This document shows, one piece after another, positions 1 to 64,000 of a DNA stretch of 64,000 nucleotides (its first letter is position 1; each line of letters starts with the position of its first letter). The DNA lies in assembly GCA_026874595.1 (NCBI GenBank), contig CM049313.1, positions 68,318,659 through 68,382,658 of the forward strand, in the 5' to 3' direction. Below the pieces are notes generated by a model, which was not told the DNA's origin, ran no database searches, and was given only the letters and a program-made list of their open reading frames with translations. This DNA comes from Sipunculus nudus (Eukaryota > Annelida > Sipuncula > Golfingiida > Sipunculidae). Both the position numbers and the translations under genes were made by a program.

Positions 1-640
1 AGATTTCTGCAAGCAGGTTGGTCAGTTGCGTATGTGTTTGTTTATGCCCACTCTACTGGCCACAATTTTGTAGTAATCGATCTGAAACTAACACGGTTGA
101 TTGAATACAAAAGTCCTGGAAGCTATTGTTTTGGTCAATATAGACAAAAGGTCAAGGTCAAGGTCACCGGAAAACCTCCAAATTTTATTTTCCACAAAAC
201 TTCCTCAAAAACACTCCTATCCACATAAACCATAGCTTATTATCTACCTCTGACATGAGATGGATATTCAACTGTTATTTCAGATGTGTCAGTGTGTCAG
301 TATGTCCGTTTGTTTGTTAGTTCGCATCCCTGCTTGTTATTTCGTCTGACATACGGTATTCCACAGGCCAGAATTTTTAGCAATCCCTCTGAATCTTATA
401 CTGTTGATAGAACTCCTAAGGTTCCAGAAGTCTGGTGTCTTTTTATGTCAATAGGTCAAAGGTCAAGAACCAGATCATCAACAAACTCTACAATCATTTT
501 TTCTTTATATCTGCGTCAAAATTTTTCGTAGCACGACTGTAGATCATTCTGCTTGACATTCCATGGTCTATCTTCTGATGTGTAGCTGCTTCAATCTGCT
601 TTTACTATAGTCACGCATTTTTTTTAAAAATTCATGATAT
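1..640 (+). repeat. Family A dispersed repeat, cut by the window edge
   Basis: The window opens inside the 3' arm of the family A head hairpin (ATTTCTGCAAGC, followed by the GTTGGTCAGTTGCG motif). It then follows the same order of blocks as the copy at 44383-47733: a GTCTGTTTGT-type stretch, a 'ggccacaattttg' block, 'ggtcaaggtcaaggtca', and a 'cttctgatgtgtagct' block. Short open frames at 34-228 and 286-531 are chance frames in this repeat. The right edge near 640 is approximate. Confidence 0.7.
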
Positions 641-750
641 TCCAAGAATAATTGAATAATTTCTGATCCCTAAGTGAATATAAGTCAGGTTATTCTAAAG
701 CTTTTAAAATAAAACTGACGGATATAAAATGTCATTATATTTCTTTGCAG

Positions 751-777
751 CTCTGGCATCCGGGATACTCTCTGCAT
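751..777 (+). CDS. Gene 1 exon: 27-nt exon encoding the end of a signal peptide
   Basis: The acceptor is TTCTTTGCAG and the donor GTGAGT. In the phase needed by the next exon the 27 nt read LASGILSA plus a split Ser. These are small and hydrophobic residues, as at a signal-peptide cleavage region. Length and phase are symmetric (1-1), like every other internal exon of the gene. The exon is short, so this call rests on phase agreement and residue character. Confidence 0.5.
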
Positions 778-3700
778 GTGAGTTGATGTATTTGTATTTC
801 GTTAATAAATATATATATATATATATACATATATATATTAAATACTTATTTATCACAATATTTTAAAGGAACAACATGTTAATAGTGAGGCCGTATCCCT
901 GGCATAACCCCTAATTAACAATAAATCCTCATGTTGTGAAATTCATATGTTATATGTTTTATATGTATTTATGTAATTTGTATATGATATTCTATATTTT
1001 TTTATAAAATTAATAAATGAAAAAGGTCCAGGATGATTAGCATTATGATATGTAATGGGTTACCTATATTAAACGCTTTATTATGTTGGGAATGCCGCTC
1101 ATAATTATAAACGCCATCTAGGGAATAAGGATAAAACAAAGAAGTGTGTTATGAATATATTCCATATAAACAATTAACGATGACTTGAACATATATCGGG
1201 TCGGTGCCGTATTAATTATTTAATATTACCTGTAATATATCCCATTTAAATCAGTATATAAGTATTTTCCATGATTAAATTAGCTTTTTAATGTGTTTCA
1301 CTAAATGAAATCAAGGTGGCGCTAAACGCAAATGCGTATTTTTAAATTACAGTGAAACCTGTCTTAAAGAACACCCACACTAGTTATACATGACCTGTGA
1401 ATAAGAACATCTGTGAATAAGACCGCTTTTGTCCAGTCCCGAGAGTGTTCTTTTTAAGCAGGTTTCACTGTATAATATTCTTATCATAAAATAAACTTTA
1501 CTTTTATCAGCTGTGCTTCGGTTGCTGCCCGTGCGCCACGGGCTTGAAATCTACAAGGGAGAGTTCCCTATCTATCTCCCTCGGACTAATTACAATCAGT
1601 ATCTGCTTGGAATGTCCATAGATGGTAAGTCATTGTACAGGAGGTATGGAATGATGTTAATGTTAGTTATCAGTCTTGGATCGATGATTACATGTCCCCG
1701 TTTACCTATTACTAGTTCATCTGACTTGCTGCAAGATGTTCAAGTTGAATGAGTTTGTTATTTTGGTGCCCCCCCCCCACCCCAAACAGGTTAAAAACAC
1801 ATGAATATGAACAAAACAAACAACCTGTGTGCAGTAGAATTAGTGTATTCTTGCCTATTTTCATAATTGGTTCAAGGGATTATCTTTAGTTAGTAGAATA
1901 AAGATATCAGAAATCTGAATAAACCCCTTTAATGGTTTCTGTTTCACTTGTATGAAGCGCTCAACCATGAAATTTAGGAGACGAATTGTCTCTACCGATG
2001 ATTAAATAATGTGCTAACACGTTTGACCTTAAGTTTTTAATATCTATGGTCAGGCCTGTATGATTATAATTATTATTATAGTTATAAATATAAATATTAT
2101 TAGTAGAGTAAAGTAGAATAGTAGTACAATTTCTGTCATGTCTTTAATAGCCAAAAATTCGTTTTGATGTTGATTAAAGATATTGATCTTGATTAAGCCA
2201 TTTATACTAAAATACAGTTCCCGGCATATATTACGGGAGAGACTCAAGTAGTGGATTGGCTATGAATTTTAGGCGATTTGTTCCTGAAAACAACATATAT
2301 TGCTGAAGAGCCGTATACATCAGGTGTGTTGGCCCCAGCAAAGGCTTTGGAACCGAGAACGTCTGTCGGCAATGTACAGTTCTACCATCCAATATGCCCT
2401 GAAGGTAAGCACAGCAGGCCATCGCTATAGCTGGCACCAGTCAGGGCAGGGTCAAGTACTTAATTAAGATCCCGAAGACACCTTTATTTATGTATTAATC
2501 ATATTATGACTATGCAGAACATGTAACTTCGGTGCGTTTTCACACAAAAAAATCAGCAAAGTTCATCCCAATGGATATATGTCTCCGCCAACGGAGCACA
2601 CGTTTAAAAAAAAAAAAAGCTGTGCGAACACATGGACACACTCAAAGGTGCTCGGCCTTCGAGCGCGACCTGATCAGGTCCGGGCTACACTGATGAGGCG
2701 GGACCTTGTGTGCGTTAATTTATTTTTTCCATATTCCCAGGTTCATTCGTGCATAAGTAAACGTACTTTTGTGAATATTCATTGATGACACTACTGAATC
2801 TGGAGAAGATGCTCGTTTCTTTCTTGGCCTATTCCCAAAATGCTTTGTAAATTTCATGAGATTCCGTTCATGAATGCGCGAGTTATATTGTAAATACACA
2901 CATAAAAATGAACAGGAATGAACACACACACACACGAACGGGGATGAACGCATACCAAAAAAAAATATATTTTATGTCATCATTGGTTGTACAACCCAGC
3001 TAAAATTTCTCCGAAAGTCCAAACTTAGCCTTAGGACCCTGTGACTCACCTAAACTCTTGTGGTTTACACGAACTGTCTACGTTCGACACTGGATCCGGC
3101 ATGATATTGCTACTTAACTGCCACTATAAATAACCATATCACCAGACACAGGCTACGAATGTACAAATAAAAAAAATTACCACAGATAATCTATGAGAAG
3201 CTTACATAATATCTACGATAATAAGACATCAAGAAGAGGATTACTCCGAAATTGCTACGAGTTTTGACGACTGTGGACGAAAACTGGCCTTTGAACCTGG
3301 AACGACATGTGTCATTAAAGTATGAATCCCCCGCCCCCTACCTTTGCAACATTCGTGCCTTGACTACCTTGCTGATTGGTAAAAATCTCGGCCCTCTCCG
3401 CTAGCGAATCGGGTTCGATTCCTGGCGTGGCTGTGAGAGGGGGTTGTGGTGGCCAGTTCAAGGCTGGTAATTTTCTCCGGGTCCTCCGGTTTCCTCCACC
3501 TTACCTTCTACCAAGCGCTAACAACTGAGCCATGGTAAGTTAAAATAACTAGTTGTACAACCCATGTAAAATTTAAAGTTTTTTTAACCTGGACAGAGAC
3601 AGCTTGCAGCTTCTACTTTAGTAGCGCTTGCGACAGCGAGCTCCAAACAATGTGTTTAATGTTCACCAACTTATATACACATGGCCATTTGAAACTTCAG

Positions 3701-6700
3701 AATGGTAAAGGTTTTGCGACAATATCATGATTTACCGGAAATATGGATGGTGCTTATTAAAATCCCATGGGCTGCATGACTGCTAGATTTATTGTCGAGC
3801 CCTACACGGACCCCCGCCAAAATCTCATAATCTAACTTTTCCGTGTTGACCTGGCTCAGTCGATGCAGTGGTTAAAACATAAATCTCCCACTTTCAGAGC
3901 CATCAAACTCGATCACTCTTGCTGTATCGCAACGCTTAGAACAGGTACTACCGCCTCGTGGCAAATTATATAACTAAATTACGGCTCTCTTGTCGACATT
4001 TTGATAAGAGCTGGCACTGAGTTACGTTTGTCGGTACATGGAATCACGTTTTATTTCAGGCACTTAAGTAGCAAACGTAAATACTTAAGCTCAGGCAGAG
4101 CTATTTCCCTTGTTGTAGATAGCCTCTCCAGTAAAAAGTGTACACCTAATACCAGTGAATAGGCCGTTTAGGTGGACAAAGAATTCACCCTTTGTTCCAA
4201 TGGAATGACATATTTTGAATTAACAAAAAAAATATTAGGTTTAATTTCCTTTTACATTGTTTCTTGGTTATTATCCTTTCCTATCAAATTTCATCAACAT
4301 AACATGTTGAGTTAAGTTGGTACACATAAAAACAAAACAACTGGACGTGACAAAGGGTAAAATGTAATATCTACTTAACCGGTAAAAGTTACTACATACA
4401 GACCCCCTGCCATATAACTGAATCCGCTATGACGATAAGCTGATCATTGGAATCAAATATCTTTTCCTCGCGGAAAGAGTCGGTGCAAACTTAAACCAAA
4501 TTTCGCTCTTACGATTACTACCGAACATCACGGCGAATTCTGCCGAATCATCCCGAATGCCATATCAGGAAGGGGTGGGATTCCTATCCGTTAAACTGGA
4601 AACTCTGCTTCGTTAAGCTGTTTATTTTTTTTCTATGAATCTATTGTTAGCATTTTTCATAGGATACGATAAGACAGTCGGTCGCAGGGTTTATATTTTA
4701 ACGTGCGGTTCATCCCTATTAATGCAGTTTAAATGTAAATCTGCAGTTGTATTCTTGACTTGTGGAGTCTGTTCCCGTCACAGACTAAAAACTCACTTTT
4801 TATATCCATGAGTAAATCTTTGAATTTCTTAGATTACTCATTATGAGGCCATACATCAGTATAAAAACTGTTATATTTCTGTAATAATAATGAATGTTTT
4901 GTCATATTTGCATTAAGAATCCCTTAATTATAATCACAATTATCATAAAGATATATTCACCTGCGTCATAGTATGCCACTAAGTTTGTGCAGTTCTAAAA
5001 TATCCTCAAAATATACTTAGGGCAGTCTCAAGTATTCACCGTTACATATCGACACGTATATCTTAACAATGTATTAATCCATGCATGCATGCATGCATTT
5101 AACAGGTTTCAAATCCGTCGGTGACGTTGCAATGACGGATGAAATGGAGAAAGAGGGCTCAAACCGAGTGCGCACGCACTTCCGTTGCATCAGGCACGAT
5201 TTAGTGCAGAAGTGCACCACAGATTCCAATATGGCGGCCAAGGCTGATGGCGGAACCCTGTGGACAATTATCCCATCCCAGTATTCTACTCAGTACAGCG
5301 GGACTTACTTCCTAGCGTCCAGTAGTTCAGCTAGGCCATCAGACGATGATGCATACTGCATCAGTATCGGACACTCCCACCGAGCACTGCTCTCTCTGTA
5401 CGGTAGGTTTTTTTAAATATACAGATTTAGGGTCAGTGCACATTGCAGAATTAAAAAAAATAAATATTGTTTATGAAATGAGATATCAGTGAAAGCTTTC
5501 AATCAAATTCCATAGTGATGCGTTTAGGAAGCTTCAGAAAGGATAGTTACAATTATTTACGTAGACGGGCAGAAACTTCTTACACTTTCTTAGTATTTGG
5601 AAAAACTTATTAATACGCCGACACATAATATACTACCTGTCTTCGAGCTTCAACCTTAAAAAACTAAAAAAGGAAGAAACTTTCTTATACTTTGCTAGAG
5701 CAGACACAGAGCAGGTGTTCCTGTCGCTTCTCTGTGTTTGAAAATAAGCTGAACAAATATTTGCATTTATCGTAAATTCACACGTGTTCATGTTTAATAC
5801 TGATTGTGAAAGAAAGCTGAAGAGGTTAATCCGAAAGGTCACCTGCAGTATCCTTTCTATAAAACAGTTATTTAGAGACACATTACTTCATATTCAAAAG
5901 ATTTCTGAAATAATACCTGATGAATCGCCTTAATTTAAATATATATATATTGTAAAGACAGGTGGCAACGCCTACCGTTTTTTTATTTACCTTATACATA
6001 TACACTGATAAATAACAGTTATGTTCACGTTTTCACACGATCGCCAATATTTGTGATAATTGTCCTTAGATGGATATATAGACGGATAAATAGCATATAA
6101 GTTTAGATAGATCGATTGTTAGATTTATATATGGGTTGATTGATATAGAGATGTATTTCATGTTGGGTTTATTGTCTTTCAGCGATAACTGTACGCTTAC
6201 AGATATCTTGTACGATTTCTGTCCAAGATCTGTCCAAATTTTGAAAAACTGTTAATCGTTAAGCAGTAACATAATATATTGCCAATCCTTCAGCTAAAAC
6301 TTAAAAAAAAAGAACAAAAGAACCTTGGTAAAGCTTATCCCCTTTAGTGTATTAATCAAAGAATCTAAGGCATACTGAGGCAAGGTTACTAAGTTAATTG
6401 CCCAGTGTCAAAGGGCGAACCTTATGGCTGGGCAGCAGCCCATCCTGACTCAAGGCCCGCCATAAGACAAGTGAAGGACATATATTATAACCCCACCTGT
6501 ATCATTGGTTGATCCGATGGGCCGCTTATCGTGTGTCTGGAGCGGGTGGATGGTTAACTCCATGTAATGACATTGGGGTGGTAGGTAGCTTTGTTGTCTT
6601 ACATCTAACCTTATTTTATTTTACAGAGCCATTTGACCCATCTGCGATGCCGAACGGTCAGTATATGTTATATATAAATAATCTATACAAACAGCATTAT

Positions 6701-9700
6701 ATTTTTAGAAAATTAATGAATCAACAAGCAAAGCCCACATTCTTTCGATGCAGTTAATTTAGATGAGGATTTTGGGTATTTTGCTCGCAATAGCATTCAC
6801 TTAATCTTAAAAAAATCATGCAGTGTCAATTCATTTGGTCTATTACGATGAGCGCGGTGAACTGTTTTGATAACTATTCTTACAGGCCTCTAATAATTAA
6901 TGGGGAACATTAAATGTTAGATTCTCAAATGAATGTTAGATTCTCAAGTGAAATAAGATACGGATCAGTTATTTATCTAATTATCAAAGAATGTATTATA
7001 CTTAAAATAAACGATGATAAACACTGAACGTTTGTTCCCTTTTGTATAAACATCTTTTTTACCTTGGACGGCCTGATCTTTGATGCCTTTTTTTCTGGAC
7101 ATTTCTAAAAACACTGTTGATAATTATTATGTTGATTAATTCATCATTTTCTCCCTTATTGATAAATATAATGTTGATTAATTCATTATTTTCTCCTTTA
7201 TTGAAGTTCCCTATTTGATAACTGAGGCTTCCGGAACAACATTGGTGTACAAGCGGAGCCATTTGTCGATATTCCGTCCAAAGCTGCGGCCTGGCGAGTA
7301 CATGATAGGAATGGTAGCCATGGAGGGCAGCCATGACACTTACACCGGAAGTGAACCTGTTTGGGTGGCCACGGAGCAGCACCTTCCGAACATTATGCGG
7401 CCCGTGACCGAATTCTATCGACTGTACACTGGCCAAGGGCTGACCTCTTTCAATCCTGTGTGCACCGATGGTAAGTTTTCACTAATCCGCATAAGGCTAC
7501 TTTTTTTCTTCACTAAAGTTCGACCTACCTGCGCATTAACCAAACAATGCTCCCGCACGTGGAAATTTCAACTCGGACCTCTTTCAGCTGAGGAATGAAA
7601 GAAGGGACTTTTTGTCTCAAATCAAAATCAGATTTTGTCACAATCCAAAATAAAAGTCTATATATTGCACCTAAGCATGCTAACCAGATGTAAACCTGTT
7701 TCCTTAAAACTTTCATCATAAAAAAAATTCATATGAATTAAATTTTTCTGGAAAATATACAACATACCGGTACTCTTTTTGGCCTTTATCTTTTTCTCTC
7801 CTAACATGTACATTTACCCCATGGTGTATTTAGAAGCCTAGTGCTTTATCGAAAATGATTTAAACATGATCCCTAAACAGCAGAGCCGCTGGTGGTTGGC
7901 ACTTGAGGGTAGGATTCGGGGCAGATTGGCCAAAGTATTTTTTCTTGACAGAAAGTTGGCGTCATGCTCCGCCTTGCATGGACCTTTCAAAGAGAAAGAG
8001 CATAAACTGAATCTTGACAACACTTTGGGATCGCTTGTTTCATTAAGGAAAACCACGTGTTGTATCAACATAAAGCAAACCTTAAATTAAAATAGGTGAT
8101 ACCATTCTTTGAACATGCTGATTTTTTTGTAGATGTGAGTTCAAGTGACTGTTAGAGAATGAAAGGCCAGAAAGTTAAAGTTAGAAAATAGAGTAATCTA
8201 TGGAAAAGGTATATATTCATTTGCTTAGGTGATGAATAATTACATAGCCAAATAAAAAAGACCTGAAAAACACAGGACACTATCACGCACATTATTGCAT
8301 AACGCCTGGTACCCAACTTCCAGATTTTACATGAAAACGTTACATGAAAATGTTCTCTCAGAATAACTTTCTTTAGCATGCATGCTTGCTTTAGTATGTA
8401 AACTACGTTTACCGAGCACACTATATAGTGTAGTCCTTTTTTTCATTTTGTATTATGTAATGTTTGCTGTTACAGGTGTCTCTTTTATTGTGCGCTGTGT
8501 ACATTCTTATTCGTGTTGGGCTCAAGCCCTGGGCGTTGCTATGCTACAGCGCTCGGTTTAATCCATACTGGTTGAACTCTCGCGGATTGTAAGCGATCGC
8601 TGTCGTGCTAGTCTGGATTGTTCAAGTGTTCATGTGCACGTGTATTGTTCTTTCGATTGTTCGTGAAATAGAAGTTTCTTGAATTTTCGGATGAAAAGTT
8701 ATCAAAAGGGGCTGTGATTTAGAGCCGGGGGGAAGGAGAGAGAAATGTTACAGCGAACACAGAAGATTGTTAGTCAGTTTACGGACCTTTCCGATAACTG
8801 CAGCAGTTATAGATTTTTTTTTAAAATTTGTTGAAATTATAGAAATTTGTAACGGATTTTTATATAGTCTTCAGTTTGCCTTAAGGATCACTGCTAGGAT
8901 TTCACTTTTGGATTACAGCAGATTGATTTTGTGATTGAATTGTACAATTATTTTTATTCTTCATAACCAAATTTATGCTCGTCACGACTACGTGATCTGT
9001 TGATATAAGGTTCCGTAACATTTGCAATATTCTCTCATCTGATTAACAGAATATATTCTGTATACGCAGGGTATATTCAGGGTGAAATTAAGAATTGAGC
9101 TAATTGTGTGTTCTTTATTCTAAGTGTACATCGTTTCATTATATAACTTAAAACTTAAGTCAGTACTCTGTCATAGTTCCATTTATCATTATTTTAAAAT
9201 ATAAATATCATTGAAAAATAATTAATGCAGATATAAAGTAATTTATCGACTTATTTAGGAAACATACCAGATTAACAAACACAGATCAAAGCCAATTACA
9301 TGATGTATAGGTCTATACCTGACGATACGAGTGATCGGCAAAATTTAATTCTTCACTAATGGGTATAACAATGTAAGTTTAACCTGTGACTCGAACAAAA
9401 CGTTACATTTTGAACTGCAAAATTCAAGACAAATGACCAAAAAAAATAAAGGTATGGTTCTGAGGCATTTTTGTTCAGAAACCAGTGCGGGCGGGCATGC
9501 GGGCGGCGGGCGTTTTTTTTTATAATAACTTTTTTTGTAGGTTTCAATAAAAATGTCTTATGATCAGGGAAAAACATGATATTACCATGTTTTTAGCTCA
9601 GCTGACTGAAAGTCAACTGAGCTATAGCGATCACCCTTTGTCCGTCGTCCATCTGTCCGTCCGTTAACCAGGCACAAATCGTTATCACTAGACCTGGAAT

Positions 9701-10460
9701 CTTCTCACTTGACATCTTTGGAGGTCCATAAAAAATCTTTTTGTAAAGCTGTTAAATACGGTGGCTCGTATAGGACATGCACAAAATTATTTTTTATCTC
9801 GTTCCCACGCGATAGTATCTCGTTCCCACGCGATAATTATCTCGTTCCCACGCGATAATATCTCGTTCCCACGCGTTAGTATCTCGTTCCCACGAGATAG
9901 TATCTCGTTCCCACGCGATAATTATCTCGTTCCCACGCGATAATTATTTCGTTCCCACGCGTTAGTATCGCGTGGCCACGCGTTAGCATGCTATGCTAGC
10001 GCTAGCTTAAGCCCTCATTTGGACAAGAATGTCTGTGGTCTGTTTTATATCGAGCGTCTATGTAGCTTAAATTGTTTGTATGTATTTCATTGCATGTGCG
10101 TTTGCGCGGAATGCTTTGAGGTAAATTTCAGCAGTTTTCATTGCGCTGATTCAACATTTCATTGCGCTGGTTCAAATAGCCCATTTTTATTTGTTCAAGG
10201 AAAACTGTATTGAGTTTGTTTTACGGTAAGGGTTATATAAACCCTTCTGTACCAAACATATGAATTAAATTAAAACACTTGTTTGTATTTTACCTTCTAA
10301 GAAAATCAAAGTCAATTATGTAATCATAGGCGGCGAAAGCGGCGGGGGCCCGCGGGGGCCGAGCCCCCCCCCCCCCCCCAACATATTGATGGGTATAGAA
10401 ACATCCACTCTATTATAATTGGGTATTTGCACTCTCACATTTGTATAAATATATATATAT

Positions 10461-10554
<94 letters not shown>

Positions 10555-11392
10555 ACGCCTGTATTACGGTCACCATCGGGATGAAAGTGGCCTTAATACA
10601 GGAGTGGCCGTTATGCAGGACTTGACCAGGATAGGGGGGGGGGGGGGGGTTAAAATGTAACACAAACGGTTGTATATCAATAATATTAGTACAAATGTTG
10701 AGAAGCTCTTTGTATCCATCAAAGCATACTAATAGAACGGAAGTATCAGCAGAAATATGTGAGCATTCACAGAATACACTCTTAACATCTGATTAAAGAT
10801 GGTTCATGGAGGAGTAAATTGTGCGATGTTTGCCGCACTGTTTTCGTTTGATGTACGTGTTCACAAGGACATTAAAGAAAATTTAAAGATCCACAGTTTG
10901 CCACCGGGACCTGCTAGTTGTCATTCGTTAATTAAATGACAAACACCCTGATTAAGATCAGGCTGATTCACAAACATATACGCAGGTGGGAACACATGCC
11001 TTATGATTGTGCATACTAATGAGGCTGAGTGGGGTAGTACGATGCTGGCTATGTGTCAAACAACTCAGTCACGGTCGAGTGGTTACCTTTATCCAGGCGC
11101 TCATTAACAGACAGGAATATGTGAGAGTGGACACTTGTGTAATGATATTGAGGTCAGAAGTGGCCGCTCGATTTGTTTAGCCCATGTCACGGAGTCACTG
11201 CCCCTTACCGTAATTTAGGCTTTTCCCGGCCCGCGGGACCGAGAAACCTGGACGTAATACGGAACAGAGGAGTGACCTTAATTGACAACAAAATGATTAT
11301 GAAATAAAATGGGCGAAAATTCGAAACCGGAAAATCTGACCGTTATAGAGGTATTGACCGTTATTGAGGCGTGGCCGTAAGCAGGCGTTTTA

Positions 11393-11436
<44 letters not shown>

Positions 11437-11870
11437 TCTTCTGCTTAGGCGCTTCGCGCCCTCTGTACTTGGAGTACCATATATACAGGGCTGCAGACTC
11501 CGGGATTTGAGGTGAAAAAAAATACTGCGAAGTTGATATTCTGCATGTGTGAAAATGAATCCATTGCCAGACAAATAACAAATAATCTCCCACCAAAAGG
11601 AGATACTGTTTTACTAAATAAGCATTGACCAATAAAATGCATCAGAATGCAGTAATATCCATACAGTTTTTCAACATTTTTCAAACCTTGGGAGGGTGAG
11701 ACCCCCTCCCACACCCTCCCCCGTCGGGGATTACCCCCATCGGCCCTTATTTATAAATATATATATATACATATAAATAAATAATACTATATATATAATA
11801 TATAAATATGTTGATTTAATATATATAATATATATAATATATATACTAATATATATGTACTAATATATAT

Positions 11871-11909
<39 letters not shown>

Positions 11910-14883
11910 TATATATATATATATATATGTATATACTATTGGGTATACTATTGGCCCTCCAAATGAAAATTTGGCTTCGCCGCCAATGGTAATACATATT
12001 ATAAACATTTATTATGACAAATATTTTACCCGAACTAGCCACCCCCCCCCCCCCCTTTACCCGCTCACACATTCTCTAAACAAACATGGCAAACGAGTGT
12101 AGTACGAGTCCCCGTTGCATCATTTCAGGTCTCAGCATATTAAGCCCGCTCTAAATTCATGCAAATAATTGACCATAGTCTTCATTCAGTGTATAGAAAC
12201 ATGCCTTAAGGATTTAAGATGTAGGTTTTACTGTATTGTCTATCTACATTTATCTCGTTCCCACGCGATAATTATCGCGTGGCCACGAGATACTCACGCG
12301 TGGGAACGAGATAATTATCGCGTGGCCACGAGATACTAACGGGTGGGAACGAGATAATTATCGCGTGGCCACGAGATACTAACGCGTGGGAACGAGATAA
12401 TTATCGCGTGGCCACGAGATACTAACGCGTGGGAACGAGATACTAACTCGTGGGAACGAGATAAAAATAATTTTGTGCATGTCCTATACGAGCCACCGTA
12501 GTTATAAGGTCCCTGTTACCCATATTCTTTGAGCTATGGGGCGCCGTAGTAATAGAAAATTTGATACAAAAGCGCAAGTATCTGAACAACTAATGCATTG
12601 ATCACCATGTTTTTTGCATGGATATTGATCATGGAGTGTTTCATCAGTTTCTGCAGACTGGTGGCACCACCTGTATTTTTTTATTTTTTTACGAATTTTT
12701 CTCTATGTTTGAGACTTTTAAAATGCAGTCATCTGTTAACAAGGCACAAATCGTAAGGACTGGACTTAGAATCTTTTTTCTGTACATGCAGAGAGGCCCA
12801 TGAAAATTCTCCATTGAACACTAAAATTAGGTCTCTCTTACCCAAAACATATCAGAGCTATGGGACTTCGAAGTACCCCCCCCCCCCTCAGAATAATGGA
12901 AAATTTGATACAAAAGCTCAAGTATCTGAACAACTAATGCATTGATCACCATGTTTTTTTTTGCACGGATATGGATCATGGAGTGTTTCATCAGTATCTG
13001 CAGCTTGGTGGTGCCACTTGTATTTTTTTTTCTCGATTTTTTACGAATTTTTTTCTGTATTTATGAGACCCTAAAAGATGTGGTCATCTATTAACAGGGC
13101 ACAAATCTTAACGACTGGACTTAGAATCTTCTCTCTTGACATGCAGGGAGGCCCATGAATAGTTTTTTTAGAAACCTGAAATTAGGTCTCTGTTACCCTT
13201 CACCTCTTGAGCAACGGGGCTCCGAAGTATCCCCCAGATTAATGGAAAATGTGATTCAAATGCGCAAGTGTCTGAACAACATTGCACTGATCACGATGCT
13301 TCTGTACATGAATATTGATCATGGGATGTTTCATCAGTTTCTGCAGTCTGGTGGCGAAACCTGGATTTTTTTTTTTCAAATTTTAATGCATTTTTTTCTC
13401 TATTTTTTTTACCCTTAAAGATGCAGTCATCTGTTAACAGGTAAGAATCGTAACCATTCAACCTGGATTCTTCTAATTTAAAATGCAGAGCCGTCCATTG
13501 AAAATCTCCTTCGAATTTTGAAATTAGGTCTCTGTTATCCATATCCTTTGAGCCACAAGGCTTGTAAGTACCCTTCAGTATATTTAAACATTTTAAATAA
13601 AACCTCCAGTTTCTGAACAACTAATTAATTCTTCACCATTTTTCTTTGCATTCACATTTATCATGGAGTTATTTATCAGGTCTCTGTTACCCATATCCTC
13701 TGAGCTATGCTTAAGTTGAATGGGGATACCACCTACCAAATTTGCATTGATAAAATTCATTTTGAGAATGTTTCCCTAGTCAGCTGAGCGTCATGACCCC
13801 TGGGTAACTTGTTTATCTAAATAGGTAAAAGCAATGCATAACAAAGTACAACTTATCAAAATTTTATTATTAAAAGTTCGTGAAAGAGGAAAATAAAATT
13901 AATATATTTGATGCGGGGGAGGGGGGGGGGGGGGTTGTTGTTAAAATTGACGCGGGCGATGTCTGAAAACCATACAATTTATATATTTGGCCTGCACCAT
14001 GCTTTCTAAATATCAGCTTGCCCCTGGATACTACGGCAGTAACTGGGTTAATCGTTCTCAGCGTTCGATGTTCAACAAAGGCTGATGATGAAAAAAAGAA
14101 TTCGCTCTGCATCTTTCTTTGAAGGTTCTAGACAGCACCAAATTCTGTATGTTGGTAGTAAAGGTCGTTGGTGCTGTTGCTCTGTTGGTACATCTGAATT
14201 CTCGTCCTGTATCCAGTTAGAAGGTTAAGAGCTATGCTTGATCGGTCTATTGGATAGTTTTGCGCTTGGTTTTAGGTGGCTTATACAAAATTACAGCTTT
14301 GGCTATCTCACCTGTATTATCTCATAAAAACAATCAAAATATAACTCAAAAACCTCTTATCTATCCACTTTCACATCGCTTAGGGGACCGTCTGTGTTCG
14401 GTTTCGACCGTGTCAACAGTACAGAAGTGACCCAGTTTCCCATTCCTTCGCTCACTATTCCCACAAGTGTGGTGACACAGAACGCCTCAACAACGCACCT
14501 GAAGTTTAAAAGGAATCAAGCTGGTGCATTGGTGTAACAAATTGGTATAAACAGGACATACGTACTCATACATTGATAATATAATCATTTTTTTAGAATA
14601 TAAGGCCCTGAGCTCGGTTGTCGTTGATGGAGAAGATGTGGAAACACCGGACGAGGAAATCGTGGCCAAGTTCCGGTGTGTGAGAAGGGAATACATAACG
14701 GACGCTGATTACGGACCATCGATTAAGATGGCGGAGGATACGTACGCAACATGTGATATCATCAAGACAGAGTTTCCAGAATACCAAGTCAATTCCAACT
14801 TCCTCCGGCTGCAGGAATACCCAACACGGTCAGATGCTACTGTTTTCTCGAAGAGAAACGTGCAAATTGTCAACCGTAATTGA
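751..14883 (+). CDS. Gene 1: probable secreted protein with three Vps62/DUF946-like repeats (5' partial, 7 exons)
   Basis: The exons 751-777, 1511-1624, 2273-2404, 5106-5402, 6627-6656, 7207-7470 and 14597-14883 join in one frame. They give 382 visible residues and end at TGA 14881-14883. Every intron is GT-AG and phase 1, so all internal exons are symmetric. The first visible residues (LASGILSAS) look like the end of a signal peptide, and no membrane segment follows. Three internal repeats are visible: FYHPICPEG-FKSVGDVAM (about 83-100), IFRPKLRPGEYMIGMVAM (221-238) and SFNPVCTDEYKALSSVVV (280-297). Repeats 1 and 3 are followed by FRC[IV]R, with the same 32-residue spacing from the Pro to the Cys. 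The PICPEG-F-S-GDVA pattern resembles the Vps62 (DUF946) family, whose biochemical role is poorly known. That assignment is from memory; the internal repeats and splice frame are seen directly. The function is unknown. The initiator exon is not found and is probably left of the window. Confidence 0.72.
812..838. repeat. (TA)n microsatellite
   Basis: Short (TA)n tract in the intron after the signal-peptide exon of gene 1. Confidence 0.8.
1350..1470. mobile_element. 121-bp palindromic MITE with TA target duplication
   Basis: The ends are inverted copies starting CAGTGAAACCTG and running through GAACAC (about 25 bp with one gap). They are flanked by TA at 1348-1349 and 1471-1472. The TA duplication and size fit a Tc1/mariner-type MITE. 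It lies in an intron of gene 1. Confidence 0.8.
1511..1624 (+). CDS. Gene 1 exon, 38 codons
   Basis: The acceptor TTTTATCAG precedes 1511 and the donor GTAAGT follows 1624. The exon reads VLRLLPVRHGLEIYKGEF and ends ...LLGMSID plus the first base of a Gly codon. The open frame runs on into the intron to 1752, but the consensus donor and phase mark the true end. Confidence 0.7.
1725..1940. repeat. Dispersed repeat family C, copy 1
   Basis: It shares an ordered series of blocks with 52615-52810: 'tctgacttg', a poly-C stretch, 'caacctgtgtgc', 'gagattat/c', 'ctttagtt' and 'ccctttaa'. The class is unknown, and there are no clear ends. Confidence 0.55.
2273..2404 (+). CDS. Gene 1 exon, 44 codons, carries the first PICPEG motif
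   Basis: The acceptor is AATTTTAG and the donor GTAAGC. It has no ATG-started frame of its own on the + strand. In phase 1 it reads DLFLKTTYIAEEPYTSG and later NVQFYHPICPEG, where the final Gly codon is split by the intron. Joined to 5106 it gives PICPEG-FKSVGDVA, the clearest family-like motif in the gene. The matching start of repeat 3 (SFNPVCTDEYKAL) supports the junction. Confidence 0.72.
3385..3575 (+). mobile_element. tRNA-derived SINE-like fragment
   Basis: A box-B-like sequence GGGTTCGATTCC at 3411-3422 is followed by TTTTCTCCGGGTCCTCCGGT and TTTCCTCCACC. This core type is common in invertebrate SINEs. It ends near 'gttgtacaacccatgtaaaa', and a similar tail occurs alone at 2987-3006. 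Box A is degraded. It is intronic in gene 1. Confidence 0.5.
5106..5402 (+). CDS. Gene 1 exon, 99 codons, repeat 1 body
   Basis: The acceptor is TTTAACAG and the donor GTAGGT. It encodes FKSVGDVAMTDEMEKEG, then HFRCIRHDLVQKC, then a W-rich and Ser-rich stretch (GTLWTIIPSQYS, SGTYFLASSSSARPSDDD) and ALLSLY. Phase is 1-1. The ATG in the upstream intronic TGCATGCA repeat is not the start. Confidence 0.78.
6627..6656 (+). CDS. Gene 1 exon: 30-nt microexon
   Basis: It lies between a TTTTATTTTACAG acceptor and a GTCAGT donor. In phase 1 it reads E-PFDPSAMPN and leaves a G that completes Val in the next exon. Its 10 codons link repeat 1 to repeat 2. It fits the frame exactly, but it is short enough to be skipped in some transcripts. 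Confidence 0.6.
7117..7205. repeat. 45-bp tandem duplication at a splice acceptor
   Basis: The block TGTTGATTAATTCATCATTT...CTCCC/TTTATTGA occurs twice, and the second copy runs directly into the acceptor of the 7207 exon. The first copy ends TATTGATA and so lacks the AG. Confidence 0.7.
7207..7470 (+). CDS. Gene 1 exon, 88 codons, repeat 2
   Basis: The acceptor is CTTTATTGAAG and the donor GTAAGT. It encodes PYLITEASGTTLVYKRSH, the repeat-2 core IFRPKLRPGEYMIGMVAM, EPVWVATEQHL and the start of repeat 3, LTSFNPVCTD. The Glu codon is split by the intron. The open frame continues to 7598 in the intron, but the donor and the continuity of repeat 3 across the junction mark the end at 7470. Confidence 0.78.
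8468..9020 (+). mobile_element. Solo LTR, 553 bp, with 5-bp target duplication
   Basis: It starts TGTTACAGGTG and ends GGTTCCGTAACA. TTTGC flanks it at 8463-8467 and 9021-9025. It shares its body with the copies at 17057, 21716 and 61397. A conserved 'gaaaagttat..aa.gggg' block is TATATAAAGGGG in copy 2, so it is probably the U3 TATA box. No internal retroelement genes are beside it. The termini and 5-bp duplication fit a Ty3/Gypsy-like solo LTR. Confidence 0.82.
9793..9985. repeat. CpG-rich 21-22 bp minisatellite, left arm
   Basis: About nine copies of TCTCGTTCCCACGCGATAAT/GTA units form the inner part of the left arm of the 9757-12500 element. The repeat-peptide frame at 9761-9943 is an artefact of this array. 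Confidence 0.85.
10449..10550. repeat. (TA)n-(GA)n compound microsatellite
   Basis: A long (TA)n run passes directly into (GA)n and abuts the left end of the element at 10548. A C-run (10367-10379) lies upstream. Confidence 0.9.
10548..11395. mobile_element. 848-bp non-autonomous TIR element nested in the 9757 element
   Basis: The right end reads inward as CAGTAAAACGCCTGCTTACG. The left end GAGTAGAACGCCTGTATTAC matches it closely and continues with CGGTCACC versus CGGCCAC. The right flank is TA, fitting a Tc1/mariner-like element. Internal short direct repeats of 'gaccgttat' type are present. No transposase is seen. Confidence 0.65.
11395..11434. repeat. (TA)n microsatellite
   Basis: A (TA)n tract abuts the right end of the nested TIR element. 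Confidence 0.85.
11755..11935. repeat. Interrupted (TA)n tract
   Basis: About 180 bp of TA-dominated sequence with imperfect units. The minus-strand tyrosine/isoleucine-rich frames here are artefacts. Confidence 0.85.
12250..12465. repeat. CpG-rich 21-22 bp minisatellite, right arm
   Basis: About nine units mix ACGAGATAATTATCGCGTGG and its complement, so the units are themselves near-palindromes. The array mirrors 9793-9985. Confidence 0.85.
14597..14883 (+). CDS. Gene 1 terminal exon, repeat 3 and stop
   Basis: The acceptor TTTTTTTAG is followed by E-YKALSSVVVDGEDVETP, AKFRCVRREYITDADYG, a polar C-terminal region and TGA at 14881-14883. The spacing from the Pro of SFNPVC to the Cys of FRCVR is 32 residues, identical to repeat 1. 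The protein therefore ends with a complete third repeat. Confidence 0.78.
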
Positions 14884-15237
14884 GCATAAGTGACTCCACA
14901 CTAGAAGCGTAGTAGCATCTATTGCCTACAGATTAGTAAATGCTAATATACACCTTTGCTTGTTACATAATACAAACATTTCATGGTGGTAGTATTTCAT
15001 GTACCAGAAAGTCTCCTATAGCTGTGTCACATTTAACTCGAAATTCGACTACTGGTATATTGGAAATGAGAACCGATTATTTAAATCGGGAAGCGCTTGC
15101 TTCATTCAAGAGTGACTTTAAAACAGTAATTTAACAATTTTTATCGAAGGTTTATCAAACGTTTAACATATTGTATATTTAAAAATTAAATATGAAATAT
15201 AAATTTCAATGATAAAATATTAAATATTAAAATTAAA

Positions 15238-15292
<55 letters not shown>

Positions 15293-15960
15293 GAGAGAGA
15301 CAGAGAGAGACAGAGAGAGAGAGTACTTCAGTAATCATAATGGTAAAAGAAAATATATAATTCTGCAACTCTGAACTTGAAGAACAAGGTCATCAGTTTT
15401 CAAACTGGTGTATCAAACATAAAGAAAAAATATGAAGTGCTTCAAAAGTTAAAATTTTATAATAATAAAACAAAATCCTCAGATTTGAACTTGAAGGTCA
15501 AAATCAAACTCATCGATGTACACGACAGATACAAATGGTTTGTCAAAAATGATGAAAAACCTTAATTTCTTCATAAGTAATAGAGGTAATAAAAATCTTA
15601 GAATTCCACCGAAGCACATACGCATCAGTTTTCCAGCTCATCCGCAAAATTGTGGAAACAACTTGTGAGTGTAATTTGAAGGGAAATATGCTGTACTTCT
15701 AAATTCTAGTTCACAAGAAATCCGAAACTTGATGAACTATAGTTCGGCTGATTTGACCTTAAATATCCTAGCCTAGCTCATCTGGATATGAGATAAAAAA
15801 TACAACACTACAGAATTTGTGTGTCAATTTATCAACTGTAACCCTTTTTCGACCTCTCCCTAGAACTTGGTTGATACAAACTTTGCATCAAATGTAAAAA
15901 CATGATATCCAGTAATTCTAGGTTACAGGGTTCACAAAAAAAGTTTACATTTCGGCTGAT
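14884..15960. other. Gene 1 downstream region: microsatellite and weak repeats
   Basis: Contains a (TA)n run at 15241-15288 followed by a (GA)n-type run to 15322, then AT-rich sequence with loose direct repeats. The block 'ttcggctgatttgaccttaaatatc' occurs near 15740 and 15952. No gene was recognised. The frame at 15377-15565 is not supported. Confidence 0.5.
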
Positions 15961-18783
15961 TTGACCTTAAATATCAAGGTAAAGGTCACCAGTTTTAAAA
16001 CTCCTCCAAGATTTTTGTTTTTTTGGTGCAAAGAAGTATTTAAAAGTAAAAAAAATATGCAGTGCTTTAAACGTAATTACGTTGAAAAGATATAATATAG
16101 ATGAAGACTGCCGACAACAACGACAGACGTTATGAAAAATAAATATGTCTGCCCCCCGGGGAGGGGGCATAATAATTATACCAGGTTTCAGGACACACAA
16201 TAAAACTCCTTTAATAATAAAAAAAAACAGTGTATGATAAAAGAAAACAATTGAGATAATACGCACCTGTTCTCAGAAGCTCGTCATGGTCAATGAATAT
16301 ATGAGGTTTAAGGACAGTAGGTGAAACCACAGTTGAGACACTGATACGATTTCTATAATGTTCTGGTCTAAAAAAAAACCACCAGAATTCACGCGCTCTA
16401 ACCCAAACTCTGACCCAAATTGAAAAACAGTTAACCAAAACATGTCAAAAAGAAAACAACAAGGAAGAAATGAGCCATAGTTTGTAAAGATTGGACCGTT
16501 ATTGACAAAGTCAAAGTCGATGGAGATAATAATTTGACGTGTTTTCATTACCTTTAGCTTGACCTATTTACAAATACACATACAGCTTCAAGAAATCGTT
16601 CTGCTATATAACAGAGGCAAGAACCAGCAAGAAGGCATCGTTGAGTACAACTGACAAACAGACAGACATATTGAACAGTGACATAAAGCTGAGAGCAGTT
16701 GACTACACTTAGTTTTGCAGAAGATGAAAGTGAAAAAAATGAGCAAAAGTTTGTGAAGATAAAACTATAATATAGAGTTGACAAAGTTATCAGGGAAATA
16801 ACATTTTGAAGTATTTTGAAGAGACCAACATACTGACAAAGTGACACAAAGCTGAGAAAAGGTGACTTGACCAAGTTCTAAAGAAGACCCAGAGGAATAA
16901 AATCAGCTAAAGTTTATGTATTTAAGGTTTATAGTTTCGGAGATATGACCCACAAAGGATATTTTGTATTGTTTCGAGTGCAGCGCCTCCAAGCGGCCAT
17001 ATAACACTTGAAAAATAACCTACGACATATTAGTTAATGACATAAGATGTACCAGTTGTTGCAGATATCCATTTTATTGTGAGCTGTTGACATGTCTGTC
17101 TTATTGTGAGCTATTGATATTCTGATTCATGTTTGACTCAAGCCCTGGGCGTTGCTATGCTACAGCGTTCCTTGTTATAGCTGGCCGGGGTTATAGTTTG
17201 GGGTTTTCCCGCCTGGCCGAACCGGGCCCGCCAACGTGTGAACCCTGATATGTAGAAACACAGCGATGTTGTTCTAGATTTTCCCTGTAATGAATGTGCT
17301 ATTGGGTTCTTTGGATTGTTCGAGGAATGGAAAGTTCTCGGCTTGAAGTGAAAAGTTATATAAAGGGGCTGTTTTTTAGAGCCGAGAGAGAGGAGAGAAT
17401 TATTCCAGCGGACATAGAAACGTGTAAGTCAGTTGTGGACCTTTCACGATAAGTGCGGCAGTTACAGATTTTCTTCTAAATTCGTGACGGATCTTATATA
17501 GCTTCAGTTTGCTTTCGGGATAATATAACAAGAACTTCACTTTGGGATTACACAGATTGATTTTGTGAATGAACTGTACTGTTAGTCTCTGAGAAGAGTT
17601 ATGTGAACTGTTCATCAGGGTTGTGCGTTATAAAGGACTTGTTGTCGCTGTGACAGTGGTGGTATCCAGGTACTGTACACTTTATTTATATACTTGTATT
17701 GATTTGCTGTTGTATTGTTGTTATATTGTGAAATTGTATTGATTTAGTGTATTGTAAGGTTAGGATTGTTTAAAGAATAAGTTATAATTATTTGTTAACA
17801 AATAACCACTGACTTCTTTATTAATTCCCCTAGACATTTCACGCTGCCTAGTGTTGCAGAATCTGATTTTTTTAACTCCATTACAAAATTTATTTTCATC
17901 ACGCAAACGTGATCTGTTGATATTAGGTTCCGTAACACAGTTTCGAAATGGAGAAGACAATGAGGAGTATAAGTATAATAGTTACGGAAATATGGCCAAA
18001 AATGACATGTAGTGTTTCGAGTACAGCATCTCCTAGCGGCCACATCCCGAAAATGAAAAAATACCTTCGCAATATTAGTGTATGACATAAGATGAACCAT
18101 TTTCAAAAGGATTCCTGCAAAACTGTGGCTTTTAAATCATACATGTAGGACGCAAAAACAAGCAAGCAGGTGAAATGGTGAACAACTTACAAACAAACAG
18201 ACATACTGACAAAGTCGCACAAAGGTTGAGACCAAATGATTTGACCAAGTTATGAAGAAATCTCAGAAAAGAAAATAAGCTATGGTTTATGTAATTAAGG
18301 TTCATAGCTCCTGAGAAATGGTTTAAAAAATGTTATGTTGTAGTGTTTCGAGTGCAGCGCCCCCTAGGGATCATATTCCGAGAATAAAAATTACTTTGGA
18401 ATTATAAGTGCAATCATATAAAGTAGCAGTTTCAAAAGGATTCCTGCAAAATTGTGGCCTGTTGATTGCTATATGTAAGACACAAGAACCAGCATGAAGG
18501 CGAAATTGAGGACAGCTGACAGAAAGACAGCCACACGAAGTTGAAACAAGATGACTTAACCATGTTATGGAAAAGACGCAGAAAATGAGACTAAGTTTGT
18601 TAAGATAGGCCCAATATTGACAAAGTTATGAAGAAATAAAATTTAAGACGTTTCTATGACCTTGACTTAGATCTTTGACCTGGAATATCTAGGTCAAGCA
18701 GTTACGAGCCGTGCTAACTGACGGCCAGACGACGGACAAAGGGTGTTCGCTATAGCTTACCATGACTGAAAGTCAGCTGAACT
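15960..18783 (-). mobile_element. Reverse-oriented chimeric element: family B head, family A body
   Basis: On the minus strand the element begins with a B-type hairpin (AGTTCAGCTGACT-ttc-AGTCATGGTAAGCT, 18783-18754), then the B-type TATAGCGAACACCCTTTGTC and GTCCGTCGTC tract. The body matches family A units, with blocks such as 'gccccctaggg', 'ggattcctgcaaaattgtgg', 'gacacaagaaccagcatgaa' and 'gaccaagttatgaagaa'. An LTR at 17057-17937 interrupts it. The 3' end (left side) is not clear. Confidence 0.65.
17057..17937 (+). mobile_element. LTR copy 2 (solo), 881 bp
   Basis: It starts TGTTGCAG and ends GTTCCGTAACA, and CAGT flanks both sides (17053-17056 and 17938-17941). It contains TATATAAAGGGGCTG (probable TATA box) and a 3' part shared with the other copies ('agacatttcacgctgcctagtg'). 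The empty-site sequence survives in the paralogous repeat unit near 18425 ('gtagcagtttcaaaagg'). Confidence 0.8.
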
Positions 18784-18786
18784 AAA

Positions 18787-20603
<1,817 letters not shown>

Positions 20604-20870
20604 GCCAGCCTTATTTATCCGCCGGGGCAAAACAATGTCCAAGAAAACTAAACGCCGGCCTTCAATAGTCTTGTTAAGAGTAGTCTGAGCCTTCTGTCAG
20701 AGAAGTTCACATGTTTAACGAAATGTGTTTTACTGTCATTTTTATTGGTGCATTTAGTGCGTCCCCAATGTTACCAAAACCACGTACGCTTCTAATATAA
20801 TCTTAATCGTTAAAATAGTATTTACTTTTGTCGACAACTATATATTCAGTGGAATATTCTCGGCAGTTAA

Positions 20871-21230
20871 TGTTACATTTCCGGTATATACAAGGTCGGA
20901 ATCGCTTGAATACGCTCTGTCAAGCTGACTCAGCTCATTGAATATCGGAAAGAAAGTGTCATGAAAACAAATGACGCATTGCCGATCTACGTACCAACCC
21001 CTATGTTTCGATGGATCCAATGTTATCATAGTATATTTAATGGAAGAGCCACCACGTGTTTGGTATATAGAAGGTCGTAAACGCTTGAATACGCTGTATC
21101 AAGTGAATCAGTTTTAGACGGGAGGAAAGTGTATGAACATGAATAACAATGTGCCGTTACAAGTAAAAACCCCCATATATCGATGGAACCAATGTTACCA
21201 GGTGTACGTGGTGCACATTTAATGGAAGAG
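20871..21230. repeat. Tandem duplication of about 180 bp
   Basis: Two adjacent copies share blocks 'ggtatata..aaggtcg', 'cgcttgaatacgct', 'gaaagtgt', 'tcgatgga.ccaatgtta' and 'atttaatggaagag'. A second, weaker pair of about 100 bp lies at 21345-21510 ('attatggtgcgtgtttg'). Confidence 0.7.
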
Positions 21231-21715
21231 TCACCTCTTGTTCAGAGGAAAACTGTTACAAACTGCACTTATTGTTAAATAAATGGAATAGCCACATGAA
21301 ACACCTGGGGTACCGAGTTTTGAAAGGCCGGCGCAGACAAATTTTTGATGACATTTGCAATCTCTCGAAGTGATTCACCGTAATTTCTTACTATGGTGCG
21401 TGTTTGTTGAGAATGCGCGTGTCCTATATCACAGAATCTTGTTGACAACTGCAGTATCTCGCCGTGATTCCTCTTAAATTCTTATTATGGTGCGTGTTTG
21501 TAGAGATTGCATATCACTTTGGCATCTATGGAAATTTTATAAACACAATCCTTGTACCGGCGATGTTTTCACTTGGGTCCCTGAGTAGTGACCGACGGGT
21601 TTATTGTTTTGACGTGTTCTTTTATTTTTCTTTTGGTTTAATGTGATATGCCTGATACTGTCTTTTTTAATAAACGCCGGCCTTAAATAGTAGCCGGCCT
21701 TGTTTAGACGCCGGG

Positions 21716-22468
21716 TGTTACAGATGTCTGTCACAAAAGTTGTTGACACTTGACAGTGTGACGCGTGCGTGGCTCGTTGCTGTAGCAACCTCGCCTTGTC
21801 GGATGTTGCTAGACTGGTACCCCGCTCTATAATGACACGGCGGCTCTGGGCCAATCATATGCTATAATAGAGCAAGGTACCAGTCTAGTGTGTATCAGGC
21901 TCGGTGAAATCCGCTTTGGTTGAACTCTGACGTGTAGAAACACAGCGGTCATGCTGATCTCGAACTTTCTGGGCTGGTCGTGCCCTATGAGCGCGTCTTG
22001 TAATGTTCTTTGGGCGTGTGTACTGTGTATTGTTGGTTTCTTTCAATTGTTCTGGAAAAAGAAGTTTCTGGTATTTAAGGATGAAAAGTTATTAATGGGG
22101 GATGTGTTTTAGAGCCAAGTGGAGGAGGAGAGAGAAATATTCCAGCGGACACAGCAAAGGTGTGAGTCAGTTTGTGGACCTTTCCGATAAGTGCGGCAGT
22201 TATAGATTTTCTCCTAAATTTGTGACGGATTTTATATAGTCTATATAGTCGTTATACTGTGTAATTTTATTGATTAAGTGTAATGTAATGTTAGGGTTGT
22301 TTTAAGAATAAATTATAATTATTCGTTAACAAAAAAACACTGACTTCTTAAATTCATTCATCTAGACATATCACACTGCCTAGTGTTGCAGAATCTGATT
22401 TTTTACCTCCATAACAAAATTTATGCTCGTCACGACTACACGATCTGTTGATATTATGTTCCGTAACA
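21716..22468 (+). mobile_element. LTR copy 3 (solo), 753 bp
   Basis: It starts TGTTACAGATG and ends ATGTTCCGTAACA. It shares the conserved 'gacctttccgataagtgcgg' and 'agacatatcac.ctgcctag' blocks with the other copies. The flanks CGGG/TGGG suggest a decayed duplication. It also carries a private palindrome at 21809-21888. Confidence 0.75.
21809..21888. repeat. 80-bp palindrome inside LTR copy 3
   Basis: CTAGACTGGTACC at 21809-21821 is the exact inverted copy of GGTACCAGTCTAG at 21876-21888. The inner flanks GCTCTAT and ATAGAGC also pair. It was not seen in the other LTR copies. Confidence 0.7.
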
Positions 22469-22520
22469 TGGGTAAAAGCAGCGTCTGAAAAAATAAACGC
22501 CAGGGCGTCTATTCAAGGAA

Positions 22521-25168
22521 ATACACTATATGTATAAAACATCCCAACCAGAAGGGTTCACCTGTAAAGATTTCAGGTTACCCCGGCAACCTTTCACGTT
22601 ACCTCCAGAAAATCTTAAACCAGTCTCATAGTACCTGTTGAACGTTTGCTAGAGCCTGGTTTCATATTACCCCTGCATCGTTTAAAACCACCATTTCTGA
22701 TTCAGCAATATCCATACACCGAATACATATATGAAAACAGGTTTACCTAATTACAAAGTGATCACTGGACCCCCCCCCCCTTCCCCCGCGGGAACTGGGC
22801 GATAATGATAAATTGGCTATATGGAGTGTACTACCTTGAGAATAAAGTCAACGTCAAAAATAAATATCTGGTGCAAATATGCTTAATTTCATCTTTTGAG
22901 TAGCAGCCATATTTGAGATCTAGAGCAAACAGAAAATGAAAGAAGAAAACTATAATTATCGCTGGTTTTGCATTTGGGATGGGGGGGGGGGGGCACAAAC
23001 ATTTCTATTCAAATATGGATATAGAAACAAATTTATCAACAAATACAAGCCCCCTTTCCATATGGGAGATTCTTAATATAGCACAAAAGCCGGTTGTAAT
23101 ACGATAAATTCTTAAAAGAAAACAACACAGTGGCCATGGCACTCAAATGACCTATGGTATTAGATAAATGCATTAAAAAATACAGAGACTTTGTATGATC
23201 TAAATGTGGAGGATGAGATTAGTTGGTGTTATATAATAATAGTATAACATTTACGAAAAAGACGTAAAAGGAAGACGACACCATTTGTCTAGTTAAATTT
23301 GTTAGTCGACTTAAATTAGAGATGTTGATGAATTTGATTAGTTGACTTTGTTCATAGTCTTGGACCTTTAATTGGGATATTATATTTAAAGTTGTTTAAT
23401 CAAATTATATTTTTTTTTCGGTGACCTACACAAGAATATTCAGAAGAACTTGGCTTTCATAGAGCCCGGAAGTTTGATGTTGAGTCTGCGGGTTATAGAC
23501 ATAGACAGAATATTATAAAATGTCCATATTTAAAATTAGAAGAAATTCGTGCTAAAGCATGGCATACAGACTATTCAGGGGCAATGAAGGCTGTTGAATC
23601 CAAATCTGCTGCGTGCCTAACTTGCAAATGGACCAAAATGCTTAAAAAATTATGGTTTCCATGTCAACCTGTGTTTATTATCCAGTTATAGTAATCCTGA
23701 TGTTTAAATAAATAGCAATAACTTTGTTGATTTTGTTGATAGGTAAAATGGTAAAATTACCTTTTTCTCCAAAATCTTATCTTTAAATCCAATCTTCCTT
23801 CAGAATATAACTAATATAAGCTTTGAATTATCCGGGTTAAATAACACATTACCCTAGAAAAAACTTAAGATTTTTCTAACTTTCTCCTCATATCTGCATA
23901 CTTAATAATATTCAAAACACCATACCATCTACATCTGCAAGTTATATGCCGGGACATATCGACGAGTGAACAATTCCCAATAAATATTTTCCACATTGTA
24001 CAATGCTCCCGCGCACTTTGACGTGATGGAAAGTTTTTGCAGATAAATAAAATACTAGAAAATGACAAGGGATGTCATTCTTTGTAACGTGGGCTGTGCC
24101 AAACCATAACACGGGGACGTTTGAAATAAATTATTTTACTCACACATGCCGGTGGCATTCTCACATGCATCTTTGGATTCGTTTACCCAGCGCAAATGAT
24201 ACATAGTGGTCACTGCCGCTTACAGGCTTTTTGTTAGACTGGCAAAGCTGGTAGAACAAACGAGCACACTCATTGTATGGTTACAATTGAAGAAATTAGG
24301 CGAGATGCCGCTTGTTTGCTGCAAAATCTGTAACTAATTTGTTTATTTTAACCGTGCCTCCTTATGAGGCACCATGTAACTTCCGGACACATTTATGCGA
24401 ATCAGGATATATGAATTAGGTTACGTTTACTTTTACTTATTTTAGTGACACACAGTGACTGTCGGCTTGGTAGGTCTAGAAATGTGTTATAAAACCCGAA
24501 CATCAAGGGAATGTTTCGTGGTTCAGAAGATCAAACAGTTTGAAAATCGTTAAGGTTCAGAGGAAAGGTTGGCGAAATCTCGAGGATTAAAGGCACGGAA
24601 GAGGAGCACCTCGGGAAGTCATAATAAGCACGAGGTCTCATCTGATTGGACAAAAGTACAGTGCTCCCTCTGGTGTAGCAATTCAGGATACGAGGTCATA
24701 ACAAACAGCGCTTACCATATAGGAAGTGAGCCTATATTAAAGCGCTGTGTAAAGAGAGTATGTGTCAGTCTTGTCACTTTTCCTCCGCTTAAAGTGAAAG
24801 AAACTCGAAATTACATGTTTAAAATAAGTGATATGCTACAGATTCCCTCTGAATTGTTGGCAGACTTTATGAAGTCTATCTGTACCAGTATTGACCTAGC
24901 ACTTTATTTAATTTGTCAGAAGCATCTTCCTGTTTTTTTGCAAGTATAATAATTGTAAAAAAAGACGTGTTAGTATAAATTGCTAACTCATTTGATATAA
25001 TAGTAATCAGTCAGTTGTGAAAAAAAACACCTTTTAAATTTTGCACTTATTTAAACATATCAGGTTCTTCGTTATTTAAATAACCATATTATTCTTATTA
25101 TTTACAATAGCAAATGGGCCAATACAATTAAAATATAATGTTCTAATTCTTGCGAATAGATCATTTTT
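22521..25168. other. Intergenic region without recognised genes
   Basis: AT-rich, with a C-run near 22770 and a G-run at 22979-22992. The open frame 24569-24949 (non-ATG start, about 126 codons) shows no recognised domain and no clear splice signals. It is noted as a weak candidate only. Confidence 0.45.
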
Positions 25169-26040
25169 AGCTCAGCTGACTGCAAGTCATCTGAGCTATA
25201 GCGATCACTCTTTGTCCGTCGTCCGTCCGGCCGGCCGTCTGTCCGTTAACATGGCACAATCGTAACCGCTAGACTTGGAATCTTCTTACTTTAAATCCAG
25301 AGAGGTCCATGAAAAATCTCCTTGGAAACAAGAAATTAGGTCTCTGTTAACAATATCCTTTGAGCTATGGGGCCCCAAAGTACCCTCCAGAATAGTGAAA
25401 AATTTCATACAAACACTTCAATACTCATTTACTATATCACTGATGGACATGATTTTTTGCATACATATTCATCATGAGATGTTCCATTAGTTCCTGCAGA
25501 CTGGTGGCGCCACCTGTATTTTTCGATTTTTTACACATTTTTTCTCTATTTTTGAGACCTTTAAAAATATGGATATCTGTTAACAGAGCACAAATCGTAA
25601 AGACTGGACCAAGAATCTTCATTCCTAAAAATTTGAGAGACCTATGAAAAGTCTCCTTGGAAACCAAAAATTAGGTCTCTGTTACCCATATCCTTTGAGC
25701 TATGGCACTCCAAAGTATAGCTCAGAGTATTGGAAAATTTGATACAAAAGCTTAAGTATCTTAACAACTCATCCAGAGACCACCATGCTTCTTTGCATGG
25801 ATATTGACCATTAAGTGTTTTTATTTGTTTCTGCAGACTGGTGGAGCCACCTGTATTTTTTTTAAGTTTACGCATTTTTTCTCTATTTTGGAGATATATT
25901 AATACAGACACAATCTCAGCCTGTTGGTTACTCTATTTGATGCTTCAGTTCAATGTTTATATACTACCATTCAGATGATAAAATTTCCTTTTGCAAATCT
26001 CTTCCAAGTCAGCTGAGCGTCATGACCTATGGGTCACTTG
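25169..26040 (+). mobile_element. Family B Helitron-like element, copy B2 (872 bp)
   Basis: The head hairpin AGCTCAGCTGACT-gca-AGTCATCTGAGCT is at 25169-25197. It is followed by the GTCCGTCGTCCGTCC tract and two tandem units (markers at about 25342 and 25677, a 335-bp step). The 3' end is AGTCAGCTGAGC (26008-26019), then TGACC-TATG-GGTCA and CTTG, running into T5. This is the most compact copy and the best one for defining ends. Confidence 0.8.
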
Positions 26041-26234
26041 TTTTTACCTATCTAAAACCTCTCAGGGCATATAAACTGCAATCGATAAACTGCCATCTGT
26101 GTTTTCTGGCCTACTCCACAAATAAAATATAAATTCCAGGGAATTCAAGTTAGGAAAAGTTGATCTATAGCGCCTCTGTTATGGATATGTTAGAGATTTA
26201 TAACCGTTAATAAACATAGCAGTTTTGTCAATAG

Positions 26235-26400
26235 TAAGGGCGGTATTTTGATGTTTTATATCCAATAGTTAAAGACAAATGTTGATGTTTTATGTCCAAT
26301 AGTTAAATAGACATTATATGTATTATGTCCAATAGTGAGGGCGACATTTTGATGTTTTTGTCCAAAGGTTTAGGAGACATTTTGTGTTTTATGTCTGTAA
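26235..26400. repeat. Imperfect tandem repeat, unit about 45 bp
   Basis: About four copies of 'tttgatgttttatgtccaa' with 'tagttaaagacaaa'-type spacers. A 60-bp pair 'ctgagaggctgaacgtccta' follows at 26408-26480. Confidence 0.7.
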
Positions 26401-27099
26401 CTCTGACAGAGGCTGAACGTCCTATTCGAATATTAGATGATCTAAAATTTTATCTCTGAGAGGCTGAACGTCCTATTTAAACTCATATTATCAAATATTT
26501 TATCACACAACAATCGATTACAGCCAAATATCAACCAACCTATGCTCCCAAGAGAGCGGGAATCTAACGCTTCAATACAAGCTCCCATTTTATAATAGAT
26601 ATGGCGGTATAGATAATGTGCAGTTAGAGAGCGTACAACTAACCCCTTTTTTTTATAGCACTTCCAGTCAAACTGTGCCTAACTGCCGAGCACAGAACAC
26701 GTTCTCCGAAAGTGACTAAACATTATCCAAACTGTGTCAGTTATGGCGTAAAAGCACCAGCAAAATTAATATATAGCAGGCATAACAGACACTAAACACT
26801 TAATGCTTTTTGCCGACAGGCACGATATGGAATATGTCTGCACGGGGGATTATGTGGCTTATCTGGATCAATTGCGTTACAGCATTAGGGCCACTTATCT
26901 TCAGATATTTATCGACTTACTCCAATTAATGGTCCATACGAGGAATCTATTTTACCGGATACGGTACGTGGCACGTCAACTCTAAAAACTGCCTAGTCAC
27001 TCTATAACGTGGATGAATAACTACACCAGAGCGCATTGCATCTTGGGATATCAAGGCAGCAGACGACAGCAGGTAGCTTGCGGATCACCGTCACACAAA

Positions 27100-27122
27100 A
27101 TGGAAACTGTGTTGAATTCAAG
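27100..27122 (+). CDS. GPCR exon 1: start codon and first seven codons
   Basis: It reads METVLNS and ends AG before GTAACA, so it is phase 2. Exon 2 begins with the single C needed to complete Ser8. An in-frame stop lies upstream at 26983-26985. The short exon was found by phase matching from exon 2, so it is less certain than the others. Confidence 0.7.
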
Positions 27123-30100
27123 GTAACATTTCATCAACTTTTTCTCTATATTTAAGTATAAACGTGCTTATGTTAACTGAGGGCTAGTGTTTTTATAGTC
27201 TTTATAATATCTATATTTAAAGTTATTTTTTAATGGTATTATCAATTGTTGTTGCTTTACTGAATAAGAGCATTGGGCTTTCATGTTTAATAGTACTAAA
27301 CAGAAACAAAAAGCAAATTGAACCCGCATTATCTTGTTTTATTTATGAATACTGATAAACTATTTAAAGCGTTGACGCGTGACTGGGACAAGTACAACTG
27401 TGTCTTCCATGTAAGTGTTCACTGAGGAGTAACACCTGAAATACAAAGAGAACTGATACATAACAACATAGGTATAGTGAACACGTGGCATGTTAACATT
27501 AGCTATTTTTAAAGCGTAAAGTTTAAAAATTAAAATGTTATTTACAATCATGCTGTATAAGACAATGAGGATATAATACAAAAATCTAATCGAAAAGCCC
27601 ACTTAGACTAGTATAAGATTAAATACAAACACAAATTTTTCGACACTGTATTACATACATATTTTAACGGTTACCGCCTGGTGACAAGCCATAATGTGTC
27701 TGGCTTAGTTACAGGGATTGACTATATAAGCAACTCATATCAAACAAAATATCTAACAGTGATGAGCGATGGATGGGATTAAAAAAAAAACATTATGGAG
27801 GGTTTGGGCAACATCCACGAAACCTGCCTTTCGAATTTTGTAGCGTTGTTTGACCGGCTCCTGTGGAACACGGTAATGCACAGGACTCGCAGTCGCAAGC
27901 TTTTTAAGTCAAATCACCCAGGACCGGCAGGTGCGTTAGATATCGGGCCTGAGTAACACCATGATATAGAATAAAAGGAAATGAAGCAATGCTACGTCCT
28001 GTCACGTGGTACTAAAACGAAATCAAAGTCCGCAGTTATACAAACTTAAATTACAAATTAGTTAGGTCAGCATTAAAAATACGCGATTACCTCTATCAAA
28101 AACAAGATCTATATATAGGAACTAACGTGGATCAACTTAATATGTTATAATTTAAAGAATTCTAATCAATTATGTGACAGATCCATTCCTTTATCCCCAC
28201 AGCCGGAGGCAGTCACTGACATTAAGAGCCGCCTTTGATATAGTTACCAGAGCTCACCTGTGATTTAAGGATGGATTTTGTAAATCATGAGATATGTTTT
28301 CTGTGAATAGCTCAGATAATGTTAAGGATGCTAGCGAAGGTACATGTTGTCTGTCACTACTTCTTGTTTAAAATGGCTATAGTTGGAGGTACCAATATAT
28401 TAAACAATGTTTATTACAGTCTCTGTCTCATCCATATTTATCACCCATTCTATTTGTACATATCATATTAAAAGTTATCATATCAAAGATACTCACATAC
28501 ACACATATATATGTGAATATCTTTATTTTCTACAACGAATTTTGTAAAGTTACCACTCTTTTCAAAGTACATGTAAAAAGTTAATTATTCAAAACTTTGG
28601 AATGCGGGTGCCTCATGACTAAAACATTCCTTCAGGACACATTCTTAAAACCTGAAACCTATATGCCTGCACTCTGAGACAAACATTATATTCGCAACAT
28701 TGTATTCACGCGTTTTACAAACAATTATCCGACCCCTACTGCAAGCAGTGACAGAGACAAATTATATAGGTAGGTGTTATGTCCGGAACATTTAGGTGTT
28801 ATCCGAAGCATGCTGCTCACGTGGACAGTGCGTTGGTTTGATATGCTGTTTTTCTTTCCTCTAATGGAACTATATTGTGCAGACCGTTAGCCGTGTTGGA
28901 TTAAGAGCAAGCGTTTAGTGGCGAGGACACTACCTGTTCCATTCAGTGAAAGGACTGATTGAATATGTCCATAAGTATTGCTTCGACCGTGTATAAGGGA
29001 CTTAACGGTCAATGTCATTAATAAGAGTCATATCATACTTTGAGGGTATGATAATTCAACGCAAATACTTTCAGCAAATTGTTTTTCAGCTGGGAAACCA
29101 AAGTTATTTGACCGAGCTAGGATTAACGAGATTAATAATTTATGCTGAAATTAAATACTTTTATGTTCACGGTATTGCTCGCGTTCCATGTTTGAACAAG
29201 CGCAGAATTGTTGACATGATATATTTACTTTATAATAATGTTTTGTATTTGTGAACCCATCTTTCTAAAATATCCAGGATATCCACATATTTTCATCGCG
29301 TCGCAACGATTATTTTGTTTTAAAATAGGTAGATGACTATTTTTTTTTTTGTTTCGGTGATTACTTAATGAAGATGAACATGACTATATTATGAAATCTA
29401 TGAGTTACTTAAAGCTTTCTGGACTTCTGTTTTTATTTGCTTTGGGCCAGGAAATATCCAGAAGCGGAGAGGAATCCGTAGAATTAAGATAAGATTAAGC
29501 ATCTCTGCGGTGTTATTTATTATTGTTATTATATATGGCATTATTTTACCATGTTTCCTTTAGAAAAAGGTAGCAAATGAAACTAGAGAACCTTAACCTC
29601 GAAGTACAACGTCTTAACGATAAAGCTATGTTCTGCATGTCATTATATTCTAAAACTATTCAATTGTCTGTTGCTTACGAGATATCACCTAAATATATGG
29701 CTGGTATATATACGGTATTGTTGAGAGCTGCTTCCGGAGGAATTACAGTGCGTTTTTATACGCTTTCATATAAATCAGTGTTATTCTTGCTAAAATTAGG
29801 TTTATACATTAATTAAATGTTACCGTTAGGTATCATTTTTTTCTGTATTAAGTCAGAGCCCTTTAAATCATACTTCTTTTATTAAAATGCCAAATTTATT
29901 TGTTTCATGGTAGGGGAAGGTAATTTTCATAAGTAAATGATCTCAGCTGTGACTGGGCAAATGAAACGACGTACCGACAGACATTTAACCTCTGCCTTTA
30001 ATTGACGTTGCAATAACTCGGAATGTGGCAATTTGTCGGGTATATTCAGCTGTTGGATTAACTAGAGAAAAGCAATGAAATATGGCCGCTCCGCTATTAG

Positions 30101-33100
30101 AAGAAAGATACATGATACGATTGATATTCGTGTCTGAATGGCCAGAAAAAAAACGAAATGCGAATACTTTTCCTGACCTTCCATTATTAAGGTCACATCG
30201 AATGATTGAAAAGTTAAATCTTTACCTACCAAGATTATCTGGCTTCACTTGTTTTCATATTTTATATTAAAAGTTCATGTTCAAATAGAAGGTGAAATGA
30301 TTTTTAAAGTCACCATCGGCAGACTTGCAATAGCATAACACGCACTTACATCAACATACATATATATTCAAATTTAATAATATTATTTTATACATTAGAG
30401 TACCCGGTATGCAAAGACCTGCAGCGCTAGTTTTGTATCCAGATCAACTATCAAATACATGTATTGTAAACTCTATCCGTCTTCTCAAGTAAAGAAGAAA
30501 AAGATTTCGCTCGAGAGTCTAGGATTCCGCCTTAGGTGTGTTTACCGGGGTCGCGGATTCATGTGTGCGGTAAGCAGTATGCGTACGCTGGTTATTTTAT
30601 CATAAACCGTTAATCTGACGCTCGGTAGTCGGTAGGCAAAAGAAAGTTTTTTTGTTTTTTTTCGCGCCAGTTATTTTATTATCAACCATTTACCGTTTTG
30701 AGAAATGCGTTATGAGACACACGGTAAAATGGATTTTTCAGTAGAGAACTGAATCCGCAAACCGCGCGCGGTATAGTGTCCACTGGCTCTAGTAACCATA
30801 TAATTGACCTACAAATGCAGCCGGATCTACTGGGTTTTGACTACATCAGGCCCATATCGCAGGATTTTACCATTTATTTGTATCACATTCTGCATACCGC
30901 GTTCTGTTGGAGTAATTTGGGCCACTATCCGCATACTAATCAGGTTTATCATAAATAGCAATAATATTTCAGAAAGTCAGCACGCATATCTGCCTGGAAA
31001 ATCTACTGTAACGGCTCTTAGTAAATTTTCAAATGACGTATATAAAACTATGGATCAGGGTAAAGTTACTGCTGCTTCTTTTTTCGACCTAACCAAAGGA
31101 TTTGATACCATAAATCATAAAAAATTATTGGAAAAGTTGTTCGTTTTTGGTTTTGATAAGAAAACAGTTGCCTTGTTTCAATCTTACCTCCATGATCGCC
31201 TACAGATCGTAAAATACAATAACAATCTATCCAATGCTGCTGTTGTTAATGTAGGTGTTCCTCAGGGTACGGTTCTCGGCCCAATTCTATTTTTGATATA
31301 TATAAATGATCTTCCAAATGTGCTAAATACTGATGGTATTGTAATGTACGCTGATGATGTCACTGTATATTGCCATGGTAAAAATGCTGTAGAAGCTGAG
31401 ATTAAATTACAGCGAGTAGTAAATCAAGTGACCACCTGGTACGACGAAAACCTGCTTACCCTGAATTATAATAAATCTAATGTTATGCTACTTGGAAATC
31501 TTCATAGAATTGCTGATCACAAACTCAAGATATCAATATTAGATACAACATTACTTTGTTCTAATAAGATTAATCTACTTGGCGTTATAATAGATGCTAA
31601 TTTATCCTGGAAACCACATGTTCACTCTCTATCCAAAAAACTATCTCAAAAGATAGGAGTTCTTTACCGAATCTCAAGCTATCTGTCTATGCAATCTCTT
31701 ATTAAGGTTTATGCAACTATAATTCAGCCTCATATTGACTATGCCCTAAGCATTTGGGGTTGTTCATTATTGTCTACCAATGATACGGTACATAAAATAC
31801 AAAACAGAGCTGCCCGCATTATATCCAAAAACTATGACAGAAATGTTGATTCTATAACCATAGTAAATGAACTGGGTTGGTTGAATATACGTCAACGCTA
31901 TATGTATTCTGTTGCAGTACTTATGTATAAATGTGTTTGTTCAATAGCTCCTGGTTTACAAGAGAATAATTTTCACTTTGTCAATGAAGCTCACAATCAT
32001 CAAACCCGAGCTGCTGTGAGCAATGATTTAGTCGTTCCTAAACCTAGAACAAACTATCTGAAAAAATCTTTACTATATATGGGGCCAAAAATATGGAATA
32101 GTTTATCAAATGAATCCAAGTCAGCCATAACTTGTGCATCTTTTAAGAGACGACTCAAATTGGAAATTTTAGCAACTGTATGTTCTATATGACACATGTT
32201 ATATTTGCATAAATTTGCATTTTATACATGTAGCACTCATTCTTCTATCATTTCATAGATCATACAATAACTGTAAATTAATTTTATACGTATTTAACTG
32301 AATCTAACAATGATCAGGTCCATAAATGCTAGAGATTATTGTAATATTATTGGTTCGTATGCCTCGCATATTTGCATGTATATATATACTGATCTAATGT
32401 GATATTTTAGTTTACTCTTTCTGTCTATAGATGTATATATTGATATACTTTCTTAACTCTCTTAATATGCTTTTATGATTTGAGTCCATATGTTCATGTT
32501 TATATTTTTAGTCATGGTATTATTTTATGTATTGTATTGATAGTTTAGTCATTGTATGTTTTATATGTACTGATACAGGGCACCAAGTAAGACCAGTTTA
32601 ATTTAAACTGATTGGTTTTCCCTGTATAAACATAATGTAAATAAATAAATAAAATAAAATAAAATAAATAAATACAGGACCCGGTTTGTTCAAGAACTAA
32701 AAAATGACAGTGATTTAGGGGTATTCTAATATATTGGTAATACGTATGGGCATACTCGGTCAGGCATATATCTTATGCGAGTTAAATGGAATGATTTCTC
32801 AGGGTTTTATTAAATACAACGATACATATCGTAACAAAGGAAAAAAATTTACCTTTCTGTCTTTCTGTCTTTTTGTCTTTAAACAAGGCTTCTCCTCCTC
32901 TGAAAAGATCAACTGTAACAGAAATTACTTTATGCAAACCGATGTAAAACTGAACAGGTCAACAAGCAAATATACATAAATAAAGATTAAAATAAGACCA
33001 TCTTCCAGCTTTTCGGCGGAGGAAACCTTGCTCTGGTATATTGCCCGTATTTATACAGATCTCTCCGTTAATTGCAAATTCAAAGTAAATGAGGCCAAAC

Positions 33101-36100
33101 AGATAAAAATTTACTCTGCGGATCCGGAACTGCCGTTTCCCATTAAGTTTTATTTTTGCAAAAAAAAAAATAATAATAATAATAATGCTGCTTTTTCGTC
33201 CTTGCTTCGATTCCTTGATAGATTCATCAAAGGCATGAACGAAGTAACTTCGTTTTGACTTTATGGTCCAGTTTTTCGAATTTTTTTGGCAAGCATGCAA
33301 AAATCCCAAGTTTTGTGCCTAAACCAGTAAATAAATAAAAAAACGCTCGCTCTCGTCATTATATTTTTGTTTGTTCTCAGAGTTCGTAGAATAAGTATGT
33401 TTTAGTGTGGACTGTGTGGTAACCTTTTTTTCAGCGAGGAAGCCGGGACTGGTGGGACACCTCCTACCATGCGTTACTCATTGGCATTCAAAGTAGGAAC
33501 GATGACTGTCTATATACCCGTCTTTCTGGTGGGTGTCGTGGGTGAGTGTCGAATTATGTTTCTAACAAAATGCAAAATCAGCAAGCACCACTCTTTCCAG
33601 CAACTAACAGAACGTTTCCATTAATGCTCATATCGATCATATAATATTGTTCAATAAAAAATATGAAGACATTGATTAGATTCTGACATGGTTTAGTGAT
33701 GGATTTTGCACATCATTGGCATGGTCAGTCAATCATATCAGGGATTTGACAACATCGGGAGACGCGGAGGTACACGTAAGGCATCGGTATCATCTTCTAA
33801 AAAAATAAGAGATTATTAGGTTGAATACAGAATTATTATTTCTATTTGATCTTCCCTGGAACCATGGGAACCTAACCAGCTGTGGTCGAGTCCGTAACAA
33901 TGTTTTTAATTGATATTCGATGGAATATGTCCCTGGGATAAAACATTTGAAGCCTCTTCTCTTACAAGCTCTATGTCAATATTAACAACGAGAGAGTTAG
34001 AGGCGCCAGCTAACTTTCTATCGTCTAACTAATCTACAAGTAACATGCATACGGAGCCCGGGAGACGGCATGGTTAAAATATTTATTAATTCGTGCGCAC
34101 GAATTACTAATCCGTGCGCACGTATTACTTATCCGTGCGAACGAATAACAGGGTGTGAAAAATATATTTCCAAGGTGGAAAAAATATTTGTTAAATTTAT
34201 TAATTTATGCGCACGAATTACTAATCCGTGCGCACGAATTACTAGGTGTGAAAAATATGTTTGCAAGGTGGAAAAAATATTCATTAATTCGTGCGCACAA
34301 ATGAGTAATTCGTGCGCGAATTACTACTCTGTACGCACGAATTACTAATCTGTGCGCACGAATTACTAATCCGTGCGCACGAATTACTCATCCGTACGCA
34401 CGAATTACTGATCCGTGCGCATGGTTTAGATATTAATTAAATAATTTGTGGCTTGGTAATGGATAATTCTAAATCCTTTAACACAAATACACAGCTGTAG
34501 ATGATTAGTTTTAGATATTTAAGAAATTCCTTCCTCGGTTACGTACATCAAGCTGTTGAATTACGTTTTATTTTCCATACTAGCGTCTTATTTATTCTTG
34601 CGTTGTTCAAATAGGTCCTGGTAGAAAGTACTACAATAGTTCCTCCGCGGAACAAAAATGTCAAATTCCTATGGAATAATTAAAAAAAATATTGGAAATA
34701 TTCCCACATTTGGCTTAGTTTCCCCCAAATGGCTAATTCCTATGGGTTTTATTTGAAAATAAGGGAAATATTCCCACATTTGGCATAGTTTCCCAAATAT
34801 GTCTTATTCCCATGGAATTATTTGAAAATATGGAAAATATTTCATCATTTGGCACAGTTTTCAAAAGTTAACATCTAAAACGGGCATTTCTGAGGCGTGG
34901 CCGCAAATGATTTGAGTGGAAGAATATCCAACATTTATTTTAGTGGCGAATATAAATACTGACAGGTTTATGACACAGTATATATATAATACTTATTTCC
35001 AGGTAACCTGTTAGTGATCGCGACAAACCGGTCTTCGCACATGCGGACAGTGACCAACATGTTCATCACTCAACTGGCCGTGGCTGACCTCTGTATCCTC
35101 ATCTTCTGTCTGCCCTTCACCATCATGAGCACGTACATCTTCGAAGTGAGTTATCATTTATTACTACCACGAAATCTTGTGCATCTGCAATGGATTATGC
35201 AGGGCTCTTAGTTTCTTGCCGAAAGTAGGGTCCAGTCAAAAAAACATTTAGTGAAACGTTCAGTGAAAAAAAATGAGTTCCGTAGCACAACAGGGCCTCT
35301 GTCGTGGCCACACTGGAGATCCTTTAGTTTTTGTTAAAGCTACAATAAGCCTTCAGACAATGACAATTTAAATATATGTTAAGAGATTTTAATGTAAATA
35401 CCTAACTGGACATTTCATAATTGTATAAGAGTTGGTCATGCATATTTTTTAGTTAATTTTATTATTGGTGCATGTTTAATGACAGGTAACCTCACGATGT
35501 TCTATAAAAGCTAAACTTATTTACATAACTGACATAGTACCTGTTGTTGCAAAATTCACGTTATTCCTAATATATGCATGACACTGCAGTAGCACCGTCG
35601 CGATAAATGTAAATTGTCTCAGGATTAAAGGAACATATGGGAATAAATCCTCTTAGGACACACATGGCATCTTTCCGAACAGTTCACATTAAAAAAGGGA
35701 GCATTTAAAAGCTTGGTCACAGTGGCGCCAATTATGGGGTAGGTTTTAGAATACCTTACGTCTACTTTACCAAACTTTCTTATTGACTATTTTCGCTTAC
35801 TTCAACACTGTAAATCACAGGTTCCTGGCTGTATTTCATTATATTGAGGACTCGCGTACAATGACCTTTCTGTGATTTGGGAGCCTTTGCTATGTATCGA
35901 TATTCTCGACTTGGAATTAAAGCATGGCAAGCACGAGTAGATGGAAATAGCATGTTAACCTTATATCAAGTGTCTGAGAGGTATGAGAGAACTCCAGCAC
36001 GCTTTTCAGTTTACGGAGATTTATATCCAGTTACCTTGTTAACAGTCTCATGAAAAGCATACATGGGATCAATGGGAATACACAGTCCGTGTTACGGGTT

Positions 36101-39100
36101 TTAAAGTGAGCAAACCGTCGGCCGTCTTATTATAACCATACCGAACAGACGAGTTTGTAAATCATTAAACCAGACAAATATTTGCTGCCGCGACTTAAAC
36201 AACCAATGTTTTCCGTGGTCATTTACTTTCCTTTATAGTGAAATGTGACTTACGCTCTGCATCCCGATTTCTACAGTTGGGCACATGATATTGAATTGTG
36301 GCACTTTGTCCCTGTTAGTTTCGTGGTAATTTGTTTTTTTCTTATAATACCGAGGGCTGCAGCACTTAGATTATTTTAAGAAATATTATTGTAAAGATAT
36401 TATAATCCAGTTTATCTTTGCTATTGGTTTTCGATGAAATTCAGTCTTAAAAGTTTTTCTTTAAATCTATCGGCTTTGTTGAAGCAGCCTGTAGGCTAGC
36501 ACTGACGGGGCTTTAGTGTTTAAGTTTACTACTAAATTTCTAAATTTAAACGTGATTCCATGCATCTATAGAGTTAAACTGTCACATTATGCAATGGCAT
36601 TGACGAGTCCCGTAAAGAAGTTATATAATTTGTCTCCAGTTGGTTAGTACTTGTCCAAACTATTGGGATACATTGAAAGCAAGTTTGATGGCTCTCTATC
36701 AGCGGCAGCAATTTTAGTCTTCTCAGCTTAATCGACTGGGCCATGCAGGCCCAACTGGTAAATAGATCATGTTTAGGTAATATAAAAATGTAAAACGCTC
36801 AGCGGCATCTGCCATACAAACAGTAATCTGTCATTTACAGCTGCTTGTCACAAGTAATTTTCCCGATTTCGCGGATACCTTTAGGTTTGTTCTCCTAGCT
36901 TTTTCACATAAGACATAGCTTTTTTCAAAGTTAAATCTCATGTCCTAACGAATGCTTGGCTATGAGTAAAAGGCATTCACGGAAATAGTATAGGAGAAGT
37001 CAGTCGATATGTAATCAGCGCAGAAAGAACCATCTCAAGGTCTGAGGCCACATTAATTTATCAACTGAGAGCAGTCTATTCTATTTACACTACTATCACA
37101 TATGTCCCGTTCCCTCTATAAAACCAACTTAGACACCAGGATTCTCTCTACAGCAAACACGGAACAAACACTAAGGTAGACAAGGCCTCCACTAACATCG
37201 AGTTGATTTTTATAGAAAAATAATGCTATGGAAAAGAGAGAAATTCCAATATTTCTTATAGATAATGTTTCTACATATTGGCTTAATTATCCGCAAACGT
37301 TTAGATTCTGTTCGTGTTATCATTGTTTTCATATAATTAGTTCGTTTTCACCGTTTAAAAATGACATATTAGTGTGTTTTTACCATAACAGTATTCGCAG
37401 ATCAGTATTGAGCGAGGGAATTTTGGCACAGTTACTCAATAAAGTATTCAGTAACGGCCTTTGTTACTGTTGACAGAAAGAAACATTTAAGATCAACATT
37501 TTCTAAGTATGGCATGTGCAGATAATTTGTCAATAAGAGAATTCTGGACTGATTTCAAACCAAGAGGATTACGCGGTGTGCGCAATCACAGTTTTCTACC
37601 ACAGCTATAATTCTTCATTGATACATTTATTCATTTGACACTTGATCTACCTGCAGCTATTGCAAGATGCAAGAATATTTATAAATGATTAATAAAATCA
37701 TGACAATGTTCGGTACATTTACTGTGTGGAAATGTCTTGGTATCAGTAAGTCACCGAGTAGACATTCAACTTTACCAGGACCGACTTTTTATCAAATGGT
37801 CTTATCAAGCCTACGTGAATATTTCCTGCTACACGACCTTAGGCGTGACACGGTAGCAGCTTCAACAATAACAGAATAAGATATCTCAATATGTAACAGA
37901 ACTTTATTTATAGTTCAGCTGACTGTAAGTCATCTGAGCTATAGTGATCACTCTTTGTCCGTCGTCCGTCTGTCCGTCTTGCCGTCCGTCCGTCTATCCG
38001 TCTATCCGTCCGTCTGTCCGTTAACCGGGCACAAATCGTAACCGCTGGACCTAGAATCTTATAACTTAAAATTCTGTGAGGTCCATGAAAAATCTCCTTG
38101 GAAACTAGAAATTAGGTCTCTGTTACCCATATCCTTTGAGCTATGGGGCCCCAAAGTACCCCCCAAACTAGTCAAAAATTTCATACAAAAACTTCAATAT
38201 CTCAATAACTACAACACTGATGGTCATGATTTTTGGCATACATATTGATCATGAGATGTTCCATCAGTTCCTGCAGACTGGTGGCGCCTACTGTATTTTT
38301 CGATTTTTTACTAAATGTTTTCTCTATTTTTGAGACCTTTAAAAAATGTGAATATCTGTTAACAAGGCACAAATCGTAAAGAGTGGACATAGAATCTTTA
38401 TTCTTGACACACTGAGAGACCTATGTAAAGTCTCCATGGATACCAGAAATTAGTTCTCTCTTACCCGTATCCTTCGAGCTATTGGGCCCCAGAGTACCCC
38501 CCCCCCCCCCAGAATAGTAAAAAAAAAAATCATACAAAAACTTCAGTATCTCATTAACTTCATCACTGATGGTTATGATTTTTGACATACACATTGATCA
38601 TGAGATGTTTCATCAGTTTCTGCAGACTGGTGGCACCACCTGTATTTGTTCGGGTTTCTTTTACGAATTGTTTTCTCTATTTTTGAGACCTTAAAAGATG
38701 TGGTTATCTGTCAACAGGGTACAAATCGTAACAACTGGACCTAGAATCTTCATTCTTGTCATGCGAGGAGGCCCATGAAAAGAGTCTGTGGAAACCTGAA
38801 ATTAGGTCTCTGTTTCCAATATCCTTCATGCTATAGGACTCCGAGTATCCCTCAGAATAATGGAAAATTTGATACAAAAGCTGAAGTATCTGAACAACTA
38901 ATCCAGAGATCACCATGATTCTTTGCATGGATTTTGACCATTAAGTGTTTTTATTAGTTTCTGCAGACTGGTGGAGCCACCTATATTTATTTTAAAGTTT
39001 ACGCATTTTTTCTCTATTTTTGAGATATGTACTAGTAAATACAGACACAATCTTCGCCTGTGGGTTAATCTGTTTGATTCCCCAGTTGAATGGGTATATA

Positions 39101-42100
39101 CTACCATTCAGATTATAAAATTTCCTTTTGCGAATCTTATCCCAGTCAGCTGAGCGTCATGACCGATGGGTCACTTGTTTTTACAATAAGATCAATTAAA
39201 CGCAACTCAAAAACACTCCCGTATTAGAGTCAACTTTAATGGAACTGGCATTTATCAGTTGTTGCTACCATCTGGCGGCTGATTACATAACTAGTTCATT
39301 TTGGTCCCCGATTCATTCGACTCGAGAACCCACATATGGACAAAAGGCCATACCTGATTTTTACATGCAATTCCTTTGTCGAAGTTGTCTAATACATGTG
39401 TCAGATTAAGTATAATATTATGCCAAACTGTAACCGCACTGGCTAAAAGAAAAAAAATTTGTTAACTCAAACAACCTAACTATCGATGAAAAATTACGTG
39501 CAAATTGATCGATACTAAAAAAAATAAAATGCTGTTCATTAAAGGGGTGTGTTCCGAATTCTGACGTCTGTTAATTGAAGATATTCCCTTGGAACTGAGG
39601 CCATTTGATTCCACCTAACAGAGGCTATTCATATTTGTTTATATTCACGTTTTTATTACATGTGGGCAGCTAGCCAAGATAGTAATAATGATAATAATAA
39701 TAATAATAATAGTATATAGTATTTATATAGCGCCAATTCTCCGATGATCGGACTCACAGCGGAACTCATACAGACGCACCTACCCACATATATTTTCATG
39801 GAAATCTACCCCTGTGCCTGACCCAAGATAAAAAATAAGGGATATAAACCACCAAAAGCTTGCCGACAGAGATACGTATTTAAGTTAGTTTTAAATGATA
39901 CATGAGTTGGGAGATTTTTTATTTGTTATGGGAAGTTAATTCCAAACTTTTGGGGCTATGAAACGGAAGGAACGTTCACCGACTTTCATATTACACTTTG
40001 GTACTTTAAAAATATTTCCGCCAGCCGAGCGCAGCGTACGCAAAGATCGATAGGTTATTATTTTTTAGACAAATACGATGGAAGCGAGTCATTAAAATAG
40101 CGGCAATCAAAAACAGCAATTTTGTATTGTATGCGGTACTTGACGGGAAGCCAATTGAGCTGTTTGAGCAGCGGCGTGACGTGGTCGGTCTTACGCTTCT
40201 TAAGAATGAGACGCACAGCATTCTTCTGGACCATCTGTAGCCGCGAGACTTGCTGTGCCGGTAACCCAGCAAGAACTAAATTACAGTTATCCAGGCGAGT
40301 TAATACTGTAGCGCATATGAGCCGACAGTACGCATTATTGGAGAGGAAATGCCGGATGGAAACTATATGGGGGAGCTCGAGAAAGGCCGCACGACATATA
40401 CTACTAATATGATCATGCATTAAAAGATTACGATCAATCTTAACATTTAGATACTTCACTGAATTTTGAAAAGGAACAGTGCAGCCCCAAATGCTTATGG
40501 ACTCACTGTCAATTTTCCTTAGAAGGGGCTTAGATCCGACAGGCATAATTTCAGTATTATCAGTATTCAATTTAAGTTTGTTGCTGGTCATCCATGATAA
40601 TCATCCTCAATACAAGCCTCTTTGCTGAACTGTACAGGGCAGAACTCATCTGGTTGACTACTTATTGATAGTTCAATGTCATCAGCTTACTTATGAAAAG
40701 AACAATTATGTGCAGATATTATACGAGATAAGGGTTGTGCATAAAAAGTGTAATATATAGGTCCTAACACGGATTCCAGGGGAACCCCGTACAACAATGT
40801 ACATGCGTCTGATTTTCTACCGTCGACCAAAACAGCTTTGGAAAGATTGGCGAGGTATGAAGTAAATCATGAGAGCGCGGTGTCGTGTTTACCAAAGGTA
40901 ATTTCTGGTCTTATAAGCAAAATGGAATGATCAATCGTGTCAAATGCTGCACTGAGGTCCAACAATGTTAGGACAGAAACGCGTCTCTCATCTGCCGCCT
41001 TCAGCAGACCATTCATGACCATGACACTCAGTACGGCGGTCTCTATATGCTGTGGTTCTTTCTATTCGCGGACGGGTGGGTTTCATACAAGCTATTTTCA
41101 TAAAGATAATCCAAACATATTGTAACAAATTGCCTTACAACATCCGGAATTACCCAACCATCCAGCCTAGGTTACAAGTTGTTCATGTTAGTAAACATTG
41201 TGGACATACCTTGTTTACTAACACCTTTTAAATAATAGATCTTTGCATCCGTCGTAAAGGCGTTATAAGACTTTTTCGAAATAGAATATACCTACAGTCT
41301 ATAAATATTTATATTTATTTATGTTCCCTAGCACTAACGTCAATTCTATAGAAAAGTTCAGTGTATTGCTGGCTATAAAATAAGCTGTTGGTATTTGACT
41401 TTTTTGTTGTACCCTGACACTTTTTATCATGCGCCTTTTTTTATCAATTACATGCACTCAGTGCATGTTCGCCATATTTAGCTGAATATTATTATTTTCC
41501 AGCGTTGGGTTTTCGGGAGTGTTTGGTGCCGAATGGTTTTATTCCTACAGCCGTGTTCACAGTATTTATCCATCTTTACAATGACAGCTATGAGCATTGA
41601 AAGGTAAGTAACTAAATCAGTAATTAATGGGCCTTTCCCATCACACTTTTGCAACTTGTCGGCGTCGACTGGCACTGGCCGTTCATTACGATATATCGGC
41701 AAATGTACTTTTTGATAATATGATATTTTTTTTTTTCAAATGGGTATAGTTGCATTATACGGGGTTCATGACTGTGGGAAAATACGAGGGTTCTAGCTTA
41801 ATAGACACTTGTACATGCATCTGTTTTTTTGTTTAAATCAATGCCGAATAATATTGTCTTTGTTATATCCTTGCTCTTAACCTTATTATCATTATTATTA
41901 TTTTTAACACTGTTCTGTACAATGACACAATATGTATCTCCAAAACATGTCAATATATGAAACATGCATGCGTACATGAAACATGTAAACATGTGATCAT
42001 AATATATACACATATCTACATATACATATATGTGTACATACACACATACACATACATACATATAACCTTTATATATATATATATATATATATATAAATAT

Positions 42101-45100
42101 ACATGTTTATTTCCATCTTCGCCAATTTCATTAGGAAAGGATGACCATTTACTCTCGAAACAACATGTCATGAGCTTAATTAACTTAGAATGATTGTTTT
42201 CTTATATTTTTTTAATTCAAAATATAAACAAACGTATTATAATTTTTAAACATATAGCCAAGAGATAATAAAAACTGTATTAAGATTTACATATATAATA
42301 TTTTATATGGAGATGTTTTTTAAATTTACTGTAACTGCAATTATGTAGATTTTTTTATATATAATCTTATCAGATAAGTAATAAAAATACTTCAGTTCGC
42401 TTCCAGTGTGAAGTTCTAAAAGACAGCATCTGACCAATAAGTTACCACTAATCATCTTGAGTAGGGGTTCAATGTATCTTCTACTTTAAAGAAAATCTAA
42501 CATCTAGATCGAAATTATTATGCAATTATGTATTAATTTAAAGAATTTGAGAAATAACCATTTTTTTCTATGTGTTTCTAATTTACATTTATTTTTTTCT
42601 ATTGTCTGTTCAATAGAATGTATTTCACTAATTAATAATTTAAAGCCTTGAATATCAGGTTTCTTTTTGTGACATTTATTTATATAAATATACCTTTTTG
42701 TGATCAATGTCAACACATTAACCCATCGGTGCTCACTGCATCCCAGCAGTGTTTCTGCCTTATCAAGCAGAAGTGTTTCATGTAAATCTATGTTGATAAT
42801 TCTTTAAATATCTCTATATAATAATTTTACAAATGGACATTCCCAGATTAGATGTTTTAAAATTTCTATTTCATTTTTACAAAAAGTACAGTTTTTGCAA
42901 TCTACAATGTTTAAGCGGTGAAGGAAATGACTAAGGTTGAGTTTTCTGTGTAAAATATTAAACTGAAACATTCTTAATTTCATTTATATTGTTGTGTTAT
43001 ATATATTGCAGAATCCAGCATTCACCTTTTCTTCTGTCCACATGTTCATATCCTCATTCCATTTTTTTAATAATTTTATTGAGTGAAACTACTGATACAC
43101 TAACTAATCTATTTTATATACATTTTGTTCCTCTTTTAATATACCTTAATGCCTCACAATCTTCAATAATACAATTTGCAGATAATTTATTACTATTAGC
43201 CGCTACTATTATAAAATTCCATTTTTAGGTAAAGCTTGCAGTAAGCTGGCGTAATTAAGACTGTCAATTTTTACTTTAAATTTATGACAAAATTCTTGGC
43301 AATTCATAAATTCCATTTTAATGTCTTTAACGATCAACAGATCTGAAATTAATTTTGCCACAGCTTACTGTGAAAAATCGTTTTTTTTACCTATTTATAT
43401 GTGGGAGTAATACCAAATGCATTGAGATAATATATCATTAACATAACATGGGTTACTATGGTTCAATAAGCACCAATTAATGTCTCATTACGTCTTCTCA
43501 AAAATAAAATTTATATTTTATAATATCCTTAACGTCTCTGTGTGAAGTGTTACAATGAAAGGTAAATTCCTTAAGTTTCTTAGTTTCCATAAGAGCTCTT
43601 TAAAGGATATGGTTGGAATTTTCTCCATTAATTTCTTTATTAATGCAAGTTTTAATGCAGATTTTTTAAAAACTAGATGGACCATATTTAGGCCTCCTTT
43701 TTCTATTGGTGCAATTTAAACTTCTCTTTTTATTATATATTTCGTATTTTTCCCCAAATAAATTTGGATAGACGTGATCCATTTTTGTTTCAAAATATTA
43801 GGAGGTGTAGGTAGTACTGAACAATTGTATATTAATTTTGGAAGAATGCACGTTTTTATTATTGTAATTCTGCCTAGCGGTGTTAGCCTTTTGTCCTTCC
43901 ATAAGTTAATAATATTGGATATTTTTGTCAACTTGTCTTTAAAGTTTATATCAACCATATTGTCCAATGATGGGCTTACTGTAACTCCAAGCAATAAAAT
44001 TTCTTTGTCGGTGTATTTTACTCCAAAATCCTCTTTTTTTGTCGATCTTTATTTTTTACATTTTAAAGGCATAACTACAGTTTTGTTCCTATTCATTTTT
44101 AGTCCTGATGTTTTATTAAAATCTTCAAATATACACAATGTTTCTTTAATGCTGGTACAATCCTTAATTAGCAATGTTGTGTCATCGGTATACTATAAAA
44201 CTTTTATTTCATTATTAAAAAGTTTTCTACCTCGAATGTCTTGATCCGCTCTTATAGCACTGGCAAGTATTTCTATACAAAGCACAACAAGATAAGAGGA
44301 AAGTGGGCAGCCTTGCCTGATCCCCCTTGACATAGAGAAAAAAGGTGATGTCCAACTATTATTTATCGCACAGCTTTTTGTTGCTTGCCGGAAATCTTCG
44401 ATTTCCGCAAGCATGTTGGTCAGTTCCGTATGTCCATTTGTCTTTTTGTCTTTTTGTCTTTTTGTTGCTTGCCGGAAATCTTCGATTTCGGCAAGTATAT
44501 TCGTCAGTTGCGTATGTCCCTTTGTCTGTCTGTTTGTTTTTTGCTTGCCGGAAATCTTCGATTTTCGCAAGCTGGTTGGTCAGTCGCGGATGTCTGTCTG
44601 TTTGTCTGTTTGTCTGTCATCTCTCTACAGGTCTCAATTTTGCACCAATCACTTTCAAACTTACACACTTTATAGATAATCAAAAATGCAAGAAGCCTAT
44701 TGTTTTTGGGCAATATAGGTCAAAGGTCAAGGTCAAGGTCATCAAAAGTATACAAAACGGGTTTTTCTTCATATCTTTGTTACTATTAGAGGTATCTTCT
44801 TCAAACATAGCTCATTTTAAACGTCATTCCCAGGCCTTTCTTCTGGTGTGTAGCTCTTTCAAATTTGCCGTAACCATGGTTACGCATTTGGGGGAAAAAG
44901 TCATGATATTCTGAAATAAGGGGTCTTATTTTTCTAACTTTGTCAGTTTTAAAGCTAGAGAGGTCTAGTTTTTTGCATCAGGTAGCATTTAACAAGTACT
45001 GCAAGATTTACTTAAAAGTTTTGCGATATCTCCTATAATATCTCGTCAAACGAGATATTTCGAGATTTCAGTAATCTTGTCCTGGAGGTCACGGTTTTGC

Positions 45101-48100
45101 AGGAATCTTTTGGAAACTGACATATCGTAAGTCCTACACAATTATCTCCAAATTGTTATTCCATTTTTTGAATGCGGCCGCTAGGTGGCGCTGTATGCAA
45201 ACCTCCCCAACATGTCATGTTTTGGTCATATCTCCAAAACTGTAAGCCTCAATTACATAAACTATAGCTTATTTTCTTCCTCTGAGTCTTTTCAAAGTCC
45301 TGGTGGAGTCATTTCTTCCCAATCTTGAGTCACTTTGTCAGTGTGTCCGTCTGTTTCTCAGTTGTGTTCAAATTCGCCTGCTTACCGGTTCTTGCGTCTC
45401 ACATATAGCATTCTACAGGCCACAGTTTTGAAAGAATCCTTTTAAAACTATTAAATCTTATGTCTTACACTAATATCTCGAAACAAATTTTTCATTTTCC
45501 AGAATTGGCCGCTAGGGGGCGGTGCACTCAAACTTGCACAACATATCATTTTTTGGCCATATCTCCAAAACTATAAACCTCATTTACATAAACTATAGCT
45601 TATTTTCTTCCTCTGGGTCTTTCCAAAAACCTGGTGTATTCATTTGGTCTCAATCTTAAGTCACTTTGTCTGTGTGTCCGTCTGTTTCTCAGTTGTCCTC
45701 AAATTCGCCTGCTTGCCGGTTCTTGCGTCTCACATGTAGCATTCTACAGGCCACAGTTTTGAAAGAATCCTTTTAAAACTATTACATCTTATGTCTTACA
45801 CTAATATCTCGAAACGAATTTTTCAATTTCCAGATAGGGCCGCTAGGGGGCGGTGCACTCAAACTTCCACAACATATCATTTTTTGCCCATATCTCCAAA
45901 AGTATAAACCTCATTTACATAAACTATAGCTTCTTATCTCTTTCTCTGAGGTTTCTCCATCACATGATTAAGTCAACTGGTCTCAATCTTGGGTCAGTTT
46001 GTCAGTATGTTTGTCTGTTTGTCAGTTTTCCTCAATTTCGCCTGCTTCCTGGTTCTTGCGTCTCAAATGTAGCATTCTACTGGCCACAGTTTTGCAGGAA
46101 TCGTTTTATAAATTACACTTGTCATATATTGTGATGATATCTGGAAGTCGTATGTTTATTATTCAAATAAGTCAAAGGTCAAGGTCAAGGTAATCAAAAT
46201 ATATCAAAATCTTATTTTCTTTAGAACTTTGTTAATATTGGTTCTTTCTTCACAAACTATGGATTATTTTCTTTCACTTTGACACTGCTCGTTCATCTGA
46301 CTAACTTTACATCATTTCCAGCAAGCGTGTGACCTCAGGTCATCTAGTTTGTCTGTTTGTCCCCATTCTCCTGGCCTCAATTTTGCAGCAATCGACTTGA
46401 AACTTACAGGGATGATTGACAACCCAAAGTCCTAGAATCCTATTGTTTTTGGTCAACATCGCATCATGGTGAAGGTCAAGGTCATGGAAAGTATGCAATA
46501 CAGTTTTTACTCCATAACTTTGTAACAAATGATCGTAGCCACTTAAACCATAGCTTGTTTTATTCGTCATTCTATGGCCCTTTATATGATGGGTACCTGA
46601 CTCAAATCTGCCGTTACCATGGTTATGCATTTTTGGGTTAAAACTTGATAATTTGAAAATAGTCATACATTTTCTATCTTTGTCAATTTTTAAGCTACAG
46701 ACGTCTGGTTTTGGTCATTTTGTAGCTTATAGGCAGCTTGACATGATAAAACTACAAGTCTCGTCAAATCTCGCACCATATGTTGTCAAACGAGAAAAAA
46801 CGAGATTTCACGGAAATGCTTATAACTCGGCGACTTTTACGGCTAGACAGGTCTAGTTTTTGGCATTTCATAACTTTGGACGGCTTGACATGACAAACCT
46901 GCAAGACTGGCCAAAGCTGGCACCATATCTCGTCAAACGATAAAAAACGAGATTTCACAGAAATGCTAATAACTAGGCGACTTTTGCAGCTACTCAGGTC
47001 TAGTTTTCGGCATTTGGTAACATTTTGCCAGCTTGACATGATAAAACTACAAGTCTCTTCAAATCACGCACCATATGTTGTCAAACAAGAAAAAACGAGA
47101 TTTAACGGAAATGCTTATAACTCGGCGACTTTTACAGCTAGACGGATTTACATTTCGCCATTTCATAACATATGACCAGCTTGACACGCCAGAAAAGGAA
47201 ATCAGGCCAAATCTCACACCATATTTCGTCAAGCGAGAAAAAACGAGATATCATGGAAATGCTTATAACTAGGCGACTTTTACAGCTACTCAGGTCTAGT
47301 TTTCGGCATTTGGTAACATTGCCCAACTTGACATAGTAAAACTGCAAGACTGGCCAAATCTTGCACCATATCTCGTCAAACGATAAAAAACGAGATTTCA
47401 CAGAAATGCTAATATCTCAGCGACTTTTACAGCTAGACAGGTCTAGTTTTCGGCATTTCATAACATTTGGCCAGCTTGACATGTCAAATCTGAAAACTTC
47501 TCACTGCTTCTTGTCAAACGAGATTAACAAGATTTCATTGAAATTTTGAACTTGGTCCCTTTTACACTAGAAAGGTATGCAGCTGTTCAAGGTCAGCATG
47601 CATACATAAACATATTATTTGTTTCTGCTGCCCCCAAAATATTGCTCATTCATATGACTGTTTCTACATGCACTCTCTGTCTATCTGTCTGTATTTTTTC
47701 CATTTCCGGCAAGCGCGTGACCTCTGGTCATCTTGTATCATTGTTTATTGTTTTGATCATAGCGATTGTGTTTGAGTCAAAGTTCATCAGATTTAATACA
47801 TTGTAAATATAGTACAATTCCAAATAATCAAAAGCTTTTTTCAAAATCCACAGCCATTAAAAGTCCGTTTTCGTGTCTTTGATTTAGAAAGTCTATTTTC
47901 GTAGTTATTTTATTTATATTTTCCCCAATATATCTACCTTGTATGAATCATGTTTGATCATCATGTATAATTTCAGGCAATATTTTTTTAATTCTATTTG
48001 CTATACTTTTTGTAATTATTTTGTAATCTACATTTAATAAAGTAAGCGGTCTCCAGTTTTTTAATTCTTTGAGGTCTTTATCTTTTTTAGGTAACAAGCT

Positions 48101-51100
48101 AATAATTCCTTGTCTCTGAGTTATTGAAAGTTTGCCAACTTTAAAAGAAAACTCTATAGCTTTGAGTAAGTGGCGTTTAAGATTAGGCCAAAAAAATTAT
48201 AAAATTCTGCTGTTAAGCCATCGCTTCCTGGCGATTTGTTATTTGACATATCATTTAAACTCTTGAGCAGTTCTTCTTCAGTTTGTTCGTCTGGCCATGA
48301 TGTATTAATTTTAGGTATATTAAATTTGTACTTATTTATAAAATTATTCATATCGGTCTTGTTGCAGTTTGTACTAGAAGTATATAGATTTTTGTAAAAC
48401 ATTCCTCTTCCTCGAGTATTTTAACTGGATTTTTTACTGATTTTCTTTTGATATTCAAATGATTGATAAAGTTTCTGTTATAATTACGTTTTTAATGTTG
48501 ATCATACCACCTTAATTTGCTTCTAAATATTGCGCCACTAGTTTTCTCTTCTATTAAATTATTTAATTTTTGTTTTAATAAATTTAATTCAATGTTGTTG
48601 GTGTTTTTGGTATGATCATTATTTATCATTTTTGCAATCTCTCGTTCTAATTCTGTAATTTCAGACGTTCTTTCTTCTTTTTATATTAACTATAATTTAT
48701 GGATGTTTTTCTTATGGTCATTTTCAAAGTATCCTACATAAGTGCTTAGACAATTAACTTGTGAATTAACAGTTTTGTATTTACGGAGTTCAATACTTCC
48801 TGTGAAGCCAATTTTTTTTCTGTGCAAACTGAAACCACTTTTTGTATTTTTGTCCATGAGATGAAGTCAGGAAAAATAAGTCAATAATTGACATTCATTT
48901 TTCCCCCAATGATTCTGCGCAGTGTCACGACCATAACGCGCAGTGCGCATGCTCCCGGGGAAAGGTCTTAAAACAGACCAACATTAGATCCTGACCTTGG
49001 CAAATCAACAGGTCTATCTTAACATTATTATATGTCCCTGGGCGAGGCAATAGGCTAGGGCCCCTTTCCCCACATGACTACTAAGAACTACACAATAAGT
49101 GCTACCCTCCTGTAACCTGATTAAACTTTCCAAGCTCTTATGCAATCGAAGTTTATTAAAACACATTTTCAACACATAACGAATATTCAGTTTTTAGACA
49201 AATTTACAGGACTTGTACAGGCTCGCCGTACAAGGTAAAATCATGAGTCTGCGTCTTCGTGACAGTCCTTACAGGTGTAAACATCATAAGAACATCTCGA
49301 GAGCGATGTCCGTGGCACAGACTAGAATATACAGAATCGTAAACAATTTCAAGTATTTGATCATGTTATTGATGTTTCAATAAAAAAACAATTATTTAAA
49401 TTAGATATCAGCTTGTCTTATAAAGCTTAACCAGTACAAACTTTCGAGCATTATTAAGAAATAACTGTTTAAAATTTAATCCGCATTCGCACGTAATAAA
49501 CGGAGTTGACTGAAGCCGTTCAAGAAAACTCTCCGCTGTTGCACATCATCCTATTTTCCACATAGGAAATTTTAATTATATTGTAATTGGCTATTAACAA
49601 ATCTTAACAGTGTATAAAATGAGCAGTCAAAATAACTACAACACGAACACTAGCTTTGAAATACATAAAGTTAAAAAATACTGGTTGAAAAATATCACGT
49701 TAAATATTTTCACTTAAATAAAGCTTTTAAATTTAACTTAACGTTTGCAATTTTTCTTAGAGAATTCTCTCCTGATTGACTTCAAGTAAAAAAGTCTTTT
49801 CCATCCAAATCATGGAAAACCAGTTCAAATGCTGCTGTCCAAGTGTGCTTCCAATCAGATACTTTTAAAAAGTAAGTCTCCATAAGAAGCGCTCGCCTGT
49901 GCTGGCAATAACTATCATGCTTATGAGGACCTTAAGTACAGTTTCTACGTTGGAAAGGAAAATGTTTTAAACTTCATTTCTGGACAAGCCATGTAGAGTT
50001 CTAGAACATTAAATACTTGAGGTGCTCCCACTCATTCAGTTGATCATTTTTAGCATGGATATCGTAATTTCCTTATTGATTAACATTTAAAAACGGTTTT
50101 TCTATAGGCCACCTCAAACCATGGCGTAGAGTACAGGGTCAGGGCATGGGAGGTAGGTCTATAAGTGGTTGCTAGGCAGCATTGTGTCTGGTGGACAGTT
50201 ACCAGATATATGAATAAACAGTTTATGAATTAATTAATTTTGTTATGCGCGGGATCTTCCTCCCTATTAAAAAAATCAGGCCCCCTTAACAGCCCCTAGG
50301 CAAGAGCACAATGTGTCTCTGCTTTAAGACGGCTTTGCAAATTAATTGGCAATGATATCTGTCGGAAAATGTAGCTCAGATGGACCCTTGGAGATATCAA
50401 ACAAAAATATTACAACACAGTTCATGTTTGGAAAAGATCTTTCTAACGTTACGTTTGTTCTCTTTACAGGTACTTTGTCCTGATCTATCCGATGAAGGCT
50501 AAAGTTCTGTGGACAAAGAGAACTGTCGCTAAAATCATGGTAGGCGTTATCATGCTTTCAGCCGGACTCGCCATCTTGCGGCCGATTTTCGCCAAACTGC
50601 CGAGAATCAGATCAGCAGGGAACTCTACAGGCGACATAGGGACAATCCTTCAATGTACGGAGATAACTCCGGATCCCTTTTTCACGGTCTACAACTTGTG
50701 CCGGGTTACATTCACTTATTTTGTACCATTGGCTGTGATTGGTGTTGTGTACGGTCGCATTTCTTGTTACCTTTGTGGCCAAAAGGCGGCGCAAGCGATC
50801 AACACCAATGAGCAAGTGCTGGAAGCCAGAAAGAAGGCGGTGTATATGCTAATGAGCGTTGTCATAATTTTCGCCATATGTTATCTTCCTGTGACGATAG
50901 CCCGGATAATAATGATCCTTCCAATATATAAAGATCTCTACAATCAGCAATGGTTCGAAATATTTAGATTTTTCATCGGTCTGCTTATCTATATTAATTG
51001 TATAAATAATCCTATTTGTTATTCCTTTCTTTCGGCAAAATACAGAAAAGAATTTCAAAGCATTGACTGTAAATGCTTTAAAAATACGGGAATTGAAGTA

Positions 51101-51178
51101 CCACCTGAATCGAGCACCGGACGTAAGCCTTCACAGCTGTCAGTTGTCAGTCAGAATGAGTTTTCCAAGTTATCATAG
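27100..51178 (+). CDS. Gene 2: rhodopsin-class (class A) GPCR, neuropeptide-receptor type, 5 exons, 360 aa
   Basis: The exons 27100-27122, 33435-33541, 35003-35145, 41503-41603 and 50470-51178 join exactly (1083 nt) with GT-AG introns. Visible landmarks are: N-terminal NSS glycosylation site; GN (N45) in TM1; LAVADL (D72) in TM2; ECL1 WVFG; C100 paired with ECL2 C187; ERY (124-126) after TM3; NST in ECL2; FVPL P210 and Y218 in TM5; CYLP (261-264) in TM6; NPICY (304-308) in TM7; and a CKCF palmitoylation-like tail. It would act at the plasma membrane through G proteins. The family (galanin/QRFP/NPFF-like peptide receptors) is inferred; the ligand is unknown. The position expected for TM4 Trp is Met153. 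The ATG at 27100 has a strong context (AAAATGG). An in-frame ATG at 27013 has a weak one and would add 29 residues. Confidence 0.9.
27123..33434 (+). other. GPCR intron 1
   Basis: 6.3 kb, mostly AT-rich with no recognised element before 30935. The LINE at 30935-32674 lies in the 3' half. A (AAT)n stretch occurs at 33166-33186. Open frames at 27360-27602 (minus), 29012-29254, 29577-29816 and 30082-30270 have no support. Confidence 0.7.
30935..32674 (+). mobile_element. 5'-truncated LINE with long open reverse-transcriptase frame
   Basis: An open frame of about 415 codons ends at 32192. It enters the RT domain at SESQHAYLPGKSTVTALS, then shows FFDLTKGFDTINH (catalytic Asp), GVPQGTVLGPILFLIYIND and YADDVTVY (catalytic Asp pair). 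The C-terminal thumb part has QNRAARIISK and GPKIWNSLSN. The endonuclease and N-terminal RT are missing. The 3' UTR runs to an (AAATA)-type tail at about 32636-32674. The pattern fits the CR1/L2/jockey group. It shares its direction with the host GPCR gene. The absence of stops suggests a fairly recent insertion. Confidence 0.88.
33435..33541 (+). CDS. GPCR exon 2: N-terminus and TM1
   Basis: The acceptor is CTTTTTTTCAG and the donor GTGAGT. It reads EEAGTGGTPPTMRYSLAF and the hydrophobic VYIPVFLVGVV, and leaves G for the conserved Gly-Asn pair. The internal ATG at 33469 is not needed as a start, because the frame is open to the acceptor. Confidence 0.88.
34085..34425. repeat. CpG-palindrome minisatellite (CGTGCGCACG)
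   Basis: A 20-22 bp unit ATCCGTGCGCACGAATTACT occurs about a dozen times. It is interrupted twice by a shared spacer, 'ggtgtgaaaaatat' plus 'caaggtggaaaaaatatt', giving a higher-order pattern. Each unit holds the perfect 10-bp palindrome CGTGCGCACG. The 92-codon frame at 34070-34348 is an artefact of the array. Confidence 0.9.
34655..34870. repeat. Tandem repeat, unit about 70-75 bp, three copies
   Basis: Each unit contains 'ggaaatattcccacatttgg', then 'agtttccc', then 'taattcctatgg' or a variant. Confidence 0.8.
35003..35145 (+). CDS. GPCR exon 3: end of TM1, ICL1, TM2
   Basis: The acceptor is TTATTTCCAG and the donor GTGAGT. It encodes NLLVIATNRSSHMRTVTN and LAVADLCILIFCLPF, ending FE in phase 0. 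It has a clear coding composition compared with its AT-rich flanks. Confidence 0.93.
37912..39177 (+). mobile_element. Family B Helitron-like element, copy B3 (1266 bp)
   Basis: The head hairpin AGTTCAGCTGACT-gta-AGTCATCTGAGCT is at 37912-37940. It is followed by a GTCCGTC-rich tract and three tandem units (markers at about 38119, 38457 and 38808; steps 338 and 351 bp). The 3' end is AGTCAGCTGAGC at 39144-39155, then TGACC-GATG-GGTCA and CTTG. It differs from B2 mainly by one extra internal unit. Confidence 0.8.
39690..41130 (-). pseudogene. Decayed antisense LINE reverse transcriptase
   Basis: On the minus strand, LTLLDLSAAFDTIDHSI (40970-40928) is followed by LSKAVLVDGRKSDACTLLYG and VPLESVLGPIYYT. 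The catalytic motif then reads stop-A-D-D (TAA at 40689-40687 where Tyr is expected). After a 1-nt frame shift the C-terminal part is open (40591-40058: SNKLKLNTDNTEIM, LNWLPVKYRIQYKI, FNDSLPSYLS). The end is GGCGCTATATAAATACTATA plus (TATTAT)n near 39690. It fits a CR1/L2-type LINE and is non-functional. Confidence 0.8.
41503..41603 (+). CDS. GPCR exon 4: ECL1, TM3, start of ERY
   Basis: The acceptor is ATTATTTTCCAG and the donor GTAAGT. It encodes RWVFGSVWCRMVLFLQPC and SIFTMTAMSIE plus two bases of the Arg of ERY. The minus-strand frame here is only a shadow. Confidence 0.92.
42500..44382 (-). pseudogene. Antisense L1-like LINE, 3' half
   Basis: The minus strand reads SCAINNSWTSPFFSMSRGIR then QGCPLSSYLVVLCIEILAS. 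The catalytic motif is stop-YTDD (YTDD at 44192-44181, TAG just before). Then come LLGVTVSPSLDNMVDINFK, LTPLGRITIIKTCILPKLI and the C-terminal INKCHKKKPDIQGFKLL near 42640. Several stops make it dead. It continues in the same order at 47734-48870 on the other side of a family A insertion. Confidence 0.85.
44383..44572. repeat. Triplicated family A head hairpin
   Basis: Three copies at 76-84 bp steps: 44383-44412, 44467-44496 and 44543-44572. Each is a near-perfect 13-bp stem with a TTC loop followed by a GTCAGTNGCG stretch and T/G-rich DNA. Confidence 0.85.
46770..47570. repeat. 148-bp tandem array inside family A element
   Basis: Six units marked by 'acgagatttcacggaaatgc' at about 46799, 46946, 47094, 47246, 47390 and 47524. 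Each also holds 'ggcgacttttacagcta', 'tctagttttcggcatt' and 'cagcttgacat'. Confidence 0.85.
47734..48870 (-). pseudogene. Antisense L1-like LINE, 5' half of RT region
   Basis: The minus strand reads LNLLKQKLNNLIEEKTSGA near 48560, then FYKNLYTSS and MSNNKSPGSDGLTAEFYNFF. A frame-broken stretch with KNWRPLTLLNVDYKIITKSI and LLMAVDFEKAFDYL follows, ending ...MIKTINND just at the family A insertion. 5'-truncated near 48870. It joins in frame to SCAINNSWTS at 44382. Confidence 0.85.
50470..51178 (+). CDS. GPCR exon 5: TM4 to C-terminus
   Basis: The acceptor is TCTCTTTACAG. It encodes YFVLIYPMKAKVLW, TM4, ECL2 with QC, TM5 (FTYFVPLAVIGVVYGRI), TM6, TM7 with NNPICY, and a 50-residue tail ending in TAG. 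The open frame starts at ATG 50492, but reading back to the acceptor completes the ERY motif. Confidence 0.95.
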
Positions 51179-52610
51179 AATCTTTATACTGATATTTGAT
51201 ATACGTGTCCGTCCAACGTACATACACCATTGAACTAATAACTTAAATTCTAAAGGCTGTAAACATTGTATAGCATAAAACAGGCCGCTTTGCAATACTT
51301 TAGATAAGTTTTCATATGTCTGAGTAATTTTACGTTTTAAAACATTGGGCCTTCTAGGACACTAAGAAATATCGTTTTGCTCGGTAGTTAATTCGGAGAA
51401 AATTAACATTGCTTAAGTAAGAGTAACTCATTACCCGATTTATGTATAAGTGGTTACCTTAAACTATAAAAAAATCATGATATGACGTGATTCAGTCAAA
51501 AAACTGCGTACGGTCTATCAGATTCATCGGCGTCTTAACGGCATTTTGGAGAAATCAGGATTAAACAATGGTTAAACGGATAAATATGTCGATTTGTTAC
51601 AGACATAATACGTAAATAAATGTAAATAATATGAAATATGTAATCTACTTAATCAGATAAAATAAATGAAAATAATTATGTAGTGTATTGTATTTTATGA
51701 AAAATATAAATTAAATATTTTTAAAAAGATAAAATTATTTCAAAAACAGGAATTTTAGCTGCGCCAAAAGAACATTGTATTAAATGGATGGTCCAGTGAG
51801 ACATAACTTGATGTCAATATGTTGTTTAAATTCATATTTAATACTTCACTTCTATCACCAGGCTGTAACAGCTGTAACTTATATATATTACGCTTGTGCT
51901 GAATGAATTTTGTATTTACATACCGTATGTGATATATAAGACATATAATATATATTATAATGGATATATATATATATATATAATTATATATATAAACAAT
52001 ATTATATGTTCACACATGTGTTTGTATATTATATGCAATGTATAATGCATTTAATATGAATAAAACTTTATTAATACAACCCGTTTATATCTTTTATTTA
52101 CATTATGTATACAATTATTGAATTTTAAATGTCACACTGCCCAGACAGCCCTCTTATCCAACAATAACAATTTGGAATTTAGATTCAGTGGAATTTAACC
52201 TAGGAAACGGTAGCTGTAGAAGGCTGCAGATTTGACCACTTGTAAATTTTAATCTTATTGAAATAATAAAAACACATTGATTCAAAACTATTTATAAGAT
52301 GATGACAGTTTTATTCTAGATCATATTACTTGTAAATACAAGGTATGCTTTCTATGACCTTATAGGTGCCTATCACCTACCTTTTGAAAAAAGAATTTAT
52401 GTTATTTCTCGCTTCCTCTGTGTATACATTCTTGCATAAGGGTAATTTTGGTTGTGAAAAGTTCTTTTAACGCCTTCGTGATGAAGTATGTATGTTTCTC
52501 AACACAGTAATGTGGACAAACATGAAAAAACATGTTACCTCGGGTGGTAGGTTGCATCTAAGCGGAGGTAGAAAGGTCACTTGTTGCAAAACGCTACTTG
52601 CAAAGCTCTG
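51179..52610 (+). other. GPCR 3' flank with candidate poly(A) signals
   Basis: AT-rich with no repeats except a short (TA)n near 51967. AATAAA occurs at 51661-51666 and again near 52059. Either could end the receptor transcript. Confidence 0.45.
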
Positions 52611-52614
52611 GCTT

Positions 52615-52810
52615 ATCTGATTTGTTACAAGATGCCCTCATTAAATTTGTTTTGATTAATTTGGCGGGCCCCACATATTGTAAACATGTTGATATAAACA
52701 AAACAAGCAGCCTGTGTGCGGTGATATCCACGTTTTCTGGCCTTTTTTATATAAACGCTCCAAGAGATTACCTTTAGTTTATCAAGCTTAGATCGGTGTT
52801 TTGGCCCCTT
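52615..52810. repeat. Dispersed repeat family C, copy 2
   Basis: The blocks match 1725-1940 in the same order, including 'cagcctgtgtgcggt' and 'agagattacctttagtt'. Confidence 0.55.
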
Positions 52811-52989
52811 TAAGTGGAGCTGCGTTAATCTTTTGGGTCAAAAGGAGCCAGTTTATGAATGTGGGTATAAGGGAAGCTTTTGGCCTGACTGTGTATATAT
52901 AAGGGCGTGAAGGCTGAAGACGTGACATGGGAGCCTTCTCTTGGAAGTGAACAAATTTCAAAGATAAACCCATTCCAAACTCCACTTAC

Positions 52990-52990
<1 letters not shown>

Positions 52991-53039
<49 letters not shown>
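52991..53039. repeat. (TA)n microsatellite
   Basis: About 48 bp of pure TA. Confidence 0.9.
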
Positions 53040-53042
<3 letters not shown>

Positions 53043-54239
53043 TATAAATATAGGTAGATCAGTTTTTTTCAAACACGAAATATGACAATATTACTTTCTA
53101 ATGTGCTTAATTAAGTACTTACTAGTTGTTGACATTTCTTGCAAGTCTTGTATAACTTCTCAATCAGAGAATATTGAAAAAGGTCTATAATTATTATGAG
53201 TGTTCAGTGCTTCCCTCTTTTTGTTGTAAGTCCTCGAGCTGACATGCATATTTCCTTAAACGATCTATGGTAATTCAGACCTATGCTTGAACATTTATTA
53301 CTGAACGTCTAAGACACCTTAACGGCTATATCACTTCAGTCGGTCATTAATCCCGACTCATTTATATATCTAAATTTAGAACAGAAACATAAGGTTCGAC
53401 CAAAACAATCAGGTTTAATAAAACTTTTAAAAAATTATAAAAAAATATCGATAATTGAAAATAGTATCACGATACGCAATATGCGAATCACAGTATCGCG
53501 ATATCGGTAATATCGCGCAGCCCTATCTGTTAACAATAGCATTTATTATCCTCATATCTCTCGAACTGTTTCATTCTTGCAACATTTAATGTGCGAGGGA
53601 TAATGCCAAGTGCTTTCTTTATACAGTCTCTCATACATAAAAGACAAGCCTATGGTAGAATTAAAGGAAAATATGGACTAAATGTACAGTTTATATTATA
53701 ATAATATTATAAAATATGGACTAAATGTACAGTTTATATTATGAGTACTCAGCCTATGGGCATGCTTCTTCGTTGGTAATTTTATCTGTGAGATGAGTGG
53801 ACAGTAATACAGGACGAAAAGCACGCAAAGTGTTGCTGCTCTTCACACTTTTTACTTAATAGATATCTGTTTCACTGAGCGGCCAATCTGCCACTAATGG
53901 CCCTAACTATACATTCGATCCATATTACAATGGAATTATCGAGTACTTGTTAGATCATACAAAATAGGATTCAACGTCTCTGAGCTGTAGCATTATTGAT
54001 AAATTAATCTAGATAATGTATCAGACCATCTTCTTGTAATTGCTCAAATTTCCAATCTTTTTATAATTCGAAACATTTGCTATTCATGTTTAGTTTTATA
54101 TTGGAACAAGGGGTCCCCAAAACAAATTTAAAAGTATAGAACGGACTTGAATATCCGGTTAAAACAAATTAATGTACCAGACAAAGAACGGGTGTCAACA
54201 AAGCACATGATTTTTATTATAATAGTTTATAAGAAGCTC
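53040..54239. other. Intergenic, no gene recognised
   Basis: A short tandem pair of about 47 bp ('aaaatatggactaaatgtac', 53667-53741) and a cluster of 'atatcgcgatat'-like words near 53440-53525 are the only structures noticed. Confidence 0.5.
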
Positions 54240-55030
54240 TTTGTGAGAGCAGTGTTAACATGATACCCAAGAAAGCCTATAAGCGCAACATAAGACTTCG
54301 TTGCTGTGACCCTCTTAAGCCCAGTCACAACTAAATGTTATAAGCGCGTTATTCCTGGATAAACAAAGGGCGGCCGCGAGGGGATTCATCCCCGTCCTTT
54401 CGCAATTATAATATCACTAAGAGGGAAAACAGGAGAGAACTGCGTCGCTATAACTTACACCAGTGATCTTTGAAAAAAGGACTGAATAGCAAAATGAATA
54501 TGACCACATTTTGGAAATTGATCAAATTGTCTAAAAGGAAAATGGACGAAGAACAAATCATGTAATTCCATGATGTCGTAGTTAATAATCCCGTGTCCAT
54601 AGTGAGTGAATGGGCAAATAACATCTAATTACTGTACACCTAGAATGTAAATCAAAATTAAACAAGACTTCTACAATTGCACAAAAGCCGAGCTTTGGCG
54701 AGTTGTTTGTCAGCTGGAGTTTTCTTTTAATCAAGGGCAAGGGCTTCGGATGCATCTTTCTGTATCAGGGAATATATGGCACACTGATTGAGGGAAACTC
54801 AGAAGTATTTGAATAATACCTCAAAAGTAACAAAGCGTTTGACCGCGTTTGGCATGCTGTGTTGTTTGTAAAACTTTATCAATTAGGTATAAACGGCAAG
54901 TTCTGGCGTCTGATTGTAAATTCTTACACAGAAATGCAAAACGCAGAAGGGGTGGTTTCTGACTGGCTTCGATATTACTAGGTCTGTCAGGAGATACATA
55001 AGTTGTTGAGTGCATCACGGATCCCATGAT
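54240..55030 (+). pseudogene. Decayed LINE reverse-transcriptase fragment
   Basis: The forward strand carries FWKLIKLSKRKMDEEQIM and VNNPVSIVSEWANN (54510-54630), typical of the linker before RT. It then carries SNKAFDRVWHAVLFVKLYQL and GINGKFWRLIVNSYTEMQ (54826-54940), and in a shifted frame DITRSVR. Stops and frame shifts interrupt it. Confidence 0.75.
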
Positions 55031-56700
55031 CCTTCTGCAAACATATTGGGTTTACTGGTAAAATAAGATTTAATTTAAAATATTCCTGCTGGATTTAACA
55101 AAATTGCCCTACCGAATTAACATGCACGACTCGGTTGCTCGACACAAAGGTTCACTGCATAATGACATAATTTCAGCTTGCAAGAAAATTATATGCTTCC
55201 TACTTCGTCAGCACCAGCGCTTTCAACACTCCGTTTCTGGAGAAGTGCCGTCTTATTCCTTATTGTCTACATGCGTGTTCTCTTGCGGTCAAGTTTTTTG
55301 CATACCATGACTGGATAGAGCAGCTATCGAAACAGGTTCAACTGAATTTATCCTCGAAAATGACTATGACACCTGGCTGAGTCACTTGGCAATTTTCTTT
55401 AAAGGAATATAATCAGGAGCAATATTATTCCTATTCTTTCACACGTTTAGTTCAGTTTTGCTTTATACAAAAGTTTTCCCGGCAAAACCATTCCAGCACA
55501 CAGTCTCATTTCCTCGCATACGACTGTTTAACACCTTGTTATAGCCCTGCAAGCTGGTAAACCCAGTCTGTTTACCATATAAAGGCCGCGTGACCAGAGG
55601 TCCGATTAAGAGGGGCAACACGCGGTGTTTCACCCAGCGATAACATGCATTACATTTTTTGAGCCAAGTCAGTCAGGACATCTCCAGATTAACAAGTGTT
55701 GTGGCGCCGCGAAGCACACGACCCGATACACTGTGTTTATGTTGACATTTGCGATCGCGCCTGGTTATATGTTTTTAACACTCATTTACATGATAGGAAA
55801 ACGGTTTCAAGGCAATATTTTGGCAGTTACAGATTTATTTGAAAAGGAAGAAGCTATTTTTCGTGTTAACTCAGCATGCTTTATAGGTGATTGGGTCCCT
55901 TTAAAGATATTGGCTGAGTCCTTGAGGCTCTATTGCCAAACGAATGAAGATTTCTAAAAATCTTACACAGGTCACTCTCTTGTTTTGAAGCATTATAACC
56001 AAAAAAATTAAGTTTCATCAAAGGCTGTCATAAGGTTATATCTGTATATGTATTTTACGGTTTAATCAGGTAGAGTTGGTAGATCTCAGCGTAAACACTA
56101 TAAAAAAGCGGTCATCATGTCTTGGTTTTGACAGAGCATTGCGTGTTGAGTGACTGATGTTAGATTGAACTATTTTTTTGCAAATTTGATATTATTAACA
56201 TGTGTTGTGTGATATGTTGTTCTTTTAACGACACAAAATGTTTTCACTGTATAATTTTGTAATGATCGTTGTTCTCTCCGAAATCGGAGGAAAAAAAAGA
56301 TCAATCAATCAAACTCGTATGCATGATTTACTCTCGATCTTCATCCTCAACCCTTGTCGCCCTACCTGTAAATAAACATGTAGTGTTGTTAGATTAAGTA
56401 CCTATATCGGTGCACAGTTTGTTCTTAACACACGAATATACTTAGCAGATCGAGAACAGTTACAGGCAATATAGACCTGCGGCAGAGAGCTGTTAATGGG
56501 GTCAAACCCCAACCTAAGATATAACAAAACACAACCTATATTTTATTAGTACTGTACTCGTATACTTCCAGAAAAAAATAGGTCGTGGTATCAAGAAAGT
56601 GCTTTGTCCTACATTTACAGCCATGTTTCAATGGCAACCATTGTTATTTACAAGGTCATAATACTTTTGCAGACAAACGTTACATCTTACCATATTTGGA
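55031..56700. other. Intergenic, no gene recognised
   Basis: The frames 55104-55310 and 55625-55957 (non-ATG start) have no recognised domain. The latter has one hydrophobic stretch (FMLTFAIAPGYMFLTLIYM) but no splice or homology support. Confidence 0.45.
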
Positions 56701-57120
56701 TGTTTTGTACCCGAAATACTTTATTTTTTATATAAAGGCCATATAATCACTACATCTATATTTATTGAAAAATTATTTCCATCAATTCATTCAAATATGC
56801 ATATTTATGCAAATTATCTAATTTAATCAGTAAAGTACAAGAATTTTGATTGCAGAATTTGATTATTCAGGTAAAATTACACTTGAATCAATCAAGAAAG
56901 GTTTTCTATTAAGGCATATGAAATTGTACTTGCATGCCTTACCCTGTCTAAAATGTCGGTTTTGGGGTTATATAATAACCCTGTTTTAATATGGCCGCCA
57001 TTTCTCCAAGATGGCGGAAGAAATAATGGGAACATCGATTTTCATTTATAGTTACATCAGGATCCAAAGATTAAAAAAAAATGTATGTTTGTAAAAATCT
57101 ATATGAAAATTCCAGAGAAT
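56700..57120. repeat. Diverged repeat pair D, copy 1
   Basis: It shares ordered blocks with 58770-59175: 'acccgaaatacttta', 'attcattcgaatatgca/aaatatgcat', 'gcaaattatcta', 'ataaccctgttttaatatgg', 'ccaagatggcg' and 'tctatatgaaaattcca'. Confidence 0.7.
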
Positions 57121-58769
57121 TGCACAACCATATACTCTTTTCGACATGAGTGTGCAAATGATAGGTTGGATATGTAATCCGACAACAGTGATGAACGACA
57201 TGGTTTTTACACACGTTACTCAACGTAATCGCCATCTTAAAAAAAAAAAAAAACTGCGTGTCCCCAAAAAGCTTCAGATTATAAATAACATTATCTATCC
57301 AATATATTGAATATTGAATATTATTTAAACACGCAACCGTAACAGATACAGTTGCAGGTTATTAATTAACTGCAAGAACAATTCCAGTGATGGCTATATG
57401 TACAAATTTAATATTATGGTAGCTTTCTTCGCATAAACATTTGCATGTATAAACAGGCAATATAACTGTACCAAGAATATAAATTATGAGGAATTTATGT
57501 AACCTGTCCTAAAGGGAAAATTTAAGCAAAGAAGGAATAACATTTTTATAACGTTTGTTATTTGAGATGGCTAAAATGCACATTTAAGTTAAATAATTTC
57601 ATATTTTACATATATTACCATTAATTAAACAACAAGGGAATACAAAAATGTACAATATAAAAATCCACATGTTATTTCCCGCATTATGGTGCTTGTTTCA
57701 TAGTTGTATGTGTAAAAACAACAAAGTAAGTAATTTTTTTTGTGAGAACATCATAAGGTTCCCTCATATTTAACTTATCAGCGGTAATATGTCCACTTTT
57801 CATTAAAAAATGTAAAAATTATTTTTAATTTTATAGCTAACACTGATCACTGGCTTATTTTCTGGTCTGTTCACATATTAATGTTGATACAATGCCTGAC
57901 TAGGAACGATTAATTTACGAAAGTTAAAACTCAAGGAATAGCGTTTCAGGTCAAAATTTTAAACTCACGATATTTTCTGAATCCACAGTACCTCGACGGC
58001 AACCAGCGATCATAAGTGTCCACCATGTTGGAGGTTCTTCCATGCCCGGATCGACCTGACAAGTCATCTCCGGTGACACAAAGTAAGATAAACTACTAAA
58101 CCTTGATCATCATGGTCATCTTCGCAATGCGATGGACAAGCATCAGCTAATGATATATTCAGTGGTTTACTGGATGGAAAGACCAATTAAAACGCGGCAC
58201 CTTGACACCTTGGTATAGATAACCAATGTATGAGGTATTATATAATACGCATCATAACCTCCACGAAACTTATGATTCAACCCGTGGCTCATTATATATG
58301 CAAATGCGTAACATAATTATTACATAATAATTGATTTTATTCTTTGGAAGGGGAAGAACAATCATTTATTATTAGTTATTAATTATTATTCAACTGCATT
58401 CGAGACCAATTACCCAAGTAAGTAGAGAAACCATTTGATCACACTTTTAAAAGTATATACTTCTAAATAACATTCAATAAAAAAACAAATCAGCATTGCT
58501 AATCCCATCGAAAATATCATGCAAATGTAATCGAAATTACCAAATAAAAAGACGCAAATATGAAAATTAGCCTTAAAATTTAAACGATAACAATCCCGCT
58601 AATAAATATTGTTTTAAGCAACTGTTTCCGTCATAATGTTCTTAAAACAAGACCCTACTCTATTCTCGATAATTTGTCTAATTTGCATAAGATATCTCGT
58701 TTTCTCATTTTATAAATCAAAATATAAAAGAGGTATATACATACGTTCTATATGATCACATTTGAATAT
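57121..58769. other. Intergenic, no gene recognised
   Basis: Very AT-rich, no element ends or coding frames noticed. Confidence 0.5.
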
Positions 58770-59175
58770 TTTTACCCGAAATACTTTAATCTTTCTATAA
58801 AAAGACAAATAAATCAAAAGATGTTTTATGTATAATTAATTCCACTAATTCATTCGAATATGCAAATTTAGGCAAATTATCTAGAAAGATATGAAAAGTG
58901 CAACATATTTTATAGTAGAAAAAGATTCTGCAGGGGAAAAAAAATCCCTAGAATCAACCAAAATAGTATATGGTTGAGGATTATCAAATTTTTTCTAGCC
59001 TTGATCTTGTCTTAAATGATTGTTTTGAATGATATATAACCCTGGTTTTAATATGGTCGCTATTTATCCAAGATGGCGTAAGAAAAATGCAAAGATCGAT
59101 TTTAGTTATATTACGATCCGAAGTTATGAAACAAATATGTCTGTAAAAATCTACATGAAAATTCCACAGGAGAAA
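58770..59175. repeat. Diverged repeat pair D, copy 2
   Basis: See copy 1 at 56700. It is the same orientation about 2.05 kb away and more diverged in the middle. Confidence 0.7.
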
Positions 59176-60344
59176 AAAAATTAGACATAAAGTTTACCCC
59201 ACAAAGCATGCACAGAAATCAGTGCACTTAAGTCTTGTTTGTATGCACTGACATTTCTATTCCAACAAACTTACTCTAATGTGCATAAATCTATTTCTGG
59301 CTGTTTTATAACACTATACTCCATTATAATTCTGGCATATTTGATGTTAATTTATTCTTCAGTAGCTGGTCTTTTTATCTGATCACAATTTGTGGCTCCT
59401 TTTTACACATTTGCAAAACCATATAAAATATAATTGCATATATAACCAATTTTTAAATAAAATTGGCATTTAATTAACATAATCAATATGCCGAAAGCAC
59501 ATTTTTAAAATAGTATTTTCTATTTTCCAAATCTGTATGAAACGCTAAATTTTTTGGGTGAAAACTGCAAGTGCCTATCGTTTATATTAATTATTATATT
59601 AACAAAAAAAGTGAAAATTAATTACTTCACCTAAAAGTTAAAAGGTTGCCATGGAAACGGGTCACTAAATATGCCAAAGAACAATTTTCTGAAGCCACGA
59701 CCTATTTTTTAGAATGAGAAGATGACTACCTCTAAAACATCAAGTTTGTTGTTTGTTACACAACCGGTTGGGGTAACACCTATTTCTCAGCCTCTTTTCG
59801 GAGGTTGGCCGCTATTCTGATAACCCGTGGGGATTTCGTAAGATATCTCGCCTTCCCTTGGATCTCTTTAACATGGTTTGCGTCGTGATTCGTCTGATGA
59901 AACACCGATTAGATAGGCGCCCATTGTAATAAAAGCAGACATCCCCGGATATCTAATGACAAATCGATCCCAATGGATTTGTTGTGGTGAATGTTAACCA
60001 TGACACTGTGACCCGCTCGTATCCGCTATGTCCGGGAATAATCATGCAACATCGTGTCTCTTTACGGATTATATTTTCCCGGTCAGTGATTTGGAAGACA
60101 GGAAAGACAAGGTCTTAATATTATAAGTAGCACCTTTTCTGGCCCGGATAGATGGAACTTTTTGTACTGTATATGCCATTTCAGGTGCATAACAAAGGCA
60201 GGTGAATTAGAAAAAGGAGGGTCCAACCCAGCTAGACCAATAACAAAACCTATAAAAAAGGTTCCGTGGTCCGAAAAACGGGATACAGGCCGCAGAAATT
60301 GGTCAGAAACCATTAAAAGAGGTTGCGGCGATTGAAAGGAAGTG

Positions 60345-60363
60345 GGGGGGGGGGGGGGGGGGG
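60345..60363. repeat. (G)19 homopolymer
   Basis: Unbroken run of G. Shorter G or C runs occur at 10367, 10634, 12043, 13917, 22979 and 38499. Confidence 0.85.
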
Positions 60364-60579
60364 ACCGGACCTACTTCTGCATTATATTGAACCTTTTGCT
60401 CCAGTTGTACACGAACGTTTATTACGGCATTATCCTACCCACCTTTATACCGAGTATTTAAATAAGAAGCACAGTATCTAGTTCGTAGCATCAAGATCAG
60501 AAGAGCTAAGCAGTATTATAAGCCTAGATTTTAGTTCAAAATATCAGCTCTTTAACATTAGGAATGATAGCGAGGTAGG

Positions 60580-60825
60580 TTATTCGCCTTGGGATTCCGC
60601 GGGATGCATGCCCTCGTGTTCACGGTGCATAACTCTTAAACGGTGTTCAAGTGTGGAAAGTAAAGTTGTAAAATGCTCCAGGGAACAAAATTCTTCGATC
60701 CTGCGTTCATCCGCCTGATATACAGACGCCAAATGTAATAAAAGCAGACGTATCCCGGCCTCTACTGGGAATAAGCTGACCATATGATCTCCGTATACCC
60801 AGCCGCCATGGGGCATATAAATCAT
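60580..60825 (-). CDS. Uncharacterised 81-codon frame, possible exon or gene fragment
   Basis: The minus-strand ATG frame reads MIYMPHGGWVYGDHMV, then a helical, charged stretch RIEEFCSLEHFTTLLSTLEH and ends HPAESQGE, stop. It has a higher GC and more protein-like composition than nearby frames. Part of it (around 60706-60760) has a weaker second copy near 59890-59945 in which the frame is broken. It could be a small gene, an exon of a larger one, or part of an unnamed repeat. No family was recognised. Confidence 0.3.
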   Translation of the reverse strand: MIYMPHGGWVYGDHMVSLFPVEAGIRLLLLHLASVYQADERRIEEFCSLEHFTTLLSTLEHRLRVMHREHEGMHPAESQGE

Positions 60826-61396
60826 TGTCGAATCTTCGTCTCAAAGATTATAATGCTCCTATAGACTATACGTCCAAGCTTATTTCCCTGTCTGTTCTTT
60901 ATAATAGTTAATTTATGAATTCCCTAAATTTAATAATAGGAAAAAAACAGATTATAAAATGTAACTCAAGTTATGTAATAATGAGGTAAAATTAACTCAG
61001 GCAGTAAATGATATTGTATAAAGTTTAAAGTGTGAGTGTGTAATAGAAGAGGAAGCAGATGTCCCTACTTTATATTTGCCAGGTCTGTATTGTGGATACT
61101 GAAACTTAAATGACAGGGGCAGCTTCCATTTTATCTATGCTTGCGACTCCTGCCTTGAATGGCAGCATCTAACCTGCAATTAGGAGAAAGCTGCACCAAG
61201 ATAAAGAAAGGTTTTGTAACAACTGCAGAAAATGTTGTGTGTCCATATTTTGGTACATACCATTTCATGTCATATGCATTATTGTCATCTACATTCTAAA
61301 ATTAAGTGAGTGTACACTGGTTATCCTGTGTTTTGCTTGTTACACATTACCGGAAACTACCTATACTGGGATATATGTGAATGTATTTATGTATAA

Positions 61397-62230
61397 TGTT
61401 ACGGAACCTAATAATAACAGAACACGTAATCGTGACCAGCATAAGTTTTGTTACAGAAATAAAAAAAAATCAGATTCCGCAACACTAGGCAGCGTGAAAT
61501 GTCTAGGGTAAATGAATAAAGAAGTCGGTGGTTTTTGTTAACAAATTGTTATAATTTATTCTTAACATTACGATACACCAAATCAATACAATTACACATG
61601 ATAACAATAAAAATGTGTAGTACCAGAGTGTCCAGATCCTAGGCTTTGATTTCTGGATACCACCACTGTCACTGCTCAACAACAGTTCTTTAACACAAAT
61701 ATTCCAGATGAAAAGTTCATGTTAATCTTCTCAGAGAATAGTCCGATTTATTCGCGAAAACAATCTGTTGTAATCTAAAAGTGAAGTTTTGGTGATATTC
61801 CCAAAGGCAAACTGAAGACAAACCGTATAAAATCTGTTACAAAGTCCGTAGAATATCTATAGGTTATGCTATTATCGGAAAGGTCCCAAAATTGACGAGA
61901 TAGTCACATGTCACACTCTTCGTGTCCGCTGGTATTTTTCTCTCTGCCGACTCTAAACACAACCCCTATTTATAGCTTTTTCATCCAAAGCCCAGAAACT
62001 TTCAAAATTCACGAACATTCCAAACACAACAATACACGTGCGCCCACAACGCCTGAACAGATCCGAAAACGCTAGACTATACAGTGAGCGCTGTGTTTAC
62101 ACTCCGCGAGAGTTCAGCGAGTGCGGCTCCCACAGCAGCGCACAGGGTCTGCGCTTAACACGAATCAGAATGCCTAGCATATGCCAAGTTATGTAATATC
62201 ACGCGCATTAAAAAACAGATACCTGTACCA
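61397..62230 (-). mobile_element. LTR copy 4, reverse orientation, about 834 bp
   Basis: The + strand begins TGTTACGGAACC and shares, in reverse, the 'cactaggcagcgtgaaatgt', 'gaaaggtcc', TATAAATAGGGG (probable TATA box, near 61970) and 'tctgattcgtgtt' blocks of copies 1-3. The right end CCTGTACCA corresponds to the TGTTACAGG start. No clear target duplication remains. Confidence 0.78.
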
Positions 62231-64000
62231 ATTACAGGTATTATAAACGTATAACCTCTTGTTGTGTTTTAGCCCACATCTTAGCTTACGGTCTTAGCAT
62301 GCCTTCTGTGCAATATTTCACCTCTTCCGGCAAAATGGCCCTTATCTTTTTAATTCATTTCACTGACTGAACATATTAACCTTTTTTGTCAAAATATATG
62401 TATACTTTTCATATTTTTCTAAATTCAGTATTGCCGTTACCCATGTAAATGTAATATGTTTTATGTCATTTTCTGGGATATGTAGACCTTTCGCAATAGA
62501 AAGCTCCCCCGAAATACACTTTTTGTCGATTATTTCTATATTTACTAGGCATTATAAATTCCTGCAGAGGCGGTTTAATGTGGTGTTGGCGCACGCACCC
62601 ATTTTCGGCATAAAGTATTGTGGAAATGGAACACTACGAGCGTAATTTCCGAAAAAAAATTCGCATCATGATGCATTTCAAACTACCAAAGATTCAAATG
62701 GTTTCTACACTATGTGACGGGGAAACTTCCCTTAACCCCCGTACTCTGCACTTACCCCTATTCTCAAATCCTGTGTTTCCCCTTTTCGGGACACGTGCGC
62801 CATGAAGATCCTCAAAGTGTTCGTTACAACTTAGCAAGCTGGATACGTTTACATTCTAAGTGACCACCAACGGCCAGAACGCCTGCTAGAATTTTCTCAA
62901 ATGAGATCCTACGACAGGTGACTCTCTTCTTCATATTTGTTCCTAATGTAAAGACAGCAGTATTCTGTCAAAACAATTATCCATCAATGGTAAAAAGGAA
63001 AAGTCGGTTTTGAAAAGACCTTTTTTTTAGCATGTGTCAATCCAATCTTTCTTTCCTTTTATTTATTTCGTTTATTAATATTTCGTTAGTTATTTTATAT
63101 TGTGGTCGTATAAAGGTAAACTGTGTTCCCCCAAAGGTTGATTCCGAGGTCCCTGCGACCTTAGCTTTGCTGTGTCCTTGCATCCAAAGTCATCTACTGT
63201 ATTGACCACATGAAACCACTGTAGCAGACAGACTGCTGTCAAATAGGAGCTGAACCTGCCATATCCAGTCCATAAAACAAGCTCCTCACAGGGTTAACAG
63301 CCATAACAGCGCTGCTGTTCTGTCATTAAATCGACTAAAGCTTTTATAAAACTGCACCCACCGAAAGCTCTCGACCATTACCGGATACATGAAGCCATGT
63401 CATGCGACTTTAAGCACCTCTTGGTCGTCATTTTCTGCTGTAACACTAACTGTATAATGGCAGGAGACAGCTCCACGTGGCGGGAGGGTGTGTCGTGATG
63501 GGGCTGCATGGTCAGTATTTTGCCTAATAGCATAAGGTAGAAAAAGGAGGTCCCATCGAGTAATGATAAAAGGGATAATGCAAAGTGTGAGTTATTGATC
63601 ACAGAAGACAGATCAAATGTTACCAGTTAAAAAAAAGGTAGTTTCATCACGTTAACAGCTTCTTGAAAAGGCTTTCTCAGTTGCATAAAAAAATCAACTG
63701 TACCGATCACGTGCATGTTATTTTTTACATCTTATTTAGTTCACATCCTCTAGTAAACCTTGTATCTGTAATATTTATCATAACGGTTAAACCTGCACGC
63801 TATTTTCATAACCTGGTTTGGTAACAGGATGAGTGGCTTCGGTATAATACGTCGTCATTTTTTTTCAACGGCTGTTTCTTCGTTTTCAAGCGCGTTAGTA
63901 TGAGCCAAGACGAAGCTGAATCCGAGGTGCTGCCCTGTGTGTAAACAACAAATTACTTGCGTCAAACCCACAGACATACCACAGTGATAATTTCTTAGAT
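62231..64000. other. Intergenic, no gene recognised
   Basis: Several small frames (62463-62645, 62620-62805, 63378-63602 minus) have no support. No repeats of the families above were noticed. Confidence 0.5.

Follow-up and report, generated by a model that had tools for sequence, protein, structure and literature searches.

Two unrelated families of Helentron-type repeats in Sipunculus nudus and a candidate autonomous partner for one of them

Terminal anatomy of the two families

The window analysed here is a stretch of 64,000 nucleotides from the 1.43-Gb assembly of Sipunculus nudus (G000:C8:68318659-68382658), and positions given without a contig refer to it. It contains three copies of a repeat family termed B (9595-13811, 25169-26040 and 37912-39177) and one composite copy of a second family termed A (44383-47735), all on the plus strand. 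Both families are built to the same plan: a T run, a 5' arm folded into a head hairpin, an inverted copy of this arm near the 3' end, a small hairpin, CTTG and a T. The loop formed when the 5' arm folds back measures three nucleotides in every A and B head, and the ends enclose a GTCC/GTCT-type microsatellite together with tandem repeats of about 335-355 bp in family B and of 331 and 148 bp in family A.

The B copy at 25169-26040 is preceded by TTTTT and opens with the head hairpin (25169-25197), which consists of the 5' ATIR and an imperfect inverted copy of it separated by the loop GCA. The body (25198-26006) holds first a GTCC-rich microsatellite and then central repeats of about 335 bp; it is followed by the 3' ATIR (26007-26018; AGTCAGCTGAGC), which matches 12 nt of the head arm exactly in reverse complement, and by the tail hairpin with its terminal CTTG (26023-26040), next to which lies TTTT. 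The copy at 37912-39177 is also full-length. The copy that the initial annotation placed at 9595 does possess a head and a tail and extends to 13811, but it is split by another transposon, and its TGACC tail hairpin is altered by one base. The interrupting 2.74-kb TIR element (9759-12498) has inverted ends that start with CGGTGGCTCGTATAGGACATGCACAAAATT, TA flanks and arrays of palindromic 21-bp repeats inside each end (9795-9986 and 12250-12464); a further palindromic 21-bp array of similar style (TTACTAATCCGTGCGCACGAA) lies at 34083-34450. A T run precedes two of the three B heads in the window, TTTATA standing before the copy at 37912, and TT precedes the A heads. The tail hairpins are followed by CTTG and then T, with CTAG instead in the internal A tail.

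The ends that the initial annotation assigned to family A were located, but the copy actually comprises two tails, an internal one at 46330 and a final one at 47718, and three heads crowded into 190 bp. The first head hairpin (44383-44412) carries one bulged base, and its 30 nt are identical with the head of the autonomous element described below; the others occupy 44467-44496 and 44543-44572. Central repeats with a period of 331 (45176-46108) precede the internal tail (46314-46347; ATIR, TGACC hairpin and TCTAG), directly after which the microsatellite of a second, headless unit begins; this unit has central repeats with a period of 148/295 (46734-47492) and ends in the final tail (47702-47735; ATIR ATTTCCGGCAAGC, TGACC hairpin and TCTTG). 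The composite copy may be read as the product of head-to-tail tandem growth, like a tail-head junction at the locus termed d below and runs of A tails spaced about 2 kb apart. Two such one-strand runs were observed at G000:C1:64761022-64777638 and C1:105182948-105207135, where 8 and 10 A tails, respectively, follow each other mostly at distances of 2-3 kb; they form head-to-tail arrays and are possible precursors of satellites. An older copy is visible on the minus strand of the window, where stretches between 16819 and 18536 show 74-78% complementarity to the central repeats of A.

Families A and B are unrelated in sequence, as the initial annotation had claimed: two B copies tested against A gave no BLAST similarity at an E-value of 0.001. 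Their terminal structures are real and form a pattern far beyond chance, as confirmed by motif counts, folding and blind scans. Matches to the head patterns lie at 9595, 25169 and 37912 (B) and at 44383, 44467 and 44543 (A), compared to a mean of 0.00 in shuffled sequences, and the six heads folded as DNA have z-scores of -3.2 to -6.3. TGACC-N3-GGTCA occurs twice in the window (46330 and 47718; 0.02 expected) and TGACC-N4-GGTCA also twice (26023 and 39160; 0.03 expected); taken alone, these four tail hairpins are weak folds (z -1.4 to -2.6). A first blind scan, requiring a head hairpin, an exact distal arm and a subsequent hairpin, recovered two B copies, with their ends at 26036 and 39173, and family A from its first two heads to 47730, in addition to palindromic 21-bp arrays (within 9832-12474 and 34095-34324) and one minus-strand match inside a B copy; 19 of 20 Markov controls gave no match and one gave two. 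A second blind scan with different settings found 25167, 44382 and 44467 plus array matches and missed the B copy at 37912, with no match in seven of eight controls and one in the other. The interrupted copy at 9595 was recovered by neither scan. The common terminal plan that the initial annotation had recognised, consisting of head, inverted distal arm and TGACC hairpin, is thereby borne out, the first scan having retrieved two B copies as well as A.

By eye, no RepHel was seen among the nine open reading frames of at least 130 aa in the window (three of the nine scanned with Pfam), and, with 150 of 195 candidates scored, none of the genome's 143 matches to the Helitron_like_N domain falls inside it. 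The earlier assignment of both families to non-autonomous elements of the Helitron2/Helentron type with a partner elsewhere is supported. Two open frames of other kinds were noted on the plus strand: 30804-32192 (462 codons) contains a reverse transcriptase domain (RVT_1) and is presumably a non-LTR-type fragment, and 50447-51178 matches the later part of 7tm_1, the rhodopsin-class receptor domain.

Genome-wide copies, insertion sites and orientation

Counted as exact patterns only, the B head has 25,390 matches in the genome and the A head 2,791, while the 36-mer of the B tail and the 33-mer of the A tail occur 3,283 and 927 times, respectively; reversed-pattern controls gave 0 matches genome-wide. 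Sixty loci were chosen as the best matches to the B head and tail of the window, a sample whose conservation counts are biased towards window-like copies. They yielded 14 head-to-tail B pairs at 12 distinct places, with lengths of 326-1591 bp. At least two Ts stand before 40 of the 42 oriented B heads in this sample, and all 35 B tails found with a fuzzy pattern continue with CTTG and T, 34 of them with TT.

The fixed-length target duplications that, according to the initial annotation, would speak against its reading are absent from 12 of 12 distinct full-length B copies. Beyond the overlap at the T run, where the abutting repeats vary in length between 2 and 5 nt, the flanks of these copies display no target duplication; as far as flanks can tell, family B uses a T-rich or TT target without duplicating it. 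These observations bear on whether A and B are instead MITEs that carry subterminal inverted repeats and that a DDE transposase moves by cut and paste. Such elements are also short and non-coding with inverted repeats at both ends, and in flanking sequence a possible 2-bp TT duplication looks the same as an insertion between Ts. Against this stand the internal position of the 3' arm with a hairpin after it, the A ends that bound a Rep-coding element and the tail-head tandem junction at locus d, and we consider a MITE origin very unlikely.

Canonical Helitron1 elements (TC...CTRR, AT target) are an even less probable identity. They share the 3' hairpin near the end, and one internal A tail does end in CTAG, but B starts with AGCTC after a T run, all 35 examined B tails end in CTTG-T, the elements possess ATIRs and a hairpin at the 5' end, and a relative of the family A partner has an endonuclease domain. 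The 5' TC, 3' CTRR and A/T insertion of Helitron1 do not describe these copies. What is found is a terminal 5' ATIR with a subterminal 3' ATIR, a 5' hairpin built from the 5' ATIR, its stem imperfect in both A and B, and a palindrome or hairpin downstream of the 3' ATIR, as in Helentron and HINE elements.

The orientation of B copies on C1 looks locally coherent (G000:C1:0.19-29.1 Mb for tails and 0.10-2.48 Mb for heads), an unproven pattern that was conceived on the same lists on which it was tested. The C1 tails form 35 orientation runs where 50.8 are expected (P 0.001; P 0.004-0.045 after thinning to 50-200 kb) and the heads 11 where 27.9 are expected; among 117 pooled B insertions, 123 of 193 pairs at 20-400 kb are concordant (permutation P 0.0004). 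Tails thinned to 300 kb (P 0.57) and heads thinned to 100 kb (P 0.12) gave no signal; neither did a separately listed set of B heads (57 runs vs 51 expected, P 0.90; 10 of 22 pairs concordant at 100-400 kb) nor family A (P 0.30). The nearest B copy within 200 kb had the same orientation for 7 of 12 A copies and for 8 of 12 LINE copies; the LINE reverse-transcriptase motif (974 copies) is too sparse as an orientation control. No two of 33 B flanks compared are alike (best 26/50), three resembling the B repeat, one a weak match. The coherence looks as if single-strand insertion followed replication forks, by analogy with the bacterial IS200/IS605 elements, for which such insertion is described (PMC5371812).

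A candidate autonomous partner for family A

Seven of the Helitron_like_N matches sit in open frames of more than 2,200 codons. Two loci that code for an OTU-Rep protein, c on C7 and d on C11, share 98-99% identity in the stretches fetched, and on one side this identity ends at a minus-strand A head, past which locus d has an A tail joined directly to the head and locus c has other DNA. On the opposite side, 25.5 kb off, an A tail oriented like the head is present in locus c; here the last 708 bp are 99.86% identical between c and d, which part just after CTTGTT. The element in locus c, bounded by A head and A tail, measures 25,546 bp; its flanks, searched over 2,984 and 5,465 bp, are free of A and B matches at an E-value of 1e-4. 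Its head is identical to that of the A copy in the window (30/30), the first difference following after 61 nt; the tail regions agree at 172 of 181 positions, and the element covers 2077 of the 3358 nt of the window copy.

The open frame of element c runs opposite to its ends, and its protein has DUF6570, OTU and Helitron_like_N domains. At locus a (C8) a related protein combines OTU, Rep, PIF1 helicase and an Exo_endo_phos endonuclease; judged by its domains this gene content is the Helentron signature, with Rep, PIF1 helicase and C-terminal endonuclease as in autonomous Helentrons. Element c was read without about 2.4 kb that probably include the helicase, and only OTU and Rep were read directly; since the last ~254 nt of its frame match the end of the locus a endonuclease with 83% DNA identity, c can be presumed from locus a to encode helicase and endonuclease as well. 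The listed open frame has 1882 codons in c and 2235 in d, so that c itself may be damaged.

The A sequences beside RepHel genes might alternatively be independent HINE insertions, the true partner being another element. Family A is indeed common (2,791 head matches). At loci a and b (C3), A-type repeats lie beside the same kind of gene with nearly all matches co-oriented, but the stretch fetched on the far side contains no A tail as second end, and a blind scan of loci a-d returned no pair of ends. The c/d identity, however, breaks at an A head and, 25.5 kb away, at an A tail, both in the same orientation, and the outer flanks of c are free of A sequence, which makes independent insertion improbable. 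The Rep-coding element of locus c is hence the probable partner of family A, found with matching ends in the same genome.

For family A this delivers the RepHel element with matching ends that the initial annotation had expected elsewhere in the genome, whereas no partner came to light for family B, no B end being present in the fetched parts of loci a-d. One B head (C3:32111954) has a Rep match (C3:32120125) at a distance of 8 kb, but the locus reads as an ordinary B repeat, and about 0.4 such neighbours are expected, by rough estimate, among the 80 places listed.

Head hairpins, mode of transposition and known systems

The head hairpins and their 3-nt loops exist as the initial annotation described them, but the stems of 13-14 bp are imperfect: in B a C.T mismatch leaves 12 of the 13 positions paired, and in A a single base is bulged, the second arm being one base short. 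Position 8 of the B stem is mismatched in all 42 oriented heads of the 60-locus sample, with no perfect stem among them, and the first 100 of the 25,390 listed heads have T in 97, A in two, C in one and the perfectly pairing G in none. The 12-nt 3' ATIR of family B, by contrast, is exactly complementary in 30 of 35 tails. The genome contains 2,791 A heads that fit the one-base-short pattern and 0 perfect ones, heads with other changes falling outside this count; the absence is weak evidence, as A would need an inserted base to become perfect. The predicted duplex energies of head stem and arm-to-arm pairing are -12.0 vs -16.6 kcal/mol for B and -13.8 vs -17.4 kcal/mol for A, an advantage of the arm-to-arm duplex of 4.6 and 3.6 kcal/mol, respectively.

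Imperfect heads combined with a perfect arm-to-arm match favour an idea put forward in the Helitron2 account of Bao and Jurka (2013; PMC3627910), in which the 5' hairpin is lost when the 5' and 3' ATIRs pair, an event that determines where rolling-circle replication ends. One could speculate further that the head is deliberately kept imperfect so that the peeled-off 3' arm displaces it, a one-way switch telling Rep that the full element has been replicated; we regard this as tentative and rather doubtful, and the fixed defect may reflect plain inheritance rather than selection. If the switch existed, DINE-1 of Drosophila would obey the same rule. The inverted repeat beside its 13-bp 5' subTIR is described as partial and/or interrupted (Yang and Barbash 2008; PMC2374699), and in oyster Cg_HINE the IR measures 7-12 bp and the adjacent subTIR 11-12 bp (PMC7492417), both pointing in the same direction as the A and B defects; against the pattern, subTIRs with one mismatch are reported to predominate in most Cg_HINE elements (PMC7492417). 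The portions of the literature on Helitron hairpins and termination that we consulted do not state the head defect as a switch.

Taken together, A and B are very probably non-autonomous, Helentron-type rolling-circle transposons of the Helitron2 group, HINEs with central tandem repeats, of which A would be mobilised by the 25.5-kb Helentron of the same genome with its RepHel frame opposite to its ends. A Rep-helicase-endonuclease protein supplied from elsewhere would nick the 5' end of the element at its T-rich site and peel off one strand until the 3' terminal signal stops it, and the single strand would then be inserted at a TT site, leaving the target unduplicated. The 5' arm could pair either with its neighbour, as head hairpin, or with the 3' arm; given the head defect and the perfect 5'/3' arm duplex, the swap would run downhill and mark the end of replication, as Bao and Jurka proposed. 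Family B would presumably also have a partner, and the families may still be active.

Some invertebrate genomes contain HINE-type repeats in very large numbers, and their drivers stayed unresolved in the oyster work; our search, which covered the paper literature, found no publication on a mollusc HINE partner. A 25.5-kb reverse-coded Helentron and a repeat-bearing HINE family with matching ends offer a concrete pair for transposition assays, in which the mismatched head versus the perfect ATIR provides a simple test of own-end recognition, and tandem-repeat blocks are seen to travel inside both ends of an autonomous-type element. Three things are new to our knowledge: both families of this genome, although they may already be catalogued, the element that partners family A, and the contrast between head and ATIR put forward as an idea open to testing.

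The terminal plan itself is already known: Helitron2 and HINE/DINE-1/Cg_HINE are defined by it in the literature. The initial annotation was mistaken in calling the head hairpin not a standard description, as Bao and Jurka (2013) define Helitron2 by it (PMC3627910), and it is therefore to be expected that two unrelated families follow one plan. Like A and B, Helitron2 as presented there has a 5' hairpin formed from the 5' ATIR, a 3' ATIR just upstream of the 3' hairpin and a T-rich target (PMC3627910); unlike the partner's relative at locus a, it is without an endonuclease domain according to the comparison in Thomas 2014 (PMC4067079). The Helentron and HINE/DINE-1 pairs treated in the latter correspond to the present case in their Rep/Hel/endonuclease partner, OTU, common termini and TT target, and differ in sequence and from the 25.5-kb element here, which carries HINE-type repeats inside both ends (PMC4067079). 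A reversed frame is known from some Helitron2/Helentron elements (PMC3627910, PMC4067079), among them one D. ananassae element with the frame reversed relative to its ends (PMC4067079). An inverted repeat that lies next to the 5' subTIR and is complementary to it is part of the descriptions by Yang and Barbash (2008; PMC2374699) and Vojvoda Zeljko (2020; PMC7492417). The latter's Cg_HINEs of Crassostrea gigas resemble A and B in the subTIR and complementary IR in the left flank, the GTCY/GTCC microsatellite, the central tandem repeats, the right subTIR followed by a palindrome and the T-rich target without TSD (PMC7492417). They differ in that none of the 10 autonomous elements reported in the oyster was relatable to Cg_HINEs (PMC7492417), whereas family A is tied by its ends to a Rep-coding element.
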